This document shows positions 1 to 64,000 of a stretch of 64,000 nt of DNA, one piece after another. Both the position numbers and the translations under genes were made by a program. The notes beneath the pieces were generated by a model. The model was given only the letters and a program-made list of their open reading frames with translations, was not told where the DNA came from and made no database searches. The number at the start of each line of letters is the position of its first letter. Position 1 is the stretch's first letter. The stretch spans positions 668,381-732,380 of the forward strand of contig FN649740.1 of the NCBI GenBank assembly GCA_000310025.1, read 5' to 3'. Source of the DNA: Ectocarpus siliculosus. Taxonomy: Eukaryota; Sar; Phaeophyceae; Ectocarpales; Ectocarpaceae.

Positions 1-389
1 ATGCCAGGTGTGCATCGACGCGATGAATACTGCATCTGAATGGAGAACATTTGCCCGCCAGCGTGGAGGGACGAAAAAGTATGCACTCCTGTGATGGCTG
101 CTTGTCAATCTTAGTCTATACGTGTTGCATACTGCAGTGTTGTTGTTGTTGTGGTTGTTATTGTTGTCTTCACATCAACAACCATCCCGTTCTCTCTACC
201 CAGTACCTCCTCCTGTCCGTACTACTATTGTAGTTTAACACTTAAAACGCCACGGGTCGATTCCCGTAGTCACAGGCTAACTTACCCAAAAAAAAGTATT
301 ATTAATATTATGCTGTAGTTGCCCAGGGAGAAAGTTGGCGGCACACACCTGCCCCGCGCATTTTAGGGCATGTGCGTGAGCTGATACAG

Positions 390-464
390 GGTTCTCAACG
401 TGTTAACTGTTGACAAGGGTTTTCGGGCTGTGTGTGCGCTAAATAGAGGGTTCTCAACGTGTTA
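390..464. repeat. Direct repeat pair, about 18 bp
   Basis: The string agggttctcaacgtgtta occurs twice about 57 bp apart. Each copy is followed by a gttaac-like palindrome. No gene context is known. Confidence 0.6.
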
Positions 465-1395
465 GACGTTAACCCTTACGTAACTGGGTTCATTTTGATA
501 TTTTTTGTTTTTTTCCCCACAACTGGCTCTCTGCGGTCAAAGATCTTCCAAGCATGCGTGTACACCCATAAATCACGGCCGCAAGGATGGTGCAGCAGTG
601 AATCCACGTGTGGGGCTCACAGGGATGGGTACGCGGTATATGTAAGGGTGACGAACAGGAGTAGTACTACGTACTGCTGTACAGTAGTGGCAGCTACATA
701 TATATGCGGAGAGAAGTAGACTGTACAGCAGCAGCAGTTTCTAAGCAGGTGTGCATGCCTGTCTCCGACAGCAACCGTCCGCACAGAGGATGTACCTGTG
801 CAAGAAATACCTGTTGGCACATCTTCTCCACCTCATCCTTGGACAGAGCATACGGCAAGCGCATATGCTAGCGGCGCTAGATGCGAAGACGCTCACGGGA
901 AACCGCCTCACAGAAGCGCCAGATCGACGAAAAAAACGGCCCGCTCATCAGAATCGAGAACATCATCCACTACTGTATCGCAAAAAATGCATAAAAATGC
1001 GAGTATTTCTGACGGATCCTACCAAAGGGGGGGAAGAGTCAGAAATTGGTGTTTATTGGAGTTGGAAGAAGTAGGCCTTTTTTTTATATGGCGAAGAGGA
1101 TATCTGCGTGCTTGGTCGAGACAGACGCACGCGGATCATTCTTACTCGAGTCTACCACGCACGTCGGGAGCATAAGCGCTAGGAATAGCGCAGGGAGAGC
1201 TAGACGTGCGAGCGGACAACACTGCCGGTTGCTACCTGCTGTTAAGACCATTCTGTTCCTGGGAGCTGGTGTTGCCGTTTTTCGCCTGCTGTTCAGTGTG
1301 GCGAGGGGAAGACGCGGCAAGCATCGACACGGCACAAACAGAGCCCGCGCGTCAGGAACATTGGCTCGCTTGGTACGTTTGTACTATAAATAGAG

Positions 1396-1427
1396 AGCTG
1401 TGATCGGAGCTGTGATCGGAGCTGTAG
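1396..1427. repeat. Tandem repeat of agctgtgatcgg
   Basis: A 12-bp unit (agctgtgatcgg) is repeated about 2.5 times. Related words (gtgatcggagctgagaacgg) recur near 1873. Confidence 0.6.
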
Positions 1428-4123
1428 TCCCGAAAACCCTTGCCTTTGAGCGAAATTTTGCACACAGCAGACGAACCACCCTTCACTCCCAATACTGGGA
1501 ACCACACGCACCGCAATCACAACAACATCAAGCACCGAGGCAGTACGCTAGCATCGGCTCCGGTGTGTGCTTTCTCTGCTCTCCCCCGCGGATGCGGCAC
1601 CGGGTTGATCACATGTTCAAGGTGTTGTATGTACCCTCCGGTGGTATTTTGCGTGTGAATCTTACAGTGCCGGTAGGCAGTAGATTGGATCTGGAAAGGA
1701 TATCTGCCCCACGTAAGAGAGATTAGGCATGGGTGAGTAGTATTGTACTATGTGAGTCCTGTGCGCATTGCTGATAAGCGTGCTTTTGGGGTGGGCTGCC
1801 TGTGTCTCCCTGCTGGTCTCTATGTATGTTTTTTGTTCTTAGCCGAGGCACAACGGCAACTTTGGCACGCAAAGTGATCGGAGCTGAGAACGGAGCTGAA
1901 TCCGCCTGTAGTCACGTAAGGGTAATTAACAAACGCGAGCTCTAATGTTTTCTTACTGATTAACTCGCTTCCCTTTGACGAGCGGTACGTGGATCCTTCC
2001 TCGTAGCTAGGCTACCTCTCATTTCCTGTTGATGATGACGTGGTTTTGTCCTCACAATAAAAATCGTTCCGATCTATGTTCAGCACCTTCTTCCATCCGT
2101 GTACTGTTCCAACTGACGCGGGCACCTTACGTGGCCATGGGGTAAATATCGAATATCGAAAACATTATCAAACGAGAAAACAAAGAGATGAAACGACCGA
2201 GAAAAACCAAAACAATGTCCCAAAATTCAGAATTCGCAGCAGCAGGTGGCATGTCGGACAAAAGGAGGTCGGCAATGAGGGATCGACGCAGGAGGGAGCC
2301 CACCGCTACCACTCGACATGCAAGGCGACGCAGACATAGAAAAAAAATTGGACACTCATGACGTAATTCACAGTGAAGACAAGAAAGCCGAGTGGTTATG
2401 TGCTTGTTTCTCTACTACTATAGCTACAGCGGTAGGTGGGGGTTATTCACCGCCGGGTTCGCACCGGCCATGCCATTTCCCCGCCGCACATACCGACAAT
2501 TGTGTGGGGGGCTCAAGTTCAAGCCACAGACGATTGCCTGTATGTTCGATTCGAAAAGACAAGGGCAAGAGATAACCTTTATGCCCCGCATGCCTACTTT
2601 TGCGCAGTATTCCGTGCCAGGTTCTCTCTGGTCAGACTCTCGCCCCGGGCGATACATGAAAAAGCATTCAGCTGCGTGCCAACATGTACGAATTACATAG
2701 GCACACCAGAAACTAAATGCAACGTCGAGAAATACGCCACATCGGGGAAAGGGGTGCAGGGGAGGGGAGGGATTAGTAAGATATGGCAAATGGGTATGTT
2801 GCGGACGTTCGCATTCAACACGTAAATATCTTGCTACCCGTGCTACGATCTCCCTTCTACTAATCGGACACAGCTTCTTTCTATGTTTGTCCCCATGTGT
2901 CCCCACCACCTTGCGGTTTCCTTTAACCGCACGAGGGACCGCCTATACATCTGTGTTTCAACGAACTTTAAACTTTTCCTCTCCCCGCAGCACCCCGGCG
3001 TACCACGGCACCTCTTCCTCCACCTTCGCTGCGACAAATAAGATAGCGCCAGGCACCCCAGCTATCCCGTCGACCCTGCCAATCAACCCCGAGTGGGCCT
3101 AAAGCCGTGTAGAGCTCTTTAAGTCGCCGCTCATGCGTTTTCGCGGATCCTGTTGCCGGTCGGAAGGGGCCCGGGTTGTCTCCCTCCGAGCGAGTTGCCA
3201 AACAACGCTCGCTTGCGGAGTCGTACTTTCCATGGCGCTGTACGGCGATGAATGACTGGTGTTTGTTTTTTTTGCGTGTTTTTCGTTTTGCGCTTACGTT
3301 CCTGTGGAAACACGCGCTCTCTTGGAATAGATGCTGTTGTTTTAAACGATTGTTTGCTCGTGTCATCCTTTGCTAACAACCACCTTGAACCAAGTAGAAA
3401 CGAGAACAACAGATAACGACACGCGAAACGGCGGAGCTACTGCTGTTCCTACGTACACAATTTCTACATAGGGATTCGTGTTCTCTTGATGCTCCGTTAC
3501 ATGCTTTCTCTCTCCGCTGAGCTTGGTTTTCCTTGAACCCCCTCCCCTAGAAGACCCAAAATACAATGGAATACATTGGTTTCGTTCGCCTGGAGGGGAC
3601 AAATTACTCTCCGGGGCTTAATTATATCAATAGTGCAGTTTTGGAGTTTATAAAAATTCAAAACCGCTTGTACGGAGATAGGGGAGTCGTGTTGTTTACG
3701 ATCAAGATGTCGCTTCATGTTCTTCAAGGAAATGGAAGTAGTCCCATTTCGCTATATTTTGTGACTGGCTGACCGACAAAACACCGTTTTTTTTCTGGGT
3801 TTCCTGGCCTCTCAGCAACTCTCCGCTCCTCCCTCGAGGCCTGGCAGTGCAACATTTAAAACCTTTCTTGTCGGAGTGTCGGTTTCTCTATCAATTCGAA
3901 GCGCCCCTCTTTCTCTCTATATCTCTCTCGTCTTTCGATCGATCAACATGGGCAGACCCTCGTCGCATCTCTCTTCCAACACGTCCTCTACTCTAGCTAC
4001 CGTCTACCGGACTTTTCCGATCTTTCCACTACAGTCACTATCCGTCTACCACACTACTGCTGTATGTAGGTCTTGGTTTTCCGCTTACTATTTCTCCAGA
4101 AAAATGGGAGAGTCGTCGCGCCC

Positions 4124-4162
4124 CTCTCTCTCTCGCTCTCTCTCTCCCTCTCTCTCTCTCTT
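4124..4162. repeat. CT microsatellite
   Basis: An imperfect (CT)n tract in a pyrimidine-rich stretch. Confidence 0.8.
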
Positions 4163-6457
4163 CAATCTTTAGGAGAATTTTCTATATCGACAGGGATGGG
4201 CACATCTCCTCCCATCACCCCTCAACCTCGGCCTCTACTCTCTCTACCGTCTGTTGGGGTCGCCTGTTCATTGGGTCTGCGACTACACTCACTGCTGTCT
4301 ACCCACTAAATAAATACAAGTAGGAATTTGGTCTTTTCGAATCTAACTTTTATGTTTCTGCTGGTCGTCACCGTAGTAGTTGGTGGGATCCTGAATCTCT
4401 TTATAATTTCTACCGTTTCTTGGACAACAGCGACGGTACCGATTAACGGGTGCGCGCTGTTTAGGATTTGGTCCTTGGGCACTATATTGGAGGAAGGGTT
4501 TGACATGTTTGGACGATTAATGGTTGGGGCCATTGTGCTTTCCGAATTCTCGTTTTGATTGGTCAAGAAGTTGAGTTTTTGTTTTGTTTGAGGATTTGGT
4601 GCGAACTCTTTTGAAGTTGTTTTCTCCAGAAATAAGTGTCCGTTTTTGTTCCGACGCTTTTCTGATGTAGCACAAATAATTGTTGAGTACTTTTCTGAGG
4701 TTAATTCTTTGTGTCAACGGTTTGAGAATATTTCCAGAGACGAACGCGTTGGATTCGTGACTAAACTGATGGAGACGCTTTGTGTTTAATGCGTAGCCAG
4801 TTTTGTTGAATATGTTTTCTCAAGGGGTGTTTTTCTCTGTTGGCTGATCACGCGTGAAGGGTTGCAAGGTCGTACATCGTATCAAGTAGGGGGAGTGTTT
4901 GTGGTACTTGGATATGAGTGAGTCCGATCTGTGCATCCTCTGTGGGGGGTACGCGTATGGGAAGTATGGGTGTGATGGGTATGTATGCGGTTGGGGTCCA
5001 AGTGCGACCCCCCCGAGAGAGCATACGGTGGTGTGCTCCTGGCACTTGCCTGAGGGGCTTACGTGTAGGTGAGCACTCCATGTCGTAGGTAGTGTGAGCA
5101 GCTTGCCTGAGGGGCTTGCGTGTCGGATAAATAATACATGGTCCTTTTCTTCATCTGCTGTTCCTGGGATAACATAGTACCCAGTCTCAACACCACAGAC
5201 CGCTGAGGGCGGTAGTGCCACAAACAATACCTACTGTTGTTGCGGACCCCGAATAGTCACAGCCTGTGTCTTGACCGAACAGTAACATGTTCACACAACT
5301 TTGTTTTACTGCTGCTGGTGCCATTCTACAGCATACAGACTTAAGCCTACGCAAGGTTCCTCGCCGTCCCCGTGCTCCGGATGGTGTTTTTCCCCCAACC
5401 ATATACATATTTTTCTCACAGGTCAAACGGCTAGATAGAAATCCTGAGCGGTGCCCCCGCCGACTGCTGTAACATCTCAATTGTCCCGTCTGGCGGTTAG
5501 CCCTAGGAGACACAAACCTCCACATCTTTTTGGAGAAATCATACCAGCTTGAGCAACCCCGTCGATCAATATGTGCCGCTTTTCAGTTTAGGCCTTGTAG
5601 CGCGAGATAGAGCTCTAGGGATTTGCTATTTTCCTACGCGTAAGAAGCCCAAATACTTTTTTGAGGCTAAGAAAAGGGCCCCCCCCAAAAAAAAATGCCG
5701 ACAAAAAGGTTGCTTAAGACTCGGCCTCATTGTTAGCATGATGTTGAGTGAGAAAAGTTTAAATGATAGGCCTACATCTCTATCTATCCGTGCATGCATG
5801 CTATTTGTGTTTCGCGTGGACTGCCTGGCCTGCACACCATGTTGACCTTTGTCTTGGAATTGCTCAATTTGGGCGGTGGCGCGAAGCGTCGAAAACCTGA
5901 TAGGTTTGTATCGATTGTTGCAATGTTGTGTGGCGCCAGTGATGTTTGTCGTGAATACTTTGTGTGTTTCGTGTTGCTGCAATGGAGACTTCCTCGTTGC
6001 GGTTCAGCAGTAGGAGCGAGTGGCGCAGTGTAGCCGGTGCAGACAACGGAACAACCCGAACAGTCCAGACGATGATGCACTCACCCTTGCCTGCTTACTC
6101 CACCAGGTGCTCGTTTTTTCGATCCTAGACTTGGCCTGTACGTGCCGTGCGCGCACTGCCGTGCCAGGGGCATTCAGTGTGCGTTATTTCGGAACCGTTT
6201 ACTACTGTTTGTGAGTCAATCGAGGGAGCACCGATGGTATCTACACAAGGTCGCTCCGCAGTGTTCCACGTACAATGTCAATGAACCGGCGACTTGAAAC
6301 TAGAATACAGAGGAATTTTGTGTATGGACAGGATATGTATCTAGATCGCCCTTTGGAGAAACGATAGACGGACCCACATGTCGGTCCTATACTGTGGTTC
6401 CTCTTGCAGCATCACATGCGCAACCTTTCCGGATCCGTACGCCTAAGCGTATCACAC

Positions 6458-6511
6458 CATCCTACGGGACACCAGCATCCCACGGGACACCAACATCCCA
6501 CGGGACATCAG
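6458..6511. repeat. 18-bp tandem repeat, three copies
   Basis: Three consecutive units of the form catcc(t/c)acgggacaccag differ at only one or two positions each. The array keeps frame in a short plus frame (a repeated GHQHPT peptide), but nothing else supports coding. Confidence 0.8.
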
Positions 6512-7167
6512 CGAAACTGGTCCTGTCTCGTAGGTTGGTGTGAGCCGATCACGTTATTCAAATTGGCTGCCTTGTTGCCGCGTCGCTGGCTTCCTTCAAG
6601 TACGTAGGAGACTTGGAATTGTTTCTGGGTTTCTGACTTCCCACGGCGACTGTTTGCATACCATAGTCTATAGACGAAGGTGGGCTACTCTCGTGGGCAC
6701 AGGATGTTGGTGAGGAGCTGTGGCGATGCACATCTGAAACGCTCTCTCTCCGGTTCGAGGGTCTTCAAACAGTCGAGCGTCCCTAAAACCGAATTTTGAA
6801 CAGCTCGATCTCTGCGTCGAGCTACAAGATCTCCGTAGATGCGGGGAAACAGCCCACAGAGAATATCAAGCTGCCGCAAACCAAGCAGAACACGCACTTT
6901 ACACACAGAGCCTACGCTTTCGCCCTCTCCCGGGGTAGGAACGGGCAAGGTTCGGCAACAGAGGGGTGTACACCTCGAATTTTTTACGTTGCAGACTTTT
7001 TAGGGGTCAGAAACGGCTTGAGCGTTTGTGGCGGCCACAGTACCGCCAGGGAAACCCGGAGGATGAACGGGAATGATCCAACTTCAGGGTAACATTGAAC
7101 CCCGTTTGTTGTACCGGGTCCATCCCCTCCCCTGGTAAGAACCCCCCCTCCCCACGAAAGCACTACA

Positions 7168-7780
7168 GTAGGTGGGCCCGATTAGCGGCAACCTGAACAA
7201 CGGAATTGCCGATTCAGCGGCATCAAAATACCAAAATATCTCGTCACAATTTCGACTCGATATAGCGGCAATGTGCCACTATAGCGGACGAAGCCCGATG
7301 TAGCGGCACTTTAGGGTGTCGCATACCCCAATAGCGGCAATTCCAAGAGTGGGAGCCCCCATGTGTTTCACCCGCGCGCACCCAAACACACACCCAGTGG
7401 GCGTCACACGTATCACGCTAGCATGTGCGGATCTAGAACTTTGTAAACTCCCAAACCTACCACTGGGAGAGAAGGACGGTGGGCACCAATGTCGCTAAAC
7501 CGACACGCACGGCTGTTGGACTTCAGAGCGTTTACCCAGTCATAGTGGAAATAGTCGGTAGACGCCCACGGCTGCAAAAGCATTGTGACGGTTGGGATCC
7601 TACTCCTTTCCCGTCATGTAGTGTGCGCATTAAAACGTTTTCTCCGCTTTAGCGGCAATGTGGCTGGTATTGGGGGGGTCAATAGCGGAAACATTTCCGC
7701 TACAGCGGAATAGCGGCACTGCCCTTTCTAGCGGCATGTTTTTGGCTTGCCCCTACATGCCGCTATATCGGGCCACGTAC
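7168..7780. mobile_element. Inverted-repeat element A (613 bp, MITE-like)
   Basis: The ends form an imperfect inverted repeat of about 23 bp: GTAGGTGGGCCCGATTAGCG on the left, and the reverse complement of the right end reads GTACGTGGCCCGATATAGCG. Inside, the octamer TAGCGGCA or its complement occurs about eight times exactly, plus several near copies, mostly within 200 bp of either end. It encodes nothing recognisable. Terminal inverted repeats with subterminal motif arrays are typical of non-autonomous DNA transposons. The superfamily and target-site duplication could not be settled by eye. Confidence 0.65.
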
Positions 7781-9103
7781 AAATCGTGCGGGCCTATAAG
7801 TGAGAAGTGAAGGATGGTACACAGGCACTCCATGAGACTCGGTATTAACGAGGTTCGAACAATCAACAGCAATTAACAATCAAAATTGAGCTCTGATAGA
7901 TCGACGACCAAAACTAAAGCCTTGTCTAAGTTCCCACAAGAGCTCAATTTAATTTATTGACTTGGAACACAACAGGTTAAACGTCCTCGGAGAACTTTTA
8001 GCTTCAAACTAAGTCAGCAAAAGCAGAAAATAAATAAAATGGATATGTTTTTCTTGGCCAACAGATCCCGTATTCGTTGGTTTTGATTTCTTACACGGCC
8101 TGATGCGCGAAGAACAGCGGAGGCCTCGATAAGCATGGCACTCTTGACACAAATTTGATGGACCCACTCGAAAGGATAACACATCACAAAAGCGAAGCAC
8201 CCACTGTATTTCACCCGAAAGACCGCAAACGCCCAGGCGCTACACCGCCGCACTTACCGACTTATATTCAAAATATGTCGTGCGACACCCTCTACACTGA
8301 CGATGAGGGTGCCAGAAGCACGGTGGCAATACAGCATGCAATGAAAAGCACTGTTGCAAAGAACAGGGTGTACGCCCCAACGGCGACACGAATTGCGTGT
8401 GTGCGCGGGGAACGAGAGATGGAGAGCAACAGCTGCCGCAAGCGAGAGGTCCGAAACTCGCCAAACTGCACGAAGAAATAATCGGAATGCGCAGAGGATC
8501 TTATGCGTTCTAAATCCAAGCGAAATGAAAATGGTGGCCTCTGGGCTCGAACACAAGCAATGGTCGCCAATGATTATCCCTCACGGAAATGAAAACCTGG
8601 TGCTTTGAACAGAGCAAAACGACAAAATATACATCTGTTGTTGGCGTACCTGACGGACCGGGAAACCTGAACACAAACGCTATGAGGTCCGAGCGTCCAT
8701 GAATGAAGGTTCACCGTACAGCCGTGGCTCCGATATAAGCGGGTGGCGGTGTGACAAAGGCCGTTGACCCTCTTATATGAGAGCCCCCGCTTAAAACCAG
8801 GATAGGAAGTTACCCAACTATACTATAGCGGGTCGAGTCCGTGGAAACCGATGTCGACCCTCTTCGTCGACCACGACTGTATAGACCAGGAGTGGGTGTC
8901 CAAATGTGCACGTGAACGTGACGAGCAAACGACACACCACGCTTTTGTGGAACGCAGCTATTTGCGCACGTAAACAAAAATCGTGAACTGTCGTCTTGCT
9001 ACTTGGAGAGATAAAAAGATGGGAGCCATGCACGATGCTGCGATGACAACATTTGTCTTGTTCTTCCTTTTTGGCTGGCATCCCATGATGACATCGCAGG
9101 GGC
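7781..9103. other. No gene seen
   Basis: Several short, mutually overlapping frames lie on both strands at 8000-8600. None has a recognisable domain or splice structure. Near 8725-8830 there are short ataagcgggt / atagcgggtc motifs faintly like those of element A. Confidence 0.4.
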
Positions 9104-9154
9104 TTGTCGGTTGAGCCAATAGATACCGCGCGTCGAGATGACGCCGACGCCAGC

Positions 9155-9746
9155 ATGGACGACTCTGAAGTAGCCTACATCGCCAGGTCGAAGCGGGATG
9201 TCGCTGAGCACTTCGGAGTAGCGTGGTCCACCATGCAGCCGCGGCTCGTGGGGAAAGTAGGAGGGAAGGTGAGCAATAACCCTATCCCGGACTCTATACG
9301 TGCTTCCCGCGGCAACGACGTCTGAAAAATATCGACCTGTAGATTTTACCTATATGAAAAGATGAGTCCGCCGACAACGGTGCGATGTAATCGGCATGTG
9401 GAGACACACACCGGCGGCACCGCACAGCCAAGTGTATGGCGAGTTTGTTTGTGGCTGCTCTTGTAGGTGTAGCTTGGAAAATCACGCGCAAGTGGTGCTC
9501 GACCGGTGAAGAAGCACCCGCTGTCACTGGCTCATGGTCGTTCGTGTCGATGACAATACTGTACTCCTACGCGTGGAAACTACAACAAGCAGCCGGCGTC
9601 GTCAGCGCGCGCCACAAACCTACCAGACGAAGTGGAGACCGAGCTGTTTCAGCATGTGTTGTGGCTGTGCGAGAACGGCCACTCGACGAACTGGGACAAC
9701 ATCAAAGCAATTGCTTGGAAGCTGGGGAAGATGGCTGGGATAGAGG
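9155..9746 (+). pseudogene. CENP-B/Tc5-type transposase N-terminus, two exons, probably a remnant
   Basis: Exon 1 (about 9104-9268, ATG at 9155) encodes a helix-turn-helix-like stretch, RDVAEHFGVAWSTMQPRL, followed by a G/K linker and a gtgagc donor. Exon 2 (9593-9746) opens after a cag acceptor and encodes LPDEVETELFQHVLWLCENG followed by WDNIKAIAWKLGKMAGIE, ending at gtgagt. The exon 1 end and exon 2 start are both phase 0. The order, a psq-like helix-turn-helix followed by a leu/pro-glu-rich second helical domain, is that of pogo/Tigger and other CENP-B-like transposases (family knowledge). I found no DDE catalytic exon downstream, so it is either a decayed copy or a domesticated DNA-binding fragment. 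Family assignment is by pattern only. Confidence 0.4.
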
Positions 9747-10717
9747 GTGAGTTTGTATGTTTTTCTGCACCGCGGCAGTGTGGGAACGGAGCAGGAGTGT
9801 CGCGCAGGGGGGGGTAACGGCAAGGATCGCTCGCTACATCACCGCTGGCGCAAAGGGGATGGGAGGGGTTGGGGTTAGATCAGTGATAAGGTGCGGTTTC
9901 GTCAATCGTATGCATAAGTTGAATAGTGCCAGTACGGTGCAGTGCCGGTGACGTAACTCTGGCGGGCACACATCGGCACTACTGAGGGACCCCTGCTGTA
10001 TCCTGCCCGGTAGTCGTGATGGTAGGGTCTGATCTGGCATTGTAGTGTAGTACAGCAGTGCAATGCGGTATACGTGCATCAGTGTCTGTTTGTGGCAGTC
10101 GAACCCGGTTAGGGAATCAGAGGACGAACGAAGAAATCAATTGTGAAGTAGACGCGGAACAAGCAATCCGCCTTGCATACTTCGTTGTTAATGGCTTGGT
10201 CGCTTTGCCTGCGCGTGGCTGTGAGCCGCATCAAACCCCGCGTGCGGTTGATCCAGCGCTCGATGCTGAGCAAACTTCGCCCCCCCCGGATATGGCGCAG
10301 ACTTTGCGGCGTCAAATCATTGGCTGAAGAGGTTCAAGGTTCGCTTCCCTGCCCTCGAAGCTCGCTACAGCCATCACCTACGTACAACCCAGCTCAGCAA
10401 GGTTGGTTTCATTGCCTAGGTTTTCTGACGGAACGCAGCAGCGGAGGGGATAAAATTTGTCTGTACGACCTGGTTTTGGGAACGGGGGTACACGAAGGGG
10501 CCAAAAGGCAGTTTGAAAGATGATTGTTCGCTTTTCAATGTTGAACGAGCACTCTTATTTTCGTGTGGTATGCACGTCTCTTAGCGTCACACCCCCTCCC
10601 CGTTCGTTCGTCGATAAATAGTAATACTGTAGGTCATGCTGCCCGAATTCATTCAACCTTCACGCACGACGTCTTGCTCCGTGTGGCCTCGTCGTTCGGT
10701 GACACCGCCAGGCGGAT

Positions 10718-11403
10718 ATGGCCTACGCCGAAAGGGGAAGGGACGAGCGCGACAACTCAGACGCTACCTCGTTGGGTGACGGGGGTTGCAGCGGTGGTGA
10801 AGGTGGTGGTGGTGGAAGGAGCTACGTTGTTCCAACTGACCTTAAGGTGACCACCGCTGCGGGCGGGTACCTCGCGCTGGAACGTGCTAAAGTCGAGGCC
10901 GAGGCTAGTACGGCTCGACGGCATCAGCAGCAGCAGGCGGCGGGAATCGCGCCGAACACGGCGGGAGCGGTGACACCGGCAGCGACGCCGGCGGGGGCGG
11001 GGGCGGCGGCGGGGGCGGCGGCGGGGGCGGCTACCTCGACGTCTTCTGCACATCAAGAAGCACAGCTGCGGCTTGCTCCCGCACCGGTGGGAGGCCTGCC
11101 GGGGCACGTGCTCAGCGCCCACCCTTATAACGGCTCGCAGCTTCAGATAGCGCCGTCGCCGCACGGTCGCCACAGATTGCTGGATTCGACGGTTAGGGGC
11201 GGGGTCTGGGGACAAGCGGGGACGGGCGTGCTGGTGGGTTCGCCAAGTACACTCGGAGAGATATCGCCCACGACGGCACCTCCCCCAAATTTCCAACTTC
11301 AGCAACAATACCAGCACCTCGGCCTCGGGCTTCATCAGGCGGGACAGATGGGAATTGGAGGACAGAGGATTGTTCCGATACCCGGGCAGCTGAAGCAGGA
11401 GCC

Positions 11404-11458
<55 letters not shown>

Positions 11459-12220
11459 CACCTTGTGAGCGGAGGAGGTGCGCCCGGAGTTCCCTCGGGA
11501 CAAATGGATGCCAGCATAATGCAAGCGGTGCGATCGCAAGGTCCGACGCCCATGCAATTCGCCGGCATAGCGGGTCAGAACATGAACATGGGTTTGGGGG
11601 GGGGAGCGCATCCGCAGCAGGTGGGTATAGTTATGGACGCAAGGGGTGGTGCCATGACTACCATGTACGCCCCGGCCGGGGTGGGGGGGGCGGGCACGCA
11701 AGCCATGGGGATGGTGGGGCCATGGCAAGCGGCGGTCGGGTGGCCCGAGCAACTGATGGGGCCTTGGCAGCACGTGGCCATCTCACAGGTTCAAGGAATA
11801 CAGCAACAGCAACTCCTTCACCCGGCCGCTACTCCACCGAGCAGCTACGAGAGCCAGGGTATGCTCAATCCCAGTGGTACCGGGCTCGCATTGCTGCTGC
11901 AGCAGCAGCAGCAGCAGCTACTACAGCAACAACATCAACATCATCAACAACGACCGCAACAGCAACAGCAGCACCAGCAGCACCAAGGGCCAGCTTCTTC
12001 GGCATGGTTGAATTCGCCCGTAGGGCTTGGTTTGGGGCAGCATCCGCAGCCGGCGATGTTGGCGTCCGTCGCGCTAGGGCATGCTGGGGGGAACGGTGGC
12101 GGCGGCGGTGGCGGGCCCGAGTCGCTTCTCGATATGCAACAATACGCTGCTGGCGCTACCGCTGGTGCCGGTTCTGCGGAGCAAGAATCAGTACAGCATC
12201 AGGAGCAGCCGCCAAAGTAG
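10718..12220 (+). CDS. Glutamine-rich low-complexity protein (possible transcription regulator)
   Basis: A single 500-codon frame with an in-frame TGA just upstream of the ATG and a TAG stop. Residues 1-60 are acidic/glycine-rich. About 85-115 is an Ala/Gly run. The middle and C-terminal parts are rich in Gln, Gly, Met, Pro and His, with an uninterrupted Gln run near residues 229-248 and further Gln/His clusters near residues 395-430. There is no signal peptide, membrane segment or folded domain. Such composition is common in transcriptional coactivators and other nuclear regulators, but that is only an inference. A cag just before the start leaves open an upstream exon. The antisense and +1 frames over the same DNA, also long, are products of the GC-rich triplet repeats and are not annotated. 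Confidence 0.6.
11404..11460 (+). repeat. (CAG)n/(CAA)n coding microsatellite
   Basis: About 16 CAG units followed by CAA units, read as poly-glutamine in the gene that contains it. Such tracts are length-unstable. No other part of the gene repeats as purely. Confidence 0.9.
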
Positions 12221-12522
12221 CAGCAGCCCGACCAGTAGAGGGGAGTAGGGGCGAGGTAAGCAGAGGGGGTTCATCTGCGTCCGTCAGCGTCACCCCTGTG
12301 ACGATGCCCGGATACGCAACGTGTCGGGAGGGTACAGGGGGCGGAGGCGGGGCGGCGGAGGCGGGGGCGGCGGGGGGAGAGCGTGTGGTCATGAACAGGA
12401 TGACTGCCTGTTTTTTTCCCGTGCTAACAGCGTCGCCGAGAAGCGGAGGTGGATTATTGTAGCAAGAATAGTAGGCGGAAGCCAGTAAATTTGTCCACGA
12501 CGGGAGCGGGGCGCGCGGGCGA

Positions 12523-12868
12523 GGGGGGGGGGGGGTGTACTCATAGTCGTGCATGCCGTAGTCGTTTGACCATTGACCTCGCATCCCTACAAAGCCGGGA
12601 CGGAGCACGCCGGGTTCTCACCGGACCAGGCTCTCACATCACCAAGCGTGAAGCGCCGTGAGGTATTTGGCGAGTCGCATGAAGGGTGAGCTGCATCCTG
12701 CTAAGGGTGTTCGGCATCTTGTGCTTACTTCCTTGCGTACGGATGACAGCTACGTATGACTTAATTTATTTTCTGGTGCTTTCACTTCCAGAGACAGTTG
12801 TAAGCACTGTGTAACTGCCTCGAGGAAGCTTGACCATTTTAACACAACGTGGTGCGATCATCCCCCGT
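12523..12868. repeat. Dispersed repeat, left copy (346 bp)
   Basis: It begins at a G-run followed by tgtactcatagtc and ends at gatcatccccc. An almost identical copy in the same orientation lies at 26735-27080. The differences are scattered, for example around 12640-12660. It has no coding capacity. It could be a solo LTR, a TRIM or another short element. The G-run start and C-run end are shared by both copies. Confidence 0.75.
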
Positions 12869-12997
12869 TGCGCGGAGTGAGGGTTCTCGACCCCGCACAA
12901 CATGATCTACTCGACCACCATTATGGTTACCGCCAAAAAAAAAAACCGAGGTAAAAAAAAAAACGGTAACCTGGTTGTCGAGTTCACGAAGTGAATT

Positions 12998-13197
12998 GGC
13001 TTGTTTTACAACGTCGTTGCCAAGCGACGAAAACCCAATCCCGATGGCAAACACCGAGTGGGGGGCTTGTTTTACAACGTCGTTGCCAAGCGACGAAAAC
13101 CCAAACCCCGATGGCAAACACCGGGGGGGGCGGCTTGTTTTACAACGTCGTTGCCAAGCGACGAAAACCCAACCCCCGATGGCAAACACCGAGGGGG
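12998..13197. repeat. Minisatellite, about 67 bp, three copies
   Basis: Units start near 12998, 13066 and 13132 with ggcttgttttacaacgtcgt. Each contains gccaagcgacgaaaaccc and gatggcaaacaccg, then a G-run that lengthens toward the gap. The array may be longer inside the gap. Confidence 0.85.
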
Positions 13198-13218
13198 GGG
13201 TGGAGGGGGGGGGGGGGG

Positions 13219-13318
13219 NNNNNNNNNNNNNNNNNNNNNNNNNNNNNNNNNNNNNNNNNNNNNNNNNNNNNNNNNNNNNNNNNNNNNNNNNNNNNNNNNN
13301 NNNNNNNNNNNNNNNNNN
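13219..13318. other. Assembly gap (100 N)
   Basis: Exactly 100 N. It follows a G-run at the end of the minisatellite, so the gap is probably a failure to read through the repeat, and its true length is unknown. Confidence 0.95.
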
Positions 13319-13386
13319 GGTTTTCCAGGGGGGAGAGTTTTTAAGATGAAAAAGAAACAGAAAGGGGGGTTGACCCAGGTCCCGGG

Positions 13387-13450
13387 GGGGGGGGGGCGTA
13401 CTCATTTGTTGCTTGCCGTAGTCATTTGACCATTGACCACGCGTCCCTTT
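13387..13450. repeat. Partial third copy of the dispersed repeat start
   Basis: A G-run followed by cgtactcat and then gccgtagtcatttgaccatt resembles the first about 60 bp of the 346-bp repeat at 12523, in the same orientation, at lower identity. Similarity stops after about 13450. Confidence 0.5.
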
Positions 13451-14383
13451 CGAGACGGAGGGGAGGGGATTTACGCAAGGGGAGTGGCGGCGCTCTTGGC
13501 ATTTCGAAAATAAGCCCCGCCGGCCGCTGCTGATGCCACGGCGAGAACAAGGCTGAAGGAGAAGGCGAAAGTGGCCGACCGAAGCCAAGAACAAGGGGGT
13601 TTCGGCGAGAGCATTGAGGTTGGGGAGGGGGGGCGGGACAGGACCAAAGCGGCGGGTGTTCACGTTTTTGTTTGTAGGCGGGGGGAAGTAGCCGAAGAAA
13701 AGAGGAGACGGTTGACGAGCTGCTGGTGTTCTTCCGCTATTCCACGCACATGGGTTTCAGCCGTCGCGTCGGAAACCACGCACTGCTGTGGCTGTGTCTT
13801 TGTCTTTGTCTTTTATTTTCTGCCTTTGTTTTTCGCGTTGGGAGTGGTGGGGTGGTGGAGATGAAATGAGAAGAAGAAACATGAGCTAAGGGTTACGCAA
13901 GCAAGGTGCAGGGATGGAAGCCTGGATGCCGAGTTCTTTGTTGTGTGGTAAAAAGGACGGCCGGTCCGGCGTGTTTTTGACTTGGTGCGGAGGGCGGTTG
14001 GTGGCGTCTGGAATTCGTCACCACATGAAATCGAAGTACGAAGGTTTCCGGAGACGGAAATAGTTTCGAGTCTAGTCTAGACGAAGGCAGCGCGTGTGCA
14101 TCGCCAGCGATATTTATTCACGTTGAGTTTGATTTTTTCCCGTTTTTTCCTGTTCGGTGGGAGAGGAAGGATCTTCCACGCTACTTGCTTCTCTGTTCAC
14201 CAGCTTCCGTGTTTCCCTCTCTGCACACAACTAGAACAATTTTTGTTGCTTCTTGCCTTCTAAGAGGGCACCACCGCGTATTGTGCGGTATAATATGCAT
14301 ATCATACGCTTTGAATGTTATTTGTGTACAAAAGGTCCGAAGTGGGGGTCGGAGTGTTGGTCGCGGCTGCTGTTGGCCATATG

Positions 14384-14460
14384 GCTGTTGCTGTTGATGT
14401 TGATGTTGATGTTGTTGGTGTTGGTGTTGGTGATGTTGTTGTTATCGCTGTTGTTCTTTT
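14384..14460. repeat. GTT/GAT-rich simple repeat
   Basis: An imperfect run of gttgat and gttgtt units. Confidence 0.85.
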
Positions 14461-14771
14461 GGTGGTGTTGTCTTTCTGTTGATGATGATTCAGTTGAATT
14501 TTGTTGTGATGCGAGAGTGCCCTAACACTCCCTGCTACATTTTATGGCGGGAGAGACTCATGGGTAGTGGCATTGGACTTAGACGGTGGAGCAACCACGA
14601 CCGCTGATCCGAGGCAGCGAGTGACGTGTTCACAGGGTGCATTATTTGCTCCGTTCTTGAGCTTGTTCAGCTCTTTGATGCGCGGATTAGCCACCCAACA
14701 CGTGTCATATGTTAACACAAGGCAGTGCCGTGTGGAGTCATCACGGCCCTTCTGCTGGGGAGACGGGGAGA

Positions 14772-14791
14772 GGGGGGGGGGGGGGGGGGGG
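14772..14791. repeat. Homopolymer G20
   Basis: Twenty consecutive G. The length is probably approximate, as homopolymers are read poorly. Confidence 0.9.
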
Positions 14792-17700
14792 TTGGTGACC
14801 GACCCCAACTGGCCTGGCGTGTACTGTGTGTTATTCCCGGGGACGAAGATGTTTGGTCTATAGGCGAGTTGACACTTTTATGCAACGCTGCAGCACAGCG
14901 GCTTTTTCCCCGTTGGCAGACAGGACAGGAGGCTGTTCGCCATCACAAATTCATCTCTGTATATATTCGCTGGTTTTCTGATCCGTATGAACAACATTTT
15001 CTAGAAACTCACAGCATTGAGCGCATCGCAAGAGGTCTGTGCTGTTTCATTTTACCTGAAGAGTTCAACCGGAGGAAAAAACGACCGCCGCGGTGTACGT
15101 GTGTATGGTGTTGGATATATTACGCCACGTGTTCGTTTCTGGGGTGACGAGGTCACCCTTGGTGAGACTATCTGACTTGCTGGGTTGAGGAATGTTTGTG
15201 TGACCTGGTATATCATTTGGTGAAGCTTTACTTATTGTTTTCGGTTTCACTGGTGGGGTACACAGCGTTCGCGCGCAATGACTTTGGTGCTGGGTGGTTC
15301 ATACAGTCGATTTTGCTCGCAAACAACCATGACGCTGTAGCACCAACGTTGAGTTTAGACGATCAACAATGTAGCAGCATAGTGCAACGAGTAACCTTGT
15401 AGCAGAGCCAGAGGCGGGGTAAGTCACTGTCAGCAATAACATAGAGGAGGCGAGATGAGGCAAACGACAGTAGGCATTAGTACCAAATTTTCAAGGTTGC
15501 AGGGTCGCCGATGTTGTTTTGGTTCGCACCGGTGGCATGCGCGACGTTGCGCCTTACCCCCCGCCCCCCCACTTGCTTGTCATTGTCGTCGACGTCGTCG
15601 TCGTTGTTGCTGCTGCTGCTTCCGATTTTTTTTTTAGTTGGGAGTGGTGTCTCAGCCAGAAAGACTCTCTCAATGCGTCTTTGTGACCATAGACGGGGTG
15701 CATCTGACGTGCGGCTGTAGGATCCAGTTTTTTAGGTCGGTGCAGAAGCCTTCCTTCCAGTCCGATCAAAATTCAATCTGTCCCGGAATGACAAAATAGC
15801 CTGCAGTGTTTAGGGCAGTCACGGCTTTCCGGTTTCAAGTATGCATGAGGAATAGACAAGTCGTGTTCACTTGAGTTGTGGGTGCAGCTTGATGAACAGC
15901 ATGTGCATGGAATAATTGTGTTGACTTATTGAAGTCCCGGCTTGGGCCTTGGTTGAGCGTTCTGTGTCTTATTCGTGAAATGTGCTTTAACTGGTGCGCG
16001 ACACGGACCGAACTAGCAACATCATGGAGAGCTGGGCTGGTGGAACTGACTGGTGGTATACACGCGGGATACACGTGCTTGATCATTGGGGAGGGCGGGG
16101 GGGGGTGCAGATGAAAGCCAGTTCATCTTTTGTTTCCGCGAGGACGCAGGTTGTTTTTTGCGAAGAACGGGGTGGGAGAAAGGGAGGGACGTGTTTTTTT
16201 TGTATTGTACTTTTTTAGGACAAGGTGCGCTGAGTCTGGTTGTTTGTGCGCGCTTGGTTTGGTTCGACACTCATTCACTCTTCATCACTTGTTCTCTGTG
16301 CGTATTTTGTAGGCGGCGTTGCTGTTGTTGTTGTCGAGGCCGCTGCCGCTGCCGCCGTGGGTGCGTTCGAGGAAAACGAAGTAAGTTTGTTTGCCGTGGA
16401 TGGAAATCCGACGGACACGTAACGAGTATCGAGTCACTGAGAGTTTCTACCCCACCTGCGACACGGGTGCCAGGGGTAAATGCTAGTTACAAGATTAACG
16501 AGGCGCCCAAAAGAAGCGTATATATTGCATTGGCGAGCCAATCGCGTAGCAATGGAAGCCTCATCATGTGTAGCACAACAGGCTGCGTGTTTGCCGACGA
16601 TTTTTCGGACCAAACAAACTGGACCAGCCTACTACGTAAATGAGTGGGCGATGCCTGTCTCCAGCGTTTAGCTTCCTCTGCCATACGTGCGACGACGGGG
16701 GATCGATGGATCTATCTCTTTCTCCCTCGAACTCACATCGTAGACACATACATACGTGACGGACGTATTCATACAACCAATACAAACCAACAAGACAACA
16801 GCAACAGCAACCACCAAACATCAACAACAACCATTGATTGCCACGAAAAACTTAGCATACTTCGTAGTACGAAATAAGCAACAGGGGTTACTGCCGGCCG
16901 GTGCCAATCGTCAACCCCCCACTCATGATGTTTCATAATAGATACAAGGCTACAGTAGTTCTTCAGTATACGGAGTATTGTTCTCTCTGGGAGAAAACAT
17001 TCAAGACGTGCGACGGGGATGATGGAGGATGATGATACGTAGTTGCAGCCATAGGCCCAAGTTGATTGTGGTGCTGCCAATCAGAAGGCATCGTTGTGAA
17101 CCGTTCTCTATGTACGGCGTTGAAATCTATCGAAACGCGTGCGTGTGTGCTCGCCTCCTTGATTTCAAAGCCCGAATCGAGCAATATATGGAAGGGGCGG
17201 GGACCCATACCCAATCACGCTAAGAACCCACAAACTAGAGAGGCAGGGCGAGATAAATAGTTTCGTCCGTTACCCGTTGCCCTGCCCTTCTGGATCGCAC
17301 GCCTCCGAGATACGTCACGTTTCGTGTACCTTTGCACGGGAGCAGAGCTCATACAAAAATAATTCATTTCTATCTTAGAAAAAAGTCGAGGGTACAGACA
17401 TCACCCGAATCCGTGGGTATTCTTCATTCAGCACAAGGTGTCTTCCCGAGCAGATTTTTTTATTTATCTCATCTTCCTGCCAAACAATGTGATTCTTCGT
17501 TGATTCGATCAAGCGGAATGAAACGTACAACACCTCACGAACAAGGTAGAACGAACGAGTTAGCGAGGAGGTACATTCTGAAGGAAAATTTGCACGCACC
17601 GAACCGCCAAACTATAGGCGGATCCCCGCTTTTTACTTTGCCAACGCCCCCCTCATCCCCGAGCGGAATACGTTCCATGGAACCAGCCGCCGCATGATAT

Positions 17701-18171
17701 CGCTACGGTATATCCCACTTGACCCACCCAAAAGTCTTTCTTCTCTCCTTCCACACAGGGACCCCTCCCCGCCCGAGCTTTCGGCCGTCCAACCTTCGGT
17801 CTATATCCTCTGATTGTCCCTTCTTCACGTCGCAACCTAACTGTCGCATATTCACAGACCTGGTTACGACTACATCTATCTATCTATCTGCTGTCGCTTC
17901 CTGGCCGACTTACTGATTCTAGTGTATCTTTCCCCTCCCCTCCACGTAAAACAACAAGAAGAAGGTAAACGCAGGAGAAAATAAACATATATACATACCG
18001 TAGCATCGTACCTCCTTCTACACCTGTCGTGTTATGTCTCATTTCTCATGATCTCCGACCCTTTGCCGGCTAACATTGCTTGCGCAGCTAAAACAACCAA
18101 TTAATCAATGAGACATTTGCGACCGCTCTGCAAAGTCACAGCAGCAGCAGCATCAATAACAACAATATCAT

Positions 18172-18238
18172 CAACATCAACATCAACAACAACAACACCA
18201 TCACCACCACCACCACCACCACCAACAGCAGCAGCACC
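18172..18238. repeat. CAA/CCA simple repeat
   Basis: caacat, caacaa and ccacca units just downstream of the minus-strand stop codon at 18322, so probably in the 3' untranslated region of that gene. Confidence 0.8.
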
Positions 18239-18321
18239 AAAACACGATGCCTTGTTCATCCACTCGTTGCCTCTGCGACTTCATCCCATTCTTCTTCGCA
18301 CTGTTCGTGAACAACCGTTCC

Positions 18322-21300
18322 TTACCCGCCACCCTTGGCCCAACGGGTGAGACCCACCGCACCCACAACCGCCACAACACTACAGGCGACCCCAACCCCG
18401 ACAGCCTCGCCGGTGCTAAGGCCGCCCTTGCTGCTAGAGGACGGAGCGTCGTCCTCCGTGTTGGCCGCGTCGCCCGGGTCAACGCTCCTGTCTTGAGCGC
18501 CGCCGGTCGAGTCGTCAGCAGGAGCCGGGGTGGGGGAGCCGTCCCCTCCGTCGCCATTGCCACCTCCCTCCTCTCCGTCGCCATCTGTGACTCCGACACC
18601 GTCTCCTTCTTCTCCGTCCGGTAGAGAACCCCCCGAACCACCAGTGCTTGCGGGGGAAGGCGTGGAAGGCGTGGAAGGCATATCCACGCATTCCACCATG
18701 ACCTTTTGGGAGGGGACGGACATAGAGAGAGGGGCGGGCTCTGAGAATGGATAATGAAAGGTTTGAGACGTGCAACTTTTGCACTTTTTTTGCGACTACT
18801 ATGGAAGAGATTAGATCACAGCATCTGGAAAAGTGACGATGTTAGTGAAGAAATGAGAACTACTTCGTATTGTTGTTGTTGTTGTGGTGGTGGTGGTGAT
18901 GATGGTGATGGTGGTGGTGGTGGCGGTATCTTGGCATATTGTCCGAACGACAATTAATAGCACACCTCTTGGTTTCACACTAAACTACCCAAGCGCGGCA
19001 GCAACAGCAAGGTGAACGACGACCATGACGACATCTTATCGTCGACTATGTACATCACGATCACCATCATTCATCATCATCATCAACAACAACAACAACA
19101 ACAACAACAACGATAACCACAACAGTGTCCTTCCCACCTCCACGGCGTGTTCGGGTGTAGCCTCGGTGGTGCCTTCCACCATCCACCACATGGCCGTGTC
19201 AATGTCGTCCGGGTTGGTGGCGCAGTCTTGCACAGTCAATGAAGAGTTGCCCGTTGCTTCTGCCAATATCCAGTAACCGCCTTGGTTTTTGATAGGCATT
19301 GGCGGAGTGAGGGGGCGGTAGTGAGGGGTTAGGAGCCCTTGAAGGACTGATTCCCTACATCATTATTTGATTAACACATGAAAAAGCAACTATCTATGTA
19401 GAAAAAGAATGGCACACCGTAGTACTACCATGCACCGTCAGAGTTCCAACTTTTACCAGTCAATCAAGTGTGGTAATAGCTCATCACGCCAAAACTCACA
19501 TTCAGAGGTGGCATTCAGGGCGGTCGTGGTCGTCGACGTCGTGTTTGTCGCCGCTCCTTCGTAGGGCACGTGGCTCATGATAGCGCTGCTGTCGTTCTTG
19601 AGGAAGAGCGTCTCGTTCATACCGGCCTGAAACAACAGAAAAGAAGGGTATGCGTCTTCATTTTTGAAACGAAGGGATGTTGAAGAAGTTCTTCGTCGCA
19701 TTGCCATGGTCTTGGGAAAACGTGTGGTGGACAACTAGGAGAAGCGCCATAAACATGTACCACATACACACGGATTATGTTTCGACGAGGGACGACCTTT
19801 TCTCCCAAGAGTGCGTCAGTGTAAGCGTTGCTTTTTCTTGGTGTAAACTTGTCTTGCAGCACAGATTTGGGGTATCACTGCAACCGAAACGTCTGTAATT
19901 AACTCCCATGAGGCCATCTTAGGTTTCGTTTTTTCCGGACTGGAATATTTACTTCTTCGCCTTGGTGATGAGTTTGTTGCATGCTTCATTTTTACCTGTC
20001 AATAAATAAATGTCTTATGCAACTACGCACCATCATGTGGTAGATGCCGTCGAACTGCTGCAGTTCGTCGACAATAACAGAGATGGTCTTGCAGTCCATC
20101 GTTTCCATGGCGGAGGGGGAGGGAGTAGACCCGCCGCCAACAACACGATCGGGGCCATCGGTGATGCCAGTGTCATTGCCACCGCCGCTTCCGCTTCCGC
20201 TCCCATCACCAGTATCCACAGGGGCAGCGACAGGTGGGCGCGACGTTCCTACTCTCGTTCACCGTCCGTCGGATACCATCGATAGGTAGGAAGGGTAAAA
20301 ACGGTGGGAACAAAATGAAGAGTCATGGAGCTGCTGGAAAATTACCGCTTCCGAGTTGTGGGGCCCAAAAAGGTTCTCAATTGAACTTGCTTTTGTTTCG
20401 TTGTTGGCGCAGATTCGCAATCTTCTGACTATTGGGCGTCAGACCTTCTCGCGATAAAAATCAAGACAAGCACCACAGAACGAAGGGGGAGAATCAAATC
20501 CTGCGTGGCGATCCTCCTGTGACCCCGGCTGGTGCGTCCAGAATACTACCGAAAAGGCGCAAGGACCGACGTCCGGAAAATGTTGGAAGAACAAAATTAT
20601 TTGTAAAAATGACAACAGACCCTCTTCAAGAATGAGGAATCGAATCAGATATGTTCGGCAAGTGGTCCGTGAGACGTTGTGCTTTGCTGGGACACAACAA
20701 AGCACAGGAATGTATCGCAAAGAGGTATGGTGAGAGTAGGTCAACGGATCGTCAATTCGAAAGAGGGACTAGATACCATGTGCGTTGGTGGATCTACCCG
20801 AAGTATGCTGAACCATGCAAGTCAGAGAGCGCATGCATGAAAATATCGTAAGGTTTACTCAAAGGAATGAACACAACGCAAACTCGCGACAACGACCGTC
20901 ATACAGGAGTAAATCGTGCATCGTCTTGGAATACCGGCGGGATCTTCACGAAGAAAGGAAATCGAGCCACGTGTGACCCGCTGTGAATAGGTGTCTTCAA
21001 ACCGCCAATTTTTTCCAGTCTTATTTGGATAAATTCAGCTACAGCTAGATTGCTAAACAACCCACCTTCAGGGATCATGCACGGAGGCTCGACCCCCGGA
21101 TCGCCACACACCACTTCAATATCCACGAAGGCTTTTAGGCAGCAGTACGACGAAGCGGTGGCGTCTTCCGGCAGCTCCCTTCCATCGGGGAAGATATTGA
21201 CCACTGGAATTGCACCGCATCCTTCCCCTCCGCACTGGCCACATCCCAGGGGACAGCAATACACACCATCGTCGGACACCCCTTCTACGCCTTCCACGTA

Positions 21301-24300
21301 GCAGGTGTCTTCAGCGAAATCTGCATGGTACGGTGGGAGGAAGGCGGGTGGTTCTCGGTATATCTGAACAGGAGACAAAACGCGCCAAAGCGGAAAGCAT
21401 GCCTTCTACAACAACAACAGTATTCCCATCCCGTCGACGGATTAATTAATGTCCACACAACGAAGCGCCCCTTCCCGGGTCCAACCAACACCGACAACAA
21501 AGATACGAAAATGCAGCACTGTAGAAACAGCAGAAACAGCAACAGAGAGGCCTAACGCTCTTTCCTTTTCCAACAGCAACCAAACACGCCAACGAAAAAA
21601 CAGCCGACGACCACAAGAACTGTAAGGACATATTAGCATTTTCTGCATTAAAACAGAACACTCACCAGCCGGAATGAGGCAAGGAGGGTAGCCCTCGTCA
21701 TCACCCGTTCCAGTCCCACACGTGACGTCTCTTGTGTCCACCCCAGACGTGCAGCAGTAATCACCCGATTTGGCGTCGATGGGGACATCACCTTCCACAG
21801 TAGGAGCCACTAGGTTCATGTCGATTAACCCGCACCCACCACCACCGCACATTCCGCACCCCTAGCAACCGTATATAGCGAGAACACGGGGCTTAGCTCG
21901 GGTTTGGTTCATGCAATTCTCTTTTGTGGCGGCGTGTAGGTGGATGGGGTGGGGTATATGCGAGCTGGAGGCAGTGTACTGCAAGCAGAGATTTCTTTCT
22001 AAGCAGCGACAGGAATGTTTGGGAACGTGTCATGATTAGTAAGTCGTCGGGAGATGTTTTCTTCGTGGGCAAGGTTGATTGTTTCATTTTTGGCACACAC
22101 ATACACCGTGGTTGTGTCGGGGGTCGCAACGAATTAGGCTTTTCTACGTCGAGGCTCGGCCCACCGAACAACGTATCCCAGCCACACCCACAGACCCACC
22201 TGTGGGCAACAACGGGTTCCGGTGGCGTCCATGATGCCAGGAATGCCTGGAAGGCCGCAGTTGTCAATCAAGTTCGAGGAAACTTCGGGGGCAAGGGTGG
22301 CGGTGACTGTCCCTGTGCCTGTGGAGGTGGGGGGTGATTAGCATGTTCAACGACGGGTGGGTGGGGGGCGGGTGTGGACAAACGGCACCGGGAAGGCACT
22401 GGTAGGGAGTCAAGAGAAAGAGCAGATCAGGAGGGTAATGGTGGAGCCAAGAACACAAACACAGCTTCAGTGAGCGAGGGGGGGGGGTGGTCCACAAGGC
22501 AGGGTGCGAGGGGGAAAAACGAAAGAAAGGGGGACGGATGAAGATGGCCGGCGGTGGATAATAAGACACGCAAAGAGTAAGAAGGTGGGAAGAACGATAC
22601 AGGATACGACCAGCATAGCATTATCATCCCGTTGACGGATTAGTTCGCGGCCGCACAACATGCAAGAGCCCCCGGTCCCATCAACACCGATAACTACGTC
22701 AAAAGCAACAACACCAACAGCAAAACCACGAAAAACAGCGATAGCAGCAGCAATGCCAACACCCCCCTGCTCTTCCGACAGCAGGCCGAAACACGCCAAC
22801 GAAAACACCGACGACGACGACGACGACAAGAAATAACGACACATGCACACCAGCATATTCTGCATTAAAACAGAACACTCACCAGCCGGAATGAAGCAAG
22901 GAGGGTAGCCCTCATCATCACCCGTCCCAGTCCCACACGTGACGTCTCTTGTGTCCACCCCAGACGTGCAGCAGTAATCACCCGATTTGGCGTCGATGGG
23001 GACATCACCTTCCACAGTAGGAGCCACTAGGTTCATGTCGACTAACCCGCACCCCACACCACCGCACATTCCGCACCCCTAGCAACCGTATATAGCGAGA
23101 ACACGGGGCTTAGCTCGGGTTTGGTTCATGCAATTCTCTTTTGTGGCGGCGTGTAGGTGGATGGGGTGGGGCATATGCGAGCTGGAGGCAGTGTACTGCA
23201 AGCAGAGATTTCTTTCTAAGCAGCGACAGGAATGTTTGGGAACAACGTGTCATGATTAGTAAGTCGTCGGGAGATGTTTTCTTCGTGGGCAAGGTTGATT
23301 GTTTCATTTTTGGCACACACATACACGTCGGGGGTCGCAACGAATTGGGCTTTGCTACGTCGAGGCTCGGCCCTCCAAACAACGTATCCCAGACACACAC
23401 ACAAAACGAACTCGAGTGCAAGGTAACAGCCTTGGTAGACGCGTGCAGTTTTCTTCTGTTGCTACCGTTTCTGTGTTTGATCTGGAGGATAGTTTAGCCT
23501 CCCCCATGCTGACCCCTCACGGGGTCCCAGTTCATGGCAGACATAAGTGTTTTGTGTTTTCAACCGCACTAAGGCTGACGTATTTTCATTGGTCAGCCAG
23601 TTAGCGCGGTTGATGCTAATAATAAAAACACACACGAGAAGACGATGAAAACAATGCGAAACGCACGCACATCCAACGGAGTAGCAGCCATGGCAAACAC
23701 GTAAAATGTTCTTCTGTTGCTACGGTATCTATCTGTTTTTAATCCGGAGAGTAGCGTGGACTGCCTCATGACGCTCGGTCACAGGGTCCCAGATCGTGGC
23801 CTGTAGAAGCGTTTTATGTTTTCCACCGTCGTACTGAGACTGGCGTTTTTTCATTGGTCAGCCGGTTAGCGCGGTCGATGCTACAGTAATAAAGAAGACA
23901 CGCACACCCACCTGTGGGCAACAACGGGTTCCGGAGGTATCCATGATGCCAGGGATGTCTGGAAGGCCGCAGTTGTCAATCAAGCTGGAGGCGACTTCGG
24001 GGGCAAGGGTGGCGGTGACTGTCTCTGTGACTGTGGGGGTGGGGGGTGATCAGCATGTTCAACGACGGGTGGGTGGGGGGCGGGTGTGGACAAACGGCAC
24101 CGGGAGGGCATAAGTCGAGAGAAAGAGGAGATCGGGAGAGTTGAGGGTGGGGCCAAGAGCACCAACAGGGATTAGGTGAGCGAGGGGGGGGGGGGGAATC
24201 CACAAGGCAGGGCGCGAGGGGGCAAAACTAAAGAAAGGGGATGGATGAGGATCACGGGCGGCGGAGTACACGACACACAAGTAGGACAGAGGGGAGAGAC

Positions 24301-27300
24301 CAAGAGAAGACCCGGTCGTCATCAAAAAAGAAAAGAGTAACTAACATTGTTGTAAAATTCGGAAGTCATTCCATTGAAAGCGTACTTACTATAGATTGTG
24401 AACACCATGTCTCACTACTTACTGCATGGCTAACAGCAGCAGCAGCAACAGCAGCAGCAGCAACAACTGCAGCAGCAAACGTGTCATCGTCTTGCTTCTC
24501 TCCCTCACCTTGATCCTCAGCAGCAATTAGGCACGGGGGAGATACTCCGTCTCCGCAGGTAGGAGAGTTGACGGTGAACGAGCTCGTGCAGCAGTAGGAC
24601 CTGCAGCGCGGTGACAGCAGTAGATTCGTTCCAGTCTTGAGGCATCACATCATCATCCAGTTCTTGCCGTCACAAACTAACGTATGAATACCTTCCTCCA
24701 AAAACATATATATTTAAACTCTCATGCAACCCCATCGTGGATCTCATAGAACGGAAAGAAAGCACCATTTCTTGAACGCGTTTACAAGATCATCTCATAA
24801 TCTGATTTCACCATTTTCAGCGATACCGTCCAAGAGGGAAGGCAGACCACACAAATATACGGGACCATGCAGCACATGCACCGAGAAAAAACTCTCCGAC
24901 GTGCGGCAACCATTAGACTAGACTTAGCTCTTTATGGAACAACTGGGGGCACGCTCGAGGACGACTTGCGGCTGACGGACGGTGACAGGAACAATGACAG
25001 CAGCCATGGATCGTAGTGACGACAAGGCCACACGATTACAAGTACAGTAGAACAGTACCGACAGAGGAAATACATTAATTAAGTTGAATCATGATATTCT
25101 ACCAGAACTAATAGCAGTAACTAGATTAAGTGCGATTTAGTACTTGGGGCGAACTTACGTGGACGTAGCGTTGGAGGCAGGTTCGTGGTCGAGGTACGGG
25201 GTGATGTAGCCCATGTCGATCGAGCCACATCTTCAGCGACACGGCGTGGGCAGGTGGGGAGGTCGATTTAATCTCTGGTGTAATGGTCATACCCTCCCGC
25301 CGTGATTGGGGCGAAGCGGACCTACCTCCGTTTATCTGACCGTACACCACCAACCCCCTCAAAATGCCGCCGAAGGAATGGCGGCATTGGTATGGTTGTT
25401 GTTGTCACCACCGCATTCACGTTGAGAAACTTTCCGATCTTTGCTCCGTTTCATGCCAACTCCTTGAATTGCCTTATTTATGCACACGCACTCCAACTGT
25501 TCTGGAGAGAGGCGCAGCGTTCTCTCCGACAGGTTCCTGCATCAATTCAAGCCATTTCCTACAGGTCGCGCAACAAGACCTATGTCCTGCAGAATGCTGC
25601 CTTCTGAGGTACTGTAGCTCAAGAACCTCCCCGTGTGTGTGTCGTAGTCCATCGGAATCTATAAATGATGCGCAAACGCTGGCTCGCAAACGAGGCACCC
25701 CCCTGCGTCTTCCTACAATCTGACAACTCATGAATCACAGGCTAGACCGCCACAAAAAAACAAGACAACGAGAACAAAAAACAAACCTCGTGTACCCTTC
25801 TCTTACCCGGTATCTCCGCATTGCCCACAGCCCTGCGAATAAACGGAAAGAGTCGGGCAGCGAATGGAAGAAGGAAGAAGGACTTTGGCGTGACACAGAA
25901 ATACAGGCAGGCAGACGGGTCACACAATCAATCTCACAATTTGCTCGTTCTCGATAAATTTTAGTCACTTTCAGGTGTATGTATGCATACGAACCCGGAA
26001 TAGTTTACCACCAATTAAAAGTGGCGCGCACGAGTCACGCGAGATGCGACGTTCAAAGCACATAGGCACACATGCCTTGAGAATTTTCAAGCAGAGCGTA
26101 ATTGCTAGCTGCTTGTACCACAAGGAAAAAAATGGAAACTGTTAAAAAGTTAAACACTAGCTCACCAGCATGGCCACCAGCTAAACTACAACAAAAGAAA
26201 GGTACGCATGACGTTTTCGTCGAAACCTGCCACCACGATGCCATTTTCGTACAGCAAATGAAAGCGATAAAACCCATTGCAACGCTGTGTCAAGTAAATT
26301 TGGTATTCTCAAGGTTAAATGAGGCAATAATACAATATTCCGGCGGCTTCGATGGATTCTGAGGCACATCTTCAGCGAAGAGTCAGACGTCTTCGATGAA
26401 GAACGAAGAAACCCCAATGGATATCAAAGCAGGCAGACAGATATGGCATGCACTTGCCAAGGGGCAGCATTTGTCGCCGGTACGAACGCCTTGGATGCCA
26501 ACAACGCCGCAGGTGTCGTCGGGAAGGTCCCGTGGGGGCAGGGTTTCCACCACTGTCGCAGGAGGGCGGGCGGGGGTGGCGGCGAAGAACATGCACAACG
26601 ATCCGCANNNNNNNNNNNNNNNNNNNNNNNNNNNNNNNNNNNNNNNNNNNNNNNNNNNNNNNNNNNNNNNNNNNNNNNNNNNNNNNNNNNNNNNNNNNNN
26701 NNNNNNNCATGACCTGAGCGCTTTTTCCTGGATAGGGGGGGGGGGGGTGTACTCATAGTCCTGCATGCCGTAGTCGTTTGACCATTGACCTCGCATCCCT
26801 ACAAAGCCGGGACGGAGCACGCCGGGTTCTCACCGGACCAGGCTCTCACATCACCAAACGCGAAACCCCCTGAGGTATTTGGCGAGTCGCATGAAGGGTG
26901 AGCTGCATCCTGCTAAGGGTGTTCGGCATCTTGTGCTTACTTCCTTGCGTACGGATGACAGCTACGTATGACTTAATTTATTTTCTGGTGCTTTCACTTC
27001 CAGAGACAGTTGTAAGCACTGTGTAACTGCCTCGAGGAAGCTTGACCATGTTAACACAACGTGGTGCGATCATCCCCCGTAGGGGGGGGGGGGCACCTCA
27101 AGCATAGTTTCAGACTATTTTGTACCAGCAATATTCTCCATGGTGTGTGCCCAGATCTTCCCGCGGGAGATTGGCGGCGTTTGATAGATGACCGTACGTG
27201 CAGTCAGAGAGGTGCCCTGTGCCACTGTAAAGAACTACGGCCCGGATTAGCTCGACAGAGTGCCACAATCGATGGAGCAAGTAGTACCAAACAGCTGTTT

Positions 27301-30300
27301 GCCCTGCTAAATATTCAACAGGCCTGTCTCTGGTCGCATCCAAAGTGAGTGTGGTGTTTCGGTTTGCTGCTTTTTCAACAATCGACGTACGAAGCACCAC
27401 GATGTCCTTTGTCACAACCGTAAACGGCATAAGGTTGCGGCGTAGGTCTCACAACTTACTTTGCCAGATCAGGGATATCCAGCAAGCGCAACAGGAGGCT
27501 ACGCTTTTGTGGGCGTTAAAGATGAAGGAAAGGAAGACAACAGAGCAAATATACTACAAAAGAAAAACTACGACAGCAACCAGAAAGACAAGGGTGGGAA
27601 CACTAAAGAGGAAACGTACCCTCAGGAATCATGCACGGAGGCTCGGCACCATCCACGCCGCATTCCCCAACGTCTCTGAAGGCAGATTGGCAGCAGAAAT
27701 CCTTGCCATTGCGAGCAGCAGCAAAAAAAAAAACAAGTAGAATGAAACGAAGAACTGGATTACGTTGTTGTAGGCCGGGCAGAGAGATGTTGAAACATCT
27801 TATGTTCCACATCGGAATACGTAGGAACGTACAAAAAAATGTACCATAGGTAGTAGTAAAAAAAAAACAGAGGCCCAGTCGAGAATGGTAGAATCCAACT
27901 ACCTCATGGCGCGATCTCGACGATATCGGTGAGAATAGCAAGACATAATAACACACAGCAGCTCAAACTACTGTGAGGATGTTCGACACGCACATGAAAG
28001 TAACCATATGATGTGAAACGTCCAATTTGGTGTTGGGACGTTCCAATGGCTGACGACAGTCAAATGATCTAACGATCGCCCGATGAAAGGAAGGCTCCAA
28101 CCGTTGAACGTTCGGAGAGATATGCATACGAGAATTTAAGGACATGGTACTGCTGCACGAGACCTTCTTGGTTGGGCTTTTACGCACAGATAGGGCTACA
28201 AGAAAATACACTACAGTTAAATCACGGGAGCAAAACCTGGGTTGCCGAACCCTCCGGTGCGGTAGTACTCCACGGAAGTTCGCCAGGGAACACGTATGAG
28301 ATGTGCTGATCGCCGCACCCTATCCCTACGCAATCTGTTTTTGTGTTTTTGGAACAAAGCGGAAGGAAACGGAAGGAAACGAGACAATAACAAGGGAAAA
28401 TACAGGGAAAACGACGGAACAAAAATAGGACAGAACGTCGGAGAAGTTGATGGGGGGAATAAACTCCTAAGTGAACAGCACACCGCACATCGCCCTGCCG
28501 TCTCTGAGGATGTGTGTTCATGTTGCTAGTCTTGGCTACAACCAACACACTCCACTGCTGTTATTACTTCCACGACTTGAGCCATCATTGTATAATGAAC
28601 GACACACATTGTCTTTGCGGCGTTCTCCAGGCGCGGGGAAACACAGCGCGATACGATGTAACTCACTTGCGCAGCCAAGGGGGCAGCACGTGTTCGCGGG
28701 TCCAGCAAGGCCCTCGATGCCGTCCACACCGCAAGTGTCCACTTTTGTCTCGAACTCTGGAAGTGATTGCAGGGGGAGAAACAGGCAGTGTCGCGGGAGG
28801 GGTTGCAGGAGGTAGTCTTAGCTGGGGCAACCATAGAGAGAGCGCATTCTTATTCGTAACCCTAGGGGTGTCGTCCGAAACCACGAAATAGCACGTTTGT
28901 CCTGTCTCTTTGTTGGCTACGCGTACCTTCTGTGATGGCACCAGTAAAGTACGGTTTGTGTTTACGGAACCGATGGTGCCATAATGATTTAGTTACAAGC
29001 CTCTTCTACCACCACTGTTCGACAACAGCATCTATCTAAACATAGCTGTGGCAGAGTGGGAAGTTGGAAGCAGTGGCTGGATCGTTGGAACGTAAGGAGA
29101 GGAGAGTTATCTCTGGTGCGACATGCTGCCTCGTCCGTCTAACGACAGAAACGGAAAAATAAGCAATCCTCATCCCATCCATGCCACCATACCGCGAGCG
29201 ATCATCTATTCGTTCTTGCTGTAGGGAAGGCAAAGCGAGACAGAACTGACAATAAGAAGGTCAACGTTGCTGTTGTCGCTTACCCTGGGGCATGCGGCAC
29301 GGAGCTTCGACCCCAGCCCCGCATACTGTTTCCGTGGTCTCGAAGATGTCGTAGCAGCAGTAATCTGGTTTCGACGGTATTATCGGTCGATGTGTAGTAA
29401 GTTCGATGTTGGACATGACATGGCTCGACAGTAAGTTCGATGTTGGACATGACATGGCACGACAGTATTTCGCGATTTAGGTGATAGAAGCTTCAAGTGG
29501 GGAATGAGACGAAACGCCCGCGACGGGGAATAGAAAATAAAGGACTGTCAGACTTGTAGATAGGTATGCAGTGAGTATGAACACTAAGAGGGTGAGCGCG
29601 CCTACGGAGTACAGAAGCCACAAGCTTCTTTCAAGAGGCTCGACATTCGGACCTGACTTTTTGAGTACTCACCAGCAGACGTAGCCCCATCCGGAACGCT
29701 GGGATCCACAGACAGCGGGTTGTCACCCGGCATGACCCAGGACATAGGTACTGAACTGCACGTGAGGCCGCCGCATGTACCGCAGCCGGCGGGACAGCAC
29801 AAGAAGCCATCGTCGCTGAGAACACCATCGGTCACTCCACAGGGTGTGGCGTCGACAGGGTCTGCGAGATGTTCAAAATTGTTTTCGGGGGAGGGGGTCG
29901 CGTGTGAGCGACTGTTCCAATTGTCATGCTGTAGTCCATGGCGCAAAACATCACCTTGGTATCACTGTCGCTGGCTTCATACCGTTTCGACCACTGCTCA
30001 AGGTTACCGATGCGCGCAGAGTAATAAAAACTCGGAACTTGGGTTCCACGTGTGTACCAAGATTTGGTTGGGGTGGATGTGGCGTTGGTAATACCGCCAA
30101 CAACGAGTTGCTCCGGTCGGCTTTCTATCTCTATCGGGCGTGGTACACACGACAGTAGGATGTTAGGTGCGCGTGAAAGCCCATGTATCATGACGGTGTT
30201 TCATTCATAGGATGTCTGTTGCCGTGGTGCTTATGGCAGACGGGAGGAGGGGGAACGTCTGCGTTGTAGGCATTTTGCGGCAGTTATTGTGGCGTGGTTC

Positions 30301-31509
30301 CATCTGTTTGTTCCCTGTGGCGGCGTACAGGTATCCGGCCTTAGACCGCATACTTCCGATCATCATCACCATGGGAGTCGTTGCTGAAAATTTGCAGCGA
30401 ACAGTCCAACGATCAATAATCCTGCGGAACTCTCGCTGCAACCAACGCTTGTAAACCAACAAACGAGCGGTTCATCACTACCCCCGGTGCTTTGAAGCTG
30501 ATTGCCCCAAAGCTGAGCTCGTACCCAACTCTTTGTGCTCTGTACCTCGCAGCCTTCCCGCCTTGTAGTCCTAGCCAACCTAGAACTCTCTTGAAAATCG
30601 ATTTAGTGCCAGTGGACGATTCGTGGAAATAGCGTGTGTGATCGTTTTGATACCTGTAGGCGGGAGGGCGCACGCTTCGCTCGATTCCTCTCCCCCGGTG
30701 CACCAGTCGAGAGGAGTTGCCCTGATCTCAGTCAAGAAGCACTCCTTGCCGGTGTTCTCTGCAGACGTACCGCCACACGTGCACACGCATTCACTCGCGC
30801 AGCAGATGTCGGCATTCTTGCCTGTGCCTTGGATACCGTTGCACGTCGCAACCTGGGACGGTTCTGGTATTTTTGAACGAAGAATCAGAGGTTGCGTGAA
30901 TTGGGGAAGAGGGCAGAGTCAGGGCGGGTTGTGGGTGGTGGCGTGGTAGTGGGCCGTCGTGGTGATGTGAAACTATTGATGCACTTGGCAGACTGCTGCT
31001 CTTTCATAAGTTGGCGCGGTGATACGAATGCCCGTCATGCTCGGTTCTCCACTCGGGCAAACTACTCGCCTTGATTTTTCAATTTGTCTCCAGGTACATA
31101 CGCCCGTTCGCACCATTTTGTAAAAGTGGCGCCAAGAAAAGAACCCCAACGCTGGAAAGTTCCTCACCGAGCCACGCAATTCCTCTCGCTTCTACAGTTC
31201 CAAATGCACCCACGCACCCTTCGCAGCAACGAAGTAAGTGATGAACAGTATACTGACCTTGGCCAGCACATGAAATGCGAATTGGTGTCCTACGTAGAGA
31301 CAAAACAAGGAGAAATTTCTCCTATCTTGCAGCAGTGCTTGAATGCTTGAAGAGGAGGGTTAATCCGACCCTCAACACAACTCGGCGTGGTGCACCTCAG
31401 ACCTACCCTCGCACGCAGTCGTCGTCGTCGTCGTCGCGTCAGTCGCTTGTGAGTTTACCCTGCTCGGAGGGGTCCAGAGCAGGAGCAGGAGTATGGCGGA
31501 CGATCTCAT
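18322..31509 (-). CDS. Secreted, membrane-anchored protein with seven Cys-rich CC-CGG repeat units
   Basis: Exons in transcript order: 31509-31407 (signal peptide, MRSSAILLLLLW start), [missing link], about 31069-30985, 30852-30654, 29861-29673, 29364-29284, 28756-28667, 28334-28237, 27701-27620, 26552-26454, 25230-25159, 24600-24509, 24030-23912, 23078-22883, 22318-22200, 21861-21666, 21320-21066, 20248-20031, 19626-19500, 19280-19138, 18702-18322. Splice phases agree at every junction except signal exon to 31069 and 26454 to 25230. About 950-1000 aa. The repeat unit is C-G-V-x-G-I-x-G, then CCPxxCGxCGGxGC, then a P/D-rich linker, YCC, CG and PPCxIP. After unit 7 come N-glycosylation sequons, a long Ser/Pro/Gly/Asp stalk (residues roughly 850-940), one membrane helix (GVGVACSVVAVVGAVGL) and a tail of about nine residues. 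This predicts a type I surface protein. Partner and function are unknown to me. Confidence 0.75.
19084..19111. repeat. (CAA)n microsatellite in an intron
   Basis: An uninterrupted CAA run in the last intron of the Cys-rich gene, close to the donor at 19137. Confidence 0.9.
21666..22318 (-). repeat. Cys-rich unit 6: younger or older twin of unit 5
   Basis: Exons 22318-22200 and 21861-21666 encode a complete unit, with CGLPGIPGIM then RCCPQ, then GCGMCGGGGCGLIDMNLV and YPPCLIPA. The exon lengths (119 and 196 bp) are identical to those of unit 5. The intron between them is also conserved (compare about 21862-22200 with 23079-23400). Confidence 0.85.
22883..24030 (-). repeat. Cys-rich unit 5: tandem duplicate of unit 6, intron expanded
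   Basis: Exons 24030-23912 and 23078-22883 differ from their unit 6 counterparts by a few substitutions only. The protein reads GCGMCGGVGCGLVDMNLV and YPPCFIPA. The intron matches the unit 6 intron up to about 23400 and then carries about 500 extra bases. Confidence 0.85.
23428..23908. mobile_element. Two direct copies of an about 215-bp SINE-like sequence
   Basis: Copies at about 23428-23640 and 23685-23908 share tcttctgttgctac, cagggtcccag/ggggtcccag, ttttcattggtcagcc and gttagcgcgg(t)tgatgct. Each ends in an A-rich stretch (aataataaaaa and taataaagaaga). They are diverged, about three-quarters alike by eye. They account for the extra length of the unit 5 intron relative to unit 6. I did not find clear Pol III boxes, so SINE-like is a guess. 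Confidence 0.5.
24436..24478. repeat. CAG/CAA simple repeat in an intron
   Basis: cagcag and caacag units in the intron downstream of the exon 24600-24509 of the Cys-rich gene. Confidence 0.8.
26608..26707. other. Assembly gap (100 N)
   Basis: It lies in the intron between exons 27701-27620 and 26552-26454 of the Cys-rich gene, next to the right copy of the dispersed repeat. The neighbouring exons are intact and in phase, so the gap probably hides only intron or repeat sequence. Confidence 0.95.
26735..27080. repeat. Dispersed repeat, right copy (346 bp)
   Basis: It is near-identical to 12523-12868 and in the same orientation, beginning at a G-run and ending at gatcatccccc followed by another G-run. 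It is inserted in an intron of the Cys-rich gene, opposite in sense to the gene's transcription. Confidence 0.75.
29397..29464. repeat. 34-bp tandem repeat, two copies
   Basis: gtaagttcgatgttggacat followed by gacatggc(t/a)cgaca is repeated back to back with one mismatch. It is in the intron upstream of the exon 29364-29284 of the Cys-rich gene. Confidence 0.85.
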
Positions 31510-33030
31510 CTTGTTGATGTTTCCAAGCGTTGAGTACGATTACAACCACGGGGCCAAGTGATGATTGTGAAAGGTGAGGCGTGCGGTTGTGAGAGCCGTG
31601 GTGGATGATTGAAGGCGGCACAACAGCTGTCGGTTCGATGATGGGAACGAATTCAGAATTATTGCGATATTGCAATGCCATATTTCGGAATCCTTCATCA
31701 GCCATCGCCTACACAACGCGTGAAAACAGAGTGATGAAACGCACATCGAAAGTACATGGGCTTGCAGTCTGACATATTTCAACACAGCAGCAGAGAGTAC
31801 TACCCGCGCCACAGCGGTGATGCGGTGATGGAAAGAAGGCGGCACGATTCATGTCGGTTCATTGATGGGGGGTTGCGTGTTTTGTGTTTTGTGTTTCGGC
31901 GATTTGAATATCCGCCAGTCGGGCAGCCATCATGCATCATACGTGTTAGAGAACGAAGAACGAAAAGGCGTCGGATACGTGTATATGGATGCATCGACTT
32001 AATACAGCAGTCCGACACAGGTCAAAAATTGAACAAACAACAGCAGTATGGTAGACTGCCCTTTACAGCAGTGAACCCATTAGTCTTTGATGTTCTGAAA
32101 TGTGATGCAATAAATCACTGCAAGATATACCACAGCAACAGTCGAAGGGGTGTTGGGAGCCGTGGCAGTGAGTGGGGGAGAAGACCTGCCGGATACTGGC
32201 CTTTGGTGCACTCTAAGGGGCCCACCTAGCCCTTGCAAATCGCGTCGGGTCGGGCAGGGTGAAGTGTCGGCGTCGTCATCATCACCAGCGCCAACGTTCC
32301 AACCGGCTATACCAAAGACCCCAGAATTGTATTTGTATGTCTTCGTGCTGTACTCCAGGAAATGTGGGACATTAAGCGTGCTCACGTTTGTTGTACGTTC
32401 CTCAGGAGCACCTACTTTAGGTACTTTCCCTTCGTGTCATGATAGACTGTAGTGCACCATGAAAAGTCAACGATAGCGAGCCTCTCCGGCGCTTCATGGT
32501 TTGGCGCAGCAGTAGGGCAATGGACTATTAATAGACTACATATCTAGATTCGCGAGCACTTTCCGAGTAGCGGCAGGGAGCATCCTTCGTGCAGCGATGA
32601 GGCCTCTGAGGAAACATTGTAGACTCACGGCGTGTCGGTATTGCATATGCATGTACAGCATGGTGCATGGCGTAGTACATACAGCAATTAAGGAATAATA
32701 AGTATGTACGATGTATAGTCTAGTGGCATGCGAATCGTTGAGCAAATTATTACCAGTTCACCATCGACCGAACGGTGACCAGTTACGCCGCACTTTGAAT
32801 CGATTTTGCCGTGCTATCCTGCTTTGGTTTCTAGCACTCCACGACTCAAGACGAGGGCGTGGCTTGCTTCACAAGAGCAAGGCGTGGGCGTCACACGAAC
32901 ACGGTGGTGAAAGTGGGAATCTTGTCCGCTTCAATTTGTAGTGGTCCATGTGCGGCGGCCATTGTGGGCACACATCTGAAACAGGAAGGGTCAGCTCGAA
33001 CAACGTCACTGCTGTGCCGTCTACTTCGAG
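31510..33030. other. Intergenic between diverging genes; no clear gene
   Basis: This separates the start of the minus-strand Cys-rich gene from the plus-strand frame at 33031. Two minus frames look mildly coding: about 31590-31705 (MADEGFRNMALQYRNNSEF) and about 32240-32372 (YKYNSGVFGIAGWNVGAGDD). Neither could be tied into a gene. They may be 5' leader or part of another minus-strand gene. Confidence 0.4.
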
Positions 33031-33426
33031 ATGAGTAAGGCGGATGCCGTTGGAGGTTGGTCCCTTTTCCCTGACAAAGAGGAAATACCCGCTCAAGTCG
33101 GCGCTGCGCTAGAGTCAGGAGAAGGAAATCACAGCAATGAAACCAGTGCGGCGACGCCCGGCGTCGCAGTGCGCCCACAGAATAGTTTCAACAGTCCTCC
33201 TGTGGGCGAGCAAGGGAGTGACAGGCTGAGCCTCGGTCGGGGCAAGCAGAACGAAAAAAAGGGGGTCGCACTACTCAAAAGCAAGGCTGCGCGTTCACCT
33301 CTTCGTTCTGGGGTTCACTTCAAAGAAGGCGATGATCTCGAAGCTGCTCGGGGGACACAACCTCCAACAACAGTGGGGGCGATGCCAGGAGAGGCAGCGA
33401 ACGACGAGTTTGAGGTGACAGTTTAG
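33031..33426 (+). CDS. 131-codon hydrophilic frame, possible 5' exon of the WW gene
   Basis: It opens at ATG (gagatgagtaagg) and runs to TAG. The protein is rich in Glu, Ser, Gly and Lys, with an acidic end (NDEFEVTV), no membrane segment and no known domain. Immediately downstream the reading frame of the membrane protein begins in the +1 frame, overlapping the end of this one (acceptor-like gacag at 33417-33421). It may be an N-terminal cytosolic exon separated by a frame change or an unrecognised intron, or an unrelated upstream frame. I could not find a canonical donor that joins the two in phase. Confidence 0.35.
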   Translation: MSKADAVGGWSLFPDKEEIPAQVGAALESGEGNHSNETSAATPGVAVRPQNSFNSPPVGEQGSDRLSLGRGKQNEKKGVALLKSKAARSPLRSGVHFKEGDDLEAARGTQPPTTVGAMPGEAANDEFEVTV

Positions 33427-33439
33427 CCGAAACCAATTG

Positions 33440-36400
33440 ATGGAAACTGTTTCGACCGAAATATCTACCACACGATTGAAAACTATCAGATGGTTGGTCA
33501 ACGTCATCGTGTCAATGGTCACGTTGCACCATGTTTTCGTCCTATTAGTGCGGTGACGGCCCCCGGCAGCAACAGGTACGCTCGTTTACTGCTGCTGTAC
33601 AGTAGACTTCGGTCTACCAGACCACCCGTTTTCGGAGCACGAAGGAATGTTTTCGCTCCCGTCAAGACAGCAGTGTGTAGTCCTCTGCCTTAGAAAGGCT
33701 TACCAAGACTACTCAGTCAGCAGACCCATCTTCACACGAATGTTTTTGGGCGCACTTAATTTGCACCAAGTGGTACGAACCTCGAGATACAACACCATGC
33801 ACCTACAGACCAACCTGTAGATTTGGTGCTGTCGCTCTCTTTGAGTGCCGTCGCGTTCCAAGGCCTTCCTCTCGAGTTTCGCTGAAAGACAAGCTCGAAA
33901 TTCCACTAAACATTACTGTACTGGTAACTAGAAGCTGGTTAAATACATCAGCGACATCCATACTAGTGCTGCTGTTCACATCCCTTGCGACACAGCTCAG
34001 CAGTCGCACAATACCGCACAATACCGATCCCATCTGTGCTCTCTTCCGAAACATTACTGTCCCTCTTCTGCAGCTGAACGAGGACAGGAGCCCCGCGGAA
34101 TGGATGAGAGTCGGGGACACGACGGGGGATGCTTTTCTGTGGTACACTGTCATGCTAGAGATCGCGAGTGCTTGCTGCAGCATCGTGTACATTACTTCAC
34201 ACGATGAAGACCAGGTGAGCAAATCAATGGTCTCAAGGGTGGACAAAAGCGGCCTCTACAAGTAGGAAGCTCTAGACTAGACTATAGGACTGCTGTCAAA
34301 TTTAATTGGGGTGCACGCGACTGGCACTTTGAGACCGTACAACAGTGAACCACCAAAAATCAACCGCCCACATTAAACGGACCGTCTACCAGCTGTTAAA
34401 CAGGTTCTGCTTTCCCACGGTAAGTCGCTGCCATTTTTTCACCTGCACATGTGCCCCCGGGGTTCTTCCACATTTCACACGCTTGTGTTCCCGCCCTCTC
34501 GTCCTCTGCCCTCCTTCTCGCTCCAACCCCGACCACAGCTCTTGTGGAAAACCGACTGCTGGGGGAGGTGGACGTCTCTTTCGGACGCCGAGGACGTCCA
34601 GTTTGTCGAGTTCGACACTCACATCGGCTGGCAACAGTACGGCAAGGTTGACAAGCTGGGGCTCCTTTCGGAGCTCAGCGAGAGCACCGCCGTCATGGGC
34701 AGCCTGGCGGGCGGCATGCATGGCTTGGTCATCATCATCGCGTGCGTGTTCTTCTTCTTCTCTTCGTCCGCGCTGTGGCTGAGCTACTTCGACTTCTGCT
34801 GCAGTCGACAGACACCGACCCATGAGGGGAAGGTGGGGCCAAAGGAGGGCCAGAAGACGAAGCCCGCCATGCGCGACCACCCCCTTGTTCTTGCCCGGGA
34901 CTGTCACCGGTGGATGTTCGTGATGGCGGCGAGTTATATCCTCGCCGGCCTTTGGTGCTTCGGGGTGGGGTGCATTGGGTTCTACGTTGTTATCATGGGG
35001 GACTTCACGGACGGGCTCCAGGTGCTGTTATGGTCGTCGAACTTTGTTGTTTTTCTATATTCGTTATTGTGTGAGCATGAACATCGCTCCCACTATGTAC
35101 TACGCCCAGTGCTTCCGCATCACAAGCTGATCATGTGGCGTGTGGGCAGGGATGAATCTCCTCGTCACCGACGAACGCCAAAATAAAACACACCCAAGCA
35201 AGCGATACTGGAAACATCACCAACATAGACTTCGCGATCCTACCAGGAACTAAATTGCCAAGATTCGGCGCTGATAGACCTTCTTTCAGAGCATTCGTGC
35301 TGTGAGGGTCGCCACTAAGGATCTACCACAGCGTTGAACAACAGGTGTTTGTTACCGCCACTAAAGGCTTTGCTCCACCACAGACAGCGTGTGTCTCGTA
35401 GGCTAGAAGGATCGGAGTTTGGTTCTGGACAATGACACAGCACGCAGCATCCTCGCGACCACCCGTTCAAAGGCCATAAGACAGTACCACAAATGTAACC
35501 GTCTCACCACTCCCTCCCACTCGTCCCTGTCTCCCTTCCCGCCCTCCGCTCCCTTCTGAAACGCTGTACATATTCCCTCACACCAACGTCGTCCACACCA
35601 CACAAGGATACCATAAGCGGTTGGGGCGAGAGTGTGTCGTGCACGGAGCCCCAGACTAGCCCCCGCTACGGCTTCTTCGCGAACGGGCTGTCCATCTTGC
35701 TTTTCTTCGGAGGCGGGACCATCATCTTGTACAAGACCTACGTCTCCGACCGCGAGCTAAGCGAGGCGGTAGAGATGTGGAAGAACGACCGCGCGGAGAT
35801 GGCCGAGATGGAGGCACGACTGGCCATGATCAGGAAGAAGGAGGACTACAAGGCTCAGGTTGCTTCCGCCGCCGCGTCCGCCGCGAGCCCGGTGCCCATC
35901 TTCAAGAGCAGGAAGTCGCAGAATAACGCACCCTCCTCCTTCTCACCCTCGCCAACGGCAGCCAGCAGCAGGAACGGGTACCACGCCAACCCTTCTGACT
36001 TGGATGACATGCTGCCTCTTTCTCCGCCCGACCTAGTCTCTCCCCCTTCTTCCGCCGGCACCGCCTCCACTGCCGAAGGGTGGGACGGGCGCCACAAGCG
36101 GATGGCCACCAAGGCGGCTTTCTCTCCCAAAGATCTGGAGCATGACGAGCAGTCCGTCGGCAGCACTGCCGATACCCCGCGGGATCCTCGACAGTCTCCG
36201 TCGTTGTCTTTCTTGGAGTCATCGCTCTTGCAGTCCCCCGAGCCGCAGGTATCCAACATCGATCGGGACCTGGAGCTTGGGTCGGGATCAGCGGCGGCCC
36301 CTGTTGACGACGATCTGCCGCCACCGCCAGGGTGGGAGGTCAGGACTACTCCTATGGGGGACAAGTGAGTTTGGGAAGAGCATGGTGTCCTTCGGTTGGT

Positions 36401-36903
36401 TGCGGGTAGTGTTGGCGGTCCGTTTCCTGAACACAACAAGAACAGCCTGAGTATATGAGTATCGTGTGCTGTGCATACGTGATACAGCACTATATATATG
36501 ATGTTGATATGTATATCTTGTTAGCCTTCAATGCGCTGCTCGATAAGGTTCTGGAGAGGAACCATCAGGTTTTCTCGTTTGTTGAAGGGCGCGGCTATCG
36601 TTGTTTGAGCTTTCCGCAGAACGTACTCCCCAACCGCTCCACGCGTTAACGAGGGACGTCTACCGCTCGTCCGATCTATCTGTTTTCCCAAGGCTTGGAT
36701 CGTGTCGACTTACGTTTTCGTTTCTATCTTGTAGCGCATAGTAGAACTTGCCGCCTGCGTCTCGCCCACCTTCATATATCTTTCTGTGTCTCGCCTCTCA
36801 AAATCTGTGCACGTGTCTCGCATCTGATGGAAAACAAATATCCACACGCAGGTTCTGGGTGAACATTGCGACCAAGAATGTGTCCTGGGATCGGCCCACT
36901 TGA
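33440..36903 (+). CDS. Multi-pass membrane protein with C-terminal WW domain
   Basis: Exons 33440-33552, 33809-34214, 34539-35021, 35655-36364 and 36852-36903 join in phase to 587 codons plus stop. The donor after 35021 (gtgctg) is weak. Membrane helices lie near residues 18-37, 145-166, 235-257, 299-325 and 341-360. Residues 65-120 hold several N-glycosylation sequons (NIT, NTS, NIT). After the last helix come a charged coiled coil (about 365-400), a long Ser/Pro linker and, at the very C-terminus, LPPPPGWEVRTTPMGDK followed after the last intron by FWVNIATKNVSWDRPT. This has both tryptophans, the aromatic pair, the Asn and the final Pro of a WW domain, which binds proline-rich peptides (family knowledge). 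Coil, linker and WW domain are inferred to face the cytosol. The 5' end is uncertain because the upstream frame at 33031 may belong to it. The family of the membrane part is not recognised. Confidence 0.7.
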
Positions 36904-38034
36904 AGACACCATAACCGCGGCTCGTCAAGTGGAAATGGTTCAACAGCAGCACTGCATCGAAAACCGGTGAAAACGCAACAACTTTACCATCAGCCAGGTC
37001 AAACGGACATGGTTATCAATAGGTTGTGGGTGTTAACCTCGGCGCACAGCCGTCTTGAAGGGTAACCACCTTTTGTCAGGAGGCTCTTGAAGTGCGAGTT
37101 TTTTTCCATGGCGAGGTTGTTCAATGCGATTTTTTTTAAGGCAGTTGGTTGAGGTCTGTCTCACGTATTGTTCTTGTTGCCAGAAGGTGTTCCTTGTCGC
37201 CAGAAGGCTAAGTAAGGTTGAGGCAAAAGCGAATGCCGAAGGAGCCTTTGTCATGCTCATTGTACTACTTGAAGTATGTTTTTTTGTGACAGGTTGGAAG
37301 TTGTCCGTTTGTAAACGAAATCGATGTTCGTACATGGGCACGGAAGGGGTGAGCAGCGTGCTGTTGGACCAATTACATCGTGAGGTTGTTTCCGAAGCCT
37401 TGAACCGACGACCGACGACCGAAAGCTGTAGGCTAGTCGTTCTATTTGCGGAAGGGACGACGGTCGAGATTCCAAGAATCCGGCACATGCTTCTGACAGA
37501 GAGGGAGGGGGGGGGCGGGGCTGGGAGGCATTGTGTCAGGCCAAGCGCTGCTGTTTTGAAAGGAATTCGGTCTCTAGACTAGAAAAATAATGTGGATGGA
37601 GGCGATCGGCACGTTCGGGATTGGGCATGGGCATGCGCACCCTGTCCTCTATGGCTGGTCGGAAGGTCTTTGGAGGGTATCGACGCGATGTGGTGGCGTC
37701 CCTCCGTCTCTCGGAGTCCTTCCCTCTTGTCTAGAGTGAGTGTTCTCGCGTGCAGCGTCTACTTTGTACTTCTAGAACTATGCCACCTCAGGGCATCCTT
37801 CCATGTTTCGTTGAACGAGGTCGAATCTTGTTCGTTTGATTGATTTATGTATCCCTTTGGTGGCACGTTATCTGTCAATGCCTCCTGTGGATTGCCCACG
37901 GTGAGTCCACGCCATCGGGATTCGGGTTGAGACTCTTATTTGTATTTTTCTTGGTAGAAATCGTGATTTCGTGTCGTATGCACTAGAAGTGATAGTCTAC
38001 ATGTTTTCAGAGGCGGTATTGACGTGCACGGGTC
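36904..38034. other. 3' flank of the WW gene; one doubtful frame
   Basis: A 152-codon plus frame at 37124-37582 (MRFFLRQLVEVCLTYCSCCQ start) is hydrophobic at first and then ordinary in composition. It has no domain, no splice support and no neighbouring exon, so I do not call it a gene. Nothing else was seen. Confidence 0.4.
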
Positions 38035-38112
38035 GCCCCCGTGGTCGAGTAATGGTTAAACCTCGGAAACCTACTTTGGAGCAGGTTTTGGGTTCGATTC
38101 TCCCGTTGGAGG
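38035..38112 (+). repeat. tRNA-like sequence (Pol III A and B boxes), probably a tRNA-derived element
   Basis: tggtcgagtaatgg followed 48 bp later by gggttcgattctccc matches the spacing and consensus of tRNA internal promoters (A box TRGYnnARnnG, B box GGTTCGAnTCC). However, no clean acceptor or D stem can be folded, so this is not an intact tRNA. A tRNA-derived SINE head or a decayed tRNA is more likely. Confidence 0.4.
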
Positions 38113-39766
38113 GTTCTCTTTGCCAACATTTTGCGGTGGCAAACGGCATATTTCCTAAGTATACACACCTCTTGGGGGTCAACAAAGGCACGGGACGACT
38201 GGACCCTTCTCGCGATAAAAAACCAACACCCAAGTACTGCAGGAGGAACCGTGGGGCAACAAAAAAAAACTGTGTGACCTTGCCCCTGTGGGACCCCGGG
38301 GTGACACACCGAGGACACACCGAGAAACGTGTGAACCGGCGCCACAACGTATGGGAACAACACACACACAAATCCGGTAGGGCGAGTGTCCCGAATATCG
38401 GTCGGAAAAACATGGCGAACCACAATCTTCGTTTGGCGAATGTTGCGACTTTTAGTCTAGTCCCCTCGAGAACATATACCCCCCCCCGTGCTTTGCCTTC
38501 ATTGCCTGTTCGGAGTGGAAAACAGAAAACATTGACCACCTCTTCTTCACCAGCCCGCAATAGTTTTTGCCCCTTGTCTGACCGCGGCATCGCGAGCCTA
38601 AACAAAATGCAAGATATGGAAATTAAGCCTTTGGAAATAACAAAATTCCTACTACATAGTAGAAGAGCCATCCTCGCTCGTAGCTGGTACAGCGCCAAAA
38701 GAGAGATCCCCCAAATAGCATCTCAACAACCATCCAACCACAACCATCCAAGACAGCTACATGGCGAGATACAAAATGAAAAACACATCGGTAAGGTAAG
38801 TAGGCACTACACACCAGGACGTTGCACATGCGCGCGATGTGAACGTTACCAAAACGACAAGCTCATGCCCCTCATGAACACGACAGAAACAACGGACCCC
38901 ATCTTGCTCAGATATGATACTATACGGCAACACTCGTCTTATGTTGCACCCGTGTTCCGCCAGCGCCTTACCGGTATATTTTTTGTCTCGTGGGTGTAGC
39001 CAAGCTCTGACACGTACTGACGGTATGCTGCTGCGTTAGACATCCCGTGGGATGTGAAAAGAAAGAGTGGAAATCATTGCGCGGCAACAGCGTTCCGTTT
39101 TGCTCGCTTCGCTCACTACGCCCCAATGGGCAGACAGACAGACAAGACAGACACAGGCAAGACACCCAACCCTACAACCCCCCAGTATTTTCCGCAAGTC
39201 ACATAAAGTACTACTAGTAGTATACAGGTGCGCTGGCTGCTGGAGAAGTTATTATAGCATACGAACGAGCTACGGTGATTCGATCACAACCGTCCAAAGG
39301 CCACGCTACTGCTGTGTCCGCGCCACACATCGATGACTTATGATCTTATGATTTGTACAAAACCCGTTTAGAAAACTCGCCCAACGGGCGCCCTATCAAC
39401 ATGCGTCCCCACAAGAATAAAATACAAAACAATATGTCTGGTCGACAGGTACGACAGGTGAAACTCGTGCTGACCCTGATTGGTCCTCTGGCGAGCCCGT
39501 GAAATTGACCCGGACTCACGTTTGCGCCGACCCCGCCCCCCGCACTACAACAAACCAGAAGACCGAGACAGTCGCTCGGAGACGCTCTGTGGACGCGCAT
39601 CGTTGCATAGCGTTGATCGTGCCGCTTTTTCTTTACCGCCCAAAACGTGGGATCATCGTATGTACAAAGAGAGCGCTAATATGTATTGCTAGCGCAACGT
39701 GGACATGGGCTTTTCAGGACGAGCGAAACCGACGGCTCTCGCGACGTCAGGGCGATGCCGCGAGCA
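38113..39766. other. No supportable gene
   Basis: A 342-codon plus frame covers 37971-38999 but has no domain or regular codon bias, and it runs through the tRNA-like sequence. It is considered chance or part of a repeat. A few R/H/C-rich patches are suggestive of old mobile-element coding sequence but are unassignable. Confidence 0.35.
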
Positions 39767-40958
39767 CTACCGTTGCCGAGGAGGGTACATCTCGTCCCAG
39801 GCATCGGCGAGAGCTTCTCCGGTCACCAGCCCCTCGCCACCGCCACCCCCGTCCCTCGGCGGGCGCGCCAGCACCGGCACAAAGCTCAGAGCGCGCGCCC
39901 GTCTCCACCCTCTACCAAGCGGGCGACTCCACCTCTTTGGCACGAGCGTGCCGCCGTTGTCCAGCCAGCGCAGCGAGCGCGCCGCCCCAACCCCGATGGC
40001 GATGGGCACGAACACTCCCCCGAGGGCAACCGCCGCTCCCCACAACACCACAAGGGCAGCCAGGCGGGCCTCCCGCTGGAGCTTCGCCGGCGGCTTCGGG
40101 TCGCCTCCTTCGGATGTCGGGGGTTGTTGCCCGTTGCCCGAAGCAGGCGTCCCTCCTGTCGCGGTCGCGGTCGCGGTCGCGAAGACATCATCGACAGGGA
40201 AAAAGCCGCGCTGGACCATGGAGTTGCGCAGGGCGAGTACCTCTTCCCTGAGATCGGCGTTGGATACCCGGAGCTGGACAGGGCGAGGGGGAAAGGAACG
40301 TTGGGGGGGGGCGTCAGGATAAAGAAGGGGTCTGAGGGAGGAGGGGGCGAGGAGACTCTCATATGCTACATGTACTTCTGCTTGGCCCCGGTGTCTACCG
40401 TCAAGTAGCTATACTGTAACCGAGTGGTGTGAGACAAGAGCAGCGATGGGTGCTAAGGTGGGACGGAACGGTGAGGTAGGTCAGGGTCGGTAAGGTACTT
40501 TGATAGGGGGTCGTGGGGGTCGCGATCTGTGGTTGGATTGCGAATGGCAGCCGACCACGCGTGGGAGCAACACGGCCATAGCAATCATCAGGCCGCTTGG
40601 ACGGACACCAAGTGGACTGACTGCGCTTGGCTTCCGCGTAACGGTCAGTCAGTCACACCTAGGTAACTGCAATACGAGGTAAGTGTCAAGCTAGGCTTTC
40701 TCGTCCACAGATCAAACAAAACAAGCACGTACTTCTTTGTTTACATGCTAACGGGCGTGTGCAGTTAGTTCATCAACGCGGAAGAAGTGGTCCAAAAGCA
40801 GCCGTGCCTACCTTTAGAATATCGGCCCGGATGTCGTCGCGCGTAGACCTCCGCTTTGTCCCACCCGAAGGTGATGTGTTTCGCAAAGGAAGATTGAACC
40901 ACGATGCCATGATATCAGCAAGCCACGGCGTCTGTTCAAGTTGACACGCAGCGCCCAT
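39767..40958 (-). CDS. Small coiled-coil/membrane protein, two exons, function unknown
   Basis: Exon 1 is 40958-40812 (ATG; 49 codons ending RDDIRADILK, donor gtaggc). Exon 2 is 40273-39767, after a ctgtccag acceptor, opening LRVSNADLREEVLALRNSM and ending at a stop. Both sides are phase 0, giving 217 residues. The junction continues a heptad pattern of Leu/Ile/Val, so a short coiled coil spans the splice site, which supports the join. After an Ala/Thr/Pro-rich stretch comes a hydrophobic segment (about residues 117-145, LAALVVLWGAAVALGGVF), then a basic and a Gly-rich tail. A TGA lies upstream in frame with the ATG. It could sit in an organelle or internal membrane. I do not recognise the family. 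Confidence 0.5.
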
Positions 40959-41724
40959 GTCGACAGTTTTGAGAGTGTCGGGACAGGATATTCATGAACG
41001 CAAAGTTGAGGCGGATGTTGGCAAGAAATTGATTAACTCAGCAGATGTTGATGACGACATGTTCTCCCCACCAACAACATTCTAGACATGGCGACTCCGT
41101 CGCTCGCGGGGATCTTGACTGAAGTCTTTACTGCCGTGAGGATAGAAAGAAACCTGTTGAACTGATTCTTGTTGACTGAACGTACGAAAGCCCTACTCCA
41201 CGTCCTATACATTGCGAGACAAAGTGAATGCCATAGATGCACCATGCCTGCTGCAGTGGTTGTGCAGGAGGCGATCTTGAGTGCCGAGAAGCCACCGCCA
41301 AATCTCTAGCTTTCGCCCCGCCGCTCTTGCTACTATCGCCGTCGTTAGTCCTCGCAGCACCCAACCTCAGGACACCTGGCTTTGCGCTCGCAGCGCCGAA
41401 AACAAAGCCATCGGCCCCGCCCAAGATTGTAAGAAATCCTGAGCAGCACGAGCAGCAGCAGCGGCAGCAGCGGCAGCAACAACAACAATAGCACGGATGA
41501 GCGACTATCAACATGCGGAGAAACACCAGCTCGCAGTATTGATGACCTCAGTCGCGAAGTTCTTGCATAATATTGGCAGTCAAACACGAATGCTCCGGGT
41601 AAAGGCTCGAGCCGCCAGATGATAGCGCGGGCGTATGTAGTAGACCACCATGTCAGCCACTACTGCTCGTTGATTGCAGGTTTACCGTAGGCACGCGCCA
41701 GGGGTCAGTGGCACGGATCGCGCT

Positions 41725-43209
41725 GCAGTAGGTGTCCCGGTATAGTGCCGGTGTGTGTCCAGGGGGGTGGGCCGTGGGCCGGCACTATACCGGCTACCGG
41801 CACTATTCAGAATTGTGCTTTGATACACTATTCAGGGTCTAAAAATACCTCAATAGTGCGGGCTTGGCACTAGCTAGGACTGTTCGACTTCAGGGTGCAG
41901 CGCTTACGTTTTGCGGGGCTGACAGAGCACCAAACGAACGGTAACGGATCAACGGTGAGGTGGGCGACGTGGGCGGGCTTCTTTAAGTTTCGTGAGGCTG
42001 CTAGCCTATCGAAAACACTGCTTTCGTCACATTATGATAAACTTGACCAGATACATTTGTTGCTATATTGTTCTCTTCCCACCTCTGCACGCACTAAGGT
42101 GGCGAACGTCGCCGCTGCCTTTAAACCGTAGACCGTGCTGCCCGATCAAAAGGCACCTCGCTATCAAATGATCTATTGCTGTGGCAAGAAGGCCGTAGCA
42201 ACTTCAAAGGCGCGCCTCAACAGCGAAAGACAGACGCTCATCATGCACGCACCCGATGTACATCTGGAGGTACAACATGGATGTAGTGCTCCGTACATGA
42301 GCACAACAAAAGCAGGTGCAACCCAAAGGAGCATGAAGAAGAAAACAAACTCCCCTGTTCCTTCGAGAAAAAGCTAGAGACAAGACCCAAGCCTTCAGAA
42401 GCAAGAAAAACGACTGGCCAACCAAAAGACGCGTCGTCAGTCTCAGTGCGGTTGAAAACAGAAATTTCTCAAGGCCCTGCGCCGTGGGAGGGTGCCATGG
42501 AGGAGGCTGAGCTATTCTCCGGAAAAAAAGACAGAAGCGGTAGCAACAGAGGAGAACTGCGCGTGTCTACCATGGCTACTACATTGAACACGTGTTCGTT
42601 TCGGAGTGTTTTCGATCTTAATCCTTGCGTACTGACCACCCCACTACTCTCGTCACTAATATTTCCACTTTTTTGGGCGTTCATCTCTAGACTCTGGCCC
42701 CCTGCGGCGTTTGTTGTGAGGAAGGTTATCTGGCTCGAAACTCTTGTTCCCCTTACGCCACATTTTCCTCCTCTATCATGACGGCTATCCTTCGGTATTC
42801 TTTCCACACCCTTCGTCACCACCACCACCTTCCTTTTCGCCCGCCTCACTACTGAAATCCCAATCTATTGGCTGAATTTCTGTGGTGGAATTCGGTCGAT
42901 CGGTAAACCATGACATTCATATTTTTGAAGACGTATAACGCGTACCGACAGAAACCGAGTTAACTTGTAGCTCGTAAACCGGCTCCAAATCCTGTTGGTG
43001 TGGAAGGCTTGAGGCAAAAACAGGCTGTGTGGGGGTTGTGAACCGGCACTATTGAGGGGTTCCATAGTGCCTGAACCCGTACTAAGCGGGTAGCCCTAAA
43101 TAGTGCCGGTTTGGTACTATTCAGGCCTGTGTCTGTGCCGAGAAAATTTATCGGCACTATACCGAACTTTGACACTATTCAACCGGCACTATACCGGGAC
43201 ACCTACTGC
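41725..43209. mobile_element. Inverted-repeat element B (1,485 bp, perfect 28-bp TIRs)
   Basis: The left end, positions 41725-41752, starts GCAGTAGGTGTCCCGGTATA. The right end, 43182-43209, is its exact reverse complement. CGGCACTAT or its complement recurs about seven times within the first 100 and last 180 bp. Possible CTG is present on both sides if the element starts at CAGTAGG, so a 3-bp target duplication is possible but unproven. Interior frames (for example 42446-42781) resemble no transposase, so it is probably non-autonomous. The precise ends suggest fairly recent activity. Confidence 0.8.
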
Positions 43210-43922
43210 TGTATTTGAATAATTCGTTCGCTGCGCGGTTGTCTGGAAATGGCCGTATCGCCTTGCATCGCCCCTACTGCAGTGTTACTTGACACAAAAC
43301 TGAGCCGGCATAGGAGCCTTCGCAGGCTCAAATATCCACAAAGAAAACGAGCCAAAGGAGCTTCCCACGTTTTGCATATTTGGAAGCGCGAGGGAGAGGT
43401 GGAGAGGTGGAGAGGTGGAGATGGCGTGCGATGGTGCCCTATCAGGAAGCAACGTCGGTTCCTACCTCTACATAGTTTATCAGTTTGATGCGGTGCATTG
43501 CATCCCAAGTACAACTCCACAGCACGCCCAGATCAGAGGTTTAGACAGAACAGGATTCATCCACCCACCCAGCACATGAAGCAATTCCAGCACATGGAGA
43601 GGCCGCATTAAGATAGGCAGTCGAGACGATGCCTGTTGGTGTAGTGCTTCACGTATTAGCACACCGCCTTATCGTATCTTGCTTCCTCTCTTCTCGCTCT
43701 TGATGGCAAATTCCTCCTTCTATCTAACCGATTACAGCCCACTCCAAAGGCTTGACTCCCTCTCCAATGGGCGTAGTGTCTTGGCCTGGCGTTCCGACTG
43801 GACAAGATGCCCGGGCAAAGCACAAGCAAGTACCACACACGCACGTCCCAAGGAAGCAGTGCCAGGGGGGGTCAAGGTCTGCTTGGTTACTGCTGTAGGG
43901 GGGGTCAGCAAGCGGTGTACGC

Positions 43923-46900
43923 ATGATTTTTCGAGATCTCGCGGCGCCCCGCTGCCCGTCTGCAGCCTTTGGCTTGTCTGTTGTCTGTTGTGTCTCCCGT
44001 GTCTCCTCTATCAGCTGTGCCATGAAGGCCAAGATAACGTACCTGAGCGCTCTAGCGCTTCCCCTTCCGGTGTACACCTTCGTGGCTACCTCGGTCGTCC
44101 CACCGCGAGCTTCGACCAATGCCAGACCACACTGCCGTGGCAGCAGCAGCAGCAGCCGGAGATTCCGGCCTCTATTGGCACCTGTGCGCATGACGCACTC
44201 GCTTGGCTTGGGCAGCACGGCGGTCGGGGCCGGAGAGACACTCCCGACCGCTACCGCGCAGCACGGCTCACCCTCCGCAAGGACGTTTGATCGCTCGAAT
44301 CTCGGATTTCACCTCAAGATAGGGTCTAAAGTCATCAACATGTAAGTGCATGTGGTCGAATCAAAAGGAGTGATTTATTTTTGAGATCCGTAGACAGCAG
44401 TAGACAAGCTGATATACAGATACAGATGCCGCTGCTGTGAGGTAGAATCTCAAGTGGCGGTGGCTCAGTTCCACGATCACCACGAGATCTCCACAAAGAC
44501 ATGATCTGGGCTTTGTTTTTTTGCTTGCATCATGCCATCCCTTTGTCTCGGTGTGCAACCAACAAGCATTGCAACCTACAACGACCGCGAAAGTATTAGT
44601 AATCTAAACTTGACTGACCTCTGCCGTCAACACCGACAACTAAGACGTCAACGTCAGCAGCCACCTTCGACCCAACTGCTCGATCACCGCTGTAGGCTAT
44701 CTATCCACTGACTGCGCCGCGGTGCGGTCTCGTGAAGAACCCAGACGTATGCAACAGTTTTTTCCGCGTGTCGGGCCTCATGGGTGTCTTTGGTGTAAGC
44801 GATACAAGAGTGACCGCACCTCTTGTTGGAGGTCTCTTTTTTGCGTGACTTTCTGCATCTGACCTCGGGGAACGCTCTTCAGTAAATGGTTTACATGACT
44901 AAGAGCTAGCGCTTCCAGGGTATTTAGTTTGTGTTTTCTACAGCAGTCGCCGGCGAGAGCAGCTGTGGTCTCTGTTGTGAGTATTGGAGAATCGCCTGGA
45001 TGTTAGTCTGTATGTTCTGGCAGCCCGCAACGCAGCCGTCTGAGAATAGGACTGCCGCAGGTTGCATAGGATACCACACTCCCTGTACGGAGATTTCAAG
45101 GCCGATTACTAATACTCCACGACGAGGAGGAAACCAAAACCAAATGATAGTATGCATAAACGTTGTCGGAAGGCTCTCGACGAACAGCCTTCATTGCCGT
45201 CGTTTTCGGCAACGTCCCTGCTTCTGGTGCAGGGTACAAACGTCGGTCCCGCGGCGGTATGATATCTTGCGTATGCAACTTACAACGGTACCGCAGACTT
45301 TTGGAAGCAGGCGTTGTTGGATGACTACAGTAGTCTACAGGTGCATCACGAGTTAACGAGAAGGGACCGGTGCACTGCCGTGCGGCGCGTTAAGTAAGAT
45401 CTCAAGTCAGAACGTTGCAGCCTCACACATACAGCGACGGTATGAAAAGCAGAGCCCCAGAGAGCCCTTGTGCGTGCGGACGACAAACATGGTCGATTTG
45501 GTGACCCTTGGTTCACGAGGCGCTGTGCGCAACGATTTGGAGCGAAGCGGGCAACGTACAGCTAAATATTTCGTTTTTCAATCAGGCTGTAGTGCGCCGC
45601 AATCGTCCAACAAAGCCTCGTGGTAAAAGATGCAGACGGCCAAAGCCCCTGTCGAAGGTACTGTTGTGTTGACGCTTTTGGATTGACTGCGGGAAACGCA
45701 ATCGCGATCGTATTTCGAACAAGAACCGAAACGATGGAAACGTAAAGGTCGATGTTCAAGGTTTTCCTCGCATCTCGAAGGACGTCTGTACAGCTTGGAC
45801 TGTTGGACCTTGAGGCAAAAATACGCTTCTTGTGTTTGGGATGTAGAGGATGGATTATATCGTTAGATGCCCTGTGGCCCGGTAGGGAAAGCGAATGTAC
45901 GGGCGTCCCGAAATTCCCCACAGCGTTGACATATCGCGGCTGCTTCTGTTTGCCAAAGGGCAAGCAGCTCGGTAAGGGCGCCAATACTCCTCACTCACTC
46001 ATTCCTATGCATATTTATAAACCATAAATACAGTGTACCTACCCTATGGCACTCCGCTTATTGTACCAACAGCTCTCCCTCGTACATGATGAGCGGAATA
46101 CGAACATACACCATGCTGACCACAGCAGTACAGTAGTGTGCTTCACCCCCCCCCCCTGCCGTCCCTCTCCCCGACCTCTCGGGCCACAGGTACGGCTTGC
46201 TGTTCGCGACGCAGGCGTGGTTCACCGCCCTCCTTATGTTCCCCCTGTGCTTCGTGTCGGCGCTGGTGGCTCCGATCTTCGACTGGCGACGGATGCGCCC
46301 GCCCACGGCGATCGCGGTTATGTGGGGAAGGCTGGCACTCTGGAACATGGGGGTGAGGCCAGAGGTGGAGGGGGCGGAGCTGCTGCCGCCAAGGGGAGAG
46401 GCCGTGGTGTTCGTGGCGAACCACGGGTCGTACCTCGACATCCCGGTGACGAACTACTTGCCAAGAATGTGCAAGGTGCGTCTTGTTCCTGCATGGTACG
46501 TACCATGGTATTTGTACCATGGTGTTTTGTTCCATGGTATTATTTGTAGCTCGGTAAGGGTGCGCGCACGGCTCTGAACCGAGCCGAAACAGGTTTGGAG
46601 GGAGTGGTACTATTGATAGCGGTTTCCTTGTTGCGTACCATGTACACGTTTGGGTTTGCAGCACCCCAAGAGCACTACGTTGAGAATGATGCTACATGCT
46701 TCAGAATCACGCAATATGTTGGCGTGTGGTTTTGCAGCAGCCACCCCTGTCGCCAATTCCCCTCGTTTGCTTCTGCCGTGCTTCTGCCGTTATTTTTTTT
46801 CGGGTGTTACAGAGTATTTTTTGCTATTTTTTCCACTATTGAACCTCGATGACATTGACTGACGTGTTTGTGTTTTTCTTTCGTGTGATTTATTTCTCTT

Positions 46901-48671
46901 GCTTCTGCTCGTTCGGCACGACGCCGGACTGGTCTTGGACTGGTCTTCGGACTGGTGCCGTTTTTCAGTACCTTATGAAGGCGGAGCTGCTGTGGCTGCC
47001 GATTGTGGGGTGGAAAGCTGTTTTGGCGAGGGACATTTTCGTACACAGGGGGACGTCTACGACCTTTCGACAACTGCTTAGGTCTACCACACGCACCCTC
47101 AAGGCGGGAAATTCCATCATGACCTTTCCTGGTGCGGCGTTGATTCCTATATCCTAGTTTGTGGCATGTTCGGCTTGCTCTTGGTTATTTGTCTTGTAGG
47201 TTTCCGCGCACAGTAGGCGCTCTTTGTTTTATTTGTTTAGATCTTTTTAGTGTTGACCTACGTCCACGACTCTCGTCTCTGCTCTAGATTTTTCCATAAT
47301 AAGATATCGGGTAGTGGGTACAGCAGGCAGGAGTTGGGCGTTCAGTAAGAATCGGCGAAACCTACAACGACCAGCAAGGACGTTGCATTTAGAGCGTCTT
47401 CATGGGTCGCTTCGTGTCGATGTTGTCATTGTTGTCGCCCAACAAGGCCCCATCTGAACACAATAGCAATCAGTCCTCTCTCCTGTCTCACTTTATCCTG
47501 TTTCTAACCGACCGGTCGCCCTTCCATCGTGATGTGATGGTACATTTGCACATGTCATGGTGTATTTCGTGGCGCCATGATCATGATCGTGTCACGATTG
47601 TCAAATTGTGTCCACAGAGGGGACTCGCAGCCGTGACGGTCGATTAGGGAAGTTCAAGCGCGGACCGTTCACGATGGCGCAGCAGGCAGGAGTCAGAGTC
47701 GTCCCGGTGACCATCACGGGAGTTACTGAAGCGATGCCGCCGTTCGCCATGGCGCCTCTTCGCAAGGTTAGCAGCTATAGATGAATGATGAAGCACGTCA
47801 GCCGCTCCTTTTCGGAACTGCTGCATCGTAGTCAGCGAGCCATGCACAATTGGCTGGAAAATAAAATCTGTTAGTCTTGACGCAAGCGTGGGAGTACATG
47901 CGCAGGGGTTAAACAAAAACCCTGCCGAAAGAAAATGCTCGATGAGCTCGTTCTGAAACCAGGCCATGGGCCTTTGGTGCGCTATTGACACGTGCCCCGC
48001 CACTCCCTGTCAGTCATGTTTCCAAGCTTAGTCAGTGATGTCAGCTGGGTTTTGTCGCCTGGCAAAGTTAAGAAATTGTTCTTCCACGCGGTGCTGTCTC
48101 TGCATGCACACATACATATATCGGTGCTTTTTTTTTGCATGGGTTTAGTACAAGGCAACTGATGGCGACCGGCGATGACAGGGTGCTGCTGTAGGGGAAC
48201 TCTGAGCTTCTCAGCCTCTGCTTTACATTCCTTAAGGCCCCAGCCTTGAACCTCGGACTGATTTCGCCCGGCGTTTTTGTTTTCAGAGATAAATCAACCA
48301 CCCGCTCATGCGGACATGCGCGGCGCAATTTAACGAGAGCCTCTTTTGTTCCGCCTACCTTGTTCCCTTGTCCGTCTGCTTGGCTTTTTCTTCTGCCGGT
48401 CGTTTCCTGTACACGGCTGAATGTCTCGCACCGACACGTTTCTCAAATCAATACAATATATCCCCTTTAGCCTCGAAACGTTCGGCTCGTTGTACACCCG
48501 GCGATATCGACCGAGGGTAAGCCGGTGAAGGATCTCATCGCGGAAGCCCGAAAAGCCGTGAGCGACGGCTTGGAAGACTGGCAGAAGCCGAGACCAAAGG
48601 TGGACGCTAGTGGTAGTGGGGATGCTTCGCCATCCACGCCGCCGTCGCCGTCGCCGCCTCCGTCCCCATGA
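43923..48671 (+). CDS. 1-acyl-sn-glycerol-3-phosphate acyltransferase (PlsC/LPAT), probably plastidial
   Basis: Exons 44022-44341 (or from ATG 43923), 46190-46475, 46969-47131, 47618-47766 and 48471-48671 are in phase throughout, giving 372 residues (405 from the upstream ATG). The enzyme transfers an acyl chain to lysophosphatidate, making phosphatidate. Seen: hydrophobic segment [17 protein letters not shown], catalytic NHGSYLD (the NHxxxxD motif) in exon 2, the third block LLWLPIVGW in exon 3, and [18 protein letters not shown] split between exons 3 and 4 (substrate-binding EGTR), then [10 protein letters not shown] and, in exon 5, [10 protein letters not shown]. All the conserved blocks are present. 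The N-terminus ([20 protein letters not shown], then a Ser/Arg-rich stretch) resembles a signal peptide plus transit peptide, as used for heterokont plastids. The tail is Ser/Pro-rich. The 1.85-kb first intron could hide another exon. Plastid location is inferred. Confidence 0.85.
46490..46540. repeat. Cluster of ACCATGGT palindromes in an intron
   Basis: ccatgg palindromes recur at about 15-20 bp spacing just inside the donor end of the second LPAT intron. A further related word occurs near 46638. The role is unknown. Confidence 0.6.
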
Positions 48672-51600
48672 GGTTGGATCTCTCGCCGTCGCAGTAGTTG
48701 GAAGCGTCTCGATCAAGTTGTAATATCGTACCATACCATGGTTATTTTTGCTGTGTTACTGTAGTTGTTTTTTTTTCTCCGGTACCCACTCGGCCGCCTT
48801 TGTTTTCCATCCCTTGACAAGGTGCAAGGTTTGCCTTTGATTGATGAACACTTTGGCGAGGTCTCCTTGGTTTTTGATTACCGTACTCTAAGTTGCTGAG
48901 CTTGCTATGTTTTGGGTGGCCTACCCAGCCCTTGCATCGTCCATCTCTATCCTAGAGGTTGGGCGCAATCTTTGATCGGTGTCGTGCTACAATACAATAC
49001 CGCGTGTTTCTCTTATCATCGCCAGCGCCTGATGCCGTCGGCTGTGCACGTTGTCGTGCCTGCGGTAGATAGTTTTGTTGTGTTTTGTTTTTTTCGTGCT
49101 GCCCCGCGAAGGGAGGGCGAGCGTTGCTTGGCGCGCGGGGCCTGTGTGCTGCGAATTTCTTGGCGTGGCGCAGCAGTAGGTACTGCAGGGTGTTCCACTG
49201 CGAGTCTTGTCGTGGAGGGTGTTTCCCGCAACTTTTGCTTTTTTCGTCGGCTCGAGAGCCTGATACTCTTAGCTCGCCCGTGGCTGAAGACCGAGATGCT
49301 TTATGGTCGGTGCCTTTCCGGCTCTGTGCTGTTCCCAACGCTCACTCAGGGGCTGAAAATAGAAATCCCCCCTCTCTTGGGCATGGAGGATGCATAGCAT
49401 AGGTGTGTAGATGAGATCGATCGATGACTTGGAAAAATCCACCTTTTCGATGAATTTCAGGCAAGGGTGATGGCGATGCACTAGCCGAGGGCCATGCCGA
49501 AAGACGCACGCTAAATATCGCGTTCGATTGTGAATGCCTTCAGCGCCCATTTCTGTGTTTGGTGCTGTTGAATTGGTCACCCGTTGCTGCCGCTGTCTTG
49601 TAAGAGACGCGAAGATATAGGATACCACCATAGATCTCCTTCCTATCCTAAAATAGACACCGAGGGGGCGGGAAGGATGCCAGAGATACATACTTGTGGG
49701 CGAGATGAAGTAGTTGTCCTTGTAAACTACTTTCCACCCTGTCACCAAGGGATTGATTCATCTATCAGGCGTTCCGTTGGATTGGACGGTATTTGGAGGT
49801 GCATGCAAAGGGTGTTTGGTCTCAATGGTTTGATGGTTTTCGGCGGCGACGACAACGAGAACATGAATCGTTGGGGTGATCAGTCAGCATGGTGTGTGTT
49901 ATGTGTGGCAAAATCATGTTTTTTTGTTGCGGCGGTTTCAAAGTGTAAGATAGACGCGGGGATGTGGGTGTGGTTGTGAAGCGTTCTAGACAGGGGATTT
50001 CTCCGTAGAAGATGGTACAGCCAGAGAAGACCATGTTATTGCTCTTGGAAAGGATTAAGGATTAACATCCCCAACACGGTTAGGTACGGATGCTACATTT
50101 TTGGTGTTACGTCAGGGGTTTGCTCTAGTGTGCCATATCGCTAATCGTGTCGACAGAGGACGTACTAATCTTCCCGGATGCGGTGCGATAGAAACGTTGG
50201 CGGTCTACCCGTCCACCCCGTTGCTTTGGACAAAGCTAGCGAGCGAGCTCGGTGTGCGCGCGTGTGCTTTGGAAGCCATCTTGGTCTTGATGTACGCAGT
50301 AGATAAGAGTCGTACGGGAGAGGAAAACGAACGGTATGGTACAGTCAAGGTAGATGTTGATGAGGACGTTGTTTGCCTGGAAGAAGCGCGTGATCTTCAC
50401 ATGTTCACATGATGTTCATAAGGGTGCAGCGAGGCACTCTGTGAGGTGAAAGGACGCCTATCACCGTGGTGCGATCGATTTTTTTTGTACTCAAGGATAG
50501 AGAGACGATGAGTTGATGGACGAGTTGGTTGGCGTGTCATGCAGTCTTGAATTTTGATTTTCGCTATTGTAGGCCACACCGACGTTGCACCTGACTTGTG
50601 TGCAAGCGACACTCACTCGGAGATGGAGATTTTTTTTTTTTTTTCTCCCATCATTGGACTCTGTCGTCTGCCCCTCTGGCCCCCATCCTCCACTTCTACT
50701 AGCTAGACGGAGATGGAGAATATGGGCTTCTGGTTATGGCAGGCGAAAGTCCTACTGTACGTTGTTGGCAATCGCTCCTCTCAGTCCGTGGTCGATGAGC
50801 ACTCTCTGTTATACTCCTTTTCGCTCGATGCCCACTGTGTGCACGTAGCGTGTAGAATGTTGTGCGTTAGAGTGTGCTTCTCACGGGCTAATTTAAGAAG
50901 GAAAATAATCTACGGGTGTCATCGCAATTGGCTTGAAGGAGATCTGCGTCTACCCGGATGACGGGTCCCTGTTTTTCGGCCTGTTGGATATCGATGCTCA
51001 CTGACGTGCTGACGGACGGAAGTACTCTTTCATCGTTTTTCCTAGCCAACCAGCCCGTTTTGAGTTCGAAAATCACGCTCAAAAATACCAGCGGAGGAGT
51101 TTCAGGTGCTCTGGCAAATGCGGTGTGTGGGCATTTCTCTTCGGCGATACTGAGCGTCCCGAGGGACGCTTTGGTGGAGTGCACAATCTTAAGACAGCAG
51201 TGGTGTGGAAACTTTTTTTTTTTTTGCAAAGGCTCTCTACGGCGTGATGGATACGATACGCGCGTTCTAGTTTAATTTATTTTGGGTCCTGCGCTTTTGT
51301 GATTTGTTCTCGTTTCGATGCGCTACTCCGTCTAACGATTTACTTCTTTCCTTCTATTTCTGAACACCAAGCGTGGTTTGTTTGCTTGATTCGCGTCCTG
51401 ACCAGCTTAGGCTCCACGAAGTGGACGACTTGCGAAGAGTTTTTGGGGTTGATTTTCGATATATGTTTTTGATCATGCGTTTTCCATCGACGTACAAAAT
51501 TTACGGGCAGAGGCAAGCGTCAGCCTTTGGCGATTGGTTGTCCTTCATTCTTTGGCATCGAAGTGAGCAGAAGCGGGGCGTGCAAGAGAAAGGCGATTGG

Positions 51601-52966
51601 GGGCGGCGGGGTAGGGGGATATGGTGAACAGTTGCGTTTGGTAGTCGCTGATTTGCGGAGTGAAGGTGTAAAGAATCGCGATATCCCTTGGTTAATTAAC
51701 CCTTCCAAGATGTGCGTTTCGTGTGGAGCTACAGTACATAGAGTCCTAGAGAGGCGTGGGTACTGTGTTTCTATTGACGAGCTTTATAGAGACGATACTG
51801 TTGGCGAGAAACTCTCGATTCAGCGCCACATTTTTGTTTGGTGAAACGTAGACGCAAGCACGAAGCACGTTTTCTGACCGCTTGTAATGGATGGGTGGTT
51901 TTTCTTCGACGATGGAAGAGTGTCATCAATCGACACCGGTGTGTAGTTGCAAGGGAAACATTTGCACACCCTCCCGAGGTTGCGCTGTGCCTAACTGTTG
52001 CGATGGCGTTCTGAAATACCTGATATAAGCATGCCGGGCAATGAACAACAACAAGATATGGACACGCATACAACACAAATGCATCATTGCAATGTTATTG
52101 GTGCTTCGGCACCTCTTTCTCTGGCCGCAGATGATATTTTCTCGCGCTCCTTCTCAGAATGGGCAATCAGGGGGCTGGTGGACACATTACCGCGCATGCC
52201 CGATTACCGGCAGTCATACGTCATACGTAGCATACGTAGCACAAAGTGTGCTCAACGCCTACAGTCAGCGCGACTGGATGTACTTGGATGGGAGGGAGGT
52301 ATTCCAAACCATAACAAAGTCTCCGTACAAAACTATGCATAAAAGACTCCCGCGGGACACGCACACCCTCTTCAAATGCCCTCACGGCACCATGAGCAAC
52401 ACGCCACGAACATGAGAGACAGAGCAAAACCAACGGGTTTCAGCAGTAGGAATACGCGGCAAAGACGGCGCTAGCCTACAAGCACGCACACGTGGAAAAA
52501 ATATTTCCCCGCGGACTCGAAATTTGAAATTTGGTACATCGAGACCAAAAAGCCCGTGATAACGATGCCCATCTATACTTGCGCGCCCCCGGGAGGCAAT
52601 TCGCAAATCGCCAGCTCTCGAAGGGGAACCTCGCATGATAGACCATACACCCCATACACCCCGCGTGCGGTAGCATCTGAAGCAAACCCAAGGCAATGAG
52701 TCAGACATTCCATCTCCTGCCACATAAATTGCACATACAGTATTTACAAAGAGGCATGCCACTCAAATGCCACGTGCCATACGTGACATCTTTTACCACG
52801 ATGAAACCGTTCCTACGGCGCAGAGCTTTGGGTAATATCGCCACGACGCCGACAACATTCCAGGGCCAGCCACCACACCGCCGTGTAATGGCATCCGGGC
52901 GATGTAGCCGTCAGCTGTACAAACTGCTGTCTACCCAACCCAGCCCGCCACGTGCCCCACGCGCTG
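48672..52966. other. No resolved gene; a few exon-like patches
   Basis: Plus-strand patches with protein-like reading include about 50931-50999 (LKEICVYPDDGSLFFGLLDI), 50158-50350 (within a 103-codon frame) and about 51630-51840 (NRDIPWLINPSKMCVSCG). I could not join them by phase or recognise a family. Minus frames are short. A gene with small exons may be hidden here. Confidence 0.4.
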
Positions 52967-55445
52967 CTATCGGAACCACAGCTTGAGGCGAAAGGCGTCG
53001 ACGCCGTTGAGGTAGTATTTCATCAGACGCTCGTTCTTGCTGAACCCTAGCTTGGTGTAGAGGTTTAAGGCTCCCCCATTGGTCACCTCGGTTTCCAGAA
53101 CCACCTGTGTTCGCATATGTAGCGGGCATAGCACAGAACAGCAGCACAGCACAGGGGCAGAGTTCCAAAGAGTTGAGTATTCCGCGCGCTCAAAATCCGA
53201 CGTCGGCCGGGGAGGGGCGGTCTGTCCAAAATCATTTCTTCACGATTTCGGTGACCTCGGCATCCGGAACCATCCGGGGTAAAGGAGACTGGCACCATCA
53301 GGGCCACAAAGGAATGAGCAGCGGCATTGTTGACCGAGTACAAGTTTGCCGAAGAAAAAAAACAATAAATATCCTAGGCTACAATGTATGTCGATTGCCG
53401 ACGTTCTTCCCACGCATTAATAATTAGTATGCATCGCTACGCGTGCCCGGGTCATCGTTCATGGTCGGAATCAATTGTGTTCGTAGGGCACCAACAACCA
53501 TCATCTCGCTTACCAAGCGGTGGTTGCTGCTATATAACTCTCTCTCTCTCTCAACTGGTGTATTCTTGTGCCGGTGTTGTTGAATACTGAAATCAACTTC
53601 ATTGAAACCATTTGATCACGAGAGCTCCTTCAACTGCGTCACACGTTGTTCTCCCCCTTCCTCCCTCTCACCTCCTCGCAGCCTAAGTCTCGCATGGCCT
53701 CGATCGCCTTGGACGCTAGCGCGGTCCCTTCGGGGGTAGGGGACAAGGGCCAGGGTATAATTGCATTGCGTCTTCGTCAAGCTTCGTTTCATTGAAGACT
53801 TCCGATACCATTGAAAAGTTTATATAACAAGCATAACATCAGGAGAGAATAGAAACGCAACAATTTCCAAAGTTCACCAGCAGCAGTCGAGACAATGGAG
53901 CAATAACCGGTATAAACATGGCCTAGCATCTCGCGTTGAGGCCAGGACCGGTATTTTTGTCCCCCCAGCCAAGGAATAGTCTAGAAAAGAGAGCGAGCGA
54001 GCGAGAGAGAGCTTCTTGATGGATGCGTCAGCTTCTGTGCAAAGAACGCCCAAGAACGGTGGTTTCGACGGCCAGCATGAGACCCCGATATCCAGTCCCA
54101 CGGGACAACAAGGGCAGACGCACGGATACCCGTGCGTGGCAGTTCGGCGGCCGGATAGGTTTCCACAAAAACAGGACCCAGGACAGGCGCGGGGCACGGA
54201 ATTCAAGGCAACTCGTTCGTGTCATGTCTTCGAAGTTCGTCGTACGTATTCTGGAGCACTGCGAAGAGCCGGAGAACACGGTATAATCCGAGAGCTGCAA
54301 GCATGAGAGCTACATAGCTTCTTGCTGCTGTACAGCCCTTACCGATGCCATGCTTTCTGAAGGATGTATCAACCGCCAGCATGGCAATGTAACCCGTCAG
54401 GGGGTCGTCTTCCACCTCGCGCTCAGCCTTGCACACGATCGATCCCACGGTACGCTCTCCGGCTTTCGCCTGTCGAAAATAGCACAAAACGAAGAGGTGC
54501 GAACTTTTAAGAGGTGCGAGTATTTGAAGTCTTTTTCGTCGACAAGTTCGAAAGTTTAGTTTTCCATAAACTAAGCAACTATTCAACGAAAAACCGTGCT
54601 TCAGAGTACGAGGACATCCCGAACAAAACGGGCGACACGATTTTGTTCCTCTCTTCTTACGTAAATGCCTGGTGTAGGTGCAGCAGTAGCGCAATAGGCT
54701 CCGCAGCAGGCACACCACCGCTGCATGACATGTCATTAGGCTCGGCTCGGCCGACAAGTCGCACCCGTGCTACATAGCTCGTCCTCAGCGCTCGCTTTGG
54801 GTACACACGTACACACGTCGACCGCGAAGTTGTCTCGGCTCCAAAATCGCCTCTCTGGGTGTCGTTGTTTCAGAACGAGGAGGCGTGACCCGCCACCACC
54901 GTTACGCTTACAACACATTTATCGGCCTGACCCATCGAAGATGGTAACAAACATGGCTCATGGACTCACGGAGGGTTAAGAAACGGCGCATACGTACTTA
55001 CACCGGCCGAGTTCAGAGTTCAACTTGCTGCAACATCGACCGAGTTCAGAGTTCAGTCCACAACCCGAGCCTTGGATACAACAAGGGCGCGAACCTTACC
55101 CTCCGCGTTAGGGCAGACTCGGCAAGTAGTCTGACGTGGTTTGCTTTAAGTCGTTTGGGCACTACTTACTTGTACTAATAGTCGTCATGCTCACTGCAGG
55201 GTATTCAGTTGTCTGGGCTGGTTCAACCTTTCCTCTCATCTTCGTCTTCTCACCACAAAGCACAGGCCGGGCCAGTTGTGCAGAAAGTACCGGTACGTGA
55301 ATATGGAGTAGGGTTCAGAGAGATCCCTGTCGACGAGGGCCATGATGTCCGAGAGCTGCCTCTCATCCTCGTACTCCACCAGCCGGACTGCATCGACGCC
55401 GCTTACGACAGCAGCACTACTGCTGTCCTGACCGACCGGGCTCAT
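52967..55445 (-). CDS. NAA30: N-alpha-acetyltransferase 30, NatC catalytic subunit
   Basis: Exons 55445-55254, 54469-54343, 53727-53672 and 53104-52967 join in phase to 170 residues, about the size of yeast Mak3. The order of conserved blocks is that of NAA30: [18 protein letters not shown] (substrate-binding region), [29 protein letters not shown] (beta-4 and the acetyl-CoA RxxGxG loop, split by intron 2), [23 protein letters not shown] and [14 protein letters not shown] at the end. NatC acetylates the N-terminal Met of nascent chains starting Met-Leu, Met-Ile, Met-Phe and similar at the ribosome. An in-frame stop lies about 60 bp upstream of the ATG at 55445, so the long N-terminal extension of animal NAA30 is absent unless an upstream exon exists. 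The auxiliary subunits NAA35 and NAA38 are not in this window. Confidence 0.9.
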
Positions 55446-56863
55446 GATGTCACGGGGTGAAGCGTCGATACGAGGGACGTCGCGGGACCTACTTCACCGG
55501 TGGCCTTTTCGCCAATATTCTGGCTCGATTGCTGCAGGTCGGTCGCCTGCTGGCTGCGCGTTACAACCTGGACGTGGGGGATGATGGGCACAGCGCAGGT
55601 AAAAAGAGCGGGGGGGGCGCAGGGCAGGCTGTATATTTATGCGATTGCTGAGGTGCTCTCTTGATGTTGATAGGCGTTGAACCGGCCTGGTAAGGGCGAC
55701 GTCAGTCGAATCGTATCTACCGGCATCAACATCAACATGAATAACTCTTCCGCAATACGTGATGGTGCCGCAGGCGCGGGTCCGCGGCAAAAATCACGCA
55801 GCATATGGATGGATCCATAACATGGACTGCTGTTCCATGTAGTAGCTGTCAGCCCAGGAAGGGTCGGGGCTCTTCAGTTGAGAGAGGGTCGCAAGGTAAG
55901 GCGGAAACCACGAGCCACGGTAGCAGATGGGATGGATGACGACCGGAACCATGTAGCACCACGACTATTTAGCGCACTGCTGTCTTGTGGTTATTTAGTC
56001 GCGGTGTTCAGTGTTTAGTGTGGCCTGATCGCTCGACCGATCCGTGACGTGCACGGACACGGACACATAGCAGTACAAGAGCGCCGTGCGTTGCTCACGC
56101 TGCCAAGCTTCTAGGGCATCACACGATTCAAATTGCCAACAACAGCAGCAGCAGTCGTTCAAAAGTAGCCGGTTCTCTTGCAGCCACGGCCTTGAAAAGA
56201 GGGTGCTCGAGACACTTTACCAGTATACGGTATAACTGAAGCGGGGATCATGCTGGCACGAAACACGATGGATTTGATGATTTTGCGCGAGGGAAGTGCA
56301 AACCGATGTGTTCTTTGAGTACGACTTCACCTCGAAGAATCCACAATTGGACCTACGGCATGACAACATGGCTTAAGGGCAGCTGCGGAGGCAAGCTACT
56401 GACCAAGAGTTGCAGCAGCCGTAATCAATCAAGCCGGCGGCATGAAGCATGTGACTCAAAAGAACCGCGAAGGTGTGTGTGGAATTATTTGCGAGATGAT
56501 GCCACAAGTATCTTGATTTTTTTGCGACGGGATCACTCACCCCTTGTTGAAACAAGCCCGAGCAAAGGCGGCTAGTGTTGGCGTTCCCGAGACCGTGAAG
56601 AGCACCCCCTGCGGAGGTGTGTGTGTGTACGTGCTGGTGCGTGGCAAATTGCAGAGGAGAGAAAAGAGGCATGCGGAATGAACATGGAGTGGCAGCGGAG
56701 ACAAGAAGAGGGGGGGGCGCGACTGGGAACTTGTAGTTGAACGGGGGGCCAGAGAGAGGGAGAGGGCAGCACTGCACCAGCTTGTGCAGCAGCAGCTTGC
56801 TCGCAGTGGCAGCCGTAACCCGAGCCTACGAGGAGAGCGAGGAGAGGGAGCGAGTGCAGTGCC
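55446..56863. other. Intergenic between divergent genes; no gene seen
   Basis: This lies between the starts of NAA30 (minus) and the 5-alpha-reductase gene (plus), so it should contain both promoters. No TATA-like element or other site stood out. Several ACTGCTGT words occur (55406, 55825, 55977). Confidence 0.5.
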
Positions 56864-59800
56864 ATGGTTTTTTCCGCTGGGGATGGAGAGGCCGACCTGC
56901 TCGCGAAATGGATGATTGTGGCCGCAGTCGGCACGCTGGGCGCGTGCAGTGCGGTCGCACCCCCGTATGGCAGGTTTGTTTTGCTGTTGGAATAATTACC
57001 AACTGATCGACTTGCATGTATTTGCATGTTTGCTGCACATGTTCTGTACCGTAAAAGAGGTGGAGAAGCGGCCGTTGCAACGAGCGGTGGAGTAGTGCTT
57101 ACACACTCAGCTTCCTATGTAGCGTCAATCAACACTTTGTGCATGCAACATGAAAGCAAGCCGCGTAGGTTTCGCCGCTTTGTTTTTTTGCCGCATCACC
57201 ACACTGACTCTATTTCGAAAGAGCTGCATCTGCTGTCTACATTGTAGACTACACAGAGCACCTCAAGCGAAGCACCCATTCGCATGCATTCGTGCTCGTG
57301 TGCTTGTATTTAAGTTTTTTTTTTCGTGGTTTCCGTCTTTCATTAATGTTCAACGTTTGAGCCGCAGCTTGCTGAAAACCGTTTTTTTTCAGGATGTGTG
57401 TTACCGCGGTACCCGTAATTACCACACCTTCTATGAGACGGTTGTCTCCAGGTTCGCGTGTGAGCAAGTTCACTTTGGGATGTGTGTTGTGGATACACAC
57501 CGGTTCAACCTCTGGTGGAGAGGCTGACGAGTACGGATAGTTGTGAGTCAGGGGGGAACAACCTTGCGTTGAAGCAAGGTTCAGCGTCCATCCTACACTG
57601 ACTCTATCTGTGGCAACACCCCGAAGGTAGATCTCCGACAGGTCATCTGACGTCACAATCTACGACAGTCTGAGGTGGCATTCACACACCTTCCAGACGT
57701 ACGTAACTAGTTCCATCCCACGTAACTTTTGCAATAACTTCGGGGTATCCACCCCCATGCTATTTCGTTGTTTCGTTTGCGCTTTTGGGGGGTTGGGATT
57801 TGGGGCAACGGGGCGACAAGGAACAAGGAGCGGTGTCAACCCCCGACAGACTACGTAACACACTCAAAATCTCAAACACAGGATAATTAGTGTATGTACC
57901 ACAAACACAAAAATTTACTGCTGCTGTAGGTGGGAGCAGTTTGAAGCTTAAAGAACACAAGCATTCCTAACGCACGCAGTATGCACGTCTACACGTGTAC
58001 ACAGGCTCATGTCAACCCCAAAATCCCCTATCTCTATCTGTGCTGTAATCCCGTTTGTGTCCTACTTGTACGTACCGCGTTTTAACACCCCGGGGACGAC
58101 GAGATTTCGTCCTGGGTATGCTGCCGTAATTTCGGGTGCGTAACACATTTTGTTTGTTTCCTGTAATTACGGGTACGTACCGGCCGGGAACCGCCGTACC
58201 GCACATCCCTGATTTATTTTGCTGCTAGTGCCGGTGCCCGGTGTCTGCTGTTGTTCTGCCCCCTCGCACAGGTACTCGAGAGCCGTCATATTTGGCATAA
58301 GGTAAGCTTCTGCTGCACCGTTCACGTGGTGGGTGTGTGAATGTGTGTGCAGACATCTGGCGCTTGTTCTCTTGCGGTTGAGTTCACTTCACACTCGCAA
58401 CGCCAAGAGAAGGGCAACTTCTCTTCACGCGAACCCTACTATACGATTGGTTGTACAACAATAGTTCAACTGCCTAACTTCAAGCAGTGCCGCCCCGCGC
58501 CCCGCTCATACTCAGCCGCTCTTGATGATGTGTCTTGGTCCAAATCAGGAATCGCAACTTGCAGTTTCCGGACGGCCTGTGAGAAACATTATTTTCTGTC
58601 ATCCCGTTTATTCTGGACGTGGATCTTGCAGTTTCCGGACGGCCTGTGAGGAACATTATTTTCTGTCATCCCGTTTATTCTGGACGTGGGTCGTTCCACC
58701 AATTGCACCACCAAATTGGAAGTACTTCAATTGCTGGACCTCACCAGGCGGGGTCACGCAGTTTTTTTCTCCGCCTTCCTTGTGCGATGCCTTTCCTTGC
58801 TTTTTTATCGCGAAAAGGATCCAGCCGTTTCCCTCCCTCGTCGACCGTGAAGTCGAGTTTTTCTGTATACACTAAGGTATCGCTTTCCACACATACAGCA
58901 GTAATTTTGGCCTAAAATGACACATTGTACACCTATACCTCTCAAATGACAAGAAGGCGCCGAATTGAGGGTCAGTCAGGACAAAATAGGGAGAAACATG
59001 CCCGATGCACACTACGTGTGCATATATCCGGGCGTTCCCCCCGCCCCCAGTCTCTCCTACGTAGCAGTTTCCAAAGGGAGTGGTGTGCAACATTTCGTCC
59101 CAGCATGCCACTACCGGCGCCATCCCCCGCCCCATCCCATTCTGTAGCCGACAAACATGATGAGAATAGCAATCATGTTTATTTTTTACTGTGCCGAGTA
59201 CCAAACGAAGCAACAACCTTGCCTTGGTTGACAACTTTAACTTTGCAAATCAAATCAATCGCCTAGCACGATCAACCCCGTTCCTGACCGACCGATCAGG
59301 TTCCCCCTCCTGGACGCGAAGCTGGGATGGATCCTTATGGAGTGCCCGAACGTGCTGATGTCGCTGTGGTTCCTGCTGTATGGCTCGGATGAAACCTGCC
59401 TCAAAAGTCCAGTAAACCTCGCTCTGTTGAGCATGTTCGTCCTGCATTACGTCAACAGGTACAGTACATTGGCTAGACATGCTGTGCGGGTTTACCGTTC
59501 CCGCCTGTGCTTCTTTGGCGCCAGGACGGTAGCGTTGTTCCTCGAATTGGACACCTCGGCGGCCCGGCAGTTTGTTGTGATCGTGTAGGGCTAACACTAG
59601 CACTAGCAACCAGTTTGCCTGAGATGGGAGTGCTAATTTCTTTCTTGGCGACGCCTTGAGCGGGTCTTGCTCTGTCGCGGCTGACCTGCTTGCAGTCCCA
59701 ACCCTGTGTTGTTACTGGTCTCGTGCTTGTGTGTCGCGAAGGTGCGAGAGAAAACGGCGAACGTACTGCTGCCAGAACCGCGGGTGGATCCAATTAGACC

Positions 59801-60909
59801 CGCACGATCCATGTAGTCCTCAGTTTCGTGGGATCACCTCGTTTGCAACGGTACGTGCACCGTTGAGAGTACGGCAGCACCCACACAACACACGAAACGT
59901 TGAGTCTCAACCAATGGAGAATGGAGAACTCTGGCTTGGTTGTTGCACCGTGCACTTCCGGTGGTTGTCGTTGGCCTCCGACCTCTTTACGTCTGCCCCG
60001 CTTAACTCACTGGCCGGGACGCCTGTCATGGCGCCGTGATTCCTGTCCGCGTGAGCCCCATGTGGGTGTTATTTCTGACAACTTCCTCCTCCTTGTTGCA
60101 TGGAAACGGATTGGAACTGCTGCTGCTGCTGCTGCTGCTGTTGTTTCGTATGATAGGTCTTTCGTGTTTCCTTTCCGAACACGCGGAGGCAGGCCAATGC
60201 CCGTGCCGATGATGCTCTTCGGCGCTCTGTTCGTGAGCATCAACAGCTACCTGCAGTGCACTCACCTGCTACGTTCGCGAATCTACCCGTGAGTACTAAA
60301 TAGTGCTGTACGAACTATCGGTCGATGGTGGTGCATTCGTGCATACATGCACACATGAGATTGAAGAGCTTAATCCCACTCAAAAGGCTTAATCCCACTG
60401 ATGCCGCCGGCTTTAGACGTTGTGCATCGTTTTGTGTTCCCGATCCTTACGGCTCTCTGCTGATCGGCACTCTCTTTGTCGAGTGTGGGTGCTCCGAACA
60501 TTTCGCCCGCAATTTCTGGAGTGTAGTACGATGCGTGTGTGGTTCTAGCGCAAACAAGGTGCATGAGAGGTGTTGGGAAGCAGCAGAAGTTTCGTGGGGT
60601 GCAAACGGGTGCGGCTGCGGATGACTATCTTCAGGGTTGTGTGTAATCTACCTCTCTCTGCCCTCCTTAAACCGGTAGCCTTGGCAGGGCAGGGTTTTTC
60701 TATTTAGTAAACATGTTGAATAAAGCATGCAATCAATCGGGGAAGTTTGGTTAGGGTTAGGGATAGGGAATACGGTCTGCGTACCCCCTCCCTGTTCTAT
60801 TTGCTCATAAACTTAATTTCTCGCGAAGGTGGTTCCTTCAAACCCTTCTCCCACATCTGGTTGTTATTGATCGCGCTTGGGTTTGCTTTGTGGCGTTGTT
60901 GCTGCTGTC

Positions 60910-60954
<45 letters not shown>

Positions 60955-63175
60955 TTGTTCCTCACGTTGACTCGTCGGAAGGAATCAACCATTTGACCAT
61001 CAGCCAGACAAAGACATGCTACATGCTCAACATCTACCGGAAGGTCGTGTACGTTTCATTAGCTGCTATCGGCGAGTATAGCAAAAACGTTGCCGTTGCG
61101 TTTTTCGTCTCGTTCGGTTCGGTGCTGGTTTTATTGCTGTGCAGCAACTCCTGGTTTGGAGACCCGCGCTTCATCATTGGCGCAGCGACTTTTTCCGCAG
61201 GTGCGTTGGTCGTTGCGTGATTTATTCTCAACTATTTTCTTGTCTTGCTTAGAAGCGTTGAAACCCATGTTGGCCATACACTCCGCACGAGTTGTGAAGG
61301 CCTGCACGGATTTTGAAGGCTGCTCGGGTCAAAACCGGCGCACATTTGCGGAGAGAAGCAGGACATGTTTGGTAGAGAAGAAATGGGATTTTGGTTCGTG
61401 GAATCGTTTCGCACGGTTGGGTTTGGCCGCGTCAAGACAAGGTATTGCAAAAGTGGGGGGATTTCAAGCCATCCGTCTGCGAAATTATTTTGTGGTTCTC
61501 ATGCAAAATGGCGCTCGTTGCGGTGGTGCCTAATTTTAGTCGTTCTTGGCCTTGTTCTTCACCTCATGCCACTCGGGTCGTGTTGGGTGAGCGAATTACT
61601 CCATCTATGTATACCCTCGGCTGTACAGTTCGAACTAAAATGCAAGATATCCACAAAAATCGTGGCTCCATGTATTGATCTTCGTTTACCTCGACTGTAA
61701 CAACAAAACTCGGCCGCACGGTCCGAACTAGAACGCCTGATATCCTCTAAAATCATTCTCTTGATGCATGTATCATCGGTAGTTATGTCCCGTCTCTTGT
61801 ATGGCGCTCGTACAGCATGTATCATTTTTTTTTTTTTTCTCATGGGTCTCTGATGGATCGCTCCTCTTTCCTTCCTTGTGCTCCTCCTCGTGCCGCGCTG
61901 GCGGTACCTTCCAAAAGGCATGTTCATCAACTGTCAATCCGACGGAATCTTGAGGCGCCTTCGCCGCCCGGGAGAGACCGGCTACAAGATTCCACAAGGT
62001 GAGAGCAACGCCAAACTGTGCCACTAGCGGCACAAACTACGTGCTGTATGCTTGGGCCGAAAAACCTCCATCTCGGTTCCCGCAAAAGAAAGCTGGCTTA
62101 CCATCTGTGTCCGGCCTCTGATAAAGAAAATCTTGAGAACTTTTCCGTTTGGCGAGGGAAAAGAATATACCATATAGAACGGATACCATTATAGTAGTGC
62201 TGTATTGTTTTGATCTTGTTTTAGAATCAGAGTCGTTACAGTACTGCATCGTACGCATTCTCGCGAAAACACGACAGTAAGACAGTAAGCTTGAGCCAGG
62301 TGGTGCTTCTCCCTAACCAACAGTAGCCACCATATGTTTTTGGACGTTTCTAGCAGTGTGCTTTCAAGTACGCATCCTAGATCTGAGAGAGGAGTATGTT
62401 GAAAACTGCTGTGGACTTGGAGTGCTACAATAGAGAATATAGTGCCATGGATCTCGCTGTGTTGTAGAGTGCCGCTGCTGAGGTTTACTTATTTGCTGCC
62501 TAATCCGACGATGTTTCTTGGGAGACCAACCGTATTTATGCAGCACAGCTTCACACTCGATATGTACCATCTTGCTTTCATGGGCCTCATGGAAGGAACC
62601 GCCGCTCTCTGCCGGTGTTCTTTAGGCAGACTGCGAGTATGCTGTTCGAGGTTTCTCATGAGGGCAGATGGTGATGTCGTGAGCGTCGCAGAGCGGTAGC
62701 CCAGTAGCGACATCACCAAAGTAGATGAATCAGAGCAGCCCCTTTGGCTCACCCGTTGGTCCGAAACCCTCTTCCGTTCTGGCAGTCGCAACCTGCTGCA
62801 GTTGATGCCCCCCTCTCCCCTACCCGCACTACTGCGGTCGGGGCCGAAATCACGCGCTTCCTCCGTGGAACACCTCAGGTGGCATGTTCGCGTACGTGTC
62901 TGGCGCCAACTACTTCGGGGAGTGTGTCGGGTGGATCGGGTGCGTACATGTGTAGCAGCCTTGCGATGTCTTCACCGGTTCATAAGAGGACGTGTGCGAC
63001 ATTTCGGTACACGGTTTTGCGTTTAGTCTATGCATACAAATGGGAGACTCTCTCATTCTGCGAGACTGCAAGCTATGCATACGTCCTTGGTTTTTCTAAG
63101 CCGTCTATTCATTGGTTTTGATTAAACACCATGGCATCGTCATTCAAAATTTAGCCTAGACAGGGATCGTGGTAC

Positions 63176-63241
<66 letters not shown>

Positions 63242-63729
63242 TACCCCCAGGGAACATGAGCACCTCCTAAGGAGCGGTTGACAACAACTGCTGTGCGTGG
63301 TTTAACCAGGGGAGTAGACAAGTCCATTGAGGACCAGGCGCAACGTTGGAGACGATACTGCTGCTGTCGCACGGTACCTTTTAGAACGAAGATGCACGCG
63401 GTCTACTCGTGGAAGATAAAGTAGGTACTATTGTCAGCGTAACGGCACCTTTTCTTGGCGGGGCCGGGCCTGTCACGGTACTTGCTTCTTTCCGTGAAAG
63501 CACCAAGGCGGTCCGGTACGCTCTACCTGGTAATACCATTTTCCTCTGCCACCCGCTGTGCCTCCTCGCTCGTTTCCGTTGATGCTTCCTTCCTCTTCCC
63601 CTGCTGGCGTTTTTGTGACTTGGGGCACTTGCTTTGGCATTGCATAGGTTCGCAATCGCGGGGTGGTCCTTGCCGGCGACGGCGTTTGCTCTCTACACCC
63701 TCTCCAACCTCGCCCCTCGAGCACGCAAG
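56864..63729 (+). CDS. 3-oxo-5-alpha-steroid 4-dehydrogenase (SRD5A/DET2 family), 3' end off window
   Basis: Exons 56864-56973, 59300-59458, 60157-60288, 61145-61200, 61918-61998, 62879-62939 and 63648 to about 63729 join in phase, giving 227 residues. About 35 more, with the usual C-terminal YP..R..LIP block, lie beyond the edge. The family reduces the C4-C5 double bond of 3-oxo-4-ene steroids with NADPH in the ER membrane. DET2 acts in plant brassinosteroid synthesis. Seen: N-terminal helix and APPYGRF, LDAKLGWILMECPN with the following membrane helix, LHYVNRSFVFPFRTRGGRPM, DPRFIIGAATFSAG, MFINCQSDGILRRLRRPGE (NADPH-binding region), GYKIPQGGMFAYVSGANYFG, and GWSLPATAFALYTLSNLAPR. The substrate in this organism is unknown. 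The exon 7 end may use a GC donor (cgcaag then gcaagg). Confidence 0.88.
57392..58210. mobile_element. Inverted-repeat element C (about 820 bp) in intron 1
   Basis: The left end reads GGATGTGTGTTACCGCGGTA then CCCGTAATTAC. The reverse complement of the right end reads GGATGTGCGGTACGGCGGTT and, after an extra segment, TACCCGTAATTAC. A further copy of gtaatttcgggtgcgtaac lies near 58124-58143. Ends are imperfect and no transposase frame is seen. It is probably a non-autonomous DNA transposon inserted in the intron of the 5-alpha-reductase gene, and is not fully delimited. Confidence 0.5.
58558..58691. repeat. 67-bp tandem duplication
   Basis: cttgcagtttccggacggcc through ttctggacgtgg is repeated head to tail with two mismatches, within intron 1 of the 5-alpha-reductase gene. 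Confidence 0.9.
60118..60141. repeat. (CTG)n microsatellite
   Basis: A CTG run about 15 bp upstream of the exon 3 acceptor of the 5-alpha-reductase gene, where it may form part of the pyrimidine-rich tract. Confidence 0.85.
60911..60950. repeat. (TGC)13 microsatellite
   Basis: An uninterrupted run in intron 3 of the 5-alpha-reductase gene. Confidence 0.9.
63182..63237. repeat. (GA)28 microsatellite
   Basis: A perfect GA dinucleotide run in intron 6 of the 5-alpha-reductase gene. Confidence 0.95.
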
Positions 63730-63973
63730 GCAAGGAAGGATATGTCTTACCGCTATTGGTTGTTTTTGACGTCACGTTGGAAGGCAAGCTAGCCGTCCTT
63801 ACTTGCATCTAGTTATTTAATAGTGCCAGGCTGATACCGCGCCCGAAGGCCATGGCATGATTTTGTGTGCGGCGTCACCGAGAACCATCACACGAAAAAA
63901 ACGATTACTCGTCCGCCCACTGACGTGTGGTCAAAAGGCCGTCAGCCCGTTTTTATTATGTTTTGTCCCATGA

Positions 63974-63995
63974 GGGGGGGGGGGGGGGGGGGGGG
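63974..63995. repeat. Homopolymer G22 at window end
   Basis: A run of G near the right edge. The length is probably approximate. Confidence 0.9.
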
Positions 63996-64000
63996 AACCT

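Follow-up and report, generated by a model that had tools for sequence, protein, structure and literature searches.

A gene on the minus strand of a 64,000-nucleotide stretch of the Ectocarpus siliculosus genome (hereafter, the window) probably encodes a membrane-anchored extracellular cell-wall protein of this brown alga, acting as a tether of membrane to wall; we put the probability of this reading at about 55%. In the proposed arrangement, an acidic stalk and a glycosylated juxtamembrane domain would carry seven tandem Cys-rich modules outward from the plasma membrane; reaching into the wall, these modules would bind one of its components and so hold it.

The gene was rebuilt from 20 exons between positions 31509 and 18322 (Table 1), which join into 2925 bases encoding 974 amino acids plus a stop codon in a single frame, with compatible phases across the whole model. 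The initial annotation had proposed one 20-exon minus-strand gene for a single protein, and at the sequence level this model holds. Eighteen introns are GT-AG and one (intron 8) is GC-AG. All eight borders flanking whole units (the starts of exons 2, 3, 5, 8, 12, 14, 16 and 17) are in phase 1, one of the characters by which membership in the module family was assessed. The frame of exon 16 requires the acceptor ...ATACCGAG; a stronger CAG sits 10 bases upstream, and a simple splice-site rule picked it, giving phase 0.

Table 1. Exons of the window gene (positions in the window) and the features assigned to them.
Exon	Feature	Position	Strand	Basis or remark
1	Signal peptide, MRSSAILLLLLWTPPSRVNS..	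31407..31509	-	Similar start MRSSIMLLLLLWTPLS in C10 paralog
2	Unit 1, degenerate, nine cysteines	30654..30863	-	Model + profile
3	Unit 2, first part	29673..29861	-	Model + profile
4	Unit 2, last part	29284..29364	-	Model + profile
5	Unit 3, first part	28667..28756	-	Model + profile
6	Unit 3, middle; weak donor GTTTTG	28237..28334	-	Model
7	Unit 3, last part	27620..27701	-	Model + profile
8	Unit 4, first part; GC donor	26458..26552	-	Model
9	Unit 4, CG.CG part	25807..25832	-	Model
10	Unit 4, loop	25159..25230	-	Model
11	Unit 4, last part	24509..24600	-	Model + profile
12	Unit 5, first part	23912..24030	-	Model + profile
13	Unit 5, last part	22883..23078	-	Model + profile
14	Unit 6, first part	22200..22318	-	Model + profile
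15	Unit 6, last part	21666..21861	-	Model + profile
16	Unit 7, whole in one exon	21066..21353	-	Model + pattern + profile
17	Gly/Ser linker and start of juxtamembrane domain	20031..20248	-	Model
18	Juxtamembrane domain, rich in N-glycosylation sequons	19500..19626	-	Model
19	Juxtamembrane domain, end	19138..19280	-	Model
20	Acidic Ser/Pro/Gly stalk, hydrophobic helix (aa 948-966), short tail, stop	18322..18702	-	Model

The rebuilt protein runs from the signal peptide through seven units, a sequon-rich juxtamembrane part and an acidic stalk to one hydrophobic helix and a short tail, and the parts outside the units that had been described earlier were all recognized in it, except that the tail, given as nine residues, has about eight after the hydropathy peak at 948-966. 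By hydropathy and reading, this would be a single-pass layout resembling that of WSC proteins, including the yeast Wsc-type wall sensors, which have a signal peptide, a Cys-rich extracellular part, a Ser/Pro-rich stalk, one membrane helix and a longer signalling tail. The window protein differs in lacking such a cytoplasmic signalling tail, its own being far too short, and its unit has no match to the WSC domain (PF01822) in Pfam at E<=10; moreover, passages of PMC12879055 give the WSC domain up to eight cysteines, against ten in the unit. Searches with the juxtamembrane domain brought up nothing convincing in Pfam, NCBIfam or PDB (best E 0.22 in PDB), and from the genome they recovered only the domain itself and one place at E 0.30; we take it to be reminiscent of a domain with NG..VY and W.IG strings in other proteins.

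The units themselves had been described as seven copies with fixed cysteine spacing opening on CCPxxCGxCGGxGC. Seven units are indeed present and six have ten cysteines, but the exact string is confined to three of them (U5, U6 and U7). The spacing CC-x3-C-x2-C-x4-C ... CC-x10-C is kept by 5/7; U3 is off by one residue (CC-x9-C), and U1, with a different spacing and the second CC missing, fails. The same spacing is found in 44/47 family units, CC-x3-C having been pre-set in the search pattern. Inside one exon, the full ten-cysteine pattern occurs in the window in U7 alone, with 0 occurrences in 200 Markov shuffles. Five of the seven window matches to a shorter core pattern are poly-cysteine frames of simple repeats and two are units, and therefore that pattern counts as no evidence. 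A hold-out profile, for which 40 units from other parts of the genome were used and the window sequence and the C10 copy left out, recovered all seven units in nine stretches, at 86.0 bits versus -31.6 or less in 200 shuffles. Modelling of unit 7 in AlphaFold2, with 8 fragments from the window, gave no usable fold (mean pLDDT 41.2, pTM 0.25); the conserved cysteines would presumably pair in disulphides.

The initial annotation knew of no named domain with the unit's pattern, and our searches found none. In Pfam at E<=10, no family was returned for the whole protein, for U7, for 5 other units or for 23 aligned units; NCBIfam and PHROGs gave no match at E<=1, and the best PDB matches by sequence (E 0.11 for a single unit, 3.1 for a profile) were judged chance. 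The WAP four-disulphide core, considered on the assumption that the CC..CG..C string might be comparable, had no Pfam match among the 23 units at E<=10. CBM1 (PF00734) is also a small Cys-rich module with a QCGG string, but it has no Pfam match to the unit, and none of its 23 places in the genome is a unit. EsV-1-7 (PF19114) resembles the unit in being a large Cys-rich family of the same genome (at least 150 matches, the best 150 of 880 candidates), but its 35-position model is unmatched by the units in Pfam. Diatom frustulins are likewise algal wall proteins with acidic Cys-rich (ACR) repeats, which passages of PMC4712521 and PMC4557024 describe as some 50 residues long, with linkers rich in Gly or Pro, but the ACR hexapeptides C.GDCD and VPGCSG, on which the comparison was based, occur in 0/47 units.

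Beyond these families, the sole prokaryotic match in genome contigs (L077, 16 residues) corresponds to CxxCxGxG-type repeats of a large bacterial protein and was rejected. Two single-query scans found no relative in viruses; a degenerate pattern picked 29 viral contigs, none of which read acceptably as a unit by eye. Plasmids held no relative either. The module is not described in the titles, abstract openings and passages of the open-licence literature covered, an absence which does not prove it undescribed.

Within the genome, the unit recurs in at least 172 exon matches forming 67 clusters. As 150 of 188 and 150 of 193 candidates were scored in two of the searches, this count is a lower bound; it includes weak matches (e.g., C14:2575955, E 0.0019 at best) and leaves outside C99:89210 (E 0.105), C25:739243 (E 0.45), shifted repeats of listed places and, from the window gene, two more exons that hold half a unit each (C15:690580 and C15:692292). 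The pairs C47/C358 and C21/C443 carry near-identical units, which may represent duplicate assembly. Among 42 units of family loci, 25 are phase 1-1 exon modules, and 10 more are phase 1 at the acceptor with no donor found. The module would behave as a phase 1-1 exon cassette amplified in the genome and joined elsewhere to WSC, expansin-like, CBM1 and Pro/Thr-rich parts.

Evidence for such combinations was found at several loci, where WSC matches adjoin units. For eight of the 67 unit clusters, a listed WSC match stands on the same strand no more than 10 kb away, whereas 2000 random placements, a null that ignores gene density, gave a mean of 0.28 and a maximum of 3; the other 59 clusters have no such neighbor in the WSC list, which is incomplete (best 150 of 244 candidates). 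On both C5 and C21, units have WSC matches above the Pfam cut-off downstream of them. A unit on C26 precedes expansin-like exons that match solved expansins (E 2.4e-9 and 2.7e-9; only E 0.18 against Pfam DPBB_1), and on C11 the exon after a unit exon is a CBM1 match (E 3.1e-7), the only one of 23 within 10 kb of a unit cluster. Dockerin-like repeats that follow a unit on C10 fall under the Pfam cut-off, and CAP/PR-1 was discarded as a partner, with 0/6 CAP matches within 10 kb of a unit cluster. Units and partner domains on separate exons presumably share a transcript. In the window gene itself no WSC, CBM1 or expansin part was detected, and the eight clusters near listed WSC matches do not include its own. 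Of the adhesion, cell-wall or receptor role suggested initially, the cell-wall side is favored indirectly, through the neighbors of related units at other loci, and a signalling receptor is made less likely by the very short tail.

As for the contact with the wall, the window units carry a net charge of -4 to -11, and the mean composition of the 42 units of family loci is 7.9 acidic, 1.3 basic and 1.5 aromatic residues. An aromatic cellulose platform would therefore fit these acidic, aromatic-poor units less well than would packing between proteins, or calcium bridges to alginate or sulphated fucans.

An unlikely alternative reading of the same modules is a receptor for recognition or adhesion (self/non-self, gamete or pathogen), with modular exons giving binding diversity. 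The modules are mostly phase 1-1, form arrays of up to 27 places among the matches listed and include units 5 and 6, a recent duplication. This reading has a precedent in what has been proposed for brown-algal ROCO genes and their shuffled LRR exons; passages of PMC11378527 describe ROCO and NB-ARC-TPR genes as having shuffled exons, one repeat per exon and tandem arrays. These genes carry LRR or TPR repeats, in phase 2 in ROCO, whereas the present family is a Cys-rich module in phase 1-1 under purifying selection in the array tested. In that array, the largest (C4; 17 units of 27 places, 135 of 136 pairs usable), the median dN/dS was 0.215 and no pair exceeded 1 (0/135), although pairwise means can mask single diversifying sites; this speaks against an immune-type repertoire there and in favor of the tether. 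Other comparisons were likewise below 1, and a tail of about 8 residues leaves no room for a signalling domain.

The hydrophobic stretch near the C-terminus, preceded by the small residues SSSSKGG, could instead be a GPI-attachment signal rather than a lasting helix, in which case the wall protein would be secreted, shed or held by a GPI anchor. The stretch is, however, followed by the hydrophilic residues TRWAKGGG, two of them basic, which typical GPI signals lack, and we regard this possibility as rather improbable. Still more doubtful is that two genes were joined, with a boundary hidden in intron 7, or that the locus is partly decayed and no longer expressed. Intron 7 does contain an assembly gap of 100 N (26608..26707), unit 1 is degenerate, the exon 6 donor is poor, the exon 16 acceptor is second-best, and in the C10 relative the helix and juxtamembrane domain were not detected. 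Against this stand the consistent phases and the dN/dS below 1; moreover, a single gene is supported because this partial paralog keeps the signal-peptide exon, a U5/U6-like unit, a U7-like unit, the linker and the stalk in the same order and strand.

Extending the membrane-to-wall tether to its family, we tentatively propose, at somewhat less than even odds, that the unit is a so far undescribed family of extracellular domains which arose or expanded in the brown-algal lineage, serving as a phase 1-1 exon-shuffling currency for wall and surface proteins, with the window gene as its seven-module membrane tether; its role in brown algae would be comparable to that of EGF or sushi modules in animals. 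Complex multicellularity in brown algae arose separately from that of animals and plants, and to our knowledge few proteins organising their walls are known. A module family of this size, unmatched in Pfam and NCBIfam and lying at some loci near WSC, CBM1 and expansin-like parts, would supply candidates for wall and adhesion proteins, and would constitute a test case for the independent exon shuffling of extracellular modules.

The window gene (minus strand, 31509..18322), rebuilt exon by exon, yielded a single open frame of 974 residues from 20 exons, with 18 GT-AG introns and one GC-AG intron after exon 8, and the 20-exon reading of the initial annotation is thereby borne out at the sequence level. 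The gene stands as a sequence model, limited by a 100-N gap within intron 7 (26608..26707), a poor donor after exon 6 and a second-best acceptor before exon 16. Window 26500-27100, which holds that gap, and 12839-13756 (-), which holds another of 100 N (13219-13318), give alike readings (GQWSNDYG..PPPP, GDDRTTLC) and probably represent a single repeat that coincides with gaps in the assembly. Another open frame, at window 54203-54769 (-), has a reading that resembles an NAA30-type N-terminal acetyltransferase.

Predicted architecture of the window protein
Feature	Residues	Remarks
Signal peptide		N-terminal, ahead of unit 1
Units 1 to 7	about 39-685	69 cysteines
Gly/Ser linker		after unit 7, before the juxtamembrane domain
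Juxtamembrane domain		between Gly/Ser linker and stalk
Stalk	858-940	49 of 83 residues S, T, P or G; 18 acidic, 2 basic
Hydrophobic stretch	948-966	
C-terminal tail		about 8 residues

The acidic Ser/Pro/Gly stalk described earlier was recovered, and a glycosylated juxtamembrane part is likewise predicted; six of the seven N-glycosylation sequons fall within aa 686-857. The membrane helix has its counterpart in the hydrophobic stretch, and the tail, at about 8 residues, appears slightly shorter than the nine first reported. Fixed cysteine spacing in all seven copies held only in part: the exact string CCPxxCGxCGGxGC is present in units 5, 6 and 7, but unit 1 is degenerate (nine cysteines, without the second CC) and one spacing of unit 3 differs by one residue.

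The units belong to a large family in the genome that holds the window, 189 Mb in 492 contigs with G+C near 0.5. Of the 12 matches to a unit-7-like query, 4 fall inside the window; a shorter relative found thereby gave at least 150 at E<=1 (150 of 188 candidates scored), and a second, approximate query, its last 28 residues supplied by hand, at least 150 (150 of 193 scored). Pooled, the matches listed occupy at least 172 places in 67 clusters (same strand, 10 kb), the largest with 27 places across 37 kb on contig C4. The spacings CC-x3-C-x2-C-x4-C and CC-x10-C were kept in 44 of 47 units, collected with a pattern already fixing CC-x3-C; two deviated with x3 for x2 and one with x9 for x10. Cysteines 6 and 7 are separated by a loop of 24-30 residues in those six window units that have ten cysteines and in a partial paralog on contig C10, and by one of 9-13 in other units. 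A profile of 40 units, with the window and its C10 copy left out, matched all seven window units (86 bits summed; 200 shuffles reached -31.6 at most). A half-unit-like reading at window 61776-62036 (-), NDTCCTSAIQETG, scored at chance level (profile E 0.73), and at a locus on C368 (L022, 1501-2076, -) a long SADE repeat continues in frame directly into a unit.

No relative of the unit was found in Pfam, NCBIfam, PHROGs or PDB sequences, in agreement with the earlier statement that no named domain of this pattern was known, nor in viral contigs or plasmids; the sole bacterial match was rejected as a relative. In the portions of the literature available, no description was recognised as the ten-cysteine module. 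The EsV-1-7 family has at least 150 matches in this genome (880 candidates); the 14 control genomes, those named being bacteria, gave none. Taken with the size and G+C of the genome, this points to a brown alga as the source, perhaps a relative of Ectocarpus.

Among 42 distinct units in the loci, with splice sites picked by simple rules, 25 were bounded by phase 1 on either side; 10 had a phase 1 acceptor and one a phase 0 acceptor, each lacking a recognised donor; 5 paired a phase 1 border with a phase 0 border; and one had neither. All 8 whole-unit borders of the window model are phase 1. Units 5 and 6 differ at 16 of 312 coding bases (dN 0.039, dS 0.096) and part of their introns is 94% alike across 334 columns; judged by these likenesses, they are a recent duplication, adjoining intron included. 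The C10 paralog retains, in order, the signal-peptide exon, one unit like 5 and 6, one unit-7-like unit, linker and stalk, and may be decayed, because no match to the juxtamembrane domain and no hydrophobic helix were seen there. Against it, unit 7 gave dN 0.227 and dS 0.745, and exons 13 and 15 dN about 0.2 and dS about 0.47.

Partner domains were found beside units at other loci. WSC has at least 102 matches in the genome (150 of 244 candidates scored). Counting those listed, at least 8 of the 67 unit clusters have one on their own strand no more than 10 kb away, against a mean of 0.28 and a maximum of 3 in 2000 random placements, which take no account of gene density. On C5 and C21, WSC parts above the Pfam cut-off follow units. 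At C26:6811k, the end of a WSC match, a Pro/Ser linker and an apparent unit start (first loop 8 residues versus 12-16 elsewhere) succeed one another in a single open frame, and the remainder of a unit lies further on; this arrangement is suggestive of a single polypeptide. A unit at C26:6825k is succeeded by expansin-like exons, which after manual joining matched expansin chains 9ms5 (E 2.4e-9), 7wvr (2.7e-9) and 2bh0 (0.037), and Pfam DPBB_1 only at E 0.18. On C11, a unit exon precedes a CBM1 exon (E 3.1e-7); among the 23 CBM1 matches this alone has a cluster of listed unit matches within 10 kb, and among the 6 CAP matches none has. CBM1 is familiar chiefly from fungi and oomycetes, and its matches here lie on C3, C11, C25, C226 and other contigs, several as close pairs. 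At C10:1572k (L013, C10:1567500-1577400, positions 5515-9857), long Pro/Thr-rich repeats of the TPAP type come after a unit, as do several exons whose GDTNGDG repeats resemble dockerin or EF-hand motifs (below cut-off for Dockerin_1, E 0.001). Units and partners on separate exons would share one transcript. WSC and a CBM domain (PS51164) are reported in brown-algal PR-1 proteins (PMC12879055).

The best reading of the window protein is a membrane-to-wall tether, to be weighed against a recognition role, a GPI explanation and a split gene. The last draws on the gap in intron 7 and the two weak splice sites. Recognition is opposed by the C4 array, where 17 units gave median dN 0.144, dS 0.508 and dN/dS 0.215, with none of 135 usable pairs (136 in total) above 1; these ratios tell against the array being a diversifying repertoire, and by such rates the unit exons compared are constrained coding sequence. 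Of the cell-wall, adhesion and receptor roles first proposed, the cell-wall one gains indirectly from the WSC, expansin-like and CBM1 partners elsewhere, but the eight clusters near WSC (10 kb, same strand, matches listed) do not include that of the window. As a tether, and by analogy with the frustulin ACR domains, whose hexapeptides are absent from the units and from which the calcium-binding analogy is drawn (PMC4557024), the protein may owe to the acidic charge of its units a calcium-bridged binding of polyanions.
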